Shown here: one piece after another, positions 1-64,000 of the stretch
Numbering within the stretch: position 1 is the stretch's first letter
How the letters are laid out: the number at the start of each line of letters is the position of its first letter
Assembly: GCA_964017045.1 (NCBI GenBank)
Contig: OZ024794.1
Coordinates: forward strand, 2,125,501 to 2,189,500
Source: Omphiscola glabra
Taxonomy: Eukaryota > Mollusca > Gastropoda > Lymnaeidae
DNA: 64,000 nt
Direction: 5' to 3'
Program-made: the position numbers and the translations under genes
Notes under the pieces: model-generated
The model's input: the letters and a program-made list of their open reading frames with translations, nothing else
Databases searched by the model: none
Told to the model about the DNA's origin: nothing

Positions 1-57
1 GAGCGAGCATTACGCAGAAAGTACCTTAATAAACAATTGCCTTAGAAAGATACTGAA

Positions 58-511
58 TGTCAAGGTCATGGAATCAGTGGCAGAGTGTGTGTGTTGATTT
101 GGGAGAAATGAGGTATGTGAGCGAGGTGAACGATTGTCATGTCACGGTCGGGTGAATGACTTGTGAGATGTTTCAGGTATAAAAGGGGGTTAACTGTTAT
201 GTTCGAGAGAGATATTATTATGTTCGAGAGAGAGGCTGATATGTTCACGAACGAGCTGTGTGTGTCCGAGTCTGACAGAGACCTATTGTGAACGAATGAT
301 TTGCTGTGTACCTCCGGACTGTGGAGTTGGTATTATATGCATTGCGAGATGTACTACTGAGAATAAAGAGCATTAACCAATGGACTTATTGTGTTGTGCC
401 TCGGACTTAATAGATTTATTAAGTGTACTATAGAGAGAAGCAGAGATATCGTAAGTGATCGTCAGAGTAGAGTATAGTCGCACTCTGCCGCTCGTCGACC
501 CTAGACAAACA
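58..511 (+). repeat. 5' LTR
   Basis: This is the left 454-bp long terminal repeat. It carries a TATA box at 178-185 and an AATAAA signal at 362-367, consistent with U3-R-U5 order. Compared with the right copy it keeps an intact TATAAAAG where the other has TATGAAAG. Confidence 0.85.
178..185 (+). promoter_or_regulatory. LTR TATA box
   Basis: TATAAAAG lies about 120 bp into the 5' LTR and about 180 bp before the AATAAA at 362-367, the spacing expected for a U3 promoter. The 3' LTR has an A-to-G change in the same box. Confidence 0.6.
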
Positions 512-513
512 CA

Positions 514-531
514 TGGGGGCTTGTCCAAAAC
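514..531 (+). other. Primer-binding site, tRNA-Pro type
   Basis: TGGGGGCTTGTCC starts two bases after the 5' LTR end. From memory the complement of the 3' end of tRNA-Pro reads TGGGGGCTCGTCC, so this is a 12 of 13 match, the same primer class as murine gammaretroviruses and some gypsy-like elements. Confidence 0.7.
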
Positions 532-532
532 T

Positions 533-795
533 GTTCCTGATGTTCCCTTTACCTGCTGTTCCTGTACCTGATGATTCCGGTACCTGTTTCCTGTAACCGC
601 TCCTGTACCCGCTGTTCCTGTACCTGCTGTTCCTATACCTGATGATTCCAGTACCTGTTTCCTGTAACCGATCCTGTACCCACTGTTCCTGTACCCACTG
701 TTCCTGTACCCGCTGTTCCTGTACCCGCTGTTCCTGTACCCGCAGTTCCTGTAACTGTGGGTTCCTTACTCGCTGTACCTGGACCTGCTGTTCCC
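533..795 (+). repeat. 15-bp C-rich minisatellite in LTR-element leader
   Basis: Degenerate copies of CTGTTCCTGTACCYG run from just behind the primer-binding site towards the coding part. The location, an untranslated leader, suggests the array expanded inside the element. Confidence 0.75.
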
Positions 796-1140
796 TTTAA
801 TCGCTTGACGTCGCTGCTACTTCGTCCAGCTGTTGCTGTACGCTGCCGTATGCTGCTGTTTCTGACATTGTACCCATTGCTGAGGTGTTACCTGTTGATT
901 GGTCGCTGTTTTTGGACCCCACTACTACAGTTTTTGCTGTCGCATGAAGCAAGTCAAAGACCGGGTAATTAAAATTAATTAGAAATATTGTGTATTATAT
1001 TACGCTATTGTTAACCCGTTAGATTTTTTCCCATAGAATTGAGGATATTTTGAAATTGTCAAGTTAGAATTTTTCGGATGAGCAAAATTTACTTTACTGT
1101 TCTATAGTAGCATTTTTTTAATACCATATAACAAGAACTT

Positions 1141-2546
1141 AGACAGCAGGCAATAGAGTTAGGATTAGAAGGAGAAGAGATTATTGAATATGCCATGGAC
1201 AAATTAGCAAGATTAGAAAAGGAAGAGAGAGAATGGCAAGAGCGTAAAGAAAAAGAAAATTAGATAGAGAAGCCCGGGAGATAATCGAAAGAATAAGAAT
1301 AGAGGCAGCAGAAAGTCACGCTAATAAAGAGAAATTAGACGAAGAGTCAAATGAGCAAATTGCAGCAAGGCTTGAAAAGGAGAGAATAGCATTAGAAGTA
1401 AAGAGATTCATGGATGCAAAATTAAGGGAATACATTGAGGCACACGAAAATAGTGATCAGGAATATTTAGAGACAGAGGAGTATTATGACAGTGACTATA
1501 GTGAGTGGGAGGGGGAAGAATGTGCGTGTAATAGTAGAGTAGACGGTAGATTTAGCGATAATTGTTTTAATCCTTACAATAATTATTATAGTGAGTGGTC
1601 ACATGAGGAAACAGAAGAAGGTTGGTTTAGTAATAGAGTAGAGGGGAGAATAGAAGGTATAATTAGCATTAATTGCATTAATCCTTATGATAGTAATGAC
1701 TGGTCAGAAGAGGAAATAGAATATGATTACTTGGCAGAAGGGAAAACTGAAAAAAATCAATTTAGGTGGAACTTTAAGAAGAAGATTTGGGAAAATATAG
1801 ATGAGGGTGAAATAGAAACAGAGAGACCATTAGGGGAAAGTAAGGGGAATGAACTCAAATGGTGCAGAGAAAACAAGTCATGGGTCAAGTTATGTGATAC
1901 TAAAAATCAAACTGAAAAGGGGGACAACTATAGTAGGCGAAATGACGAATGGGAATTTTTAGGTATAGGGGATGATTATTTTGAAGTAAGTGCATATAAA
2001 GCGGATTTTGTTCAGTTAGGGTTAGGGGATGATTATTTTGATGACAAAAGTACATATAAGTCGGGAATAGTACAGTCGGGAAAAACAAACGTGGATCAGT
2101 TAGAAACTGTAGAGAGTAGCAAGGAAACTGGGGAATTGGTCAAAGAATCTGGGAGAGTAGTATTTGAAGTGGAGTGGAGTAAAATTATTTTTTCAGCAAG
2201 GGAGAATGAGGTAAATGGGGATATTAACGAGAATGTGGAAGAGATGAGTTATTCCGAGGAATGTCAGGCTATTGTTACTGAATGTATAGACACTGAGTTT
2301 TTTTTGGCTTGTAGGGCTGAGGTCAATGTAATGGAACACATAGTAGATAAAGATTTTGTAAATGTACATGAGAACCTTGATAATGTGCCAGATATTAATT
2401 TGGATGAACACTATAATGCTTCTGATGTAGCCTTTAGTGATAAAAATAAGTTTTGTAATTTTGAACAGGACATTCATTTTGATGGAGCACAAGTTGTTGC
2501 TTGTGAAAATGTACAAGTTGTAAATTTTGTGCAAGACATATGTTGA
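1141..2546 (+). CDS. Acidic Gag-like ORF of LTR element
   Basis: An open frame of 378 codons begins at 1410. The region 1141-1409 encodes a charged, helix-forming stretch rich in Glu, Lys and Arg in two frames separated by a stop near 1261. It reads like the coiled-coil start of a Gag protein with a shifted frame. The 1410 frame continues with many Glu, Asp, Asn, Tyr and Trp residues and two related blocks around codons 18-55 and 60-90. I see no CCHC knuckle and no protease motif. Product unknown; structural Gag-derived protein is an inference from position behind the leader. Confidence 0.45.
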
Positions 2547-3171
2547 TAAATATGTTGATGAATTTAGTAGTGATTGTGAATCCTTTGAGTGCACAAACAC
2601 TACTGAGTCAAGCTCAGGCGAGTTATGTGTTGCGGAGGAGGGGAGAGCGCTGGTTTCGACTGCTCCAGAGTTGAACTTCGCAATGACTGAGTTGTCAGAT
2701 ATTAATAGTGAAGATGTGCTAGATAAGAAATTTGATGATATACAATATTTTACTTTTAATGATATTCAAGATATGCCTGTTAATGTAAAATCTTTGCTTC
2801 TATTGAACCATGATAATTGTGTGTCAAATGAGGGGGTGAGGACCTGGACAAATTACGGGTGTCACGAAGTAGAAGTCGTGAATTTGTCAAGTTCAGTCCC
2901 GAGACGGGGACGAAAATTCAACAAGGTTGAATTCATTTCTAATGAATTAATATGGAGCTATGAGGGCCATAGTCCAAGCATTGGAATGTGTAGTGCGGGT
3001 GACACGGGTTGCTCAAGACTTGAGAACCGTGGGATTGTTGAGTCCAGCTTAGACTCTGACAATCATGTTGTTGTAACCGGGTTTGGGTTTGATCACGGGG
3101 TTTATGTGGAGGAGGTGAGCTTTTTTCCTGACGCGAGGTTAAGGGTTTTCACTTTCTCCATGTTATTGTAA
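2527..3171 (+). CDS. Second ORF of LTR element, unknown product
   Basis: A 214-codon frame overlaps the end of the preceding ORF by 20 bases in a different frame, so it could be reached by a frameshift or is the same ORF broken by an indel. Composition is again acidic at the start and becomes mixed after codon 120. It ends about 260 bases before the polypurine tract. No catalytic motif recognised. Confidence 0.35.
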   Translation: MCKTYVDKYVDEFSSDCESFECTNTTESSSGELCVAEEGRALVSTAPELNFAMTELSDINSEDVLDKKFDDIQYFTFNDIQDMPVNVKSLLLLNHDNCVSNEGVRTWTNYGCHEVEVVNLSSSVPRRGRKFNKVEFISNELIWSYEGHSPSIGMCSAGDTGCSRLENRGIVESSLDSDNHVVVTGFGFDHGVYVEEVSFFPDARLRVFTFSMLL

Positions 3172-3407
3172 ATATTATGGGCATAGAGGTAATGAATAAT
3201 TGGATTTTGATTATTCATTTTAAGAAGTATTGACATTGTAATTATTCATTTTCGAACTGTACTGACATCTTATGGTAGTACACTGATTGATGCATATATA
3301 TATAGGTAAACTTTGTCAGTAAATAGTTGAGTAAATGATATATCCTAAACTTGTATGATTTCATGACTTGACTTTAATTAAATCGATTTGACTATAAGTA
3401 GAATCTG

Positions 3408-3434
3408 GAAAGGAAAAGGGGGGGGGGGGAGATA
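3408..3434 (+). other. Polypurine tract
   Basis: An almost pure purine run of A and G with an eleven-G stretch ends immediately before the TGTC that opens the 3' LTR, the position where plus-strand DNA synthesis is primed in LTR elements. Confidence 0.7.
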
Positions 3435-3888
3435 TGTCAAGGTCATGGAATCAGTGGCAGAGTGTGTGTGTTGATTTGGGAGAAATGAGGTATGTGAGCG
3501 AGGTGAGCGATTGTCATGTCACGGTCGGGTGAATGACTTGTGGGATGTTTCAGGTATGAAAGGGGGTTAACTGTTATGTTCAAGAGAGATATTATTATGT
3601 TCGAGAGAGAGGCTGATATGTTCACGAACGAGCTGTGTGTGTCCGAGTCTGACAGACACCTATTGTGAACGAATGATTTGCTGTGTACCTCCGGACTGTG
3701 GAGTTGGTATTATATGCATTGCGAGATGTACTACTGAGAATAAAGAGCATTAACCAATGGACTTATTGTGTTGTGCCTCGGACTTAATAGATTTATTAAG
3801 TGTACTATAGAGAGAAGCAGAGATATCGTAAGTGATCGTCAGAGTAGAGTATAGTCGCACACTGCCGCTCGTCGACCCTAGACAAACA
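3435..3888 (+). repeat. 3' LTR
   Basis: This is the right 454-bp long terminal repeat, identical to the left one except for about six substitutions (roughly 98.7 percent identity by eye), which indicates a fairly recent insertion. The TATA box is mutated in this copy. Confidence 0.85.
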
Positions 3889-4265
3889 TCATGAGCCATC
3901 ATATTCTGACAAGGGACCAGAATATTTGACACTGAACATAAAAATGGCCAAATACCAGCATCAACAAAGACTTACTGGAAAGGACATAATAAGAGCGTGT
4001 TGCTGAAGACATCATAAGGAAACGATTGAGGTGGATGGGGCACACTCTTTCTAAACCCCCAGATAACATCAACAGACAATCCCTAACATGGAATGACATG
4101 AGACAAAGAAGCGTGGAAAGCCAGAGAATACAGGAGGATTTGAGCTAGTGGCAGACACACAAAGTATGGGATACACCTGGAAGTGGAAGCAATCGGAAAG
4201 GAAAGCACCGGAAAATTCATGTAGATGGCATATATGCCACCAGGCGGTGTAAATGGTATAAGTAA
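3889..4265 (+). mobile_element. LINE 3' fragment, C-terminal tail of reverse transcriptase ORF
   Basis: Translation across frames gives the tail of a non-LTR retrotransposon polyprotein: RRWMGHT, then LTWN, then a Gly-Arg-Pro-like segment, WKQLE and HVDGIYAT before a stop near 4260. These motifs recur in the RTE/Jockey-type LINE tails of invertebrates. Several frameshifts make it a dead copy. It abuts the 3' LTR, so the LTR element may have landed in or beside it. Confidence 0.6.
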
Positions 4266-4624
4266 GTAGTACGTCTCTAATTTAAGAAGACAAACTTGAC
4301 TGGGATTAGCTCTAACTTAAACTGTTAATCCAGTACTTAAGTTAAGCAGTGTTGACAGATAAGGTACCCTTTGCTTTCACGTTGAAATTGGGTTTAGCTT
4401 TGACTGATAGTTTAACTCCTTGTCATTCCGAGATATATATTATCATGGCAAGGGAATGAAATAATATAAATTTTCATCAGCATTGCTTCCTGGTTAAAGT
4501 GTCCACACGTGCTAGAGCCTATTCTCAGCAACTATGTATAAACTAATGCATCATTGTTATGTCAAGTGTGATTTATATATGCATTTATAGTACAGCGGCA
4601 ATTAAGTTAAAATAAATGAAACGC

Positions 4625-4715
4625 GTGAATGTCAATCAACGTGTCAGTGTCATTCAACGTGTCAGTGTCATTCAACGTGTCAATGTCAATCAACGTGTGA
4701 ATATCAATCAGTACT
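4625..4715 (+). repeat. 18-bp minisatellite
   Basis: About five copies of TCATTCAACGTGTCAGTG with small variations. Confidence 0.8.
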
Positions 4716-5059
4716 GTTATGTCTTTGTTATTTATCAAACAAATTAAATGAACTGGTGACCTAGTTTCCTCGCCCCTGATCAGCTTTCCCCCATTGCTTC
4801 CATCTCCACCCCCACGCTTATTTTACCGCCCCTGATGAGCTTACCTTCCTTGATCAGCTTTCCTCCACCACTAACACCTCCCAACACCCCGACCCCAACA
4901 CCCCCGTCCCCTACGCCCAGCTTACCGCCTCCTTTGATGTTTTGTTGGAAGTGAAAAGAAAGATGACGTCTTTTTTTAGTACACACCAGTAGCGCCCCCA
5001 GTGGCCATCCTGTCAGAAGAGAAATTAGAAACATCATGATCTGATATAATGTACGTGGT

Positions 5060-5195
5060 ATGTTATACAATAGTGATAGGATGTTACACAATGGGATATG
5101 ATGTTATAAAATGTGATATGATGTTATAAAATGTGATATGATCGTAATCAATGTGATATGATGGTATACTATGTGATGTGATGATACATAATGTT
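5060..5195 (+). repeat. Short GATATGATG-type tandem repeat
   Basis: Imperfect copies of GTGATATGATGTTATAAAAT, spacing about 20-25 bp. Confidence 0.7.
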
Positions 5196-5261
5196 GTTGA
5201 GGGAGTAGTGTGATCCTAAGGTGGAGGGAATACTGCGACCCTAAGGTGGAGGGAGTAGTGT

Positions 5262-5515
5262 ATATTATTGTTCAGTTATTCATATTATTGTTGAGTTATC
5301 CATATTATTATTGTAGATTGATCCATATTATTGTCCAGTTATCCATATTATGTTGCGTTATCCATATTATTGTTGAGTTATCCATATTATTGTAGAGTTA
5401 TCCATATTATTAATGAGTTATCCACATTATTAATGAGTTATCCATATTATTGCTGAGTTATCCATATGTTTGTTGAGTTATCCTTATTATTGTTGAGTTA
5501 TCCATATTACTAGGG
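5262..5515 (+). repeat. 18-20-bp minisatellite
   Basis: About twelve copies of GAGTTATCCATATTATTGTT with indels. Confidence 0.8.
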
Positions 5516-5520
5516 ATAAG

Positions 5521-6424
5521 CCATGGAATATAAAGCAAAGAGTAGCAAGTGACCAACCTCTCAACTAAAATTAACATTGTTGTTCATTCATTAATAGACA
5601 TTAAGACTTAACATCTAAATAAATCAACTTTTTAAAAAAGTTTAATAAAGTTTAAACTATATTTTTAATTAAATCAATTTTATCCCGGGATTTCCGCAAT
5701 CATTTTCTTTGAAATCCCGGGATTAAGAAAATGTCCTTCCCGTTGTCCTGCGAAAAGCAAAACTCTGGGAAATGTAAAGCCCTGAACACAAGTCGGTCTA
5801 ATACATCAACTAGAGATAATCTTGATTGAACAAGTCAAGGATTTAAAAAAACCTGTCTTAGTATGAGCACCATGTCGTGTCCAGGTATCTGGACCATGTC
5901 GTGTCATGGTAACTTGACATCAAGACAAATTATTGGTGGAATGCAGACCTGTTTACTTCTACGATTTTGGCGTACAATGTACAATTTTGAGGTGTATATA
6001 TTATATATACTGTATGTTTATATTTTTGCTATTAAGATAATGTATTGAACGATTTTGTGATTATTTTGTACGATTTAAAGAGTTTGAGGGTAAACAGGTC
6101 TGGGAAGTACGGGTGTACTGTGCAGAAATAGGAGTGCTGCAAAAATATCCTTAGAGAATTCTTGTCGGAACCCAAGAAGACTTTTTGCAATATTGTAATT
6201 TAAAGGCATATTTTTTTAAAATTTCAAATTATTTTGAAAAGTTTATTCGTTATAAAAGTTCTCCAAATGTTAAGCTCGGGTAGAATAGGGTCTCATAATT
6301 GTAGAAAATGACAGAAGAACTGTTGCCAGTTGTAAACATTCCTAACTTTCTAGACATTCTTGAGGTGTAACACTATCTAATTGTGTTTTCGGCGTCTCCC
6401 AGTTTCCGCCTGGGTCTGACAGTA
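5521..6424. other. No gene seen; one hairpin
   Basis: AT-rich sequence without a supported coding region. A short inverted repeat with arms around 5683-5694 and 5711-5722, TCCCGGGATTTC and its complement, could form a hairpin with a loop of about 16 bases. Confidence 0.5.
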
Positions 6425-8090
6425 ACCAAGGAAAAAAAGTCACAGGAAAAAATGTCATAAGAAAAAAAGTCACAGAAAAAGTCACCATATAATTAGACTA
6501 GTATACATGTACTATGTCTGTGTTTACGTGTTTTACTATTTATCAACGTAATTTTATATGTAAGTCCTTATAAATGTGGTTGGCTCATTCCAATCGTGGT
6601 TCAATTCTCGCTTGGGATTAAATATGTGCTTGTTATTTTTGTACTGAATGCACATAATATTTCTATGATTTCTTCATACTTAATTATGCTTGAAGCACAT
6701 ACATGGGTGCATTAAAGATGAAACAAGAGTAAGAGGTTGTAGAGAGAGTTAGATCTCTTCCAGGGGGATAGTGACGTCATTCTCGTTCGGAGGTAAAGGT
6801 GTTACACTTTTCTTTATTGTGTGTGTTTGTGTAAGAGTGTGTGTTTGTATGTATGTGATTGTGTAAGAGTGTGAATTTGTATGTATGTGTATGATTGTGT
6901 AAGAGTGTGTTTGTATGTATGTGATTGTGTAAGAGTGTGTGTGTGTATGTATGTGTATGATTGTGTAAGAGTGTTTGTTTGTATGTATGTGTATGATTGT
7001 GTAAGAGTGTGTGTTTTTATGTATGTGTATGATTGTTTAAGAGTGTGTTTTTGTATGTATGTGTATGATTGTGTAAGAGTGTGTGTTTGTATGTATGTGT
7101 ATGATTGTGTAAGAATGTGTGTTTGTATGTATGTGTATGATTGTGTAAGAGTGTGTTTTTATGTATGTGTATGATTATGTAAGAGTGTGTGTTTGTATGT
7201 ATGTGTATGATTGTGTAAGAGTGTGTGTTTGTATGTATGTGTATGATTGTGTAAGAGTGTGTTTTTGTATGTATATGTATGATTGTGTAAGAGTGTGTGT
7301 TTGTATGTATGATTATGTATGAGTGTGTGTTTGTATGTATGTGTATGATTGTGTAAGAGTGTGTTTGTATGTATGTGTATGATTGTGTAAGAGTGTGTTT
7401 TTGTATGTATGTGTATGATTGTGTAAGAGTGTGTGTTTGTATGTATGTGTATGATTGTGTAAGAGTGTGTGTTTGTATGTATGTGTATGATTGTGTAAGA
7501 GCGTGTGTTTGTATGTATGTGTATGATTGTGTAAGAGTGTGTTTGTATGTATGTGTATGATTGTGTAAGAGTGTGTGTTTGTATGTATGTGTATGATTGT
7601 GTAAGAGTGTGTGTTTGCATATATGTGTGTGGTTGTGATTTAAAATATATGTCTCTGACTCTGATCTCCCCGACACATATCGCATAGTAAAGGAATCAAA
7701 GGAAAGCAAGGAGCATTGCATTGTGGTACAGGTTTAGTGATATCAATATTCAGACAGAGCATCAGTGTGGTCATTGAGGCGTTGGACCAAAAGATTAAAA
7801 TTCATTTGTTCCACAATCTTGTCAGAATTTACCAAGTTACTCCCTCCACCCCACCATTCCCGACCCTCACCCACTGTTGTAAATCAAATAACTCATATTA
7901 CTCAGAAAAATTATTTTGTCACCATTTTTTAAAAAATTTTTTTAAAATTTAGACAGCTTTTATTTAATACTTTGGTTCCTGTGACCTTTTTCCTGTGAAT
8001 TTTTTGTCTGTGACCTTTTTTTCTGTGACCTAATTCTTGTGACTTTTTTTCTGTGACCTTTTTCCTGAGACTTTCTTCCGGTAGCTTTTT
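6425..8090. mobile_element. Possible fold-back element with repeated AAAGTCACAG ends
   Basis: The left end (about 6427-6486) holds repeated AAAAAAGTCACAG words. The right end (about 7978-8090) holds the reverse complement, CTGTGACTTTTTT words, several times. Terminal inverted arrays of short words resemble fold-back type DNA elements. The interior contains the 36-bp minisatellite and no transposase that I recognise. Confidence 0.4.
6826..7640 (+). repeat. 36-bp TG-rich minisatellite
   Basis: About 23 units of roughly 32-36 bp, each containing GTGTAAGAGTGTG, TTTGTATGTATG and TGTATGATT. Long open frames on both strands across it are a by-product of a unit length divisible by three. Confidence 0.9.
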
Positions 8091-8221
8091 TGGATGGATT
8101 TCTTCGGCTAACCAGCGGGGAGGAGTGATTTATGTTAACAAAATAACCGGGTATTTTATTCTTAATGTGACCTTTTTCAAACTTAAAACCAGGACTTTTC
8201 AAAATTTTAGGTCAAGACAAT

Positions 8222-8510
8222 AAAATTGTTTCGGCGCTATGGGCGTCCATAAATCCTCCTCCCCCCCCCCCCTTAAATATTTGTTTTCACTGTACTTTGC
8301 ATACTGTGATAGTTTAGTTACTTTGCATACTGTTATAGTTTAGTTACTTAGCAACCCCCCCCCCCTGAATTTGCAGGTTTTATTTAAATTGCTATGTACC
8401 GTGGCACCTCCAGTAATAAACAACTTAAAAAGCCGACCAAGTTTTGGTTTTGCCCCCCCTAACCCCCTGAAAAACCCTGAAATGACGCCTCTGATGGGCA
8501 TAGTCTATAC
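8222..8510 (-). mobile_element. hAT-like fragment (dispersed repeat, copy 1)
   Basis: On the minus strand this starts CAGAGGCGTCATTTCAGG near 8493, like the end of a hAT element, and runs through G-rich runs. A second copy of the 8355-8495 part lies at 25650-25785. Two to three units of the satellite found at 18.3 kb occur at 8290-8347. Confidence 0.4.
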
Positions 8511-8539
8511 TAGCTGATTTATCATTTCATCTTGCGGAA

Positions 8540-8687
8540 CTGATATACCAGACAAGTCAACATCATCCTCATCTAACTGATATACCAGACAAGTCAACAT
8601 CATCCTCATCTAACTGATATACCAGACAAGTCAACATCATCCTCATCTAACTGATATACCAGACAAGTCAACATCATCCTCATCTAA
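8540..8687 (+). repeat. 37-bp repeat, four exact copies
   Basis: Starts at 8540, 8577, 8614 and 8651. Units begin CTGATATACCAGACAAG and end CATCTAA, with no differences between copies by eye, so it is recent. Confidence 0.9.
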
Positions 8688-8689
8688 CC

Positions 8690-9430
8690 ATTCAGCACTT
8701 ACAAGAGAAGCATTGTCGATGTGAGCAATAATTGCCATAAGCTCTGTCTCTGTCTCCTGGAAGCTACTCGCATTGGTCGAATAAATTTTTGTTGAAGAGC
8801 AGGCGCTAATTTCTTATGCCCAAAATAGAAGCATTGCCGGTGCTGTTGAACATGCATTTTCAACAAGACTTGTGATGCAAAATAGATGTTATAGATTTTG
8901 TAAATCCGTTCAAGCAGCGATGTTATTATTGTTACTCACTTTACTTCACCCAATTCTCAAAATATCGTATTCCTACCCTATCAATATCAATTATCTTGGC
9001 TGCACATGACACTTGAACCTTGTCCTTGTTCCATACCTGCAACATAATCGCAAACATACCGCCCTAGTCATTTGCGGCAAACAGAAATTACAGGTGAAGA
9101 GACGTCAACTTTTAACTTATCTTCCACTAACAAAGTGTGCTAACATTCTGACCAGCCATCTGCAGTGTGCAGACAGACACACATTAGGTAAATCTTATAT
9201 TGTTAAAAGCCTAAATATTATATGACTATTTACACTCAGTTACATTCATTAAAAAAAATTAATAATGTAATAACCAGTCAATTTTTTAGATTAAAATTTT
9301 ATTAGAGAAAAGATGATTGTTGACGTCAACTAAAATATACTCCCTACCCCTTGTCAACAACTGTCAAACATTTCCAAACTTTCTCCCCCTCTTTTGTTGA
9401 CATAATTAATGGACGCTCCTTTGTATACTG
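8690..9430. other. No gene seen
   Basis: Around 8840-8900 the plus frame reads HAFSTRLVMQN followed by RCYRF, faintly like the end of a hAT transposase, but it is too short to support. Otherwise nothing recognised. Confidence 0.3.
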
Positions 9431-9433
9431 TGA

Positions 9434-9638
9434 AAGTCAAGGGAGGGGTCAAGGGTGAGAGAAGGGGACAGTCAATGGTGAGAGTCAAGGGTGAGAGTCA
9501 ATGGTGAGAGTCAATGGTGAGAGTCAATGGTGAGAGTCAAGGGTGAGAGTCAATGGTGAGAGTCATGGGTGAGAGTCAATGGTGAGAGCCAAGGGGAAGA
9601 GTCAAGGGGAAGAGTCAAGGGGGAGAGTCAAAGGCTAT
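9434..9638 (+). repeat. 13-bp minisatellite
   Basis: About fourteen copies of GAGTCAATGGTGA and close variants. Confidence 0.85.
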
Positions 9639-10059
9639 ATTTTTTTTCATAACCTATAGAACGTACAACAGGCAACATTGTTTCTTTTTAAAAAATCTGC
9701 CAGAATTTCTTCTGTCAAGACGAAGAACCAGGATGTCACTTCATTCAGAAATTTTTGGAACGTGTTCCCAAGCCTAGTGTAAACAGAACAATTAAAGAGT
9801 CACAAGTATAGTGTAAAAGAATAAGTTAAGAGTAAAAATACTAGTGTAAAGAGAAAAATCATAGCGGGGTGCATAATTTCGATCTCTGCTACATCTATAT
9901 GTAGGCATGTGTCAAGTCGTTCCCCTGCTTACCTAAGTGAACACAATAAAACCCATTGGGTTATACACCGAATGCCCCATTTTCAAAAGCTGTGATCTCT
10001 TGACGTCAACGAAATAATATACGTCTGGCCAGGAGTTTTCCCACTGTGCACTGACACTT

Positions 10060-10215
10060 TAATGGTGGTGCAATGATAAGACTTAAATGTCCTGACTAGG
10101 GTTTCATGATAGACTCCAGTGCCCTAAATGGAGGTCTCATGGTATGATTTGAATACAATGCCATGATAAGACTTAAATGTCCTGAATGGTGGTGCCATGA
10201 TAAGACTTTAGTGCC
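10060..10215 (+). repeat. Imperfect repeat of GATAAGACTTAAATGTCCTG words
   Basis: Four to five degenerate copies with a spacing of about 30-50 bp. Confidence 0.6.
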
Positions 10216-10354
10216 CTGTAAAGTGATGCCATGGTAACACTGAAGATGCGTTGACATAAAATTTGGACTGTGCATAGAATGGTAAAAAAGTTATTGTTGT
10301 CAACACACCAGAAGTTGACATGATGACATCACATGTAACCCCACATGAAAATAT

Positions 10355-10550
10355 GGCATACTTTGATATGACAGACTTAGATATTCCAGACTTTGATATG
10401 ACATACTTTGATACTCCAGACTTTGATATGAAATACTTTGATAAACCAGACTTTGATATTCCAGACTTTGATATACCAGACTTTGATATGCCAGACTTTG
10501 ATATGCCAGACCTTGATATGCCAGACTTTGATATGGCAGACTTTGACAGA
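10355..10550 (+). repeat. 15-bp minisatellite
   Basis: About thirteen copies of GACTTTGATATGCCA. The resulting open frames (PDFDM on plus, SKSGI on minus) are artefacts of a 15-bp unit. Confidence 0.9.
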
Positions 10551-10876
10551 TTAAAATACCGGCACCCAGAAAGTAAGTTGTGCATCAGACTTCAGCTGAT
10601 CGGATAAATGGTATTGTCAAGACAGTAGAAATGTTTCCGCCCAGATAACCCAAGCAACATCGCTTATTACAAGGAAAACATCATATAAATATTGATTTTA
10701 CAACCAAGCAACCGTTTCATTTACATGTGAATGGAGTCTCCTACTAAAATTGTTCCACTACTTCTATCAGGTTTGTTTATTGCAGCTGGAAATTTCCTAT
10801 GCACAAAATCCTCTGCATGATTTTTATCTCCTTTTATTTTCTCTGTGACTGAGGCCAACGTGCTTTTATTTACCCG

Positions 10877-10972
10877 GCCAATTGTTTACCACAGTACAGT
10901 CCCCTGTTTACCACAGTACCGTCCCCTGTTTACCACAGTACAGTCCCCTGTTTACCACAGTACAGTCCCCTT
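10877..10972 (+). repeat. 22-bp repeat
   Basis: Four copies of a unit starting GTTTACCACAGTACAGTCCC. Confidence 0.85.
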
Positions 10973-11580
10973 TTGACCGCAGTAGTCATGTGCCGTTCAA
11001 AAGCCAAAATATTGTATTTGTATTGTATAATATTATAACGCATGGCTCATCTTGAATAGAGAGTTTATGTTTGGCCAAATTCCTTCCTGGTCTATTCACA
11101 CTATTAATTCACGTGGGTGCCTGCGCCAAAAACAGGGTGTAGATATCTTTAAGATATGGATATGGATTGGATCAACTCGGGTTATGAAAAGGTTTATGTT
11201 CCATCGTCTGTTTACTTCCTTGATCTGTCATGGCCGTAGCCGGGACTTACGAACCAAAAGGATGGTGGGGAAAGAAAGGGGAGGGGGCTTATTTTATGGA
11301 TGTTTACATTGACGTGGGTGAAGTGTCAAGTTTTAGATTTATTTTTCTTTCTTTCGTTGTTATTGTTTCTGGTTTAATTTAATTCACCAAGTTAGAAAGT
11401 AGACAACTAAAGTCTGTTTGTCCAGGTTTGTTTTCAGCAGAGATATTAGATCTGTTATGTGGAAATGGTGGAGATACAAGAAGGTGGCGTGAAAATAGGA
11501 CGTTAGGGTGGAAATAAAGATGTGCGGCGGAAGAAAAAGAAATGGGGGGGGGGGTGACAGTGGAGTTGTGTAACAGCGGG

Positions 11581-11632
11581 GATGTATGGCAGGGAGATGG
11601 GTGGCAGGGAGATGAGTGGCAGGGAGATGAGT
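11581..11632 (+). repeat. 15-bp repeat
   Basis: Three to four copies of GGCAGGGAGATGAGT. Confidence 0.75.
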
Positions 11633-11704
11633 GAATTGATTCAGGTTCTCATTCATGTGTAATATAAAATGGGGACTATTTTGGCTCGTGTTATGTGTAT
11701 TTTT

Positions 11705-12272
11705 AGACCAGTATCAGAGATGGCCAGTATCAGAGATGGCCAGTATCAGAGATGGCCAGTATGACAGATGGCCAGATTCAGAGATGGCAAGTATCAGTGA
11801 TGGCTGGTACCAGAGGTGGCCAGAATCAGAGATGGCCGGTATCAGAGGTGGCCAGTATCAGAGATGGCCAGTATCGGAGATGGCCAGTATCAGAGATGGC
11901 CAGCATCAGAGATGGCCAGTATCAGAGATGGCCAGCATCAGAGATGGCCAGTATCGGAGATGGCCAGTATCAGAGATGGCCAGCATCAGAGATGGCCAGT
12001 ATCAGAGATGGCCAGCATCAGAGATGGCCAGTATCAGAGGTGGCCAGTATCAGAGATGGCCAGCATCAGAGATGGCCAGCATCAGAGATGGCCAGTATCA
12101 GAGATGGCCAGCATCAGAGATGGCCAGTATCAGAGATGGCCAGTATCAGAGATGGCCAGTATCGGAGATGGCCAGTATCAGAGATGGCCAGCATCAGAGA
12201 TGGCCAGTATCAGAGATGGCCAGCATCAGAGATGGCCAGTATCAGAGATGGCCAGCATCAGAGATGGCCGGT
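11705..12272 (+). repeat. 16-bp minisatellite, about 35 copies
   Basis: Tandem CAGTATCAGAGATGGC with frequent T/C variation in the fifth position. All three plus frames stay open because no phase of the unit has a stop, so the ORFs are not genes. Confidence 0.95.
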
Positions 12273-12567
12273 AGTTAATAAATTAAAATAATTATTTGTT
12301 CGAATCACAGATTGTTGCGTCCCTCCTTTCCTGTGGCGCCCCACCACTTGTGTCGTTCATTGCACCACCCCCTCGGTACGCGCTTGGATTTACGACCCTT
12401 TCATCTCATTAGAACTGAAATTGAGGAGACTCTAAAATAGTTTGATTTTGAGCACTGTGTAACGAATGAAGTCAGTGCACATATACAATGGCAGGACTTG
12501 TAAGACATAAGATGAAATATATCATTTATATAACCTTTCCTGATCATTGAAAGTCCTTCGCTACGTC

Positions 12568-12825
12568 GGTTTGATGTTTGGTGGTTGTTATTTGATGTTT
12601 GATGTCTGATGTTTTTTGTTTGTACTTTTATTTTTGATGTTTGTAGTTTGATGTTTGATGCCTGATGTCTGCTTTTGTTGTTTGAATTTTGATGTACGAT
12701 GTTTTTTGTTTGAATTTTGATGTTTGTTGTTTGTTATTTGATGTTTGATGATTGTTGTTTGAATTTTGATGTTTGTTGTTTGATTTTTTTTTATATTTGA
12801 TGTTTGTTGTTTGGTGTTTGTTTTG
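12568..12825 (+). repeat. Degenerate TGATGTTTG repeat
   Basis: Irregular short words such as TTTGATGTTTGTTGTTTG without a strict period. Confidence 0.7.
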
Positions 12826-13197
12826 TTAAGCACTTGAATGTTAGAATAGGTTTGGAAGAAATATTTTTTAAATTAATTTTTTTTTCTTTTTTTTTTAGAG
12901 TAATGAAATATAAATAATGGAGGACATTATTTTGATAATGTTTATAAAATGTTGAAATGGCTTTCAAATTTAGTGAAAGGATCTCAATATAATATGTGTT
13001 GGTTTTAACATACCCGTGTACTGTAATGACCTTCGAATGTAACTAATGAATATTTGGCCAGACACTCATATTGTAAGCTCGGATGGTTCATTAAAATAAT
13101 GTACGCTTTAAGGTACGTTGGCATTGTATTATAATGTGATATTATATTTGAGGTTTTTTGTTTGGGGGCGGGGGGGGGGGGGTCAGTGGTGTACTGG

Positions 13198-13420
13198 TGG
13201 AAGGGGCTTAACTGGGAGTGGGAACAATGGACTTAAAAAGGAGTGGAACAAGGGACTTAACAATGAGTGGGAACAAGGGACTTAACAGGGAGGGGAAATA
13301 AAGGGAAAAACAGGGTTGGAACAAGGGACATAACAATGAGTGGAAACAAGGGGGAAAAAACAGGAATGGGAACAAGGGACACAACAATGATTGGAAAGAA
13401 GGGATACAACAAGGAGTTGG
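13198..13420 (+). repeat. About 25-bp repeat
   Basis: Eight to nine imperfect copies of words such as GGGAACAAGGGACTTAACAA. Confidence 0.75.
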
Positions 13421-14189
13421 AATGGATCATGCATTATGGGAAGCATTTGGCAAGTAAAGTTATGTGTCAACCCTAGTAACTGTCTCACCCTGTTGTCTAG
13501 ACGACCCACATGACATAGAACTCACCTGAGACCTGTGATCAAGCCATCCCTCGTGAAACTTGAATGTCTGTGATGTCGCCAAGTTGACGTAGTTGGCAGT
13601 CATTGTCTATTGGTCAAATGCGTGTACAATGAAATAGACGAGAGTTATCCCCACTGGAGTATGTTCAGTATCACGAGTTATCCACACTAGAGTTTGTTCA
13701 GTATCACATCTCACCGTACTGAGAAACGTATTCTATCAGCAACATTGTAAACCCATTGTAGACATCACAAGAAATATCTTATACCAGATCTTGGGGTCAG
13801 TCTACGACAAAACCGGAAGTCATTATGCGTTCACATAGAGAGTGCAATGCATTATATGTTGACGTACAGAGTGCAGTTGAAACGTTGAGCGATCTCACAC
13901 AATGTAAGCACTCTTTTGTCTTTTAAACAACTCTTCTTTAACATGTAGACAAAGTTATCAATCTCTCCTGTTTGTATATCTATAATCTATAACAAGAATT
14001 TGTCATGTGTTAAATTGGTAATGTTAACATAAAGATCAAATGTGGAGTTCTTAAATTTATTGAATAACACCATCTGCCCCCCCCCCCCCCCCCAGTCATG
14101 CAATTGTTTCGTAAACAAAATCCAGTGAAACCATTTCTGTAAATACAGGCAGACGTCCTTGTAACCTACTTAAACATAATATGTTGGGC

Positions 14190-14320
14190 CACGCTCAGGG
14201 GTGACAACTACTCAAAGCGATTTTCGACCTAGCCTAAGGGTGACAGCTACTCAAACCTGTGTTCGACCTAGCCCAAAGGGAGACAACTACTAAAAACTGT
14301 ATTCGACTTATCCATTTTGA
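14190..14320 (+). repeat. About 50-bp repeat, three diverged copies
   Basis: Copies share GTGACAACTACTCAAA followed by TTCGACCTAGCC. Confidence 0.65.
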
Positions 14321-14439
14321 GTGTGGAGCCATTTTTTATAAATTACATCAACTAATAAAATATTTTGGGAGCTGCAGACAGGAGCATATTGTTTGAATGT
14401 CATAATAGGTGAGTCAAAGAGAATCACATCTATTCCTTC

Positions 14440-14483
14440 AAAGAAGCATATGCGGCTTCGGAGTCGCGGGTTGCCGACCCCTA
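14440..14483 (-). mobile_element. hAT element end (fragment)
   Basis: Read on the minus strand this starts CTAGGGGTCGGCAACCCGCG, close to the CAGGGGTCGGCAACC end shared by a widespread group of hAT elements. The other end was not found. Confidence 0.45.
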
Positions 14484-14944
14484 GCATATGTATTACAACC
14501 CTATATTAGCTATATAAAGTTATTGGATCAAATTCGGCTGTCACGTGATGAACCCACAGAAGAGATACCTCTCTAATTTCACAACGAGACTGTCACTGTC
14601 ATGGCAAAACAACACAGATGTGTCAGGATAAACACACCACGTGTGTACACTTACTCAGGACAACGTCTTTCTTACGTTATCTAATTACTCAAACTCATCT
14701 CCAATTCAATATAATAACCCTTTTATAACAGGCTGGATTTTTGGTTTAAAAGCTTTGTGTTGTTATAGTAACTGGGGGATGTTACAATGTTTGCGTGTCA
14801 TATTAATGGATGTCAACTTCTGGATGTCTTCTACTTCTAGATAAACAAATGTTTAGTGAGTGAATGGTGAAGAAGTAATAAGTGGCGTCATGGCGCGTCT
14901 CAATTATAACATTGTCCAAAATTATACTCCGTATTGCTGCCCAA

Positions 14945-15012
14945 CATGTCTCGGCTGTTGGGCTACTCACCAAGAGAGGTGCATATGTTGGGCTACTCAC
15001 CAAGAGAGGCAC
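14945..15012 (+). repeat. 27-bp duplication
   Basis: Two copies of GGGCTACTCACCAAGAGAGG with flanking bases. Confidence 0.7.
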
Positions 15013-15159
15013 ACGCGCTATATAAGTAATCAAGTAGTCAATCACCGATCAATACCTTGTACCGCTATCAAGACCAAAATTTATAAATAAACACAGACTA
15101 TTAATTGCCATTAAATTGTACTCCAAGACTGAAGATGCTATCACAATAAAACACATCTA

Positions 15160-15468
15160 TAATGCAAATAACACATTACCTACTGCAAAACACGTCAGTA
15201 ATCTAAATGACACATAACCTACTGCAAAACACGTCAGTAATCTAAATGACACATAACCTACTGTAAAACACGTCAGTAATCTAAATGACACATAACCTAC
15301 TGCAAAACACGTCAGTAATCTAAATGACACATAACCTACTGCAAAACACGTCAGTAATCTAAATGACACATAACCTACTGTAAAACACGTCAGTAATCTA
15401 AATGACACATTACCTACTGCAAAACACAACAATAATCTAAATGACACATTGTCTACTGCACAATCTAC
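15160..15468 (+). repeat. 39-bp minisatellite, about eight copies
   Basis: Units contain CGTCAGTAATCTAAATGACA then CATAACCTACTGC. Unit length divisible by three keeps the minus strand open for 96 codons. Confidence 0.9.
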
Positions 15469-15847
15469 GGTGAGGAGCTAATGCTGACATCGGAGACAAG
15501 ATTGGCTCCCTTGGAGCAGTACATAAACTTAAATACAATGTCGCCAACAGAACGCGGAATTTCCCGTCTCTATTTTTACACCTACCATCAGAGTCGTCAG
15601 CGGATTATTGGCCATGCTTTTCTTATCACGTGCGACGTCATAGATCCATGTGGGTAACCACGGATTGAGGAAGTTGAAGGCAGAGTACTGGCACTTAGTG
15701 ACAGTTCAAATATCACAGAAGCTAGTTCCGTTTAGACTTATTTTTGTACGAGTTTGACTATTTTATTTTTTTGTCATAGTCATAAGGTTTTCCATATTAT
15801 ATTCTGTAGTTAATCACCGAGTCATATGGGCCAGAGCTCCGCTACCG

Positions 15848-16312
15848 GTGTGCCGCAAGATGATGACAGCTGTGCCGCATGATGATGACAGTTGCGCCGC
15901 AAGATGGTGACAGTTGTGCCGCAAGATGGTGACAGTTGTGCCGCAAGATGGTGACAGTTGTGCCGCAAGATGATGACAGTTGTGCCACAAGATGTTGAGA
16001 GTTGTCCCGCGAGATGATGATAGTTGTGCCGCATGATGATGACAGTTGTGCCGCGAGATGACAGTTGTGCCGCAAAATGACAGTTGTGCCGCAAGATGAT
16101 GAGAATTGTGCCGCATGATGATGAGAATTGTGCCGCATGATGATGACAGTTGTGCCGCATGATGATGACAGTTGTGTCGCATGATGATGAAAGTTGTGCC
16201 GCATGATGATGACAGTTGTGCCGCATGATGATGACAGTTGTGCCGCATGATGATGACAGTTGTGCCACATGATGATGACAGTTGTGTCGCATGATGATGA
16301 CAGTTGTGCCGC
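15848..16312 (+). repeat. 22-bp minisatellite, about 21 copies
   Basis: Unit TTGTGCCGCATGATGATGAC plus two bases. There are two main variants (CATGATGATGACAG and CAAGATGGTGACAG) grouped into neighbouring blocks. All three minus frames are open across it. Confidence 0.9.
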
Positions 16313-16319
16313 GGACCCG

Positions 16320-18300
16320 GTGTAAGAAAACAAATTGCACTCAGTTAAGCCCTAGCATAGAATATTACTGGAGTTGTTGTTTTTTTACCCAAAAGTCAAC
16401 AAAGTAAGAAAGTCGTCTGCAAGAGCCGGACGCATGCTGCCCGTGTATTTTAGCGCCCCCTATTGTTGACCTACCGGCTTGTTGTTTTCACGTGACGGGC
16501 CGGATCAATAAAACTTTGCCAAGTAATCTGAAGAAACGATGACCTGAACACGTACTTGGACGTCAGAAACCGGTTCACAGTGAGGTGGAAAAAATGAGGG
16601 AAGGACGGAGGGAAAGTTTAATACATGTAACACGGTGTTCTAAAACAGTGGTTCTCAGACAGTCGTTAACAGCACTGCAATGGAGTGGGGGTACTAACAC
16701 ATTTCTTCGAAGTGAAGAAATATTTCTAACAAATTTGGTGAAATTTAATTCAAGTATAGATATCTTCAGGACTTAGATTTGATTAATCAATAAATGTTTT
16801 GTATTGTAGGACATCAAAACTGGAGTAATCCTTGAAATAATATTTATTAGGATTGAGTCACCTTTAAGGTCAAAGTTTATATCTTGGGTTAGGATTCTAA
16901 CAAAATTGTATCAAAGGGAGTCACTGTACTATCAAACATAAACACGCCCAGCTCGGAGAGGGGTGAGAACTCTGGTCTACTTAACTTTGGTGTCAAAAGA
17001 GCGGAAATAAATGATTGACTCTTATGGTCTGTTCATTCTCATCATAATAAACTTCCTATACTAAATCTCAGAGGCTCGCGTGAACTTCCGAGAACGGGAT
17101 TCATGTATCAGTAAAAACATTAGAAACTTTATAATCACAGTGAAAGGATTCTAAAACTTTAAAAATAATAAATAATCACAATGTAGGATTTTAAAACTTT
17201 AATAATAATAAATAATCACAGCAAACTTAAAAATTATTCCACTGCTAATGTTCCAAGTTCATTTTTAATCTGTTGCCTGGAAAACTACCTCACGCGCCCC
17301 GGCAACAACAACAAAAAATTCATACGAGCCTCTGTCCACAAAGTTGCCCCCACCCTCTAGTAGGGTACAGCCCTTAAAAGCTGTCCATAAATCTCAGTTG
17401 TCAGCTACGCGGCCAATGCATGGGGCTTAAATAGCCAGGAATAATGTTCACTGAGGACGAGAAGAATGCCAATGAATATTTCGACTGTTTATTTAAACTG
17501 TTTTTTTTTTTTTTTGCTGTTGTTGTTGTTTTGTTGGTAAAAAAAAGAGGGTAAAATACATTCATTGATTTGTCAAGTCCAAGTCCTACAAGATATCGAT
17601 ACTCCTACTTCCGGGTACAAGAAAGGAGATCTCTGTGCTCTGTTTCTTGTCGTACTTCTATTTGTTTTGTTTGCTGAAGTAGCCTCTAAGCCAAAACGCT
17701 AAAATCGTATTGTCCTGACTTTTGATTCAAGCTTCATCATACCTAGTTCTACTAGTTAATTTATTGTTATTAACTTGCATTTGGACAGTATGAGCAATTA
17801 GCCTACCGTGGGCAGTATGAGCAATTAGCCTACCGTGGGAAGTATGAACTATATGTCTACCGATGATTTTGTTCCTAGCCTATAGATTAGCAAATCTTTT
17901 TGTTGCGCTTTCTCCTTTTTTCTTCCATGGCGCCCTCATGCAATAATTATTCTTTTTTTTTTTCGAAGGTCATTGATGACGCCCTTGGCACATGGCGCCC
18001 CGGAAAACTGTCAGATTTGCCGGTACCTTGAGCCGGAACTTCCAAGAGTAACTATACGTATATTGTAAGCATTTCTTTCAAAAACCTAGCTACTGGTTGG
18101 TCTTGTCTGGCTGGATGTCTAACCCCAACTACTGGTTGGTCTTGCTCGGCTGGATGTCTAATTTAAGCTTTGCTTGTCATGACATAAAAACTACAAAACA
18201 CTGAGATTTTTCGCCCTGATTATCTGCATCATTCGGATCAAAGTGTTCAACCAGCCATAACATCCATGTCGTTGTAACCAGTCAAACACTGCCATTGTTA
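16320..18300. other. No gene seen; scattered repeat words
   Basis: Holds a CAGTGGTTCTCAGAC word at 16645 (possible hAT end), a two-copy block of about 45 bp at 17140-17230, a short repeat at 17785-17850, a two-copy CTACTGGTTGGTCTTG block at 18088-18150 and poly-T tracts. No supported coding sequence. Confidence 0.4.
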
Positions 18301-18304
18301 AACA

Positions 18305-18875
18305 TGCATTCTGTAATAGTTTGATTACTTGCATATTGTAATAGTTTGATTACTTGCATATTGTAATAGTTTGATTACTTGCATATTGTAATAGTTTGAT
18401 TACTTGCATATTGTAATAGTTTGATTACTTGCATATTGTAATAGTTTGATTACTTGTATATTGTGATAGTTTGATTACTTTGTATATTGTGATAGTTTGA
18501 TTACTTGCATATTGTGATAGTTTGATTACTTTGTATATTGTGATAGTTTGATTACTTGCATACTGTGATAGTTTGAATACTTTGTATATTGTAATAGTTT
18601 GATTACTTGCATACTGTGATAGTTTGATTACTTACATATTGTGATAGTTTGATTATTTACATACTGTGATAGTTTGATTACTTGCATACTGTGATAGTTT
18701 GATTACTTTGTATATTGTAATATTTTGATTACTTGCATACTGTGATAGTTTGATTACTTTGTATATTGCGATAGTTTGATTACTTGCATACTGTGATAGT
18801 TTGATTACTTTTTATACTGTGATAGTTTGTTTATTTTATATATTGTGACAGTTTGTTTGCTTTGTATATTGCGAT
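18305..18875 (+). repeat. 25-bp satellite, about 22 copies
   Basis: Unit TTTGATTACTTGCATATTGTAATAG (two variants, TATTGTAAT and TACTGTGAT). The first units are all one variant; later units alternate, with occasional TTTGTAT. The same unit occurs as a tiny cluster at 8290-8347. Confidence 0.9.
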
Positions 18876-19171
18876 AATGAATTTCAAGTTTCCCCAAATC
18901 TTTTGTTTCCTTTGTTTATAAAGTTAGCTAACAATGTCAAGAATCATACTCAGTGAACCCCACCCCCCCAGTGAACCCCACCCCCCCCCAACAAGCTGTT
19001 TAAATTAATCTAACAACATCAAGAATTCAGATGAACCTAATGACCTGTTAGAAAAAGTCAAATATTACAAATTTGTTACTAACACATCAAATCGTTTCTA
19101 ATATTTGATACAACAAATGAAAACGTTTTTTGAACTTACAAGTTCATGTTATTGACTGTAGGTTAAACTAT

Positions 19172-20155
19172 AGTGTATAATCTTGTAATAACAGGTAAAA
19201 CTAAAGAGTATAATCTTGTTATGACAGGTAAAACTAAAGTGTATAATCTTGTTATGACAGGTAAAACTAAAGTGTATAATCTTGTAATGTCAAGTAAAAC
19301 TATAGTGTATAATCTTGTATTGACATGTAAATCTAAAGTGTATAATCTTGTAATGTCATGTAAAACTAAAGTGTATAATCTTGTAATGTCATGTAAAACT
19401 ATAGTGTATAATCTTGTATTGACATGTAAATCTAAAGTGTATAATCTTGTAATGTCAAGTAAAACTATAGTGTATAATCTTGTATTGACATGTAAATCTA
19501 AAGTGTATAATCTTGTAATGTCAAGTAAAACTATAGTGTATAATCTTGTTATGACAGGTAAATCTAAAGTGTATAATCTTGTAATGTCATGTAAAACTAA
19601 AGTGTATAATCTTGTAATGTCATGTAAAACTAAAGTGTATAATCTTGTAATGTCAAGTAAAACTATAGTGTATAATCTTGTAATGTCAAGTAAAACTATA
19701 GTGTATAATCTTGTATTAACATGTAAATCTAAAGTGTATAATCTTGTAATGTCAAGTAAAACTATAGTGTATAATCTTGTATTGACATGTAAATCTAAAG
19801 TGTATAATCTTGTAATGTCAAGTAAAACTATAGTGTATAATCTTGTTATGACAGGTAAATCTAAAGTGTATAATCTTGTAATGTCATGTAAAACTAAAGT
19901 GTATAATCTTGTAAGTCATGTAAAACTAAAGTGTATAATCTTGTAATGTCAAGTAAAACTATAGTGTATAATCTTGTAATGTCAAATAAAACTAAAGTGT
20001 ATAATCTTGTAATGACAGGTAAAACTAAAGTGTATAATCTTGTAATGACAGGTAAAACTAAAGTGTATAATCTTGTAATGACAGGTAAAACTAAAGTGTA
20101 TAATCTTGTAATGACAGGTAAAACTAAAGTGTATAATCTTGTAATGACATGTAAA
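19172..20155 (+). repeat. 33-bp minisatellite, about 30 copies
   Basis: Units contain AGTGTATAATCTTGTAATG followed by one of TCAAGTAAAACTA, TCATGTAAAACTA, ACAGGTAAAACTA or ACATGTAAATCTA. The variants come in ordered blocks, indicating multi-unit duplications. The 257-codon frame is a by-product of the 33-bp period. Confidence 0.95.
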
Positions 20156-20489
20156 ACCCCACAAACATATTTTCCAATACGAGGGATCTGGAAATTCTTC
20201 TTCTTCCTGAGTAGATTTAATGTTACGTTACCCACATACCTCAATCCACATACCAATTACGTCATGCGTCGCATTGAGCCTTATGCATCCGGGACAAAAT
20301 TTCCATATTGGTAATCCGTGTGACTCTATAAATACTTGCTCAGATCGGCCTACAAGAGAAAGGACATACCATGACCTTATCGAGGACATAGAATTAGGGT
20401 GGATAGATTTTACCAAAGTTATAAACACCATTTTAAACAAAACTTTGCTAATATTATGTATGACGTGTCATCATCAGGGCATTAGATAT
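20156..20489. other. No gene seen
   Basis: Unique sequence between two arrays with a TATAAATA word near 20327; no coding region that I recognise. Confidence 0.3.
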
Positions 20490-20700
20490 AATTCGGTGGC
20501 ATTCGGTGCCATTCGATGGCGTTCGGTGTCATTCGAGAGCATATAGTGGCATTCGATGACATTCGATGGCATTCGGTGTCATTCGATGGCATTCGAGGGC
20601 ATTCGGTGGCATTCGATGGTATTCGGTGGCATTCGATGTCATTCGGTGGTATTCGGTGGCATTCGGTTGTATTCGATTGCATTCAGTGGCAGTCGGTGGA
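20490..20700 (+). repeat. 10-bp minisatellite
   Basis: About twenty copies of ATTCGATGGC and ATTCGGTGGC. Confidence 0.9.
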
Positions 20701-20974
20701 GTGAGTGCGTGGGGGGTAGGGGGCTGATATTAACACAACCCAACAATATAAAAAACGTTGAACGTGTGCAAATTATGTGAAGAAAGTTATATAAACTTAT
20801 AGACTAGAATAGAGCATGTTTCTGTGTTATATCTAATGGTTAATATGTTATCTGCATTCATTTGTTGAGATTGTTGGGGGGGGGGGGGGGGAATGGCAAT
20901 CAGAAGCCTGAGTAGCTTGTGCAATAAAAAAATGTGGGAGGTAAGTGCCCGCTGGCCCCGCCTTCTCGCGACTA

Positions 20975-21897
20975 TATACCCTGCTTTTCTATTGGCTACC
21001 CTGTTTTTCTATTGGCTGCCCTGCTTTTCTATTGGCTACCCTGCTTTTCTATTGGCTACACTGCTTTTCTATTGGCTACCCTGCATTTCTATTTGCTACC
21101 CTACTTTTCTATTGGCTACCCTGCTTTTCTATTAACAACCCTGCTTTTCTATTGGCTACCCTGCTTTTCTATTGGCTACCCTGCTTTTCGGTTGGCTAAC
21201 CCGCTTTTCTATTGGCTACCCCACTTTTCTATTGGCTACCCTGCTTTTCTATTGGCTACCCTGCATTTATATTTGCTACCCTGCTTTTCTATTGGCTACC
21301 CTGCTTTTCTATTGGCTAACCTGCTTTTCTATTGGCTACCCTGCTTTTCTATTGGCTAACCTGCTTTTCTATTGGCTACCCTGCTTTTCTATTGGCTAAC
21401 CTGCTTTTCTATTGGCTAACCTGCTTTTCTATTGGCTAACCTTCTTTTCTATTGGTTACCCTGCTTTCCTATTGGCTAACCTGCTTTTCTATTGGCTAAC
21501 CCGCTTTTCTATTGGCTACCCCACTTTTCTATTGGCTACCCTGCATTTCTATTTGCTACCCTGCATTTCTATTTGCTACCCTGCTTTTCTATTGGCTACC
21601 CTGCTTTTCTATTGGCTAACCTGCTTTTCTATTGGCTAACCTGCTTTTCTATTGGCTAACCTTCTTTTCTATTGGTTACCCTGCTTTCCTATTGGCTAAC
21701 CTGCTTTTCTATTGGCTACCCTGCTTTTCTATTGGCTACCCTGCTTTTCTATTAACTACCCTGCATTTCTATTGGCTACCCTGCTTTTCTTATGGATACC
21801 CTGCTTTTCTATTGGCTACCCTGCTTTTCTATTGGCTACCCTGCTTTTCTATTGGCTACCCTAATTTTCTTATGCCTATCCTGCTTTTCTATTGCTA
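20975..21897 (+). repeat. 20-bp minisatellite, about 46 copies
   Basis: Unit CTGCTTTTCTATTGGCTACC. A block of several variant units (around 21410-21490) recurs at about 21610-21700, so multi-unit segments have been duplicated. Confidence 0.95.
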
Positions 21898-22499
21898 GTT
21901 CTGTTATTTTCCAAAACCCGCCACAGGAACTGGAAATCCTAATTTCCCAGAACATAAACAGCGCACTATATAGACCTGCTACTAATAGTACCGATATATT
22001 TTTCATCTTTTCCCGCCCCCAAGCTGTCATGTAAATCTTTCAAATTCAGTTTGTATGTGTGTATGAAGGGGAGTTCATGGTCCAACAATTTCAGCAGTTC
22101 CGTTGAATGAACTGTGATCATGCAGCACGAAAGGTCACGAGTTCACACTGACCAAATTAGCCGCGAAGGCACGGAACCCCCGGGGCCAGTCATTAGGGGC
22201 TGGGATCTTAAAACGGAAGTTTGACAAGTTTAACCCGCTTGACAGATGGCGACCGATGTAGACACATGTCGTCAGGACAGAATCCATTAGTGAATTGAAC
22301 ACAAGTATCACGTGATAGTATTTTAAAATACTTTAATTATAACTTCAGAGTAGGACCGTGCGAAAAAAAGGGGTGGGGTGAAAAATGGAGCACCAGCCCT
22401 GGGCGCCATCGTTAGTGGAAGCCAAAAATCGTATTTTTATTTTAAAAAGAAATATGTGTAATGATATATATTTTTGGGTAAAGATTGCTGAAATTATGG

Positions 22500-22535
22500 G
22501 TTTGCCTCGGGCGCATCTTTTGCATGCCACCGCCC
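22500..22535 (-). mobile_element. Possible hAT end
   Basis: Read on minus, CAGGGCGGTGGCATGC near 22534 resembles terminal sequence of hAT elements. A related GGGCGCC word lies at 22405. Weak. Confidence 0.25.
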
Positions 22536-22794
22536 TGCTTCTGAGTTCGACTGATGATAGCTTTGACCATATATTAGCGAACTGACCAAAGGAAAATCAC
22601 CTCTCATAAAAATGTGTTTTATACATAAAAATAATTCTGAGCACTTTAATGGCATATCCTTCTTTAGGTATTAAAATAATGTTGTTTCTGTTAATTTAAG
22701 TCCCTGCTCGTCCTAACACTAAACAGACCAATGAATGATTGGACCTACAAGCTGTAAAACTGCAGCTGATATCGAAACTTGCTTGGACCTATAG

Positions 22795-22940
22795 CAGTGG
22801 TTCTCAACCTTCATAATACATTTCCTAATGTTGTGGTGACCACCATACTAAAATTATGTTTTTTGCTACTTCATAAAAATGAGTTTTCCGATGGTCTTAG
22901 GCGACCCCTGTGTAAGGGTCGTTCGACGCCCAAAGGATCT
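22795..22940 (+). mobile_element. SPIN-like hAT MITE fragment
   Basis: The segment opens CAGTGGTTCTCAACCTTC and later reads CCGATGGTCTTAGGCGACCC and GGGTCGTTCGAC followed by CCCAAAGG. These words match, from memory, the short non-autonomous forms of the SPIN family of hAT transposons, known for horizontal transfer between vertebrates and invertebrates including a freshwater snail. The right inverted end is missing after CCCAAAGG. Confidence 0.6.
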
Positions 22941-23181
22941 TCAAATTAATTAATAGTCAAATTTGTTTAGAATATCGGTTGGGAATCTGTTACCGCAATT
23001 TAAAACTGTCTTGTTTTTGTTTTTTTTTATAAAAAGATCAGCATTGGCTTATTACTTGACGAAGATAGGAGATATTTACAAGGTGGCCAGACAAAAGCAC
23101 ACACGACTATCCAGCACAAATAACTCCGCACAGTCTTACTACGCACATAAACATTGCGCTCTCAAGTACCACTCTGTAGTC

Positions 23182-23235
23182 TATAGCAGGGGTCCTCAAA
23201 ATACGGCCCATCGGGGTCCTTATCCCGGGGCGCCA
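23182..23235 (+). mobile_element. hAT element end (fragment)
   Basis: CAGGGGTCCTCAAAATACGG followed by CCC is typical of a class of hAT ends with CAGGGGTCCTCAAACTACGG. The matching second end was not identified. Confidence 0.45.
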
Positions 23236-23344
23236 TACCGGTATTCGTGTAGTTGTAGTATAGCTGTAAACGTGTAGCCGGATAATGCCCATAACGGCGC
23301 TGCAGTGCGCAATACACGACGAGTGGTATAAACACAATACAGTC

Positions 23345-23383
23345 TTAACCCATCTGTACTCTGCAGTGATTCTGTAGCCTTAA
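23345..23383 (+). repeat. Satellite unit left of TTAA element
   Basis: One copy of the unit CTTAACCCATCTGTACTCTG with CAGTGATTCTGTAGC. The array continues at 25095 on the far side of the inserted element. Confidence 0.85.
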
Positions 23384-25098
23384 GGGGGGAGGTACACCCA
23401 GAACATAGGTCGACTACTAAAATTATCACCCAAAAAAAACTATTGAAGTTACAAGTGTTAAATTTGCACTGAAGCTAGAGGAATAGCCATTCTACCATAA
23501 TAACACAAAAAATAACCATTAAAAAGTAATACATAATAGTTTGCTTATATTGGAAAAAAAAAGAAAAATGGGATGTTGAAAATTGGCATGTCAGACTAAA
23601 AAAATTAGATAGAATGTTTTAAGCTCAAATTTATTATACTTTTTTAACCATATAGAATATAGAAATATGTATTAGCTATGGCATGAACTAAGAAAAATGT
23701 GAGAAATTGAATACTTTTGATATCACAGGATCCCAAAGTAACCTAATTTTGAAATTTTAAAATCAAATTTTGATAAATTGTAAAATGTGTAATTATTAAT
23801 ATATTGTAATATGCTTAGTTGCTGCCATAGACAATTATATTATATAGCATCATGCAAAATTTCAAACAAATTGGTTGGCATTTTAAAAAGTTATCATTTT
23901 TTATGTGAACTAAATGTTGAAATTTTGTGAATGAACATGCATTAATTTTGTTCATAAAGTAAATGAATTCTTTAATTTTAATGACCCCCTGAAAGATAAG
24001 GATATAATTTATCTTCAACTTGTGACTCTTCTAACCCTAATTTAAGCCTTCTTCTGGTTCTTTTAGCTTCTAAGGACTTAGTTTTTTTGTTTTTATGCTT
24101 TCGATCCGCATAGCGCCCATCATATTAAAATAATTGAAAGTAAACAGACCAAGGGAAAGCTGTAAAAATCTTAGAGGAGCCTCCTATTTTTTGGATCCAT
24201 CATTTAAAAGAAGGCTTGCTAATGCAACATCAATGTTGACAGCTCTTAAACCATTATATTTGTTCTTAGGGCACATTTTCAATATAGTACTATTCATCGA
24301 TTCGTTCGTATTTTGATTATAAATATCTAGATATTTACTAAATATACTTGGATGTGAAAGGTATACAAAATTGGCCTAATTAAATTCATTGCTGACTACT
24401 GATACTGATTCACTTTTATTATAATAAACATTTAAAATTAATCTTCACTTTAATCTCAATGAGAATCATTTACTCCATAGATGTCTTTCAATTTAATTTC
24501 TGCCCTCTTCTGGGTGGGCGTGGCATATGGTGTTTCAAGAACACTACACTTGGGTATTTTAATTTTAGTCAAGCCAAGGGTAATTCATCTTGAACTTGAA
24601 CTTGAACGATTGAATCAATTCAGATTGTTTTATTTTATTTCCATTTTATTCTCCACATTGGGACCAATATTAGGCTTAATATATCTATTTTTATGAAACA
24701 TTCGTTTCTTTGAATATTTGCTATCACTAGGCATTGTATAAACAAATTATAAACAAATATTAAGACAATTATAATGTTCACAAATTTTTTTGGTTTATTT
24801 CTATGGAAGCTGCCATATTTAAAAGGACTGATCATTGTATTAAACAATTATTGGGGAGGTCATCATTGTTTTAAAATAATTAATTCAGAAAAAGTATAAT
24901 GATTTTTATTTTTTTGGGGTAGTTTCTGATACTACCCCTTCTAATAAAAAATTCATAGCTCAAGAACTATTTAACATAAATTAAAAATAGTTACACATAA
25001 TTGTGCAGAATTGAATACACTTTAATTTGATATCAATGATTATTGCTTAATCGAAAATTAGCCTTTTTCCATTTTTCTCGGTGTACCTCCCCCCTTAA
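23380..25098 (+). mobile_element. TTAA-flanked DNA transposon, non-autonomous
   Basis: The body (23384-25094, 1,711 bp) starts GGGGGGAGGTACACC and ends with its exact reverse complement, with a further AGAA match inside. TTAA lies directly on both sides (23380-23383 and 25095-25098). The host satellite unit itself reads GCCTTAACCC, so the element clearly inserted into that TTAA. TTAA duplication is typical of piggyBac and Kolobok superfamilies. The interior is very AT-rich with only short frames (one at 24481-24696), none resembling a transposase. Confidence 0.75.
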
Positions 25099-25350
25099 CC
25101 CATCTGTACTCTGCAGTGATTCTGTAGCCTTAACCCATCTGTACTCTGCAGTGATTCTCTGGCCTTAACCCATCTGTACTCTGCAGTGATTCTGTAGCCT
25201 AACCCATCTGCACTCTGCAGTGATTCTGTAGCCCTAACCCATCTGTACTCTGCAGTGATTCTGTAGCCTTAACCCATCTGTACTCTGCAGTGATTCTGTA
25301 GCCTAACCCATCTGCACTCTGCAGTTATTCTGTAGCCCTAACCCTTAAGT
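25095..25350 (+). repeat. About 36-bp satellite, seven copies
   Basis: Units share TTAACCCATCTGTACTCTGC and AGTGATTCTGTAGC. Continuation of the unit at 23345. Confidence 0.9.
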
Positions 25351-25384
25351 TGGTTCTAAAAGCAGAAGGGGAAAGTGGGAGGAG

Positions 25385-25568
25385 GAGATGACAGTGGTGA
25401 GTGGCATTCAATCATTGTGTGAATGACTGCAATCATTGTACGAGTGGCTTCAATCATTGTGCGAGTGACTGCAATCATTGTGTGAATGACTACAATCATT
25501 GTGCGAGCCACTGTAATCACTGTACGAGTGGCTTCAATCATTGGGCGAGCGACTGTAATCATTATGCA
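25385..25568 (+). repeat. 21-bp minisatellite
   Basis: About eight copies of a unit containing TGCAATCATTGTACGAGTG. Confidence 0.85.
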
Positions 25569-25649
25569 GTGTGCACATGAATTCGTTAATATTTTTTCAA
25601 GCTGTAGTCCTGCTCCCAGCGGTGTGGGGTCATTTTAGGTAGGGAATTT

Positions 25650-25785
25650 GCCCCACCCCTGAATTTGTAGGGTTTATTTAATTTGCTATGTACTGTGACA
25701 CCTCAATTCAAGACAAGCCAAGTTTTTGTTCTCCCCCCCCCCCCCCCACTTTTTTTGAAAAAAACTGAAATGACGCCCCGGGCGT
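25650..25785 (-). mobile_element. hAT-like dispersed repeat, copy 2
   Basis: Shares CCCTGAATTTG, TTTGCTATGTAC, CACCTC, CCAAGTTTT and TGAAATGACGCC with 8355-8495 in the same order and orientation. The minus strand end resembles hAT termini. Confidence 0.45.
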
Positions 25786-25867
25786 GTTTTGAACTTGCAC
25801 TGTTTAAGACCCCTTGAATATATTTTTTATGAGCGTAGTAACCGCTACAAAATTGTCCTAATCTTGT

Positions 25868-27700
25868 GACTCTGACACCCTCGCCTAGCCATTCAGCACT
25901 TAAGCTATCAGTGTATTCTCTGGCAGCAATGCCACCCTCGTCTAGTCATTCAGCACTTAAGCCATCAGGGTATTCTCTGGCAGCCGTAAAGATATCGTCG
26001 TCAAACCAGCTGACAATGGTGGAGCAGTTGTTGTGTGGGACAAAGATCTGTAGATCATGGAGTCCCATGGGCAACTAGAAGACAGCCAGTTCTACCAACA
26101 GAGGACCAACAACCCTCTTACCAAACATAACAACATGGTAAAAGAGACTATCAAGAAAATTATTGCAGAATTGGCACTCCCCAAATCGGCCTCTGCCTTA
26201 CACATCTTTGATAGGGACCTCGGTAAGCCATGCTTCTGCCTACTTCCCAAAATACACAAGTATGGTAACCCTGGCAGACCTATTGTCTCAGCATGCTCTT
26301 GCCCCACCGAACATATCTCGGAATTCCTTGAAGGAGTCTTTCAGCCCATCGTATCCTCACTGCCAACTTACATTAAGGACACCAACCATGCTTTACAAAC
26401 CTTTGAATTTTTCATACTCCCTCCTGAAAAGAAACATCATCTATTTCTTCCTGATGTACCGGGGTATGTTCTCTATACACTTCTATCCCCCACACTGACG
26501 GTCTCTTAGCTCTCAAATTCTTTCTCCAGACTAAACCCCACCCATCTATACCCACCAACACCCTCCTCCGATTGGCTGAACTAGTCCTCACCCTCAATTC
26601 GTTTGAGTTTGGTGGCCCATTCTTCGACCTAATCAGTGGTGTTGCTATGGGGACCAAAATGGGACCCAGCTATGCATGCTTGTTTATGGGACCTTTCGAA
26701 CACATGGTCGACAGCAGCTATACTGGAAGCCTCCCTGAATTCTATAAGAGGTACCTAGATGACGGTATAGGGGTTACCACTATGGAGAGGAGTGAACTTG
26801 ACCTTTTCATTAACTTTGTAGGCTCCTTTCACCCCTCCATTAAATTCGCATCTCTTGTCTCTGAGACCGCAGTCAACTTCTTGGACATTACTGTCACCCT
26901 TCACACAGACAGCCTACTCACCTCTGCCTACTTTAAGCCAACTGACAGCCACAGCTGTCTACTCTACTCTTCCTCCCACCCTAAATCCTGTAAAGACTCT
27001 ATTCCTTTTTCTCAATTACTTCGTCTTCGTCGACTTTGTCGGTCGGAAGAGGACTTTTGGGACAAAGCACTTGAGATGATAGACTATTTCCGATATAGTC
27101 TTACCCGGAGACAGTACTTTCATCAGCCCTTCAAAGGGTTAAGAAAATTACCCGTGCGGATGCCTCAGGTCTCATCTGAGCGACAATGTTGACAGGACCA
27201 AACTTATTATAACGTATCACCCTCACAATCTAATAGCTAAACGGGACATCTTCTCCTCCCCGCCTCTCATTGTTTTCAGACGGGACAAAAATCTGAGAGA
27301 CCTCCTTGTACGCAGTCACATCAACGCTGTCCCCTCCCACTTTGGGACCAAACCATGTGGCCGCAGCCGGTGCAACACTTGCCCTTTTGTCGTCCAGACT
27401 CAACACATACATTTCCCTAAGGGCAGTTTTCAGATACGCGGCGGTTTCGTTTGCACTAGCCGCAATTTTTGTCTACGCTATTGTTTGCACCCGCTGCCAG
27501 ATGTCATACATTGGGGAGACAGGACAGGTGTACTGAACACCTCCGTAATATTACGCAAGATAAACAATGTCCTGTCTCCAAACACTTCAATAGAGCCGAC
27601 CCCAGGGCAAGGCGGACTTTTCAATATGTGCGATCGTGGCTAGCAAAAGCACACCCAGCTGGGTGAATTTGGAGCACAAGCTTATCTTGACCTATGGCAC
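25868..27700 (+). mobile_element. Penelope-like element, decayed
   Basis: In order: a conserved start KDIVVKPADNGGAVVVW (near 25985, then a stop), a first reverse transcriptase part (PKIHKYGNPGRPIV near 26245), a second frame at 26572-27192 with SGVAMGTKMGPSYA, the YLDDG catalytic box near 26755 and the TDSHSCLLYSSSHP signature, a CGRSRCNTCPF zinc-type motif near 27355, and YIGETGQ near 27510 from a GIY-YIG endonuclease. This order is diagnostic of Penelope-like retroelements. At least four frameshifts or stops mark a dead copy. A 58-bp direct duplication precedes it at 25868-25985. Confidence 0.85.
26572..27192 (+). pseudogene. Penelope-like reverse transcriptase, central part
   Basis: A 206-codon frame holds the palm motifs of the Penelope-type reverse transcriptase, with YLDD at about residues 60-65 and the conserved FLDI and HPKSCKDSIPFSQ segments. 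It is cut from its N-terminal half by a frameshift near 26460-26570 and from the endonuclease part by another after 27190. Confidence 0.8.
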
Positions 27701-28512
27701 ATTTTCCCCACATTGTATGAACGTCATGTCTCTATTCCTTGTTTGAACCTAGCTCCGCCCCTCCACGTCACGACCTATCGCAGTGGACTTACTTCTCCTC
27801 TTTTCTTTACTTTTCCTTATACTTATTTTCTGTCACAAGTAATTTTCTGCCCTCTTGGATACTATTTCTCAGCTAAGTACTATGTTTAAATTTTATTCTT
27901 TTTTTCCTGTTTGTTCGCTGATTAAGGCTTCCTGCCGACACGTTTGTTGTTTTGTTGCGTTCCTTTTTTCAGATTTAACCTTACTTATATTTACTAATTT
28001 CCTATTCTCTGGCAGCAATATTATCTTTAACATCTTTCAGTCTTTTGGCAGCCACTCCAAGACGACGCAACTTTTTCGTGGAGGTGCAGGTGGTCCTGGT
28101 GGTCATTTCTTTCTTTAAGGCATAAAACGCTTTTCACTTTGAATGATGTTCTGACCATTTGAAATTATAGGAATATGCACAGACATCACTTTGTTCAGAT
28201 TTTTTGTGTATGCATGTATGTTCAGATTGCCATGTTCATATGTTTTGTATGCATATATGTCCAGTTTAGCTAGGTCATTGGGGTCCATGTAGGAACTACG
28301 GTTTACATGTATTTTTTATATTACCTTCCTACTGTGGCCATTCATTATTTTAAAAACCTATTTCATTATGATCACCATTTTATGAAAGTAACGATCAATG
28401 CCATTCATGAAGAGCACTGGATTATGGGGGAGGGCAAACCCACTTTTACTAAACACTATCAAAGTATTTCAGTTGCTAGTTAAGAAATTGTACACGTGCC
28501 ATCATTCTATGT
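27701..28512. other. No gene seen
   Basis: Probably includes the untranslated tail of the Penelope-like element (GGCAGCCACTCCAAGACG near 28045 and a CTGGCAGCAA word at 28010 shared with 25920). Nothing else recognised. Confidence 0.3.
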
Positions 28513-28866
28513 TACTGTTAAGAAAATGTGTACACATATCCTAAAGAGAGCTACAACACTCTGACACATATTACTGTTAAGAAAATGTGTACACATATCC
28601 TAAAGAGAGCTACAACACTCTGACACATATTACTGTTAAGAAAATGTGTACACATATCCTAAAGAGAGCTACAACACTCTGACACATATTACTGTTAAGA
28701 AAATGTGTACACATATCCTAAAGAGAGCTACAACACTCTGACACATATTACTGTTAAGAAAATGTGTACACATATCCTAAAGAGAGCTACAACACTCTGA
28801 CACAGATTACTGTTAAGAAAATGTGTACACATATCCTAAAGAGAGCTACAACACTCTGACACAGAA
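28513..28866 (+). repeat. 59-bp satellite, six copies
   Basis: Nearly identical 59-bp units containing ACTGTTAAGAAAATGTGTAC and AAGAGAGCTACAAC. One difference (CATATT to CAGATT) marks the last copies. Confidence 0.9.
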
Positions 28867-29092
28867 AACAAAGACATTAATGACATTGACAATTTATTTC
28901 TATCTCATCAATACATTTATCTCCAATCAATATTTCAATCATTAAAAAAAATCAATAAATACTGATGATTAATCTATGTCAGTGAATGTTGCCACTAGTC
29001 ACTTAAACTTTCCAACCGGGTCAAAATGTTATCCTATATTTCATTTGCCCATTGACTTATCATAACAAGTTGTAGACTTGTTTTAATCACTC

Positions 29093-29098
29093 TTTATT
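29093..29098 (-). terminator. Candidate ZCCHC4 polyadenylation signal
   Basis: AATAAA on the minus strand about 700 bp past the ZCCHC4 stop codon and beyond the 29-bp array. It is the first clear canonical signal I see; transcript end not proven. Confidence 0.35.
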
Positions 29099-29341
29099 CA
29101 CTTCAATTGTACAGAAATACAAAAAATGCAATTCAACCATGTCTGTAGAGTATGCTGGTAAATCCATTGAACCATGAAACCAGGAAGTTCAACTACTTGA
29201 TATGTGAAACTACTTCATACACATTTGCATACCAGAACAAAAACAGCTCTCATTCAAGTTGTATCTGAAAAGTGTCACACTAGGAGGGGGAGGGGGGGAA
29301 ACAATCTATTGATTTTTAAAACTTAAAAAGCTGTTCAAGCA

Positions 29342-29805
29342 GAAATAGGTCAGTCTTATGACTTTGACATGAAATAGGTCAGTCTTATGACTTTGACATG
29401 AAATAGGTCAGTCTTATGATTTTGACATGAAATAGGTCAGTCTTATGACTTTGACATGAAATAGATCAGTCTTATGAGTTTGACATGGAATAGGTCAGTC
29501 TTATGAGTTTGACATGGAATAGGTCAGTCTTATGAGTTTGACATGGAATAGGTCAGTCTTATGAGTTTGACATGAAATAGGTCAGTCTTATGAGTTTGAC
29601 ATGAAATAGGTCAGTCTTATGACTTTGACATGAAATAGATCAGTCTTATGAGTTTGACATGGAATAGGTCAGTCTTATGAGTTTGACATGGAATAGGTCA
29701 GTCTTATGAGTTTGACATGGAATAGGTCAGTCTTATGAGTTTGACATGAAATAGGTCAGTCTTATGAGTTTGACATGAAATAGGTCAGTCTTATGAGTTT
29801 GACAT
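29342..29805 (+). repeat. 29-bp minisatellite containing the ZCCHC4 stop codon
   Basis: Exactly sixteen 29-bp units. On the minus strand each unit starts ATGTCAAACTCATAA, the last five codons of ZCCHC4 including the stop, followed by GACTGACCTATTTC. The first unit (29777-29805 side) belongs to the real gene end. A six-unit block (174 bp) beginning with the AGATCAG variant occurs twice, at about 29458 and 29632. Confidence 0.95.
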
Positions 29806-32800
29806 GGCGTTGTGTTTCTTTGCCCCGACGATGCCGCATTTCTCACTTTGTTTTCGCTTGCCTAATCTGAAGATCAATGTGATAGTGATAAGTAGAATGT
29901 CATAAGCAGAATGCCATAAGTAGAATGCCATAATTAGAATGTCACAAGTAGAATGTCCTAAGTAGAATGAACAACTTAGTAATAAACAATTTAATTTGAT
30001 AGTTTAGAGCTTACTTTTCTTTATCTTATGTGCCATGTGTGCCATGTGTGCTATGTGTGCCAAGTGTGCCATATTGTGTTTAGAGTTAGGATTTTTAATT
30101 AATCTATTAAGGAAATAATATTCATCAATTTTATAACTTAAATAGTTTTAGCCTTCCTTACCTTTATCTTTACAACTCAATATGGACTTTAAAATTATGT
30201 TAGAATTATAATGTCATTTGAAATTAATACAATTTTTGGAATTGTTACTTGTACCATTTTTTTAAAGGGAAGTAATGACTTTATTTTTGTGTGGACAATT
30301 AACACCCACAGAGTTACTGGTACTTTAACTTTTGAGAAAAAACCTGCTGATAAAAGAGGACTCTATTTTTTGTTGTATGTACCTAATTGTTTTAAGAGAG
30401 TCCACATTTGTTGTCCTGACTGGACAGTCTCTCCTCTTGTGGTCTAATTCTCCACAAATGTGACAACCTTGAAAAAAGAATTGCATTGTTATTAGTTGCA
30501 CTCACACCTAAGAAAGATTATGCAAATCTAATTCTGTCTGCAATGATATTAATACAAATAGACAATTAGATATCTAAAGTAATACATGTAAACAATTAGA
30601 GATTTAAAGTAATACATGTAAATAATTAGATTCTTAAATTATCATACAAATATAAACAATTAGATATCTAAATGTTATCATACAAATATAAACAATTACA
30701 TATAACAATGTTATCATACAATTAGTCAATTAAATAAATCTTAAAAACATTCTTTTCCTTTAGATACTGTAACAAAAATTGTTGTTTAGGGCAAACAATT
30801 GTTTTTGTAAATTAACAGAGAAATTATTAAACGGTATTATATCTAAATTATAATCTAACTACATTGTATCAGAAATTTAAGCAATCACAAAGAATGTAAC
30901 AGTTAACTGAGCTCCCCCAAATGAGTGCCATCCAAAAATTGAGTGCATCCAACAATTGAGTGTCATCCAACAATTGAGTTGCATCCAACAATTGAGTTGC
31001 ATCCAACAATTGACTGGTATCCAAAAATTGAATGGCATCAACAATTAGGTGGCATCTAACAGTTTGGTGGCATCCAATAATTTAGTGGCACCCAACAGTT
31101 GAGTAGCATTTCCTTACTGAGATTGGACAATTCATTCTTTCAGCCCATCTAAAACTCCTGGTATAACTATAACTCTCCTAGCAAACTACGTGCCAGTATT
31201 CATTTGTACTTCACTTGTATTTTAATGTTGTAATTGTAATTGTACCTAATAAAACTTTCTGGCCACACACATGATCTTTGAGTTGGCAAACTCCACACTT
31301 GTAACAGTGACTACGAGATGGCTTCACACAGCGTAGACAAGCATCACAGTGAACATACGTTGTACCATCCTAGTTTTTGGAATAAATGGTTTCAGTGAAG
31401 ATATGTTATACCATCCGAATTTTTGAGATAATGAGTTTCATATCTATATCTTTACATCTGTAACAATGAAGAATTCTAATTATAACATAAAGAAATGATA
31501 CAAGTTTATGTTTTCAGGATAACATTTCAACAGCAAATAAACAGGTGGACTAATTTACACATGAACAGATGAACAAATGCTTCAACTTAAAGTACAATAT
31601 ATTAAAAGCGCTGACTCCTGTGCATTTTCTCATACAGAAATTAAATTGATTCCTTTTTCACACTTTCTAGGTCAGGGTCTCAAACACATGGACCACATGA
31701 GTCAATCAAACACATGAGTCAATCAAACACATCAACAGCATGAGTCAATCAAACACATGGACCACATGAGTCAATCAAACACATGAACCACATGAGTCAA
31801 TCAAACACATGGACCGCATGAGTCAATCAAACATATGGACCACATGAGTCAATCAAACACATGAACCACATAAGTCAATCAAACACATGGACCGCATGAG
31901 TCAATCAAACACGTGGACCACATGAGTCAATCAAACACATGGACCACATGAGTGGTATGTGCAACATATTGTAAAAGATTTATGTAACATATTGTAGAGC
32001 ATACTTGAACTTAATAATTTATAAAGGTGTTGCAGCCCTAGGTACATTTATTTCTCTCAAAGATCCCTGATCTACACCATGCATTCCTAGAATCATAATC
32101 TGCACATTTTAATTGGCAAGATGCATGAATTCTACAAGCACAACCATTTTACCTTAGATGTACATGCTCTGCAGTCTTTACAGTGCCAGTTTTCTTTTGA
32201 TGAATATTTTTGACAGCTTTGGCAGAACCTATAAGAAATTATGCACATATTTTTATCCTTACACACAATGAAAAAATGTAGACATCACAATTAGGGATGT
32301 TAATGCAGGCTTTTTAGACAAACAAGTTAACAGTTTAAATAGCTTTTCAATGCAGATTTTCTTTAAATTTTTATGTGTATTATCTTGACATTGTAGTTTT
32401 CTTTATATATGGGGGAGGGGGGGTAAAGTATGTGAGACAGTGACCTTCCAACTTATGAATAGATTTGACCTTTCAATAATTATGACCTTCCAACGTATCA
32501 ATAGTTATGAACTTCCAACATATCAATAGTTATGAACTTCCTACTTATAAATAGCTTTGACCTTCCAACTTATAAATAGTTGTCATCTTCAAACTTATAA
32601 ATAGCTATGAGCTTCCTACTTATAAAATGCTATCTCAGAATAAACGTTTACAATATGAAGGGGAAAACAATTTCCAGAAAACAAATCCAGTCACAACGGG
32701 TTTTTAACATCAGTCCATCCAGTCACAACGGGTTTTTAACATCAGTCCACTGATGTCCATCCAGTCAAAACGGGTTTTTAACATCAGTCCACTGATGTCC

Positions 32801-35800
32801 ATCCAGTCACAACGGGTTTTTAACATCAGTCCACTGATGTCCATCCAGTCACAATGGGATTTTAACATCAGTCCACTGATGTCCATTCAGTCACAATGGG
32901 TTTTTAACATCAGTCCACTGATGTCCATCCAGTCACAATGGGTTTTTAACATCAGTCCACTGATGTCCATTCAGTCACAATGGGTTTTTAACATCAGTCC
33001 ACTGATGTCCATCCAGTCAAAACGGGTTTTTAACATCAGTCCACTGATGTCCATCCAGTCACAACAGGTTTTTAACATCAGTCCACTGATGTTCATCCAG
33101 TCACAATGGGTTTTTAACATCAGTCCACTGATGTCCATTCAGTCACAACGGGTTTTTAACATCAGTCCACTGATGTCCATTCAGTCACAATGGGTTTTTA
33201 ACATCAGTCCACTGATGTCCATTCAGTCACAATGGGTTTTTAACATCAGTCCACTGATGTCCATTCAGTCACAACGGGTTTTTAACATCAGTCCACTGAT
33301 GTCCATTCAGTCACAACGGGTTTTTAACATCAGTCCACTGATGTCTATTCAGTCACAATGGGTTTTTAACATCAGTCCACTGATGTCCATTCAGTCACAA
33401 TGGGTTTTTAACATCAGTCCACTGATGTCCATCAAGTCACAACGGGTTTTTAACATCAGTCCACTGATGTCCATTCAGTCACAATGGGTTTTTAACATCA
33501 GTCCACTGATGTCCATTCAGTCACAACAGGTTTTTAACATCAGTCCACTGATGTCCATCCAGTCACAACGGGTTTTTAACATCAGTCCACTGATGTCCAT
33601 TCAGTCACAACGGGTTTTTAACATCAGTCCACTGATGTCCATTCAGTCACAATGGGTTTTTAACATCAGTCCACTGATGTCCATCCAGTCACAACGTGTT
33701 TTTAACATCAGTCCACTGATGTCCATCCAGTCAAAACGGGTTTTTAACATCAGTCCACTGATGTCCATTCAGTCACAACGGGTTTTTAACATCAGTCCAC
33801 TTATGTCCATTCAGTCATGTAAATACATTTACTGTTGATTAGTTATTTTATTTTATTTTTTAAGATCTGGATTTTTTCTTATTTTTTATATTTCATGACA
33901 AAAATAATATGATCAAGGGTTTTTAAAACACATTTCTTCAGCAGCTTTATATCAAATGAATTCATGTTCCTGTTTTTAAAAGTTATGCTAAGGAAACTTT
34001 CAGATTTGGTTTCAGTTGAAATATTCTATGGACTTTGAGAGTTAACAAATAAATCAATTTCATCAAGTCTCTCAACAATAAACTACTTTGTCCATCTAAA
34101 ATACTTTGTCCATCTAAAATACTTTGTCCATCTAAAATACTTTGTCCATCTAAAATACTTTGTCCATCTAAAATACTTTGTCCATCTAAAATACTTTGTC
34201 CATCTAAACTACTTTGTCCATCTAAACTACTTTGTCCATCTAAACTACTTTGTCCATCTAAAATACTTTGTCCATCTAAACTACTTTGTCCATCTAAACT
34301 ACTTTTCCCATCTAAACTACTTTGTCCATCTAATAAAGTCGCATAGGAGATGGCGTTGGTGGGCCGTCGAGCGCGAGCTCTTAATGCCCCCCCCCCGGCA
34401 ACCCCCCCCCACACAAGCCAGTGCACTGAAGGTCTCCCCGACGTCAGCCCAAGCGGAAGGGCACTAGGAACTCCCCCTATGCCTAGGGGAAGCCCGGTCG
34501 ACCGATGACGCTGCGTTTAAAGGGTCCGCAGTCCACTCTCCGAGGGTCAGGATGGGTTTGCTTCCACTCCGGAGGGAAGGTGTTGCGTTACCTCCCCCTA
34601 CCGCCCTGGGAGTCTTTCGGTCGGGACGAGTAGTGGCGGGACGAAACGGTTGCCTAGGAGCGGCTTTCTCACGGCCGCATAGCTAAAATCATCTGCAGGA
34701 GTTTTGGCCACCACCCAGGCCTCATATCCATCAACGGCAACATGTAATCATGTTAGTCGCTGTTCCTGTTGCGTTGGGAGTCATGCGTTTGGCCGGGGTA
34801 TTTTGCTTCGGGTGAACAAGTCACCCCTACTAGTCTGCCACGCCACTAAGAGGCAAACCCCATGTGGACGTCCCCAAGTCTCCTCGGGATGCTGCCGCTT
34901 ACGCAGCATAGACTTTGTCCATCTAAATTACTTTGTCCATCTAAACTACTTTGCTCATCTAAACTACTTTGTCCATCTAAACTACTTTGCTCATCTAAAC
35001 TACTTTGTCCATCTAAACTACTTTGTCCATCTAAACTACTATGCTCACCAGTATCCCTCGTCAGCTGGCAACCTGAACAAAACCTGAGAAATGTTTGTAA
35101 ACATTCGTACAGGAGATCCTTTCTTTTTCTGTTGACTGTTGAAGAGGTTGTGATTGTCGTAGTCCACCTGTTGAAAATATTATATTCAATGAACTAATTA
35201 TTCAGTGTTTGGACTGCCCTAAAGCTTGAGTAGAATAACAAGACACAAACAATTTGTGCCAATAACAACGGTGTAGGTAAGCTTTAATCAAACATCCAAA
35301 TTTAAAATGTTTCAGCCAATGATGTTTCAGATTAATAAAAATAAAAATAACATGAATTTTAATTAAATTTATCATAGCATGTATCCTATCTATCATAACA
35401 TGTATCCTATCTATCATAACATGTATCCAATCTATCATAACATGTATCCTATCTATGACAACATGTATCCTATCTATCATAACATTTATCCTATCTATCA
35501 TAACATGTATCCTATCTATCATAACATGTATCCTATCTATGACAACATGTATCCTATCTATCATAACATGTATCCTATCTATCATAACATGTATCCTATC
35601 TATGACAACATGTATCCTATCTATCATAACATGTATCCTATCTATCATAACATGTATCCTATCTATCATAACATGTATCCTATCTATCATAACATGTATC
35701 CTATCTATCATAACATGTATCCCATCTATCATAACATGTATCCTATCTATCATAACATGTATCCTATCTATGACAACATGTATCCTATCTATCATAACAT

Positions 35801-38800
35801 GTATCCTACCTATTAAATGATTAAAAGGAATGAAAGGAAAAGAATGGACACAAGGCCAACACAAAAATAGAGAAGAGAAGAAAAATAAGGAAGTGGGTGG
35901 AAGTATTATGTACAACCAAACAGAGAACTATTGCAGCATTGTACATTTGTGAATTGGTTCATACAACATGCCCAGCATAGAAAGATTGTAACTTATAATC
36001 AACATGCCCGGTATAGAAAGATTTTACCTTATAATCTAACATGCTCAGTATAGAAAGATTTTACCTTATAATCTAACATGCTCAGCATAGAAAGATTTTA
36101 CCTTATAATCTAACATGCTCAGTATAGAAAGATTTTACCTTATAATCTAACATGCTCAGTATAGAAAGATTTTACCTTATAATCTAACATGCTCAGTGTG
36201 GAGAGATTCTGTAAAATCCTTTTCTCCATAAAGTAAGGAAAAAACAAAATCATGGGTAAGAGGAATCCTGAAGATGAAATACAAACAAATAGAATTACAT
36301 AGAATTAAATAGAATTACATAAAATTACATATAATTAAATAGAATTACGTAGGAAGAAATAGAATTACATAAAATTAAATAGAATTACATAAAATGACAT
36401 AGAACTAAATAGAATTATATAGAATTACATAATATTAGATAGAATTACATAGAATTAATAGAATTACATAGAATTAAATAGAGTTACATATAATTACATG
36501 GAATTACAAGGAATTGAATAGCATATAATAGAATTGCACAGAATTACACACCATCACATAGAATTACATAGAATTTCATAGAATTAAATAGAATTAAATC
36601 GAATTACATAGAATTACACAGAATTGCATAGAATTACATAGTATTAAATAGAATTAATAGACTTACATTAAATAGAATTACATAGAATTAAATAGAATTA
36701 TATAGAATTACATAGAATTACATAGAATTAAATAGAATTAATAGACTTACATTAAATAGAATTACATAGAATTAAATAGAATCATATAGAATTACATAGA
36801 ATTACATAGAATTACATAGTATTAAATAGAATTAATAGACTTACATTAAATAGAATTACATAGAATTAAATAGAAGTATATAGAATTACATAGAATTACA
36901 TAGAATTAAATAGAATTACATAGAATTAAATAGACTTACATAGAATTACATAGAATTAAATAGAATTACATAGAATTAAATTGAATACATTTCAGTTTTG
37001 GTTGAGCCATAATACACCAAGTAACAATGTGACATGAAGCTGGCACATCATTTACAGGTCTGATTTCAGATTCAATTTCTAACAGCTGCACTTGGATCTA
37101 TCTGAACAGCTGCACTTACAGCTATCTGAACCTTCATTCACTCAATCCCCTGCTTATTGTAACAGCTGCACTTACAGCTATCTGAACCTTCACTCAATCC
37201 CCTGCTTATTGTAACAGCTGCACTTAGATCTATCTGAACCTTCATTCACTCAATCCCCTGCTTATTGGATTACTTCTAAACTGTGACTGGAATGGCACAT
37301 ACCTTTCTCTATGCTGGCATCTCCACCTGGGCGCAACTCTTTCAGCATGGAAGAAATCTTGGTAAATGATGACGCCAGTGCTTCAACCATGCCACCAAAG
37401 GGTGGATCTGCCACCAGGATGGTGTGCTCTTTACCTTCACTGAGAAACTTAGAGACCTTGACCTCACCCTTTGGCTCAAAGAAATGGTGATTAAACATGT
37501 TGTACTTTGTAAACAGAGCTGGTGGGTAGATCTGAGCCTGAGGAAGCAACAAACAAAAATGGTGATTAAACATGTTGTACTTTGTAAACAGAGCTGGTGG
37601 ATAGATCTGAGCCTGAGGACACAACATGCAAAAATGGTGATTAAACATGTTGTACTTTGTAAACAGAGCTGGTGGATAGATCTGAGCCTGAGGACACAAC
37701 CTGCAAAAATGGTGATTAAACATGTTGTACTTTGTAAACAGAGCTGGTGGGTAGATCTGAGCCTGAGGAAGCAACATGCAGAAATGGTGATTAAACATGT
37801 TGTACTTTGTAAACAGAGCTGGTGGATAGATCTGAGCCTGAGGACACAACCTGCAAAAATGGTGATTAAACATGTTGTACTTTGTAAACAGAGCTGGTGG
37901 ATAGATCTGAGCCTGAGGAAGCAACATACAAAAATGGTGATTAAACATGTTGTACTTTGTAAACAGAGCTGGTGGGTAGATCTGAGCCTGAGGAAACAAG
38001 ATACAACTTATCTCATTCACAATTATAATAAAATGGCTGGCACAAGACAAAAGTTTATAGATTAGAACTTCATTAAAAACGATTTTAACAAATACAAAAG
38101 TATAGGCATATATACATAATAAGAAGAAACGAACTAATGAAGTTTAAATTACATAGAATTACATATACTAACTAATGAAGTTCAATCATGATATGAACAC
38201 ACTAACTGACACCGTTTTAAATAATAGTCCAGATGTTGCGGGTTCCATCAGTGACTATTTTTATTTAAACATTCATAGTATCCTAAAGAATAATAAATAT
38301 CTATAAATAGATAAGATATAAATGATTTCACAGAAAGAAGATATACACTTTGAATCCTGGAATATTTCGTTCTCACTTCACTTAAATCAAAATTCCTAAA
38401 ATATATTCACAACATCTCATATCATTTATTCACAACATACCCCTTTCACTTCAAAATCTTATGTACAAAATCATGATCTACAATCACAGTTTTCATTATG
38501 GCTGCCCAACTCCAAAACTGTTTCTTCCACCTGACCAAACCAAACACTCTGATTGGCCAGTCTTAATATAACACAAAACTTTGTGTATCTAGGCATGGGG
38601 AATGTAGAAAATTAACTATATCAATTGTTTCCCATCAGTGGTTATAAATTCGTAATGCTAAACATGACACCCGCCCCATCATTAAAAAAATTGGCACATT
38701 TTTTAAATTATTTGACACAATAACATCAGCCAAGTCAAATAATCATTAACAAATTATACGACATCTTAACTGATGCCAAACGTTTTTTTAATGCATACTT

Positions 38801-41800
38801 AATAAAGAATTTAGGTTCAAATTCATACTTAAGAAAAAAGGAATTATGCTTAAATTTATACAAATCTAGTAAAAATGTGAGCTTAACTTTTAAAGGTAAA
38901 TCACTTACATAACGTTCATCTAAATCCAGCAACATGGAGGACATTGACATGTTCCCAGATCTTTTGCCATTTTGGACAGCTTCATGAATTCTGACAGTGA
39001 AAATGAATCATCAGCATAAGTGATGCATGTAACAAAAATAAATAATTTACTAAACTTTTTCTTACATTGTAGTTTTAATATTTTTTTATGATGTCTTTAA
39101 AACAAAGTGTGTGTTTTTTTTAAAGCTTTTCCTGCATTAGCTTTACATAATCATACACAGTAGAGAGAAACTTTGAAAACAATTTCCTTACATTACTACA
39201 TAATCATACACAGTAGAGAGAAACTTTGAAAACAATTTCCTTACACTACTACATAATCATACACAGTAGAGAGAAACTTTGAAAACAATTTCCTTACATT
39301 ACTACATAATCATACACAGTAGAGAGAAACTTTGAAAACAATTTCCTTACATTACTACATAATCATATACAGTAGAGACAAAATAAAAAAAGACTATTTC
39401 CTGGATCAAGTTGAAATCAAATTTACTTTTAATATTTAAATCCTCTTTAACAATTTTTTATTTTCCTTTGTGAAACAAAATAGCAGAGTGCCCACTCAGA
39501 AATAATAGTATTTTTCAATTGTATTGAATTATTTCTCAAGATGGCAGAACCTAATATATACTGTCTGATAGTTGAATAATAGGCATGATGGAGTTCCAAC
39601 ACAAATATTGATATATTTTATACATGCTGTTACACACCATAATGGTTTTGAAAATGTAATCTGTTTTAAGATTTGGCTCGTACAATGAACAAAACAAAAC
39701 AAAGGACTAAAATGGGTGAGAATACAAAGAAAATGATACCAAAGCTAGTGATACTAACAAGATTCAATTAATTATACTATAAAATTTCTGTAAAAATACA
39801 AACATACAGAAAGCAAAAAAAAAATGTATCAACTTACAGCAAGTGAAAAGGTAACTTTTCGATAAATTCAAATATTAATTTACACACACACATGAAGAGT
39901 ACAAAATTGCATTTATATAATGTCTCATATATATGTTAGGAAATATAGAAAAAATATCTCTCGGCTAAGAAAGCTGCTGGCCTATAAATAGGATTAAATC
40001 AGAACCACCTACTAAAGAAATTGTAGAAATTGTGTCATTTGACAGCATTCTTTAGAAAAAATTGAACGCATTCGAACATAAACAACCTTTTCCCAAGTGA
40101 GGGTGGGGTGGGTAAGGATTGACACAGCAAATTTACTCTGTTATTATCATGCAAATCAAAGGGGAGATAAGTGGTGTTGGCTAAAAATAGGCCTAAACAC
40201 ATGCTATAACAATACTGTGATATCCCACACATATTTTAATGTTATATTTACAGTTACTGTCAAGTTCCAACACAAAAATTGATATAATAAAAACTTACCT
40301 GGGAGTTCCAACACAAAAATTGATCTAATAAAAACTTACCTGGGAATTCCAACACAAAGATTGATATAATAAAAACTTACCTGGGAGTTCCAACACAAAG
40401 AACATGAGTAAACCCAAGACTTTCAAAAGTGTTCAGTAAAAAGTCAACAGTTGTTTTTGAAAACAAGTATTGCTGAAATCAGAACAGATGTTTATCACTT
40501 TAATTCATATTTAAATTATTTTAATTTCATCAAATATAATTTAACAATTATTGAATTATTTCAGAAGAAAAGGATTGTTTGTTGTATGATGCTGGGTGAT
40601 TTAAAATTTAATGTTTTTAAAAATACAACAACTCACAGCAAATGTTTTATTGTCATCCAGTGGCTTAAAGAGGAAAGATGGCTGCTTCAGATCTTTCAGT
40701 CCAACTTTGTGCTTTAACAAGTGCCCCTTGTTGGCATGATCTGACAGCTCGCCTTCCAGCAGCAGACTTCCACAAGTGCAACATACACTACGACTGGATC
40801 TTGGCAGCTTCTTGAACTGGAAATACCTGTAAGATAATATAACATTTAATATACTTTGAGAATTATTTGTCTTCTTTTATGTGTTCATTAAAAGAAATTA
40901 ATATGATCAAGAAGTAGGGGAGTAGGAGGAGAGAATGGGGGAGTAGGAGAAGAGAAAGGTGAGTAGGAGGAGAGTATGAGGGAGTAGGAGGAGGAGTGAC
41001 AATGTTATCATTTAGTAGTTTTAAAATATATTTTTCACATTTTGATAGGTAATAACTTACTTCTAAAATGTTAGATGTGAAAAAAATGCTGTACATCAAT
41101 GTTATTTTAATTTTTCACTTAATTTATGGGAAACATAATTTAATATGTTAGAAAAAATTCATATAGAATAAATGATTTTGCTGTTAGAATGAAAGATTTT
41201 AACTATGTTGAGAAGTTTTTTTATTCTAAAGTGTGTTCCACCTTTATAAATAAATGAATTATAAAATAAAGCAACCAACATCTGTGCCAGAAAGATCATG
41301 TTAATGTCATAATCTTTCTTTAAGACATTGTCTTGAATACAAAAAATATTTATATTATATACACATTTTTTGTCTACATCTTTTCACAAGATGATGCCTT
41401 TTTTTTACTCTATTTCAAATCTTGTCTTTTAAAAATATAGATTGGAAACACTGGATGAAACAAACATAATGATCCCCCTTTGTCTTAGCACATAGTTTCT
41501 TCATTTACATGGGAGCTAAAATTACCTGTTTCTTAAATCTTTGTGAGAAAAACGGTTGCCTTCTATGTTTAAACTGGTGTTTGATGATTTCTGATCCACC
41601 CATTGAAAAAATTGGCATTGTTTTCTATCTCTAAATGCAGAACATGCAAAAAATTGACGATTTTGACTTGTACTTTTATCCCATCGCTCAAAGAGAAGGG
41701 TAGGACCTAAATTTGGAAGAAAAATATAAAACCTATATTAATTTGTTTGTTTTTTGGTCCTGCATTTCTTCTGACATTAGCTTAACTTAATTGGCAAGAC

Positions 41801-42652
41801 TGCAGCTATGACTGCATTGACAGCTCATTTTAAACCCCACAAAGTTGGCTGTTATAATCTTAGTTTAGTACCTCTCTCCCAAACATTAGTTTTGCTAATG
41901 AGTTCAGTCCATTCCACCCAGATATTGACCCATTCCATCCAGATATTGACCCATTCCATCCAGATATTGATCCATTCCACCCAGATCATTCCACCCAGAT
42001 ATTGACTCATACTACCCAGATATTGACCTATTCAAAATTCAAACCTGCCAGCTAAGGCAAGATTAGCACCACAGGGATGACACTACGCTTTCAAGATATA
42101 ATACTTTACATAATCATATCAATAATGGAAAGAAAAAAAACATCAAGTTTTAAACACAGGAAGCTAAGGACGATAGATTGATTATATTTTTGTTTATAGT
42201 TACTTTACAGATGAAATTATATCAACAATTTAGGAGGCATAATTTAGTGTATTTACCAAGACTGACAGACAAATCCTTCAATTAAACTTTATTTTCGTTC
42301 TTTATTTCATAACTCTCATGCTCAGTTTATTTTTCCTTCAAAATTCTTTTCAAATCCCTTGTGCGGTTATCCAAAATGTAGTACTTTTGCCATCCAAATA
42401 GATCCATATTAATAACGTATTAAATTTGCTTAAGGAAAGTCCTTGATAATTGTGACTATTGTTCTCAAGTTCTATTGATGGACTATTACTATTAGATGTT
42501 CATACCGTGTGGACAAGATGGGGAGTGATAATTGTGACTATTGTTCTTTTGATGGACTATTACTATTAGATGTTCATACCGTGTGGACAAGATGGGGAGT
42601 GTACATCTTTTCCCAGTGGAACCAATTCAATATTTGCTTGCTTTGCTGCCAT
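29791..42652 (-). CDS. ZCCHC4: rRNA N6-adenosine methyltransferase ZCCHC4, 12 exons
   Basis: Exons on minus: 42652-42580, 41706-41526, 40826-40637, 40472-40381, 38990-38909, 37537-37303, 36267-36176, 35167-35049, 32228-32153, 31369-31246, 30467-30383, 29866-29791. All introns are GT-AG and phases join to a 474-residue protein (human about 513). Visible parts: GRF zinc finger (residues about 22-66, CPHGPTLLF to FFQW), a C2H2-like CCTCG segment (exon 3), Rossmann LCVGTPR (exon 4), YNMFNHHFF and the catalytic DPPFGG (D250, exon 6), LDYKVDYDNH (exons 7-8), a Cys/His-rich cluster (exons 9-10), a CCHC knuckle C423-x2-C-x4-H-x4-C436 (exon 11) and a basic tail. The family methylates a 28S rRNA adenosine. 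Unusually, many exon edges lie inside tandem repeats. Confidence 0.93.
29883..29972 (+). repeat. 15-bp repeat in last ZCCHC4 intron
   Basis: Five copies of AAGTAGAATGTCATA, next to the exon 12 acceptor but not including it. Confidence 0.75.
30545..30725 (+). repeat. Degenerate AAACAATTAGATATCTAAA repeat
   Basis: Five to six imperfect copies in intron 10 of ZCCHC4. Confidence 0.65.
30915..31115 (+). repeat. About 20-bp repeat
   Basis: Roughly ten copies of ATCCAACAATTGAGTTGC and variants, intron 10 of ZCCHC4. Confidence 0.8.
31340..31440 (+). repeat. 46-bp duplication over the ZCCHC4 exon 10 acceptor
   Basis: CAGTGAACATACGTTGTACC at 31347 recurs diverged as CAGTGAAGATATGTTATACC at 31393, followed in both by ATCC and a T-rich run. 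The unit carries the first 23 bases of exon 10 and its acceptor; in the outer copy the AG has become CG. Confidence 0.75.
31675..31958 (+). repeat. 24-bp minisatellite
   Basis: About eleven copies of ATGAGTCAATCAAACACATG plus four bases, in intron 9 of ZCCHC4. Confidence 0.9.
32447..32637 (+). repeat. Imperfect repeat, about 25-bp words
   Basis: Seven degenerate copies of ACCTTCCAACTTATAAATAG in intron 8 of ZCCHC4. Confidence 0.7.
32680..33820 (+). repeat. 42-bp minisatellite, about 27 copies
   Basis: Units contain CCACTGATGTCCATTCAGTC and ACAACGGGTTTTTAACATCA. CATCAGTCCACTGATG inside the unit is a near-perfect palindrome, so each unit could form a small hairpin. A 361-codon frame runs through because 42 is divisible by three; it is not a gene. 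Lies in ZCCHC4 intron 8. Confidence 0.95.
34079..34333 (+). repeat. 18-bp minisatellite, first part
   Basis: About fourteen copies of CTACTTTGTCCATCTAAA, with AAATAC and AAACTAC variants in blocks. The array resumes at 34911 after a GC-rich insertion. Confidence 0.95.
34334..34910 (-). mobile_element. GC-rich insertion splitting the 18-bp array
   Basis: About 570 bp of strongly GC-rich sequence, unlike the AT-rich surroundings, interrupts the satellite. On minus it runs from CTATGCTGCGTAAGCGG to CTCCTATGCGACTTTAT. The array words TAGATGGACAAAGT on both sides could be a 14-bp target duplication, but the tandem array makes that ambiguous. It contains no long ORF. Best guess is the 5' region of a non-LTR retrotransposon; class not recognised. 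Confidence 0.55.
34911..35048 (+). repeat. 18-bp minisatellite, second part, touching ZCCHC4 exon 8 donor
   Basis: Seven to eight further copies of CTACTTTGTCCATCTAAA and the CTTTGCTCATC variant. On minus the donor of exon 8 reads G then GTGAGCATAGTAGTTTA, and the neighbouring unit reads GATGAGCAAAGTAGTTTA, 16 of 18 bases alike, so the unit appears derived from the donor. Confidence 0.85.
35378..35818 (+). repeat. 21-bp minisatellite, 21 copies
   Basis: Unit CATGTATCCTATCTATCATAA; a GACAA variant recurs at regular three- to four-unit spacing. Lies in ZCCHC4 intron 7. Confidence 0.95.
35967..36187 (+). repeat. 37-bp repeat carrying the ZCCHC4 exon 7 donor
   Basis: Copies start at 35967, 36003, 36040, 36077, 36114 and 36151, and the exon itself continues the series at 36188. 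On minus each unit carries GCATGTTAGATTATAAG then GTAAAATC, that is the last 22 bases of exon 7 plus its donor. Four duplicate donors are intact (GT at about 36137, 36100, 36063, 36026) and the outermost is mutated to TTAC. Confidence 0.92.
36285..36992 (+). repeat. 10-bp TAGAATTACA microsatellite-like array
   Basis: About seventy imperfect copies of TAGAATTACA and TAGAATTAAA. A longer block with AATAGACTTACATTAAATAG recurs three times (about 36655, 36735 and 36835). Lies in ZCCHC4 intron 6. Confidence 0.9.
37080..37270 (+). repeat. About 60-bp repeat, three copies
   Basis: Copies share TAACAGCTGCACTTACAGC, TATCTGAACCTTCA and CAATCCCCTGCTTATTG with a 10-bp length variation. ZCCHC4 intron 6. 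Confidence 0.85.
37486..38010 (+). repeat. 75-bp repeat carrying the ZCCHC4 exon 6 acceptor, seven copies
   Basis: Units start at 37486, 37561, 37636, 37711, 37786, 37861 and 37936. On minus each contains TTGCTTCCTCAG or a close variant followed by GCTCAGATCTACC and the codons for YPPALFTKYNMFNHHF. So the polypyrimidine tract, the AG and the first 50 or so exon bases are repeated. Seven functional-looking acceptors result. The unit is 25 codons with no stop, so any acceptor keeps frame with the exon body. Confidence 0.95.
39144..39372 (+). repeat. 53-bp repeat, four and a half copies
   Basis: Units start at 39144, 39197, 39250, 39303 and 39356 and contain CATACACAGTAGAGAGAAAC. ZCCHC4 intron 4. 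Confidence 0.9.
39650..40150 (+). repeat. Dispersed 0.5-kb repeat, copy 1 (ZCCHC4 intron 4)
   Basis: Shares ordered words with 58620-59095: AATCTGTTTTAAGATTT, CCAAAGCTAGTGATA, AATTTACACNCACAC, GGGAAAGCTGCTGGC-like, AACATTCTTTAGAA-like and AAACAACCTTTT. Same orientation. Class not recognised. Confidence 0.65.
40264..40400 (+). repeat. 41-bp repeat carrying the ZCCHC4 exon 4 donor
   Basis: GTTCCAACACAAA occurs at 40264, 40305, 40346 and 40387, the last being exon 4. On minus each unit reads GTTGGAACTCCCAG then GTAAGTTTTTATTA, so the last 19 exon bases and the donor are repeated. Two extra intact donors lie 41 and 82 bp downstream of the real one. A stray diverged copy is at 39592. Confidence 0.92.
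41905..42030 (+). repeat. 19-bp repeat in ZCCHC4 intron 1
   Basis: Six copies of CATTCCACCCAGATATTGA. Confidence 0.8.
42449..42600 (+). repeat. Duplication over ZCCHC4 exon 1 donor
   Basis: The block GATAATTGTGACTATTGTTC to GTGTGGACAAGATGGGGAGT is present twice in tandem, the outer copy having seven extra bases. It contains the last 20 or so bases of exon 1 and the GTATGAAC donor, so a second donor follows 72 bp downstream in the intron. Confidence 0.88.
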
Positions 42653-43190
42653 CTTGTGATCCTTGGTACTATTCAAGCTAGGCTATGAATCTCAATGAAA
42701 GAAATATCTCAAATATATTAAATTTAAATACTATAAGAATTATCATAACAGCATATTTGTATAAAATTTTACACATATTATAAGTCAAGAAAAGTCCTGT
42801 TCAATATAGTCAGTATTGAGCATATTCTCCAATGCAGCTGTCACTTTTCAGGAATCTTTTTTTAACAGAATGGCTGCACCAGATACGCTGTTACTGAAAT
42901 AGGACATGACCATGGCCATGGGTGGGATAGAACTGACCTTTTTGAAATTCATAAAACTTAAGGAACATGAAATCCTAGCTGAGTATTTTGACAATTTAAC
43001 TTCAGTTTCTTTGGCATGTCCAGATACTTACAAATCTGTTTACGAATCTGTGTAAGAATTTATTGACACCATTTGCAACAAATTTTATTTTAAAACAATT
43101 ATAGCTAAGTGTAAAAGTAGAGATTTGCGAGGAAGAACAACTTGTGTATGGGAAGCTTCCTAGATGAAGTTTTGAATTTGTCAATGATAC

Positions 43191-43590
43191 GATATGCTCC
43201 TGTATGTTAAGATATGCTCCTGTATGTTAAGATATGCTCCTGTATGTTAAGATATGCTCCTGTATGTTAAGATATGCTCCTGTATGTTAAGATATGCTCC
43301 TGTATGTTAAGATATGCTCCTGTATGTTAAGATATGCTCCTGTATGTTAAGATATGCTCCTGTATGTTAAGATATGCTCCTGTATGTTAAGATATGCTCC
43401 TGTATGTTAAGATATGCTCCTGTATGTTAAGATATGCTCCTGTATGTTAAGATATGCTCCTGTATGTTAAGATATGCTCTTGTATGTTAAGATATGCTCC
43501 TGTATGTTAAGATATGCTCCTGTATGTTAAGATATGCTCCTGTATGTTAAGATATGCTCCTGTATGTTAAGATATGCTCTTGTGTGTTAA
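43191..43590 (+). repeat. 20-bp minisatellite with a splice donor in every unit, 20 copies
   Basis: Perfect or near-perfect GATATGCTCCTGTATGTTAA repeated twenty times (43191-43590), with only three single-base variants by eye. Each unit contains a strong donor-like GTATGTTAAG and an ATG eight bases before it. The following sequence to 43633 is pyrimidine-rich and ends in TTTTAG, a good acceptor. Confidence 0.95.
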
Positions 43591-43633
43591 CAAAACGAAT
43601 GTTACTTTCTTGTTCTCATATTCTTGCTTTTAG

Positions 43634-44690
43634 AAGATTTGTGTGTGAATGGTGTAAACATTTATCTATTTTTGATAGCCAATCATGTGACGCAAGATGG
43701 CAAATGAGTCACGCTGAAGATTTACTTTTTCCTAAATGCACCAATGTTCAGTTTAAAACCTTAAATTTAAAGACATCCAAAGTTTTAAACAATTTGAAAA
43801 ATTTTCAACAATTTCAAAATTATGTCAAGATTTGTCTCACATGTTTTCTGGGCAATACCAGATTTAGGGAGATGGAAATATTATTAGAGACCATTATTTC
43901 TGGGGTAATAAATGGATCTTCCATCAAAATAGTTTTTAATGACAATACTTTAGGTCAAGATGAGACAATTACAGATTTATTTGATAAGACTGTTGCTCAA
44001 GATGCGACAAATATTGATACATTTGACAACAACCCAACTACCATAGAAATTGAAAATACCGGTAGTGATATTAACATGCTGGATGACAACCCTGATGGCA
44101 TAGTCATTGTCAATATTGAGCCTGCATTAGACATACTGGATGTACATGAAATAGACATTGACCTATTAGGTACTGTTGAAAAAACTACCGATATAGGTTG
44201 TGACACATCTGACCATCAAAATACTGGAGTGACTGATGTTGAAATTTGAATTTAATTACATGCATTCCGCATAATGTGGTATGGCAGCCACACCTAAAAA
44301 GAAAATTTGTCAGTTTTTTGGATGAAGACCTAAAGGAATTCAGGGATTCTGTAAAATCCCCAAAACGTATTGCCAGGAAAGGTCGACCTAAAGGCAGTGA
44401 CACTTCTGTAATTGGATTGGCCAAGTCTAAAGGTAAAAATAAGTTGAAAATAACTGCAGCTGCTTCCAAGGGTTTTGAGCCCTTGAACTTGAACCACACG
44501 GGGGAAACAACAGATGATATTGGTGCAGATATAATGCCAGTACCTGAACCTGTCAGTGCTACTAATGCTAAGAGTAGTGAAGGAAGCAGTGATACATGTA
44601 ACTTTTGTTTAGAGGAGGAAGTGTTGTGTGAATGGTGTAATGCAGTGGTGTGATTGTGACAGTTCTGGTAAATGGTTTCATGTAGCCTGT
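43634..44690 (+). pseudogene. Uncharacterised PHD-type gene or transposon-derived ORFs, broken
   Basis: The first frame reads from an acceptor-like TTTTAG at 43633 (RFVCEWCKHLSIF) to a stop at 44249; its second half is acidic with repeated Asp/Asn/Ile blocks. The next frame (44246-44653) overlaps by a few bases in another phase and contains KRKFVSFLDEDL, a basic RKGRPKG hook and TSVIGL, then CNFCLEEEVLCEWC. A further shift near 44640 gives WCDCDSSGKWFHVAC, the second half of a PHD-like zinc finger. The GRPKG...TVIGL segment followed by a PHD end occurs in transposase-derived proteins of marine invertebrates. At least two frameshifts suggest decay. Function unknown. Confidence 0.5.
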
Positions 44691-44699
44691 ATCCTTTAA

Positions 44700-46780
44700 G
44701 AACAAATGCAGAGTCCTATGTGTGTGTGTACATTGTTCAGATTCAATCTCATTTACTATTTGTTTACTTTATATTATAATGTATGTTTTGAAATTTTTAC
44801 AATATATCAGTTTTTGTGTGGTTTTTTTAAAGTTAATTTTGATGCCAGTATTTACCAAATATAGACAGTGTCTTTTTTATAAACTAGTCCGCTAAACATT
44901 GACGGAAACAATGCGTGAACTTCTCCTCTATTAAGTTACTTGACAAAACAAGAACTCAAGCTACACCCCTCCCCCTTCCCATGATTCATCACTGCATACT
45001 TTTTATTTCACGCCCATGAATTATATTAAATATTTTGTCCCAACCACTTTTAAGCTGAATATTTTTTACACCATATTTACTGATAAGATTTCATTTTCCG
45101 AAAAGAAAATATTACGCGCCAAACGCAGTTGCGTTATATAAAAAAATTTATCTTTTGGCGTAGTTATCAGGAATTATATTTTGTGCACTATTGAACTCAT
45201 TATTGAACCTTACTTTCTTTCAAACATATAGAATTATTTATAGTATACTCTCAATCCCAAATTTGCTGATTAGCAAGGAACCAGAAATGGAAGAAGTAAA
45301 TTAGACATGCCATTCATGAGTCATACCAGAAGCATAATATATTTAAGAGATGTTCAATTTTCTATCCTAACAATTAATATATTTTTGATGAAAGAAAGTT
45401 ATTTGCTGGATGTTAACCCTTGCACTGTTCCAGCTATGCTTTGTATTGTATATCAATATGTAATGGGCACAAGGACTGTTTAAATATGTAGAGAACTATA
45501 CTTATTTTATTATAATTAGCTTAAACTTAATTGTGTGTAGGGATGTTATGCAAGTTTTTGTAAATGACAAATTGCTTCATGTGAAGTCCTGCACTTGTAA
45601 AACAATATTTGTATTTTAAATATACCTTTATAATTTATAGGTACACAGGCTGTTAAACTATATGGACCTTTAGTTCCACTACGTTTTAATATAATGATCA
45701 CGTGTAAGCTTTCTTATCAGTGATAATTTTTACACTGGCTATTACAAGAAACGGTGCATTAAACTTAAATGTTAGGTATATTTGATCTGCTGATTCCAAA
45801 AATGATGTTAGTTTTCTCCTGACAGTTCAAGAAGTTAAATTTAAAACTAAAACCATCTCATATCTCAAAATGCAGATTATGTCCCTTGAAGTAAACATAT
45901 TTATACCTGTATGTAGAGCCCATCAATAATATGTACTCCAAACCAAATTTTGAATGTTTAAGATGAAATAGCTAAGAATTCTAAGAATGTGGACATAAAA
46001 TTTATAACAAAAGTATTCCTACACACACATTATAAATTATTGGTCAATTAAATACAAAGTATCCCCATTTAAATAAATAAGGAGATATATATAGACTAAA
46101 ATATATTTTTTAAACTATACCGTAACTATAGATGTTACGATAAATCCAATGCAGTTTTTGGAATCTGCTCTCCTAACAACACTAGACACCAAGAATAAAT
46201 TTGTATTTAGTTGGCTTCGTTATTTATACAGTACAAGTACCAAAAGTATTAATTACCGGTAGTCATGTTTAATAAACATTCTTGGCCCCACCTAAGAAGG
46301 GTAGAAGTTACATGTTTTCTCATTGTTTCATTTTACTTACATTACCCTACCACACCCCCCCCCCCCCAAAAAAAAACAACCTGCCCCCCTTGTAAAAAAA
46401 ATAGCATAATAACAGTCATATATTATTATATAAAAATATATCCCCTAAAAGTACTCAATATAATAATTTATATCCATATCAAGATGTATTTCCACAAGTC
46501 ACAATAATTAATTCCATTTAACAATTAAAACCTGGTAATATGTTTGTAGGCCTACTTAACTTGTTGACCTATGGGCGTAGCTTATAATTATAAATGTGTT
46601 TTGAGGAGATACTAACTAGGATTAAGTATGTGATTTTTAATCAGATTATTAGTTCAAGTAAAATAAAAATAGAGTTACTATGGTAGCCTGGCATACAAGT
46701 TAACATCTCTATGTAAATGCTGGTTAAACTCTGTTTTGTATCAGATCATTTTCCACATATAATATTTATATATCGCTGCA
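44700..46780. other. No gene seen
   Basis: AT-rich with short poly-C and poly-A tracts at 46350; no supported coding region, tandem array or RNA gene. Confidence 0.4.
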
Positions 46781-46832
46781 GTGTACCCAGGCCAAAGCCT
46801 AAGATTTCGCTAGGTACACCGCCGCAGTTTAT
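46775..46832 (+). repeat. About 45-bp satellite, left portion
   Basis: Words AGGCCAAAGCCTAAG and TAGGTACACCGCCGCAG, continued at 47135-47240 beyond the inverted-repeat element. Confidence 0.75.
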
Positions 46833-46844
46833 GCAGGCGTATCC

Positions 46845-47135
46845 GGAAATTTGATCGAAAGAAATTTGGTCGACGGAAAATTGATCGACGGAAATTTGAT
46901 CGAACGGAAATTTGGTCGAATCGTTTTTTTTATTTATACGTTAAAATTTTGCGTCAAATTTCTTTTTGAATGCATTATTTTGTTTTACTATATAGTATAG
47001 TGCGTTCAAAAAGAAATTTGACAAAAATTTAAACGTCTCGACTGAAAAAAAGATTCGACCAAATTTCCGTTCGATCAAATTACCGTCTATCAATTTTCCG
47101 TCTACGAAATTTCTTTCGATCAAATTTCCGGTAAC
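46845..47135. mobile_element. Long fold-back element of GAAATTTGATCGA words
   Basis: Left arm about 46848-46925 (GGAAATTTGATCGAAAGAAA and so on) is matched by its reverse complement at about 47045-47130, and the centre (around 46950-47025) is also self-complementary (CAAATTTCTTTTTGAA against TTCAAAAAGAAATTTG). Each arm is itself made of repeated GGAAATTTGATCGA words. It lies inside a satellite, suggesting insertion. No ORF of note. Confidence 0.7.
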
Positions 47136-47245
47136 CCCGCCGCAGTTTATGCAGGCCAAAGCCGATGGTTTTGATAGGTACACCGCCGCGGTTTACGCAG
47201 GCCAAAGCCTATGGTTTTGCAAGGTACACCGCCGCAGTTTAGGTA
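47135..47245 (+). repeat. About 45-bp satellite, right portion
   Basis: Two to three copies of CACCGCCGCAGTTTATGCAG plus GCCAAAGCCTATGGTTTTG. Confidence 0.75.
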
Positions 47246-47293
47246 GTGCCGGCCATTAGTATTAGTATAGAACTTCTAACTAGAAGTGTTGGT

Positions 47294-48213
47294 TAGTGTA
47301 AGTGTATAAAATTGAAAATAGTAAAAAAAAATAGTAGTATTGTAATAATATTTTTTTTGGTAATCTTGCAGTTCAGGTGCCTATATTATTTCTGATCGAA
47401 ATTTGTATTATCGCGTGTTAACTTAAGTGTATTTTTTATAAAATTAAGTCCAGACAGTTTAGTTAACACTAACACTAAATTGTACAGCACAAATTTTCTT
47501 TGTATTGATTTTTACAGCCCCCAATGGTACATTGCCGGTAGCGTAAACGATCTCTCTATCTTGGTTTTTTTTTAATCCACCCTACATGCCAGATTGTAAG
47601 TTTCCATTTCGGTTTTTTTCACAGGCCCCATAATTTAGATGTTAGCGAAAGGGCTTTTTAAAGATGTTCATTTCCGAATGCCATCAAGAGTGACGCCGTT
47701 TATATTGGCTAATTTCAGGAAAAATTAAAATCATGAGGACATTACCCTTCAGTACCAATTTTTAAATATGGATGATCAAGTGTATGTATACTAAGTTTGA
47801 TCTCGTTCCATTCATGCCAATGCAGGAGCCTTTGTTTGGAAATAAATTTATACACCCCATATATAAGAAAAAAAAATGAATTTTGGGCCCCTATAAAAAC
47901 GGAACATCTAATTAAGTTCAACCCCCATCTAAATCCCCCCCCCCCCCCTGTTTAGCATACCAACTTAAAAATCTGGCAACATGGGAAAAGAATACAAAAC
48001 AAATAGAGCTATGGAAGGTTGAGGAATGTTCAAAGACCCGTTAGAAATAAAATAAAACGAAAATAAGCACTGTATAATTTTGTCTGGGTTTAATTTAATG
48101 AATAATACACGAAAGTGTACATGCGATAATACAACATTCGATCAGAAATAATATACGCACCTGAATTGCAAGATTACCTTTTATTTTACTATTTTCAATT
48201 GTATATGTCTTAG
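47294..48213. mobile_element. Inverted-repeat element, about 0.9 kb
   Basis: The arm around 47299-47425 (AATTGAAAATAGTAAAA, GGTAATCTTGCAGTTCAGGT, TATTATTTCTGATCGAA, TGTATTATCGC) is matched in reverse complement at about 48107-48210, with scattered mismatches. No transposase is visible between. Likely a MITE; target duplication not identified. Confidence 0.6.
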
Positions 48214-48936
48214 TAGGGGCTATAACTATAATAGGTCTACTATACTAAAGTCAAGTAGGCTCTTTATCTAAAATTTAATTAATAATTTAAGTTTATTTAA
48301 GTTTAAGAGGCTGCCTAAGCCTGCCTAAATACATTATTTAAATTAAATGCCATCATTATCTTTGAGTTTGAGTTGTATTCATTGCGATCATAAATCAAAA
48401 CGGCAAACAATGTAATTTTTTTAAGTGATTCTATTATTTTTCATTTTATAGCACTCTGACTCTTACGGCAAGACTTGCCTTGTAATTGTAACGATAATTC
48501 AGGTACTAAAACTCGACATTGGCAACATCACGTTTCACTGGAAGTTAGAAGAAAACGTCTGACTACTCCCATTAAAAATTATAAATTGTCTCCCATTAAA
48601 AGGGAAGCTATTCCTAAAATAATTTTTTAAGGTGAATTACTTTTGCCTACCCTTTTTAGAAGGCTTTTTAAAAAATATATTTTTAGAATCTATTTTTCAA
48701 AGTGGAAGCCCGCTTTAACTTTAAAAAGACAAATTCTTTGACAATGATGAATGACTACGATTTTGGATTTAAGTGTATTTGTAGCTGCCTTTAATCAACC
48801 GTTAACTGTTATCATTTTTGTTATTTATTATCGATATCTTTCTAACTTTCTAAATAACCGGTATTCAATTTTAATTAACGTTTCTTGACTTATCCGACTA
48901 GTCTATCTTACTGGTTACGCAACACATTTTAAAAAT
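48214..48936. other. MFSD3 5' flank, no gene seen
   Basis: AT-rich; presumably contains the MFSD3 promoter and leader. A partly open stretch at 48500-48630 is not recognised. Confidence 0.35.
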
Positions 48937-51900
48937 ATGATAAGACGCCATCAGGAATATGAGATCTTTGGAAACTCTGTTGAAAAGTTTTTTTTGTTGT
49001 ATCTTGTTCAAGCATTACCAGGTGGATTACAAACTCGTTTTCTGCCAATTTTCTTTCGAAAGAATGGCATGTCCCTTGTGAATCTTGGTTTCTACAAATG
49101 TTTGCTGATTCCGTGGGTTTTTAAACCACTGCTAGTTAACATAGTGGACACTCATTTTAATAAACGTTTTTGGCTAAAAGGTAGTGAAATTATTCTGTTA
49201 TTTCTCTGTATCATTGCGGCTAATTTACCCGCTGGACATAACATTTATTTAGTGTTGGTTTTGTTTCTGATTAATTGCACCACATCTGTTCAAGATATTG
49301 CTCTAGATGGAATTATTCTTGAATCTATGACTCCAGCTGCACTAGTTTCTGGAAATTTTGCTCAAAATGTTGGTGGTAGAGTTGGGTCTATGTTTGCTGG
49401 TGGTTTTTTTGCATCTCTGATTGATACAGTCAGTTGGAAGCATATGTTTTACACCATGGGTGTGCTGTATCTTGTAGGATTTTTCATTTCCTATGCTTTG
49501 CCCCCTTCAAGTGTAAGAGGGTCTCTTGCAATATCTGGTTCTAATACATCTATTACAAGCAATGGGGTGCCAAATGTTCAAGAAGACTTGTCGACGCACT
49601 TGTCTTGCCAATACTTTCAATTATTTCAAACTGCTGGTACCATATGGATGACGTTTTTCCTTTTCTTTTACAAAATGGGTAATATTCTAAACTTGCTATT
49701 TCCAATTAATTGTATCTTAGCGTGATGTAATGGGACTTTTTATATTTTGAAAACAACAGTTTGCCTAATACTAAGTTAAGGCCTAGTAAGGCATTTCATT
49801 TTCAATGATTTTATGTGTTTTAGCAGGTTTTTAGTCAACAAGGAAATTATTTTACTTGATTCAACTATCATTCAATAACAAAAAAGTATTCTAAATTACT
49901 ATCTTTTATATTTATTGATTATAGTTTTCATAACTAGTGATTTATTGATGACATTAAACTTTACACTAATAGATTTTCTACTTTATACAGGAGATAGTGG
50001 TGTAACAAGCACATTCCCAATGTTTTTGATAGATCTTGGTTATGGAGCATCCCATGTCGGAATGTGGACAAGCCTCTCAGGCGATGTATTTTCAATTATT
50101 GGCTCTACTGCTGTAGGAATATTTACTGCTGGGTAATATATAAGTACCTATTATTAAACCTAAACTAAGTAAGTGTTGTAACCTTTATCCATTCTGATAT
50201 CACTTCTGTTGCTATTATATTATTTTATATTATCACATCACACCACTACTTCATTCACTTCATTGGCTCCCTGTACAAGCACGGATTGACTATAAACTCT
50301 CTGTTCTCTGCCACAACTTTTTCTCGCATTCCTGCCCTTCCTATCTAACCTAACTTCTCTCTGACTATTCACCCCTTCGACAGCTTTGCTCCTCCGCAGA
50401 CGGGCATATTCTTTCTGTCCCCAAGACTCACACAAAAACATACGGTGAAAGATCTTTCTCTTACTGTGCCCCCAAACAATGGAATTCTCTTCCACTACAC
50501 ATCCGCAATATATCAACCATCACAGCCTTCAAAACTGCACTCAAAACACATCTCTTTAAACTCTACTACCCCAACTAATTCCCCACATGGCTTGTCATGT
50601 AAAAGTTCTGGGGTGGATGGGGTGAATATGCATTAGTTTTTGTTTTGTCTTTATACAGCTGTTCTTTATTACATAAATGTATTTTATTTTATTGTCACGA
50701 TTATGTCTCTTTTTCTAATATTTTTATGTTTAGCGCGGTGAGCCCAGCCCTAGGCTGGGGTACCGCGCTATATAAGACAACTAATAATAATAATAACGTG
50801 CCGTGGCCTGAGCAGATATCAGATATTAAATAGAGTTCATAATGCATCCATTTCTCTTTAGAAAATAACATGTGAAGTCACTCATGCGTTTTATTTTATT
50901 TTTAATAGTGAGACAAAAATCTTCCTGTTTTTTCATCACAATATGGCAGCTCAAGTAGTTCCTTATTCTCTATAATTATATTCATGTATCACGACACTCA
51001 CATGAAATAGTGATTTCCACTCAGCAGTAAATGAACATCAAATATCATATGTTACAAGTGTGAAAAAGAAGTTTACTTTGCAGATATATCTTTTAAAAAA
51101 TAAATGCTTCATTACCAATATATTTAGCATCTTTAAGGGTAATAGTAGAAATTAAATTAGGGGGAAATATTGATGTAATGTGTGCTTTTACAATATATGA
51201 TTTTTCTCATAATTTTATTACATAATTTAGCTTAGGTCTTATGAAACTCATAGTTTTCTTGTTTCATATCCCTATTTTTATGTACAGGTCAATGCTGAAG
51301 ACATTGATGCTCTTGTCTGGTGTTCGTGCTATCTCAGTGGCATTCTTGTGGCTGTTGTTACTCTATTGGGACAAAACATCTGAATACTCACTAGGTAATC
51401 ATAATATCAGAATCGCAATGTGGCTTTCGAGCCGGTAGGTCAACCATAGACATGATCTGCTCTCTGCGCCAGCTGCACGAGAAATGCAGGGAACAACATA
51501 TGCCTCTATACATCGCGTTTGTCGACCACACTAAAGCTTTTGATCTTGTCAGCAGAAGCGGCCTCTTCCATATCCTTAAAAAAATAGGCTGCCCTGCACG
51601 TCTGCTTAACATCGTCGAGCAGTTCCACCATAACATGCAGGTACAGTATGCTATGACGGTGCCACCTCAGAAGCTTTTCCAGTAAATAGTGGAGTAAAGC
51701 AAGGCTGCGTGCTAGCTCCTACTTTATTTGCAATCTTCTTCTCCATCTTACTCCAGTATGCCTTCCAGAACAACAGCGAGGGGATATACATCCACACTAG
51801 AGCTGATGGGAGATTATTCAACATTGCGCGCCTTAGAGCTAAGACCAAAATAAGAAAGGTCATACTACGCGAGCTCTTATTTGCAGATGACGCCGCTTTA

Positions 51901-53510
51901 GTATCTCACTCAGCAGACGACCTGCAGAGCCTTGTCTCCAGTTTATCCGCTGCCTGTAAAGAGTTTGGCCTGATCATCAGCTTAAAGAAAACCAACATTA
52001 TGGCTCAGGACGCTGACTCTCTCCCCACTATCTCCATCGACGACTGCGACTTGGATGCTGTTGACAGATTCACATATCTAGGGTCGAACATTTCGAGCAC
52101 CCTCTCAATGGAGGATGAGATAAGTGGTAGGATAGGGAAGGCCAACATCAACATCTCACATTGGGAGGACCTGGCGGAGGATCGATCCACATGGCGGGAC
52201 ATCGTCAAGAAAGGATCACTACTTGCCGAGGAGCTTTACAGGGCGGAAGCAGCTGTCAAGAGAAAGCAGAGAAAGGCCAGAAAACACTGCTCCACCGCAT
52301 TCGTGTGTGGGACATGCAAAAGAGACTGCCACTCGAGGATCGGTCTCACTAGCCACACAAAGAGCTGCAACCAGAGAAGATAAATCTATTGTCTCTTGTA
52401 GACGGAAAGATGCCATACAATCATAATATGAATATTAAGACTAGGACTATTGTTAATTATAAGCTTTACAAAAAAATTATTTAATAAGAAAGTGCATTAT
52501 CCTCATTTTTATTAGAAAATGATGATAAATTTAAATTTTTGAAAAGAAAAATATCATTGTAATAGATTTTAAAAATATTTTATTAATTTTTGTAATATTA
52601 CTTATTCAGATTGCTACTATTTTGTTAGCTACATTTTGTTTAAACATTTTAAAAAATTAATATTCTTCAAAATCTTAAGATATGCATGGAAAAAAAAGGC
52701 CATACATTCATTGAATTTTTTAAAATCTGATTTAAATAAAAGGAGATACGATTTAATTATTTTTTTTAAAGTGATTTTTTTCATGTATAGATACGGTTCA
52801 GATTTACAAAGCTTTGGAACATTAAAAAGTTGCTATTCTTTATACCAAAATATACAAATAAATGCAGTGGTTATACACTAAATGACCCATTTACAATTAT
52901 TCTCCCCAAATAATACTATTAATAAAGTACAACTGGGATAAATACAGAAAAAAATCAACATTATTCACCTTTTAAAAGTTCAAATATTTGGCTAATGTCT
53001 TGCACGCAAAAAATTATTCTTGTTAGATACATACATAGCAACATGGTCATTTGTTTCAATACACTTCCACACACCCTCAACAAACCTAACTCTAACTTCC
53101 ACGATATCCCAGTAATGAGCCAGGTGAAGGAACTTGGTTTAGAATTGTATTTTTTTTCTTTCCTCATTATATTCATTACCGTAGCATAATTATAAAAAGT
53201 ATTTTTTCTTTTCCCAGTATTCAGTCTATTTTTCCTGACCCTTGTCTTCTTCACCGGCGGAGGCATTTCACAGTGCACTTCTGTATTACTTATGCAATTA
53301 TCACGCACGTCGCCGAGGAAGTGTTGGACCTTGCACTACAACACACTTGTCACAGTTGATTCTTTGAGTCGAATGCTCATGTCACCAGTAAACGGAATCA
53401 TTGCCGAATATATGGGATATTATTTTGTTTTTGGTCTGTTTACCATTCAAAGTGTTTTAGTGTTATTTTTATTTCATAACGCACCAATGGTGTTGAAGAC
53501 TCACATATGA
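48937..53510 (+). CDS. MFSD3: MFSD3-like major facilitator transporter, 4 exons
   Basis: Exons 48937-49678, 49991-50132, 51288-51394 and 53218-53510 join in phases 1, 2, 1 to 427 codons (human MFSD3 about 412). Hydrophobic helices run throughout. Family signatures are GGLQTRFLPIFFRKNGMSL in helix 1-2, PWVFKPLL, TSVQDIALDG, NVGGRVGSMFAGGF, FYKMGDSG across the first splice, and FTGGGISQC plus LSRMLMSPVNG near the end. These fit the acetyl-CoA-transporter/AmpG-like branch of the major facilitator superfamily, in a membrane. Substrate is unsettled. The first ATG with a fitting start is at 48937. Introns 2 and 3 host LINE fragments; no splice site is inside a tandem repeat. Confidence 0.88.
50230..50800 (+). 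mobile_element. L2/CR1-type LINE 3' end in MFSD3 intron 2
   Basis: The plus frame reads LHWLPVQARIDYKLSVLCH, later SFSYCAPKQWNSLPLHIR and FKTALKTHLFKLYY, the standard C-terminal tail of L2/CR1 LINE polymerases. After it come GCGCGGTGAGCCCAGCCC, TACCGCGCTATATAAG and an (AAT)n end, typical of the 3' untranslated tail. Heavily 5'-truncated. Confidence 0.8.
51410..52383 (+). mobile_element. LINE fragment in MFSD3 intron 3, internally deleted
   Basis: Starts about 15 bp past the exon 3 donor at CGFRAGRSTIDMI. A frame covers YIAFVDHTKAFDLVSR of the reverse transcriptase, breaks near 51680, and resumes with LAPTLFAIFF and LLFADDAALVSHSADD. RT catalytic FADD is at about 51885. A jump from GRIGKA to WEDLAEDRSTW near 52140 removes roughly 100 residues usually present. 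It ends with a C-terminal zinc motif FVCGTCKRDCHSRIGLTSH. Non-LTR, Jockey/RTE-like; GC-richer than the intron. Confidence 0.8.
52384..53217. other. Rest of MFSD3 intron 3
   Basis: AT-rich intronic sequence, nothing recognised until the acceptor at 53216-53217. Confidence 0.4.
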
Positions 53511-53605
53511 TGCATTCATCTGATGACCTTATTACATTTTTTTTTACCAAAAATTCTTTTTATTGCCATACACTTCCACAGTACCATTGTGACTGAATGA
53601 TTACA

Positions 53606-53840
53606 GATAGCTATAAATCCAAGCATGTATTATTCTGGAGGTGCCCAGGTGATTCAAAGAGAATTCAGAGACTTTGAGAGGCCTCCCACAGAAACCAATA
53701 TCAATGCTAACAAAAATTATGTTCACCCTGAATTTCATAATTTATTGAAAGAAAAATATAAGACAATTAATGGGGTTCAGGGCATGACACAGTGTTTACT
53801 GTCTAATGTTGAGACCAAAAAATCCCCTTCACTATCCTGA
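53606..53840 (+). other. Open exon-like segment downstream of MFSD3
   Basis: An acceptor-like GATTACAG is followed by an open frame with an ATG at 53625 and a stop at 53838; residues such as FRDFERPPTETNINANKNY are of ordinary soluble composition. It lies 100 bp past the MFSD3 stop. It could be an alternative last exon, part of the 3' untranslated region, or chance. No family recognised. Confidence 0.25.
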
Positions 53841-55310
53841 ATTCATCACTATTACTATTGGTATATAGTTTCTTAAGTGGTTTTTTTCAAGGATGTTACA
53901 CATTACTCTGTATGCTGACCATGAAATTGATTTCTTTGCAACACTGTTTTGGAATATTAAAATTGTTCATATCATATATCCTAGATTTATTTTTCTTATA
54001 CTACAAGGGAGAATATATTTTAAACTCTTATATTGTTTGTTACATAAAAAGAGGGACTACCATTTACCTTAGATTTATTGTGCTACGGTATGGTATCTAA
54101 CAATGGAGAAAATCCCTTTGACTCTGGTATTTGTGTTGAATAACAAGTGAGAATATAAAATTTAGCCAGAGTATAGTGAGCTAATGCAAAAGGATGATTA
54201 TAATTTTATCATTTCACGTTAGCATTTGAGTTATTGATCATATTTTCCTTGAGTTTATTGTGATAAGGCAGAAGCTTTCAATTGGTTCACCCCAAGTGTA
54301 AATAAAAATAAAAATTCTGTATGAAAAAGTTTGGGATTTAAACCAAAAATTACAACTAAAAAAATAATACAACTCAAATAACGGCACGAGTAGAAATAAT
54401 AACACAAACACCCCCTAAAAAGAATAAAGTAATGGCCAAAACAGCATCATCTGGGGCCATCCCTATTATGGTGGATGTCAATGAAAGAAGTTTCAGGGTT
54501 CTGCTTCTCTTCCCCCCCCCCCCCCCCCCCCCCCCCCAAATTGAAGTGAGGGTTGTTGATTTAGTACATTTTGCCCCGGAATGTCTGTGTGTATTTATTC
54601 GCAACTTCTGCAATCACTATCCTGAAATTCTTATATATCTAATTTAGACAAATGTCACATAAAAATGTGTGAAATCAATTATTTCAAAGGCTAAGAATTA
54701 TCATTTTGCTGTTTCGTAATTATTTGGTTGGATTGAACGAAGCAGGTGGGGAGTGGGGGTTAACAACCTGAGGTCTGAGTGCGGACTGCACCAGTTGAAA
54801 TCCTAAGGCATGGGTGCGGACTGAACCGGTTTACATCTTCAGGCCTTGTTGGGGACTACACCGGTAAAATATTTCCTAAAGATATAGATAACCAGTTTGT
54901 CCTGAAAGTATTCTTTTTGAAGTTTACATGGTGAAAAACATGACAGAGATTGGCTTGTCTGGAGTGAAGTTAAACATAAAATCACAGAGAGAATGTAAAA
55001 GACCTTGTGCTGTATGACCATCGTGCTCAAATGTTAAGAAGCGGTGCTAGTGACAAATCGGCGATAATATTAATTTTTTAGTAATTCTGGTTTTCGATAT
55101 ATTTTTGGTTTCAAAAAAAAAAAATTTTTAATTTTAATAAATTTATATTAATTATTAAAATATATTAGAAAATTTTGTAAAACATTATTTTGTTAACCCT
55201 ATAAATGGATCAAAAGTAATTTTTAATGTGTTTTTTATTTTATATACATATTTACCGATTCGATTCATTTACTTAGAATCGCCCGACCATATCATATTTT
55301 CCGGACGCTT
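53841..55310. other. MFSD3 3' flank, no gene seen
   Basis: AATAAA near 54302 is a candidate polyadenylation signal. A 26-bp poly-C run follows at 54512-54537. A two- to three-copy diverged block with GCGGACTGCACC lies at 54775-54860. Confidence 0.35.
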
Positions 55311-55319
55311 TTAAATTAT

Positions 55320-55505
55320 GCATCTTTAGTCTGGGACCCATTTACCCAGAAGAGCATCAACAGGTTGGAAGCGGTCCAGCGACGGGCAGCACGCTTTGTT
55401 CTGAACTGCTACAAAAATACCTCTAGTGTTGGCAGCATGCTGAGGCGACAACACTTGACACATTTGCGTCCCCTCCTAGCTACGCAACTGTCTACGTAGG
55501 CTAAT
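55320..55505 (+). mobile_element. CR1/Jockey-type LINE fragment
   Basis: Frame reads LVWDPFTQKSINRLEAVQRR and AARFVLNCYKNTSSVGSML, the widely shared segment after the reverse transcriptase of CR1/Jockey LINEs. Short and isolated. Confidence 0.7.
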
Positions 55506-55549
55506 GAGTAAATATCTTCAACACAACCCCTTGTCCACGAAGTGCTGTT

Positions 55550-55730
55550 ATTGCCGGCCCGCACCTAGGAAATTCTGGGCCCCAGGCAGCTAACAGAGTT
55601 TGAACCCCTTTCTTGTTTCAAACATGTGCGTGTATTTTAAAAACTCGAAAAAGGGCGGGGCTCGAGCCCCTGACAAGTGCCATGGTTTTCCGCTCCCCCC
55701 CCCCCCCCATGTGCGGGCCTGTTTATTGAG
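55550..55730. mobile_element. Possible hAT MITE
   Basis: Starts GCCGGCCCGCACCTAGG and ends ATGTGCGGGCCTG, giving GGCCCGCAC terminal inverted repeats, with a C run beside the right end. No obvious 8-bp target duplication. Confidence 0.4.
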
Positions 55731-58191
55731 ACCATGCGTAAATACATGTCACAGTTAACCACATACAATAGCGTCCATGGGGAACTTGACATTAAAGGAA
55801 AATTGCAAGTTTGATATTGCTCACTCGAGTCAGTTTCTCAACAGATCATATGGTGACACCAGAAAATGGTGACACCAGAGAACGCAAGATTTGGAGAAGG
55901 TCCATGGGAAAGTCTGGAGGGGCTGACACCATGAGTTTACCGCACTGGGTGACACCAACCATGGTAATGCCACTGCCCACGTTCGTGCCTTCACACTCTG
56001 TCTATTCCATCTTTTTCATTAAAAATAATTTTCAATGCTAAATATCATCGATTTAGATAATATATAGAGTGTGTGTGTGCGCAAGTTCTGAAGCTGTGAG
56101 AATTCTTTATAATTTATATATATATATTTATTTATTTATATAAATTCATGGAGAGGAATACATTTTGTTGAATATTATTTAACTTAAAAATAATAATACC
56201 ATTTAGCAGCGATGCTTTTTAATATAATTATAATTATATATTGATAATTTGTGTGTGAGGACCGAATTTTGGGGTGGCATTTAGTAAAGTTATACTGTGA
56301 CTTATAATAATAAAAAAATACCCCATGGCTAAGTTTTCTTAAATAATTTTTGATAAAAAATAACAATGAAGAGATCTAAGTTAGTTAAAAAAAACACGCC
56401 TGTGTAGCTGTAAAATTGGGATTCTATCATCACCGATAAATGCAAAAAGCATTTATTTCGTCATAAATAAAGCAAAATTGCCTATTAGAAAAAAGTAAGT
56501 AGGGACACCTATTTGGAACAGAGTATAGTATTGATAGCATTTTTAGCTCATTGTATATTTATATTTTATGGAACTAGAACGTTTCAGATGGAGCTTCCTA
56601 CGTTACAATATGGCGTCATGAATTCAACTGTCTCGTTATGTGACAATATTTAAATTAAATTTAGAAAAGTTCACCCAAAACACCAGGCAGAAATATGGAC
56701 GATATAAAGCCTTACAGTTATTTAGATCAACTTACATTTAATATTATCACTTATCTCGGTAATTTAAAAAAAAACGAATTATAAATATATTTCAAAACAA
56801 CAATTTGAATGACTAAAAAATGAAAATGGTGGCAATGCAAATGGTCTATAGCTATACTATAGTTTAACAATATTATGTCAGTATATCCTTTAATAGGCTA
56901 TTAATATTACAGCATAGGCCTTGGTAGTTTTTTAATATTTATATTTTATTTATAACTAGGGCTATTCTAGTTCTAGGCATATATATCCCATATTTCTAAT
57001 ACAAATTAATTGTATTTCTGTAACGGTAGGAAATCCAAGTTTTAATTTTATTTATGATTGCTATTTCTCAGTTAAACTTTTTAAGAGCTATTTTTAATAA
57101 GACTTTTATATAGATGAGTGGTACTTCATTGTTTATAAGCGAAACCAAGGTTTATTTGATGTCATTTGAAGCATTATTTTAATGATTTTCTGCGCTATTT
57201 TTTTCTACTGCTATGGCTACCCTAGGCCCTAGTAGGTATGTAAGTTTTCTAGACGATTAACAGCTCAAAAAGCTTTGGAATTGTTTTATACTACTTCTTT
57301 TGAAAGTGAAGATGATTTATATTTAGAATAGATCCATCGCACGATTCCGATAGTAGTAGTGTTAGAGTTAGAGGATTTGAGTTATAGAAGTGGAGCTAAG
57401 GTATGCCTACATCATAGGGTTTGGGGAAAAAAATGGTTTTGCATATAATGTTTTCACATTTTATGGTTCTTTTCTGTTATTTATTTTATTTAGACTGAAG
57501 ATATAAGTTTAAAAACATATAGTCATAGTCCATTCAATTATCTTTCATTAGATACCACGCTTTGTCTCATAAACCAAACAATATTATTTTAAATATTTTT
57601 AATAAACCCAACCTCTCGCTCTTTTTTGCTCTTTGAAAATAAAAAATACATTTTTTTAATGAATAAATTCCGCAGCAAAAGGGTTAAAAAGGATAATAAC
57701 AATTAATATAATTTAAGTTTTACTGTGAGTGTGAGATTTCACTTACTTCAGGGTGGCTACCAATTTTTAAGTAAACTCTCACATGTCATTTTCATCAAGA
57801 ATCTCTCCATTTGCTCTACAGTACTATTGGCACCATCACCTCTCCATAAGCCTACCATTTTCTCAGACCTTGTATTAAATTATTAGGCATCCAACTTCTC
57901 CTTCCCTCACGTGATGCTTTGGAATTTGCAAACAAAAATTTAAATAATTAAAATCTCATGTAACTTGGTGAGAAAATATCTTTGATAGTGGAACCAAATA
58001 AACACTTTGCTCACTTAAAAAGGCTTAGCATAAAATTATTATTATCATATAGTTAAATGTTAGAAGCATAAGTATTTATAATTTCATAAAAATATGTATT
58101 TAATATTTGAGATCTGGGGACTTTAATTCTGATTTCTGTATCGACACTTTATTCTAAATCAATTATTTTTATTTAATTTATTTGTTGCTAG
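55731..58191. other. Intergenic or TPGS2 5' region
   Basis: AT-rich. The first exon of TPGS2 should lie here or beyond but I could not identify it. Around 57250-57340 the frame RRLTAQKALELFYTTSFESEDDLYLE (written here as two parts: RRLTAQKALELF and SFESEDDLYLE) looks like the acidic start of a piggyBac-type transposase, without the rest. Confidence 0.3.
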
Positions 58192-61100
58192 AAAAGAAGC
58201 CTGGTATATGTCAAGTTAAAAATGAGGTTAAAGCACCAGCAGAACGCCCAGCTGTACATTTATGGGAACAAGTATGAATTTTAAATAAAATCTTGCTATA
58301 ATTATAGATGTTTACTGTATTAGTGCATTTTAGCATAATTTATTATATTATTTATAATTATTAATCATAAATATGCTTTCAATTTTGTTGATTTAATTTA
58401 ATACCCACATTTTATAAATTATTTATAATATTATTAAATCCTTTTCAGAAGCAATCACTTTTACTTCCCGATGAGTTGAAGAATTTCTATCTTACCAGCA
58501 ACGGGTTTCATCTTTCATGGTCTGTTAAAATTGATAGTAAGTGAAATAATTATAAAATGATGACAAAAAATTATTTTTAAAAATAAGGTTATTGTTAATG
58601 TTATTTATGTGTTATTATTTGGTTTTGCACATTTAATCTGTTTTAAGATTTTGCTCGCTAGATGAACAGTGTGTAACAAAGCACTGAAAACCAGTATACA
58701 AAGATAAACTGTACCAAAGCTAGTGATATTAACAATATTCAATTTCATTATACTATTAAGTTTATTATAAAAAAATCAAATTCAAATATACAGAAAAAAA
58801 ATATATTCACGTACAGCACAGTTACAAATAATAATTTACACTCACACAAAGAATAAAATCTTGTAAGTATCGTAATATGTCTTGTATATGGGAAAGTTAT
58901 GAAATCTCTCTGCTGGGAAAGCTGCTGGCTTATTTAAGGGAGCTAAAACCCTACAGAAAAGAAATTCTAGAAATTACATCATCCGATAACATTCTTTAGA
59001 ACAAATTGGAATGTAAACAACCTTTTAACAATTAATGGTGGGTTGAGAAATGGTAGAGTGCTACAAATTTAATCGGTGAACTTAATATCAAAACAAAAAA
59101 GGTTGGAGTGATGTCAACACTCACACTATAACAGTTATTTTAAATTATACTTTTGCACATCCATCTATCCATCCCTGTGGCGCTAAAGCCCATGTAGGCT
59201 TTGGCCTGTCTCACTACTTCCTTCGGCTCAGACCTAACTAATGCTTTTCTTTTCCATGCTTGGATTCCCAGCTGTTTTAGATCTTTTTTCACATCATCCA
59301 TCCATCTAAGCCTTGGTATTCCTTTGAGCTGTTTACTTCTGGGGTTTTGGTGATGCACCTTCTTCACTCCTCTGTCATTTGGCATTCTCTATAGCGTATT
59401 TGTATTCGTATTCTCCATCCATATTCATCCTTTGTTGATTCATATATTTTCCTAAGAACTTTTCTTTCCCATGTGTTTAATATGGTTTTATAAATAGTTT
59501 TCTTTGTTTTTCTTGTAATGTTCTTACTTTTGAGTATTTTCTGACTACTGAAGTCTGCCCTGCTTCTGGTCGATACTTTTTCTTTTATTTCTGTTAGTAA
59601 TTCATTTCTTTCTTTTAATAAAGATCCTAGGTATTTGAATTGATTTACTTTTTCAAAAGTCTGGTTTCTAATTTTAATGGCTTTATCTGTTCTTTTCTTA
59701 TTATAGTCATGTATTTTGTATTTTGATTGATAATTTCCAACCCAGCCCATTGTGATGTGTCTTCTAATTCAATAAAGGATTTTGATATGTCTTTTATATT
59801 TTTCCCTAACACTGCTATGTCATCAGCATATGTAAGATACTGAAGGGGTTGGTTGTAGATAGTGTCCATTGGTTGTGGGTCTTGGGTTTCCCTCAGAACG
59901 TTTCCTGTTATTGTTCCTCTGGTGTCAATGTGTATGCTTCTTATAACGCTCTCTAATGTTAGGTTAAATATGATACACGACAGTGAGTCTCCCTGTCTTA
60001 GATCTGTATTTTTGTCATAAGAACAAATATTGATGGATCCAGAAAAAAAAATGAATGACAGCTGGGTAGTAATGCTATTAAAAATATTCTTATCCTCATT
60101 ATATTCATCTACCAGGACGTATGGTTATTAAAGAAAGCTTTAATTTATTTTCATTAAATTAATTTAAATTTTATTGAAATATTTATTTATTGAAAATTAA
60201 TTTAAATTAGCTACTAGAAATTAATCAAATGCCACTATAATGGAACATATTTGTAAGTACTTTAAGCCCTTTGATTTACTTTATTTTTTCAGACATGACA
60301 ATTCCTGTAGGAAATATGAACATAAATCCTTTGAGTCAGCTCACACAGCTTGATACAGCTTCAGATGAAGGAGCCCATCTTCAGCCTTCACTTTGGGATC
60401 TCAACATGGAGAAAGAGGTTAAGGGTAAAAACAGGTTATAGAAATTAAAGGAAGATGTAGATAATCCTAATGTAAAAAATTTGTGTGGTCAAAAATCCGG
60501 ATGGTCTAATGATAAAAAAAAATTCTCCTGAGCAAGAATCTTAATGTGATTAAAATGAATTCATTCGCATTTTTAAACGTAACTAAAGCCATTAAAAAAA
60601 TTAAAATGCCTTGGTAAACACTTTTTAAAATCCTTTATATTAACTTCGCTTTTGTTCTTGTGTTTCTGTGTTTAAGGCAAAATCTTCGGATGGCTGATTT
60701 ACCCACTTCCTGTCATCCTATCAAAATTAAACTTGGCACATAGACTCTTAGCTGATTTTCAGCCCCACTCTCCACTACCAACTATCAGTTTTTCCTGTTT
60801 TTCAAGGGGAAGACAAATGAAATATGATTTGTTCAATGGTTGCGTGTTTTGGTGTGAAGATTTATTGTGTAGCTGTTGCTATCTAGTTTTGAAAGGGAAA
60901 ACAAGGGACATATGAAACATGTTTTCACTAGAAGTTTAAACATTTACATAACCGCTTCATAATCAATGATAAATCATGTACACTTACATAAATGCAAACA
61001 AAAATTCTTATGAAGGATTTATACGAAAAACTTTGTTTTTAAGTGTTGTTAAAGTCTCTTTATATGTAGGGGTTGCATTTTCAGCCAGCTGCATAGTTTT

Positions 61101-63975
61101 TTTGGGGGATGGAGGCAGCAAAATTCTTGCGCTAAGCAGCACTAACCCCAGCTATGCCACTGTGCTAATGGGCACCACCATGAAAGTAATACAAACATAG
61201 TGCACCACTTTCTGTCTATGAGGAATGAGAGACCAATTTTTTATTGTCAATGATGAAATACTATTTCCATAAATAATAACATCTAAATTTACTATGTGAT
61301 TTGTAATACAGGCATATTTTATAGTCCAGATTATCAACATCTTACTGTATGTACATAGTTATGTCTCTATGTTATGCACCAGGTCGGTGAGGAATAATTT
61401 TTCCTATTTCTCTAATCAACATGTAAGATAAATTTACATTTATCATTGTGACTTAATAAATGATAGCTTGTTATCATCATTTGTGACAAGAGTCAAAAGA
61501 TGTGTCAAATACTAAAGAATGAGTTTTATAGCAGAAACAATTAAAGCTTTACAATTTCTTAACCAACATGTTTTTTCTCTCTTGATTTGTAACTACAATA
61601 ATCACTACTTCACTCTTTAATTATAATGAAATAGCTGAATTATGTTAAACTGTATTTTTGGAATTAATTAAAGGTAATGGCCAATCGTCAGTTATAATTT
61701 CAACTTGTGCGCTGCAGTGCCAAATTTTAATAAATCATTCTAGAACGACAGTATTAAATTTAATTTAATCTCTCTTTCACAGGACAAAAATTACCAAATT
61801 TCACTAGTAGTAAAATATTTCAGTTAGATGGTTGCCAAGGCTATGGGAAAGTTTGCTTAGTCTACAATGAATCTCAAAATGGTATGCAAAATTTCAATCT
61901 TTTTAAATCACTTTCATTTTAAAATATATTTTGTGAATGTTTTGTGTAAACGCCCACCTAAGTGACAATGGATAATACACATATTAACCATTGTTTGAGC
62001 TAGCAATCATTTGTGTTCAAATTTTGACGCATAAAAAGAAAATATTAAGTTATGTATTTTATTGACACACACCAGTAAAGTCATCAATAAATTGTATTGT
62101 AAATGAAGAATTGTAATCTATTGTAATCTATTGTAATCTATTGTAATCTATTGTAATATTGATCAATGTAATTGACTAGACTATAAAAAAATGTCATGTT
62201 GATAATCAGATGAGAGTCAGCATGAAAATGAAGGTGAAGGTGAAAGTGGTGTTATGATGTCCACCAGTGGTATGAAATGTTTAGTCAAACTTTTTTTTAA
62301 CAATCTCATTTTGGACTAAAAATAGCCTACACTCAAAAGGATTTCTTCTTTTTTTTTAGCCTCAAGTTTTTCTGAAGATATTCTAACCCTGATTAGAGTA
62401 GATAGATTTTTATAGTTAGAATGGAACCAGAAGTAACTTTTATGTCAGCCATATTATTTGTTTTCTCTAGTCCTTATTGTTAAAAATTAATACCCACATA
62501 TTTATTTTGTACCACATTAAACTGTATAGTTTTGAGTACTGTCCTTCTAGTAGCCAGGGCAAATTTTCTTCTTGGCCTTTGTATTCCCTTACTTCTATCA
62601 CTCTGATATTTTAGTTGTTTGAATATTTTTATATTTGTTAATTTAAAAATTTGTTTCATTTAACTTTTTAATACTTTTCCTCATACCCTCTGTTTTAATC
62701 TATACCATTACAATTTTCTCCCAACTAGGGACCATGAGTGGAGCACTCATTTTTAGATTATATCCAGATTATTAGTAACACTAGGAGTTCTGCCTGTATA
62801 TATTCATATATCACATTTTATCACTATTTTTTAATAACATAGAATTAACTGGTAGAATTTTTTTTCTCATTCAGCGTCGTAGCATAAATGTTAGTTGTAA
62901 TGTGTTTATGACATGTACATATCATGTTAAAATTATAATCAAAGAATAAATTTTAGTATTGTCAATTTCTTTCTTATTCTGCATACTAATATTTTTCAGT
63001 TCTAGTTTATGTAGTTTCCATTGAAATTTTCATGATTCCGGAAATAGCATCACTTAATATCCATTTTTACATTTTAACTTTGTTCACTATTCATTCAGAC
63101 TTTGTCACAGAGATATGGTTCTTGGATCGCTCTTTGAGGTGGCATTATATTTGTCCTTCTTTTCAAGCATACTATCGACTAATGCTCATGCATTTAGGTT
63201 TGCCACATTGGCAGTTTGCAATTACAGATATTGGCCTCCCTCCCATTTCTAAGGTAAAAATTCAGCATATTATGTTTTTGAACATTTTCATTAAAAGTGG
63301 GAATTTGTATGTATCAATCTGTCATCATGAAAATAGTTTCTTTTAAAGACAAAATGAATTTTGTACATTAATAACCAGTGATCCAAGTGATAGCTACACT
63401 CTGCCCATAATTTTCACACTGCCCATAATGTACACACTGCCCATAATGTACACACTGCCCATAATGTACACTCTGCCCATAATGTACACACTGCCCATAA
63501 TGTACACACTGCCCATAATGTACACACTGCCCATAACGTACACACTGCCCATAAGGGGACCTAAAAATAAAGATAACCACCTTGAATTAAAACAAGTATT
63601 GAAAACTCCTATTTAAAACATAATCCAGTCTCATTATGTTTTTTCCAACTGGTAACATCATATTGGAAACGTCATATTGGTAACATCATATTGGTAACGT
63701 CATATTGGTAACATCATATTGGTAATGTCATATTGGTAACATCATATTGGTAACATCCTGTAAATTATTATTTTCTTTTAGCAGTTCTTTTCAACAGCAG
63801 TGGGTTTTTTTTCTTCCAACTTCAGCAATGGTTTAATATGTTTGCACCTATCAGACTGGAGTTAGATATTGAAGGTGCCATCAATGTTTCGAGTGAGCAT
63901 AACACAACAGGAAAGGGCATGCGTTCCCCTCTTGACCTCAACAAAGTATTCAAAGGAAAAAATGACAGGAAGTAA
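58192..63975 (+). CDS. TPGS2: Tubulin polyglutamylase complex subunit 2, 5' end missing
   Basis: Exons 58192-58271, 58449-58536, 60293-60424, 61783-61881, 62210-62269, 63099-63253 and 63826-63975 join in frame (entry with 2 leading bases; later phases 0,1,1,1,1,0) for about 254 codons. Recognised motifs: KKPGICQV, APAERPAVHLWEQ, LKNFYLTSNGFHLSWSVKID, PLSQLTQL, FQLDGCQGYGKVCLVY, TEIWFLDRSLRWHY, YYRLMLMHLGLPHWQFA and QWFNMFAP, ending LDLNKVFKGKN. Human TPGS2 is about 300 residues with a longer basic tail; here the stop follows soon after KVFK. The protein is a subunit of the TTLL1 complex that adds glutamate chains to tubulin at centrosomes and cilia. The first exon (about 30 residues) was not found. 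Confidence 0.88.
58620..59095 (+). repeat. Dispersed 0.5-kb repeat, copy 2 (TPGS2 intron)
   Basis: Same ordered words as 39650-40150. Lies directly beside the LINE fragment at 59140. Confidence 0.65.
59145..60020 (-). mobile_element. LINE fragment in TPGS2 intron, minus strand
   Basis: On minus: LTYADDIAVLGKN (catalytic YADD, near 59830), QWAGLEIINQNTKYM, FEKVNQFKYLGSLL, later KVLRKIYESTKDEYGWRIR and GIPRLRWMDDVKKDL with QLGIQAWKRKALVR, ending QAKAYMGFSATGMDRWM. The ATCC-rich tail at 59155-59175 is like the 3' end of such elements. Frames are broken at least twice and segments are missing, so it is a dead copy of a non-LTR retrotransposon. Confidence 0.8.
62112..62158 (+). repeat. 10-bp repeat
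   Basis: Five copies of ATTGTAATCT in a TPGS2 intron. Confidence 0.8.
63408..63556 (+). repeat. 18-bp minisatellite
   Basis: Eight copies of CCCATAATGTACACACTG in the last TPGS2 intron. Confidence 0.9.
63655..63760 (+). repeat. 15-16-bp minisatellite
   Basis: Seven copies of GGTAACATCATATT and GGTAACGTCATATT, alternating, in the last TPGS2 intron. Confidence 0.85.
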
Positions 63976-64000
63976 TAATAACTTTTCTCTCATTTTTATT

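Follow-up and report, generated by a model that had tools for sequence, protein, structure and literature searches.

Does the edge of an exon attract tandem duplications, or does it tolerate those that happen to fall there? The question is raised by a 64,000 nucleotide stretch of DNA from the snail Omphiscola glabra, referred to here as the window, in which tandem arrays lie across several exon-intron junctions of one gene. An earlier note had proposed that at least seven exon edges of this gene are caught in arrays, that chance overlap on this scale is unlikely, and that junctions either start duplications or tolerate them.

The host gene encodes ZCCHC4

The coding region extends from 29791 to 42652 on the minus strand, start to stop codon, as defined by a gene model and homology. 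Exons were placed by eye from translated minus strand frames, guided by the ZCCHC4 sequence, and the placement was checked afterwards. The model spans 12862 bp, of which 11437 bp are intron. It consists of 12 exons separated by introns that are GT-AG in 11/11 cases and it yields 474 residues followed by a stop codon. The gene is intact, and the earlier identification of a 12-exon ZCCHC4 gene is confirmed.

Residues 10-439 of the product match 6uca_A, a ZCCHC4 chain of solved structure (E 6.7e-117), and Pfam domains PF10237 and PF06839 are present. Among the best 120 of 643 matches the closest is Lymnaea stagnalis ZCCHC4, at 92% identity and 100% query coverage. Next among the listed matches are Biomphalaria glabrata (69%) and Physella acuta (62%). 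The alignment with L. stagnalis takes in the entire query; the L. stagnalis protein has 20 additional N-terminal residues and one 1-residue gap. With similarity over its full length, the host gene is ZCCHC4, a predicted rRNA methyltransferase with a GRF zinc finger and an N6-adenine methyltransferase domain.

Tandem arrays saturate the introns

Arrays were identified with TRF at score 50 over the whole window, which returned 103 rows; those that overlapped were combined manually. In 29001-42700 an ungapped offset scan recovered most of the TRF arrays and added a duplication at exon 1, but missed a 46-bp duplication whose copies are about 80% identical. TRF at score 30 produced 14 further rows in 29001-42700, all with units of 12 bp or less and none covering a junction. 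The gene contains 19 distinct arrays in total, with an 18-bp array split into two halves counted once and its half at 34912 dropped.

Array bases make up 5319 of the 12862 bp of the gene span and 5166 of the 11437 intron bases (45%). The share differs widely among introns, from 0% in intron 3 to 86% in intron 6. TRF arrays cover 24% of the window, 40% of the gene and 0% of the region at 48889-54100. Because arrays are this dense, some overlap with junctions is expected. Outside the arrays there are 354 open reading frames, given here as a count only. Rfam gave no matches in the whole window at gathering scores, and a known structured RNA was rejected on that basis.

Two short-unit arrays, at 29888-29969 and 36289-36990, each end 21 nt upstream of an acceptor (those of exons 12 and 7, respectively), as if the pyrimidine tract held the arrays off.

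Five of the 22 splice junctions lie inside an array

In a strict count, a junction is captured when exon and intron bases both lie inside the array. This is the case for 5/22 junctions, namely the donors of exons 1, 4 and 7 and the acceptors of exons 6 and 10. Each captured junction holds 19-56 exon bases, and all of the arrays concerned are on the minus strand.

The exon 1 donor (junction 42579/42580) lies in a duplication of about two copies at 42469..42601 with an offset of 74 bp, which includes 22 exon bases. The copies are 98% identical over 59 nt in the offset scan, and the duplication is absent from the TRF rows at score 50. The exon 4 donor (junction 40380/40381) is in a 41-bp array of 3.3 copies at 40263..40399 holding 19 exon bases, and its CAG/GTAAGT donor occurs three times. 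A 26-nt fragment of this unit recurs in dispersed form at a distance of about 650 bp within the intron (39590-39615, 92% identity); it may be left over from an array that was once more extensive, or from an earlier one. The exon 7 donor (junction 36175/36176) belongs to a 37-bp array of 6.6 copies at 35965..36208, with 33 exon bases by the TRF limits. Five copies keep AAG/GTAAAATC, and the sixth reads AAG/TTAC.

The two acceptors are captured in arrays of different kinds. At exon 6 (junction 37537/37538) the array consists of seven 75-bp units at 37482..38006 and includes 56 exon bases. At exon 10 (junction 31369/31370) a 46-bp unit is present twice at 31347..31440 with 23 exon bases. The intronic copy there has TTCG in place of CTAG and has lost its AG.

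All 22 junction segments (40 nt on each side) were also searched against 28000-44000 at E 1e-3. Apart from the dispersed piece at 39590-39615, repeat matches were obtained for the donors of exons 1, 4, 7 and 8 and the acceptors of exons 6, 7 and 10.

The earlier count of at least seven edges therefore stands for five splice junctions and the stop codon. A 29-bp array with 16 copies at 29342..29806 on the minus strand includes the exon 12 stop codon in its first unit, and the remaining units are downstream of it; a stop codon is, however, not an exon-intron junction. The exon 8 donor had also been placed in an array and does not belong there. Its neighbor is the second half of the split 18-bp array, at 34912..35047 on the minus strand, the other half being at 34079-34333. 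This array ends at 35040 according to TRF or at 35047 according to the ungapped scan, and the exon 8 junction is 35048/35049. Since the array stops 1 nt short and holds no exon base, the exon 8 donor was rejected as a captured edge. The array at 43191-43590, whose end had served as the end of the earlier stretch, was rejected as well: its 20-bp units begin 539 bp before the start codon and touch no coding edge. The unit lengths of 75, 41, 37, 46, 29 and 18 bp given earlier are all present, and the unit of "about 72" bp corresponds to the offset of 74. As had been proposed, the units are unlike in length and sequence, so that the events look independent, and an intact site is kept at each captured junction.

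The 18-bp array of intron 8 is interrupted by a 578-bp insert with 59.5% GC at 34334..34911, to which no strand is assigned. At E 1e-3 nothing else in the window matches the insert, and there is no Rfam match either; it is probably a mobile element.

Arrays of up to 16 copies with units matching at 94-97% are hard to assemble, and one might suppose that they are assembly artefacts or that their copy numbers are wrong. The copies bear distinguishing variants, however, and identity within the 46-bp duplication has fallen to about 80%, which marks it as old. We regard an artefact as very improbable.

Captures exceed the chance expectation about threefold

The number of captures was compared with a null in which each array was collapsed to one seed unit and placed at random along the collapsed gene. 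We consider the seed unit, and not the expanded array, to be the proper null, since all that expansion does is to add sequence to the intron. The collapsed gene was 8316-8375 bp long in the first random placements and 7607 bp in the shift and later variants with the full set; the latter is shorter because it also lacks the insert and the half of the split array at 34912. The score-30 TRF rows were left out, and their inclusion would raise the expectation slightly.

With 19 arrays and exonic seeds allowed, five captures were observed against a mean of 1.54 (p 0.013). Barring wholly exonic seeds changed the mean to 1.73 (p 0.022), and removing the insert changed it to 1.94 (p 0.035). A circular shift of the junctions gave a mean of 1.68 and p 0.015, and p was 0.014 with mirroring. 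When an overlap of at least 6 nt on each side was required, p was 0.0077. Adding the stop codon as an edge gave 6/20 arrays against 1.8-2.0 expected (p about 0.01). Other variants were less decisive. Footprints of 1.5 units gave p 0.07 and 0.10 (with and without wholly exonic seeds, respectively), the 18 TRF arrays alone gave four junction matches with p 0.04-0.18, and among arrays of three or more copies 3/17 were at junctions (p 0.19). Counting exon 8 lowered p to 0.002-0.03, though its donor is not captured. Two cuts on unit length were made after seeing the data: 5/14 arrays with units of at least 20 bp are at junctions (p 0.010), as are 5/8 of those with units of at least 35 bp against 0.98 expected (p 0.0008). 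Leaving aside these cuts and the runs that count exon 8, p ranges from 0.0077 to 0.19, and the expectation is 1.5-1.9 against five observed.

Pure chance may thus be insufficient for five captures. The earlier view that chance overlap is unlikely holds to the extent of this excess, but weakly, since most p values are between 0.01 and 0.1, the introns are 45% array and the gene was picked by eye. The excess is approximately threefold and its significance modest, and the single gene in which it occurs was chosen because it looked unusual; it is suggestive, a lead and no demonstration.

The excess could mean that junctions are favored sites for the birth or retention of duplications and that capture is truly enriched in this genome. 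Co-transcriptional structures are one possible route, and an exonic founder copy that is protected by selection and reseeds the array is another. The main tests (p 0.013-0.035), the count with the stop codon included and the post hoc observation that five of eight long-unit arrays are at junctions argue for enrichment. Against it are the selection of a single gene for its striking look and the loss of significance with wider footprints, with TRF arrays alone or with arrays of three or more copies. The neighboring transporter locus has no TRF array, so it provides no test of overlap. On balance we think genuine enrichment unlikely, though it deserves more credit than the alternatives taken up below. 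The claim that junctions start duplications finds no support here, as toleration by itself suffices.

Probable tolerance of minisatellite births

The explanation we prefer, with a probability of about 0.62, is that the arrays are intronic minisatellites of the ordinary sort in a repeat-saturated gene, and that five seed units straddled junctions by chance, perhaps with a bias in retention. The arrays would have arisen through slippage or unequal exchange. Duplicating an exon tail with its donor, or an acceptor with the exon head, would shift the extra copy into the intron, and the protein would remain unchanged provided that splicing keeps to the exon-proximal site. Use of the exon-proximal sites at every junction gives the 474 residues that match L. 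stagnalis end to end, and this agreement of the predicted protein supports their use. No repeat-derived residues occur at the array-bearing junctions in the proteins of four aligned relatives, L. stagnalis included.

Donors and acceptors should differ in what they can tolerate. In a donor array the true site would be the upstream-most of the series, so that any unit length might be tolerated. Use of a further donor would add 37-148 nt, and early stops would follow at 7/7 of the later donor copies that keep the motif; the protein would end at residue 179 (exon 4), 326 (exon 7) or 28 (exon 1) instead of 474. None of the donor offsets (41, 37 and 74) is divisible by three, so the protein is compatible only with predominant splicing at the first donor.

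In an acceptor array the extra AGs would lie upstream, nearer to the original branch point, and would be expected to persist only if the AG dies or the unit is in frame. Both acceptor arrays have such a way out. At exon 10 the extra AG is dead, as the intronic copy has none, and 48 AG-free nt precede the true acceptor. At exon 6 the 75-bp unit is frame-neutral. The asymmetry between donors and acceptors may amount to a rule, drawn as it is from five cases of which two are acceptors.

The exon 6 array calls for separate consideration. All seven acceptors are intact (7/7 CAG), in frame and open, and 450 nt are open altogether. The frame is open from each of the six extra acceptors (6/6), each of which would add 25 residues. 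Alternative acceptors might therefore insert one to six times 25 residues into the methyltransferase domain, making the array a protein repeat generated by splicing. The distal acceptor adjoins the original upstream intron flank, which favors this proposal. So does the variation among the six intronic copies, where 2/57 exon-derived columns are variable (both changes synonymous) versus 5/18 intron-derived columns (counts made by eye; Fisher p 0.007). The lower variation of exon-derived columns may be due to chance, to homogenisation or to copies that are sometimes translated. Since fewer exon-derived changes point to possible translation, we count them against the tolerance of ordinary minisatellites. 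However, about 57 of the 75 nt are already coding, so that openness and frame come cheaply (we estimate about one in four), and the four aligned relatives have no insert at the exon 6 site. The exon-proximal acceptor is also the richest in pyrimidines (16/20, 0.80), the other six having 13-15 (0.65-0.75). Two intermediate copies have an additional AG at -15. We judge a splice-generated repeat improbable.

A bolder reading combines several of these elements. In lymnaeid genomes long-unit minisatellites would preferentially be born at splice junctions or find refuge there, and splicing would act as a directional filter that passes donors with any unit length and acceptors only with frame-neutral units or dead extra AGs. 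Exon 6 would then show the process in action, with seven near-identical acceptors able to lengthen a methyltransferase by 0 to 6 times 25 residues. Taken jointly, these propositions seem doubtful to us, somewhat more so than enrichment by itself.

The earlier note had also seen a bearing on intron gain. If the introns were born by tandem duplication of AGGT-bearing exon sequence, as in the Rogers model, the arrays would be the remnants. AGGT is indeed present within the exon 4 and exon 7 units, but the exon 1 unit carries CGGT, and 0/5 arrays cover both ends of an intron. The opposite ends of the five introns have no repeat match at E 1e-3 among the 22 segments searched. With no array at both ends of any intron, and no repeat-derived residues in the L. 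stagnalis protein, intron gain was rejected, and we give it almost no credence. What the arrays do is lengthen introns, which is intron growth rather than gain.

Tolerated minisatellites remain our preferred account of the five captures. Should the excess hold across the genome, snail genomes rich in minisatellites would contain numerous natural sets of near-identical duplicated donors and acceptors, spaced at fixed intervals. Such sets would test how the spliceosome chooses among equal sites and whether introns grow from their edges. Without a genome-wide excess, the case would still show that a high density of minisatellites leads to junction capture as an ordinary side effect.

Other features of the window

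A transporter-like gene lies beside ZCCHC4 at 48889-54100, where TRF coverage is 0.000. It gave MFS_1 and Acatn matches below the Pfam cut-offs, and a partial L. stagnalis protein served to map two of its exons; the L. stagnalis match is 91%. This gene and ZCCHC4 are probably neighbors in L. stagnalis too. Two open frames that overlap each other at 51395-52383, within the transporter region, contain fragments of reverse transcriptase (RVT_1). Open reading frames at 26054-27192, which Pfam did not match, resemble by eye a Penelope-type reverse transcriptase. A 432-codon open frame at 1248-2546 is rich in acidic residues and has no Pfam match.

Comparison with known systems

The repeat unit in intron 7 of human factor VII (F7) includes exon bases, as the units described here do. 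The study of F7 describes 37-bp repeats in that intron with the donor in the first copy, and states that normally only the most upstream donor is used (PMC6627357). The ZCCHC4 arrays resemble this system in having donor-bearing tandem units with the extra units in the intron, and a splice site inside the first tandem unit is found at 5/22 junctions. Unlike F7, for which one junction is described there and site use was studied, ZCCHC4 has five such junctions, two of them acceptors, at which site use is predicted from the sequence. No homology is claimed.

Human genes in segmental duplications have internal tandem repeats at exon-intron boundaries that are able to alter splicing (PMC2812944). 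The arrays in ZCCHC4 likewise overlap exon-intron boundaries on this gene model. The human repeats were found as differences between recent paralogues, and about half lie within coding exons, whereas here there is one gene model and the predicted protein is unchanged.

In the tandem duplication model of intron gain, as outlined in two papers, a duplicated AGGT segment gives both splice sites, and the potato RdRp gene provides an example of a duplication across an intron-exon boundary (PMC4974935, PMC3443670). Boundary duplication copies splice signals there and in ZCCHC4 alike. Unlike in the model as outlined there, no new intron is formed in ZCCHC4, and the arrays occupy just one end of introns that already exist.

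Narrow searches of one open-access collection found no description of five junction-spanning arrays in one gene. Arrays that span junctions are a known kind of structure, and the unusual part of this locus is that one gene has five of them.
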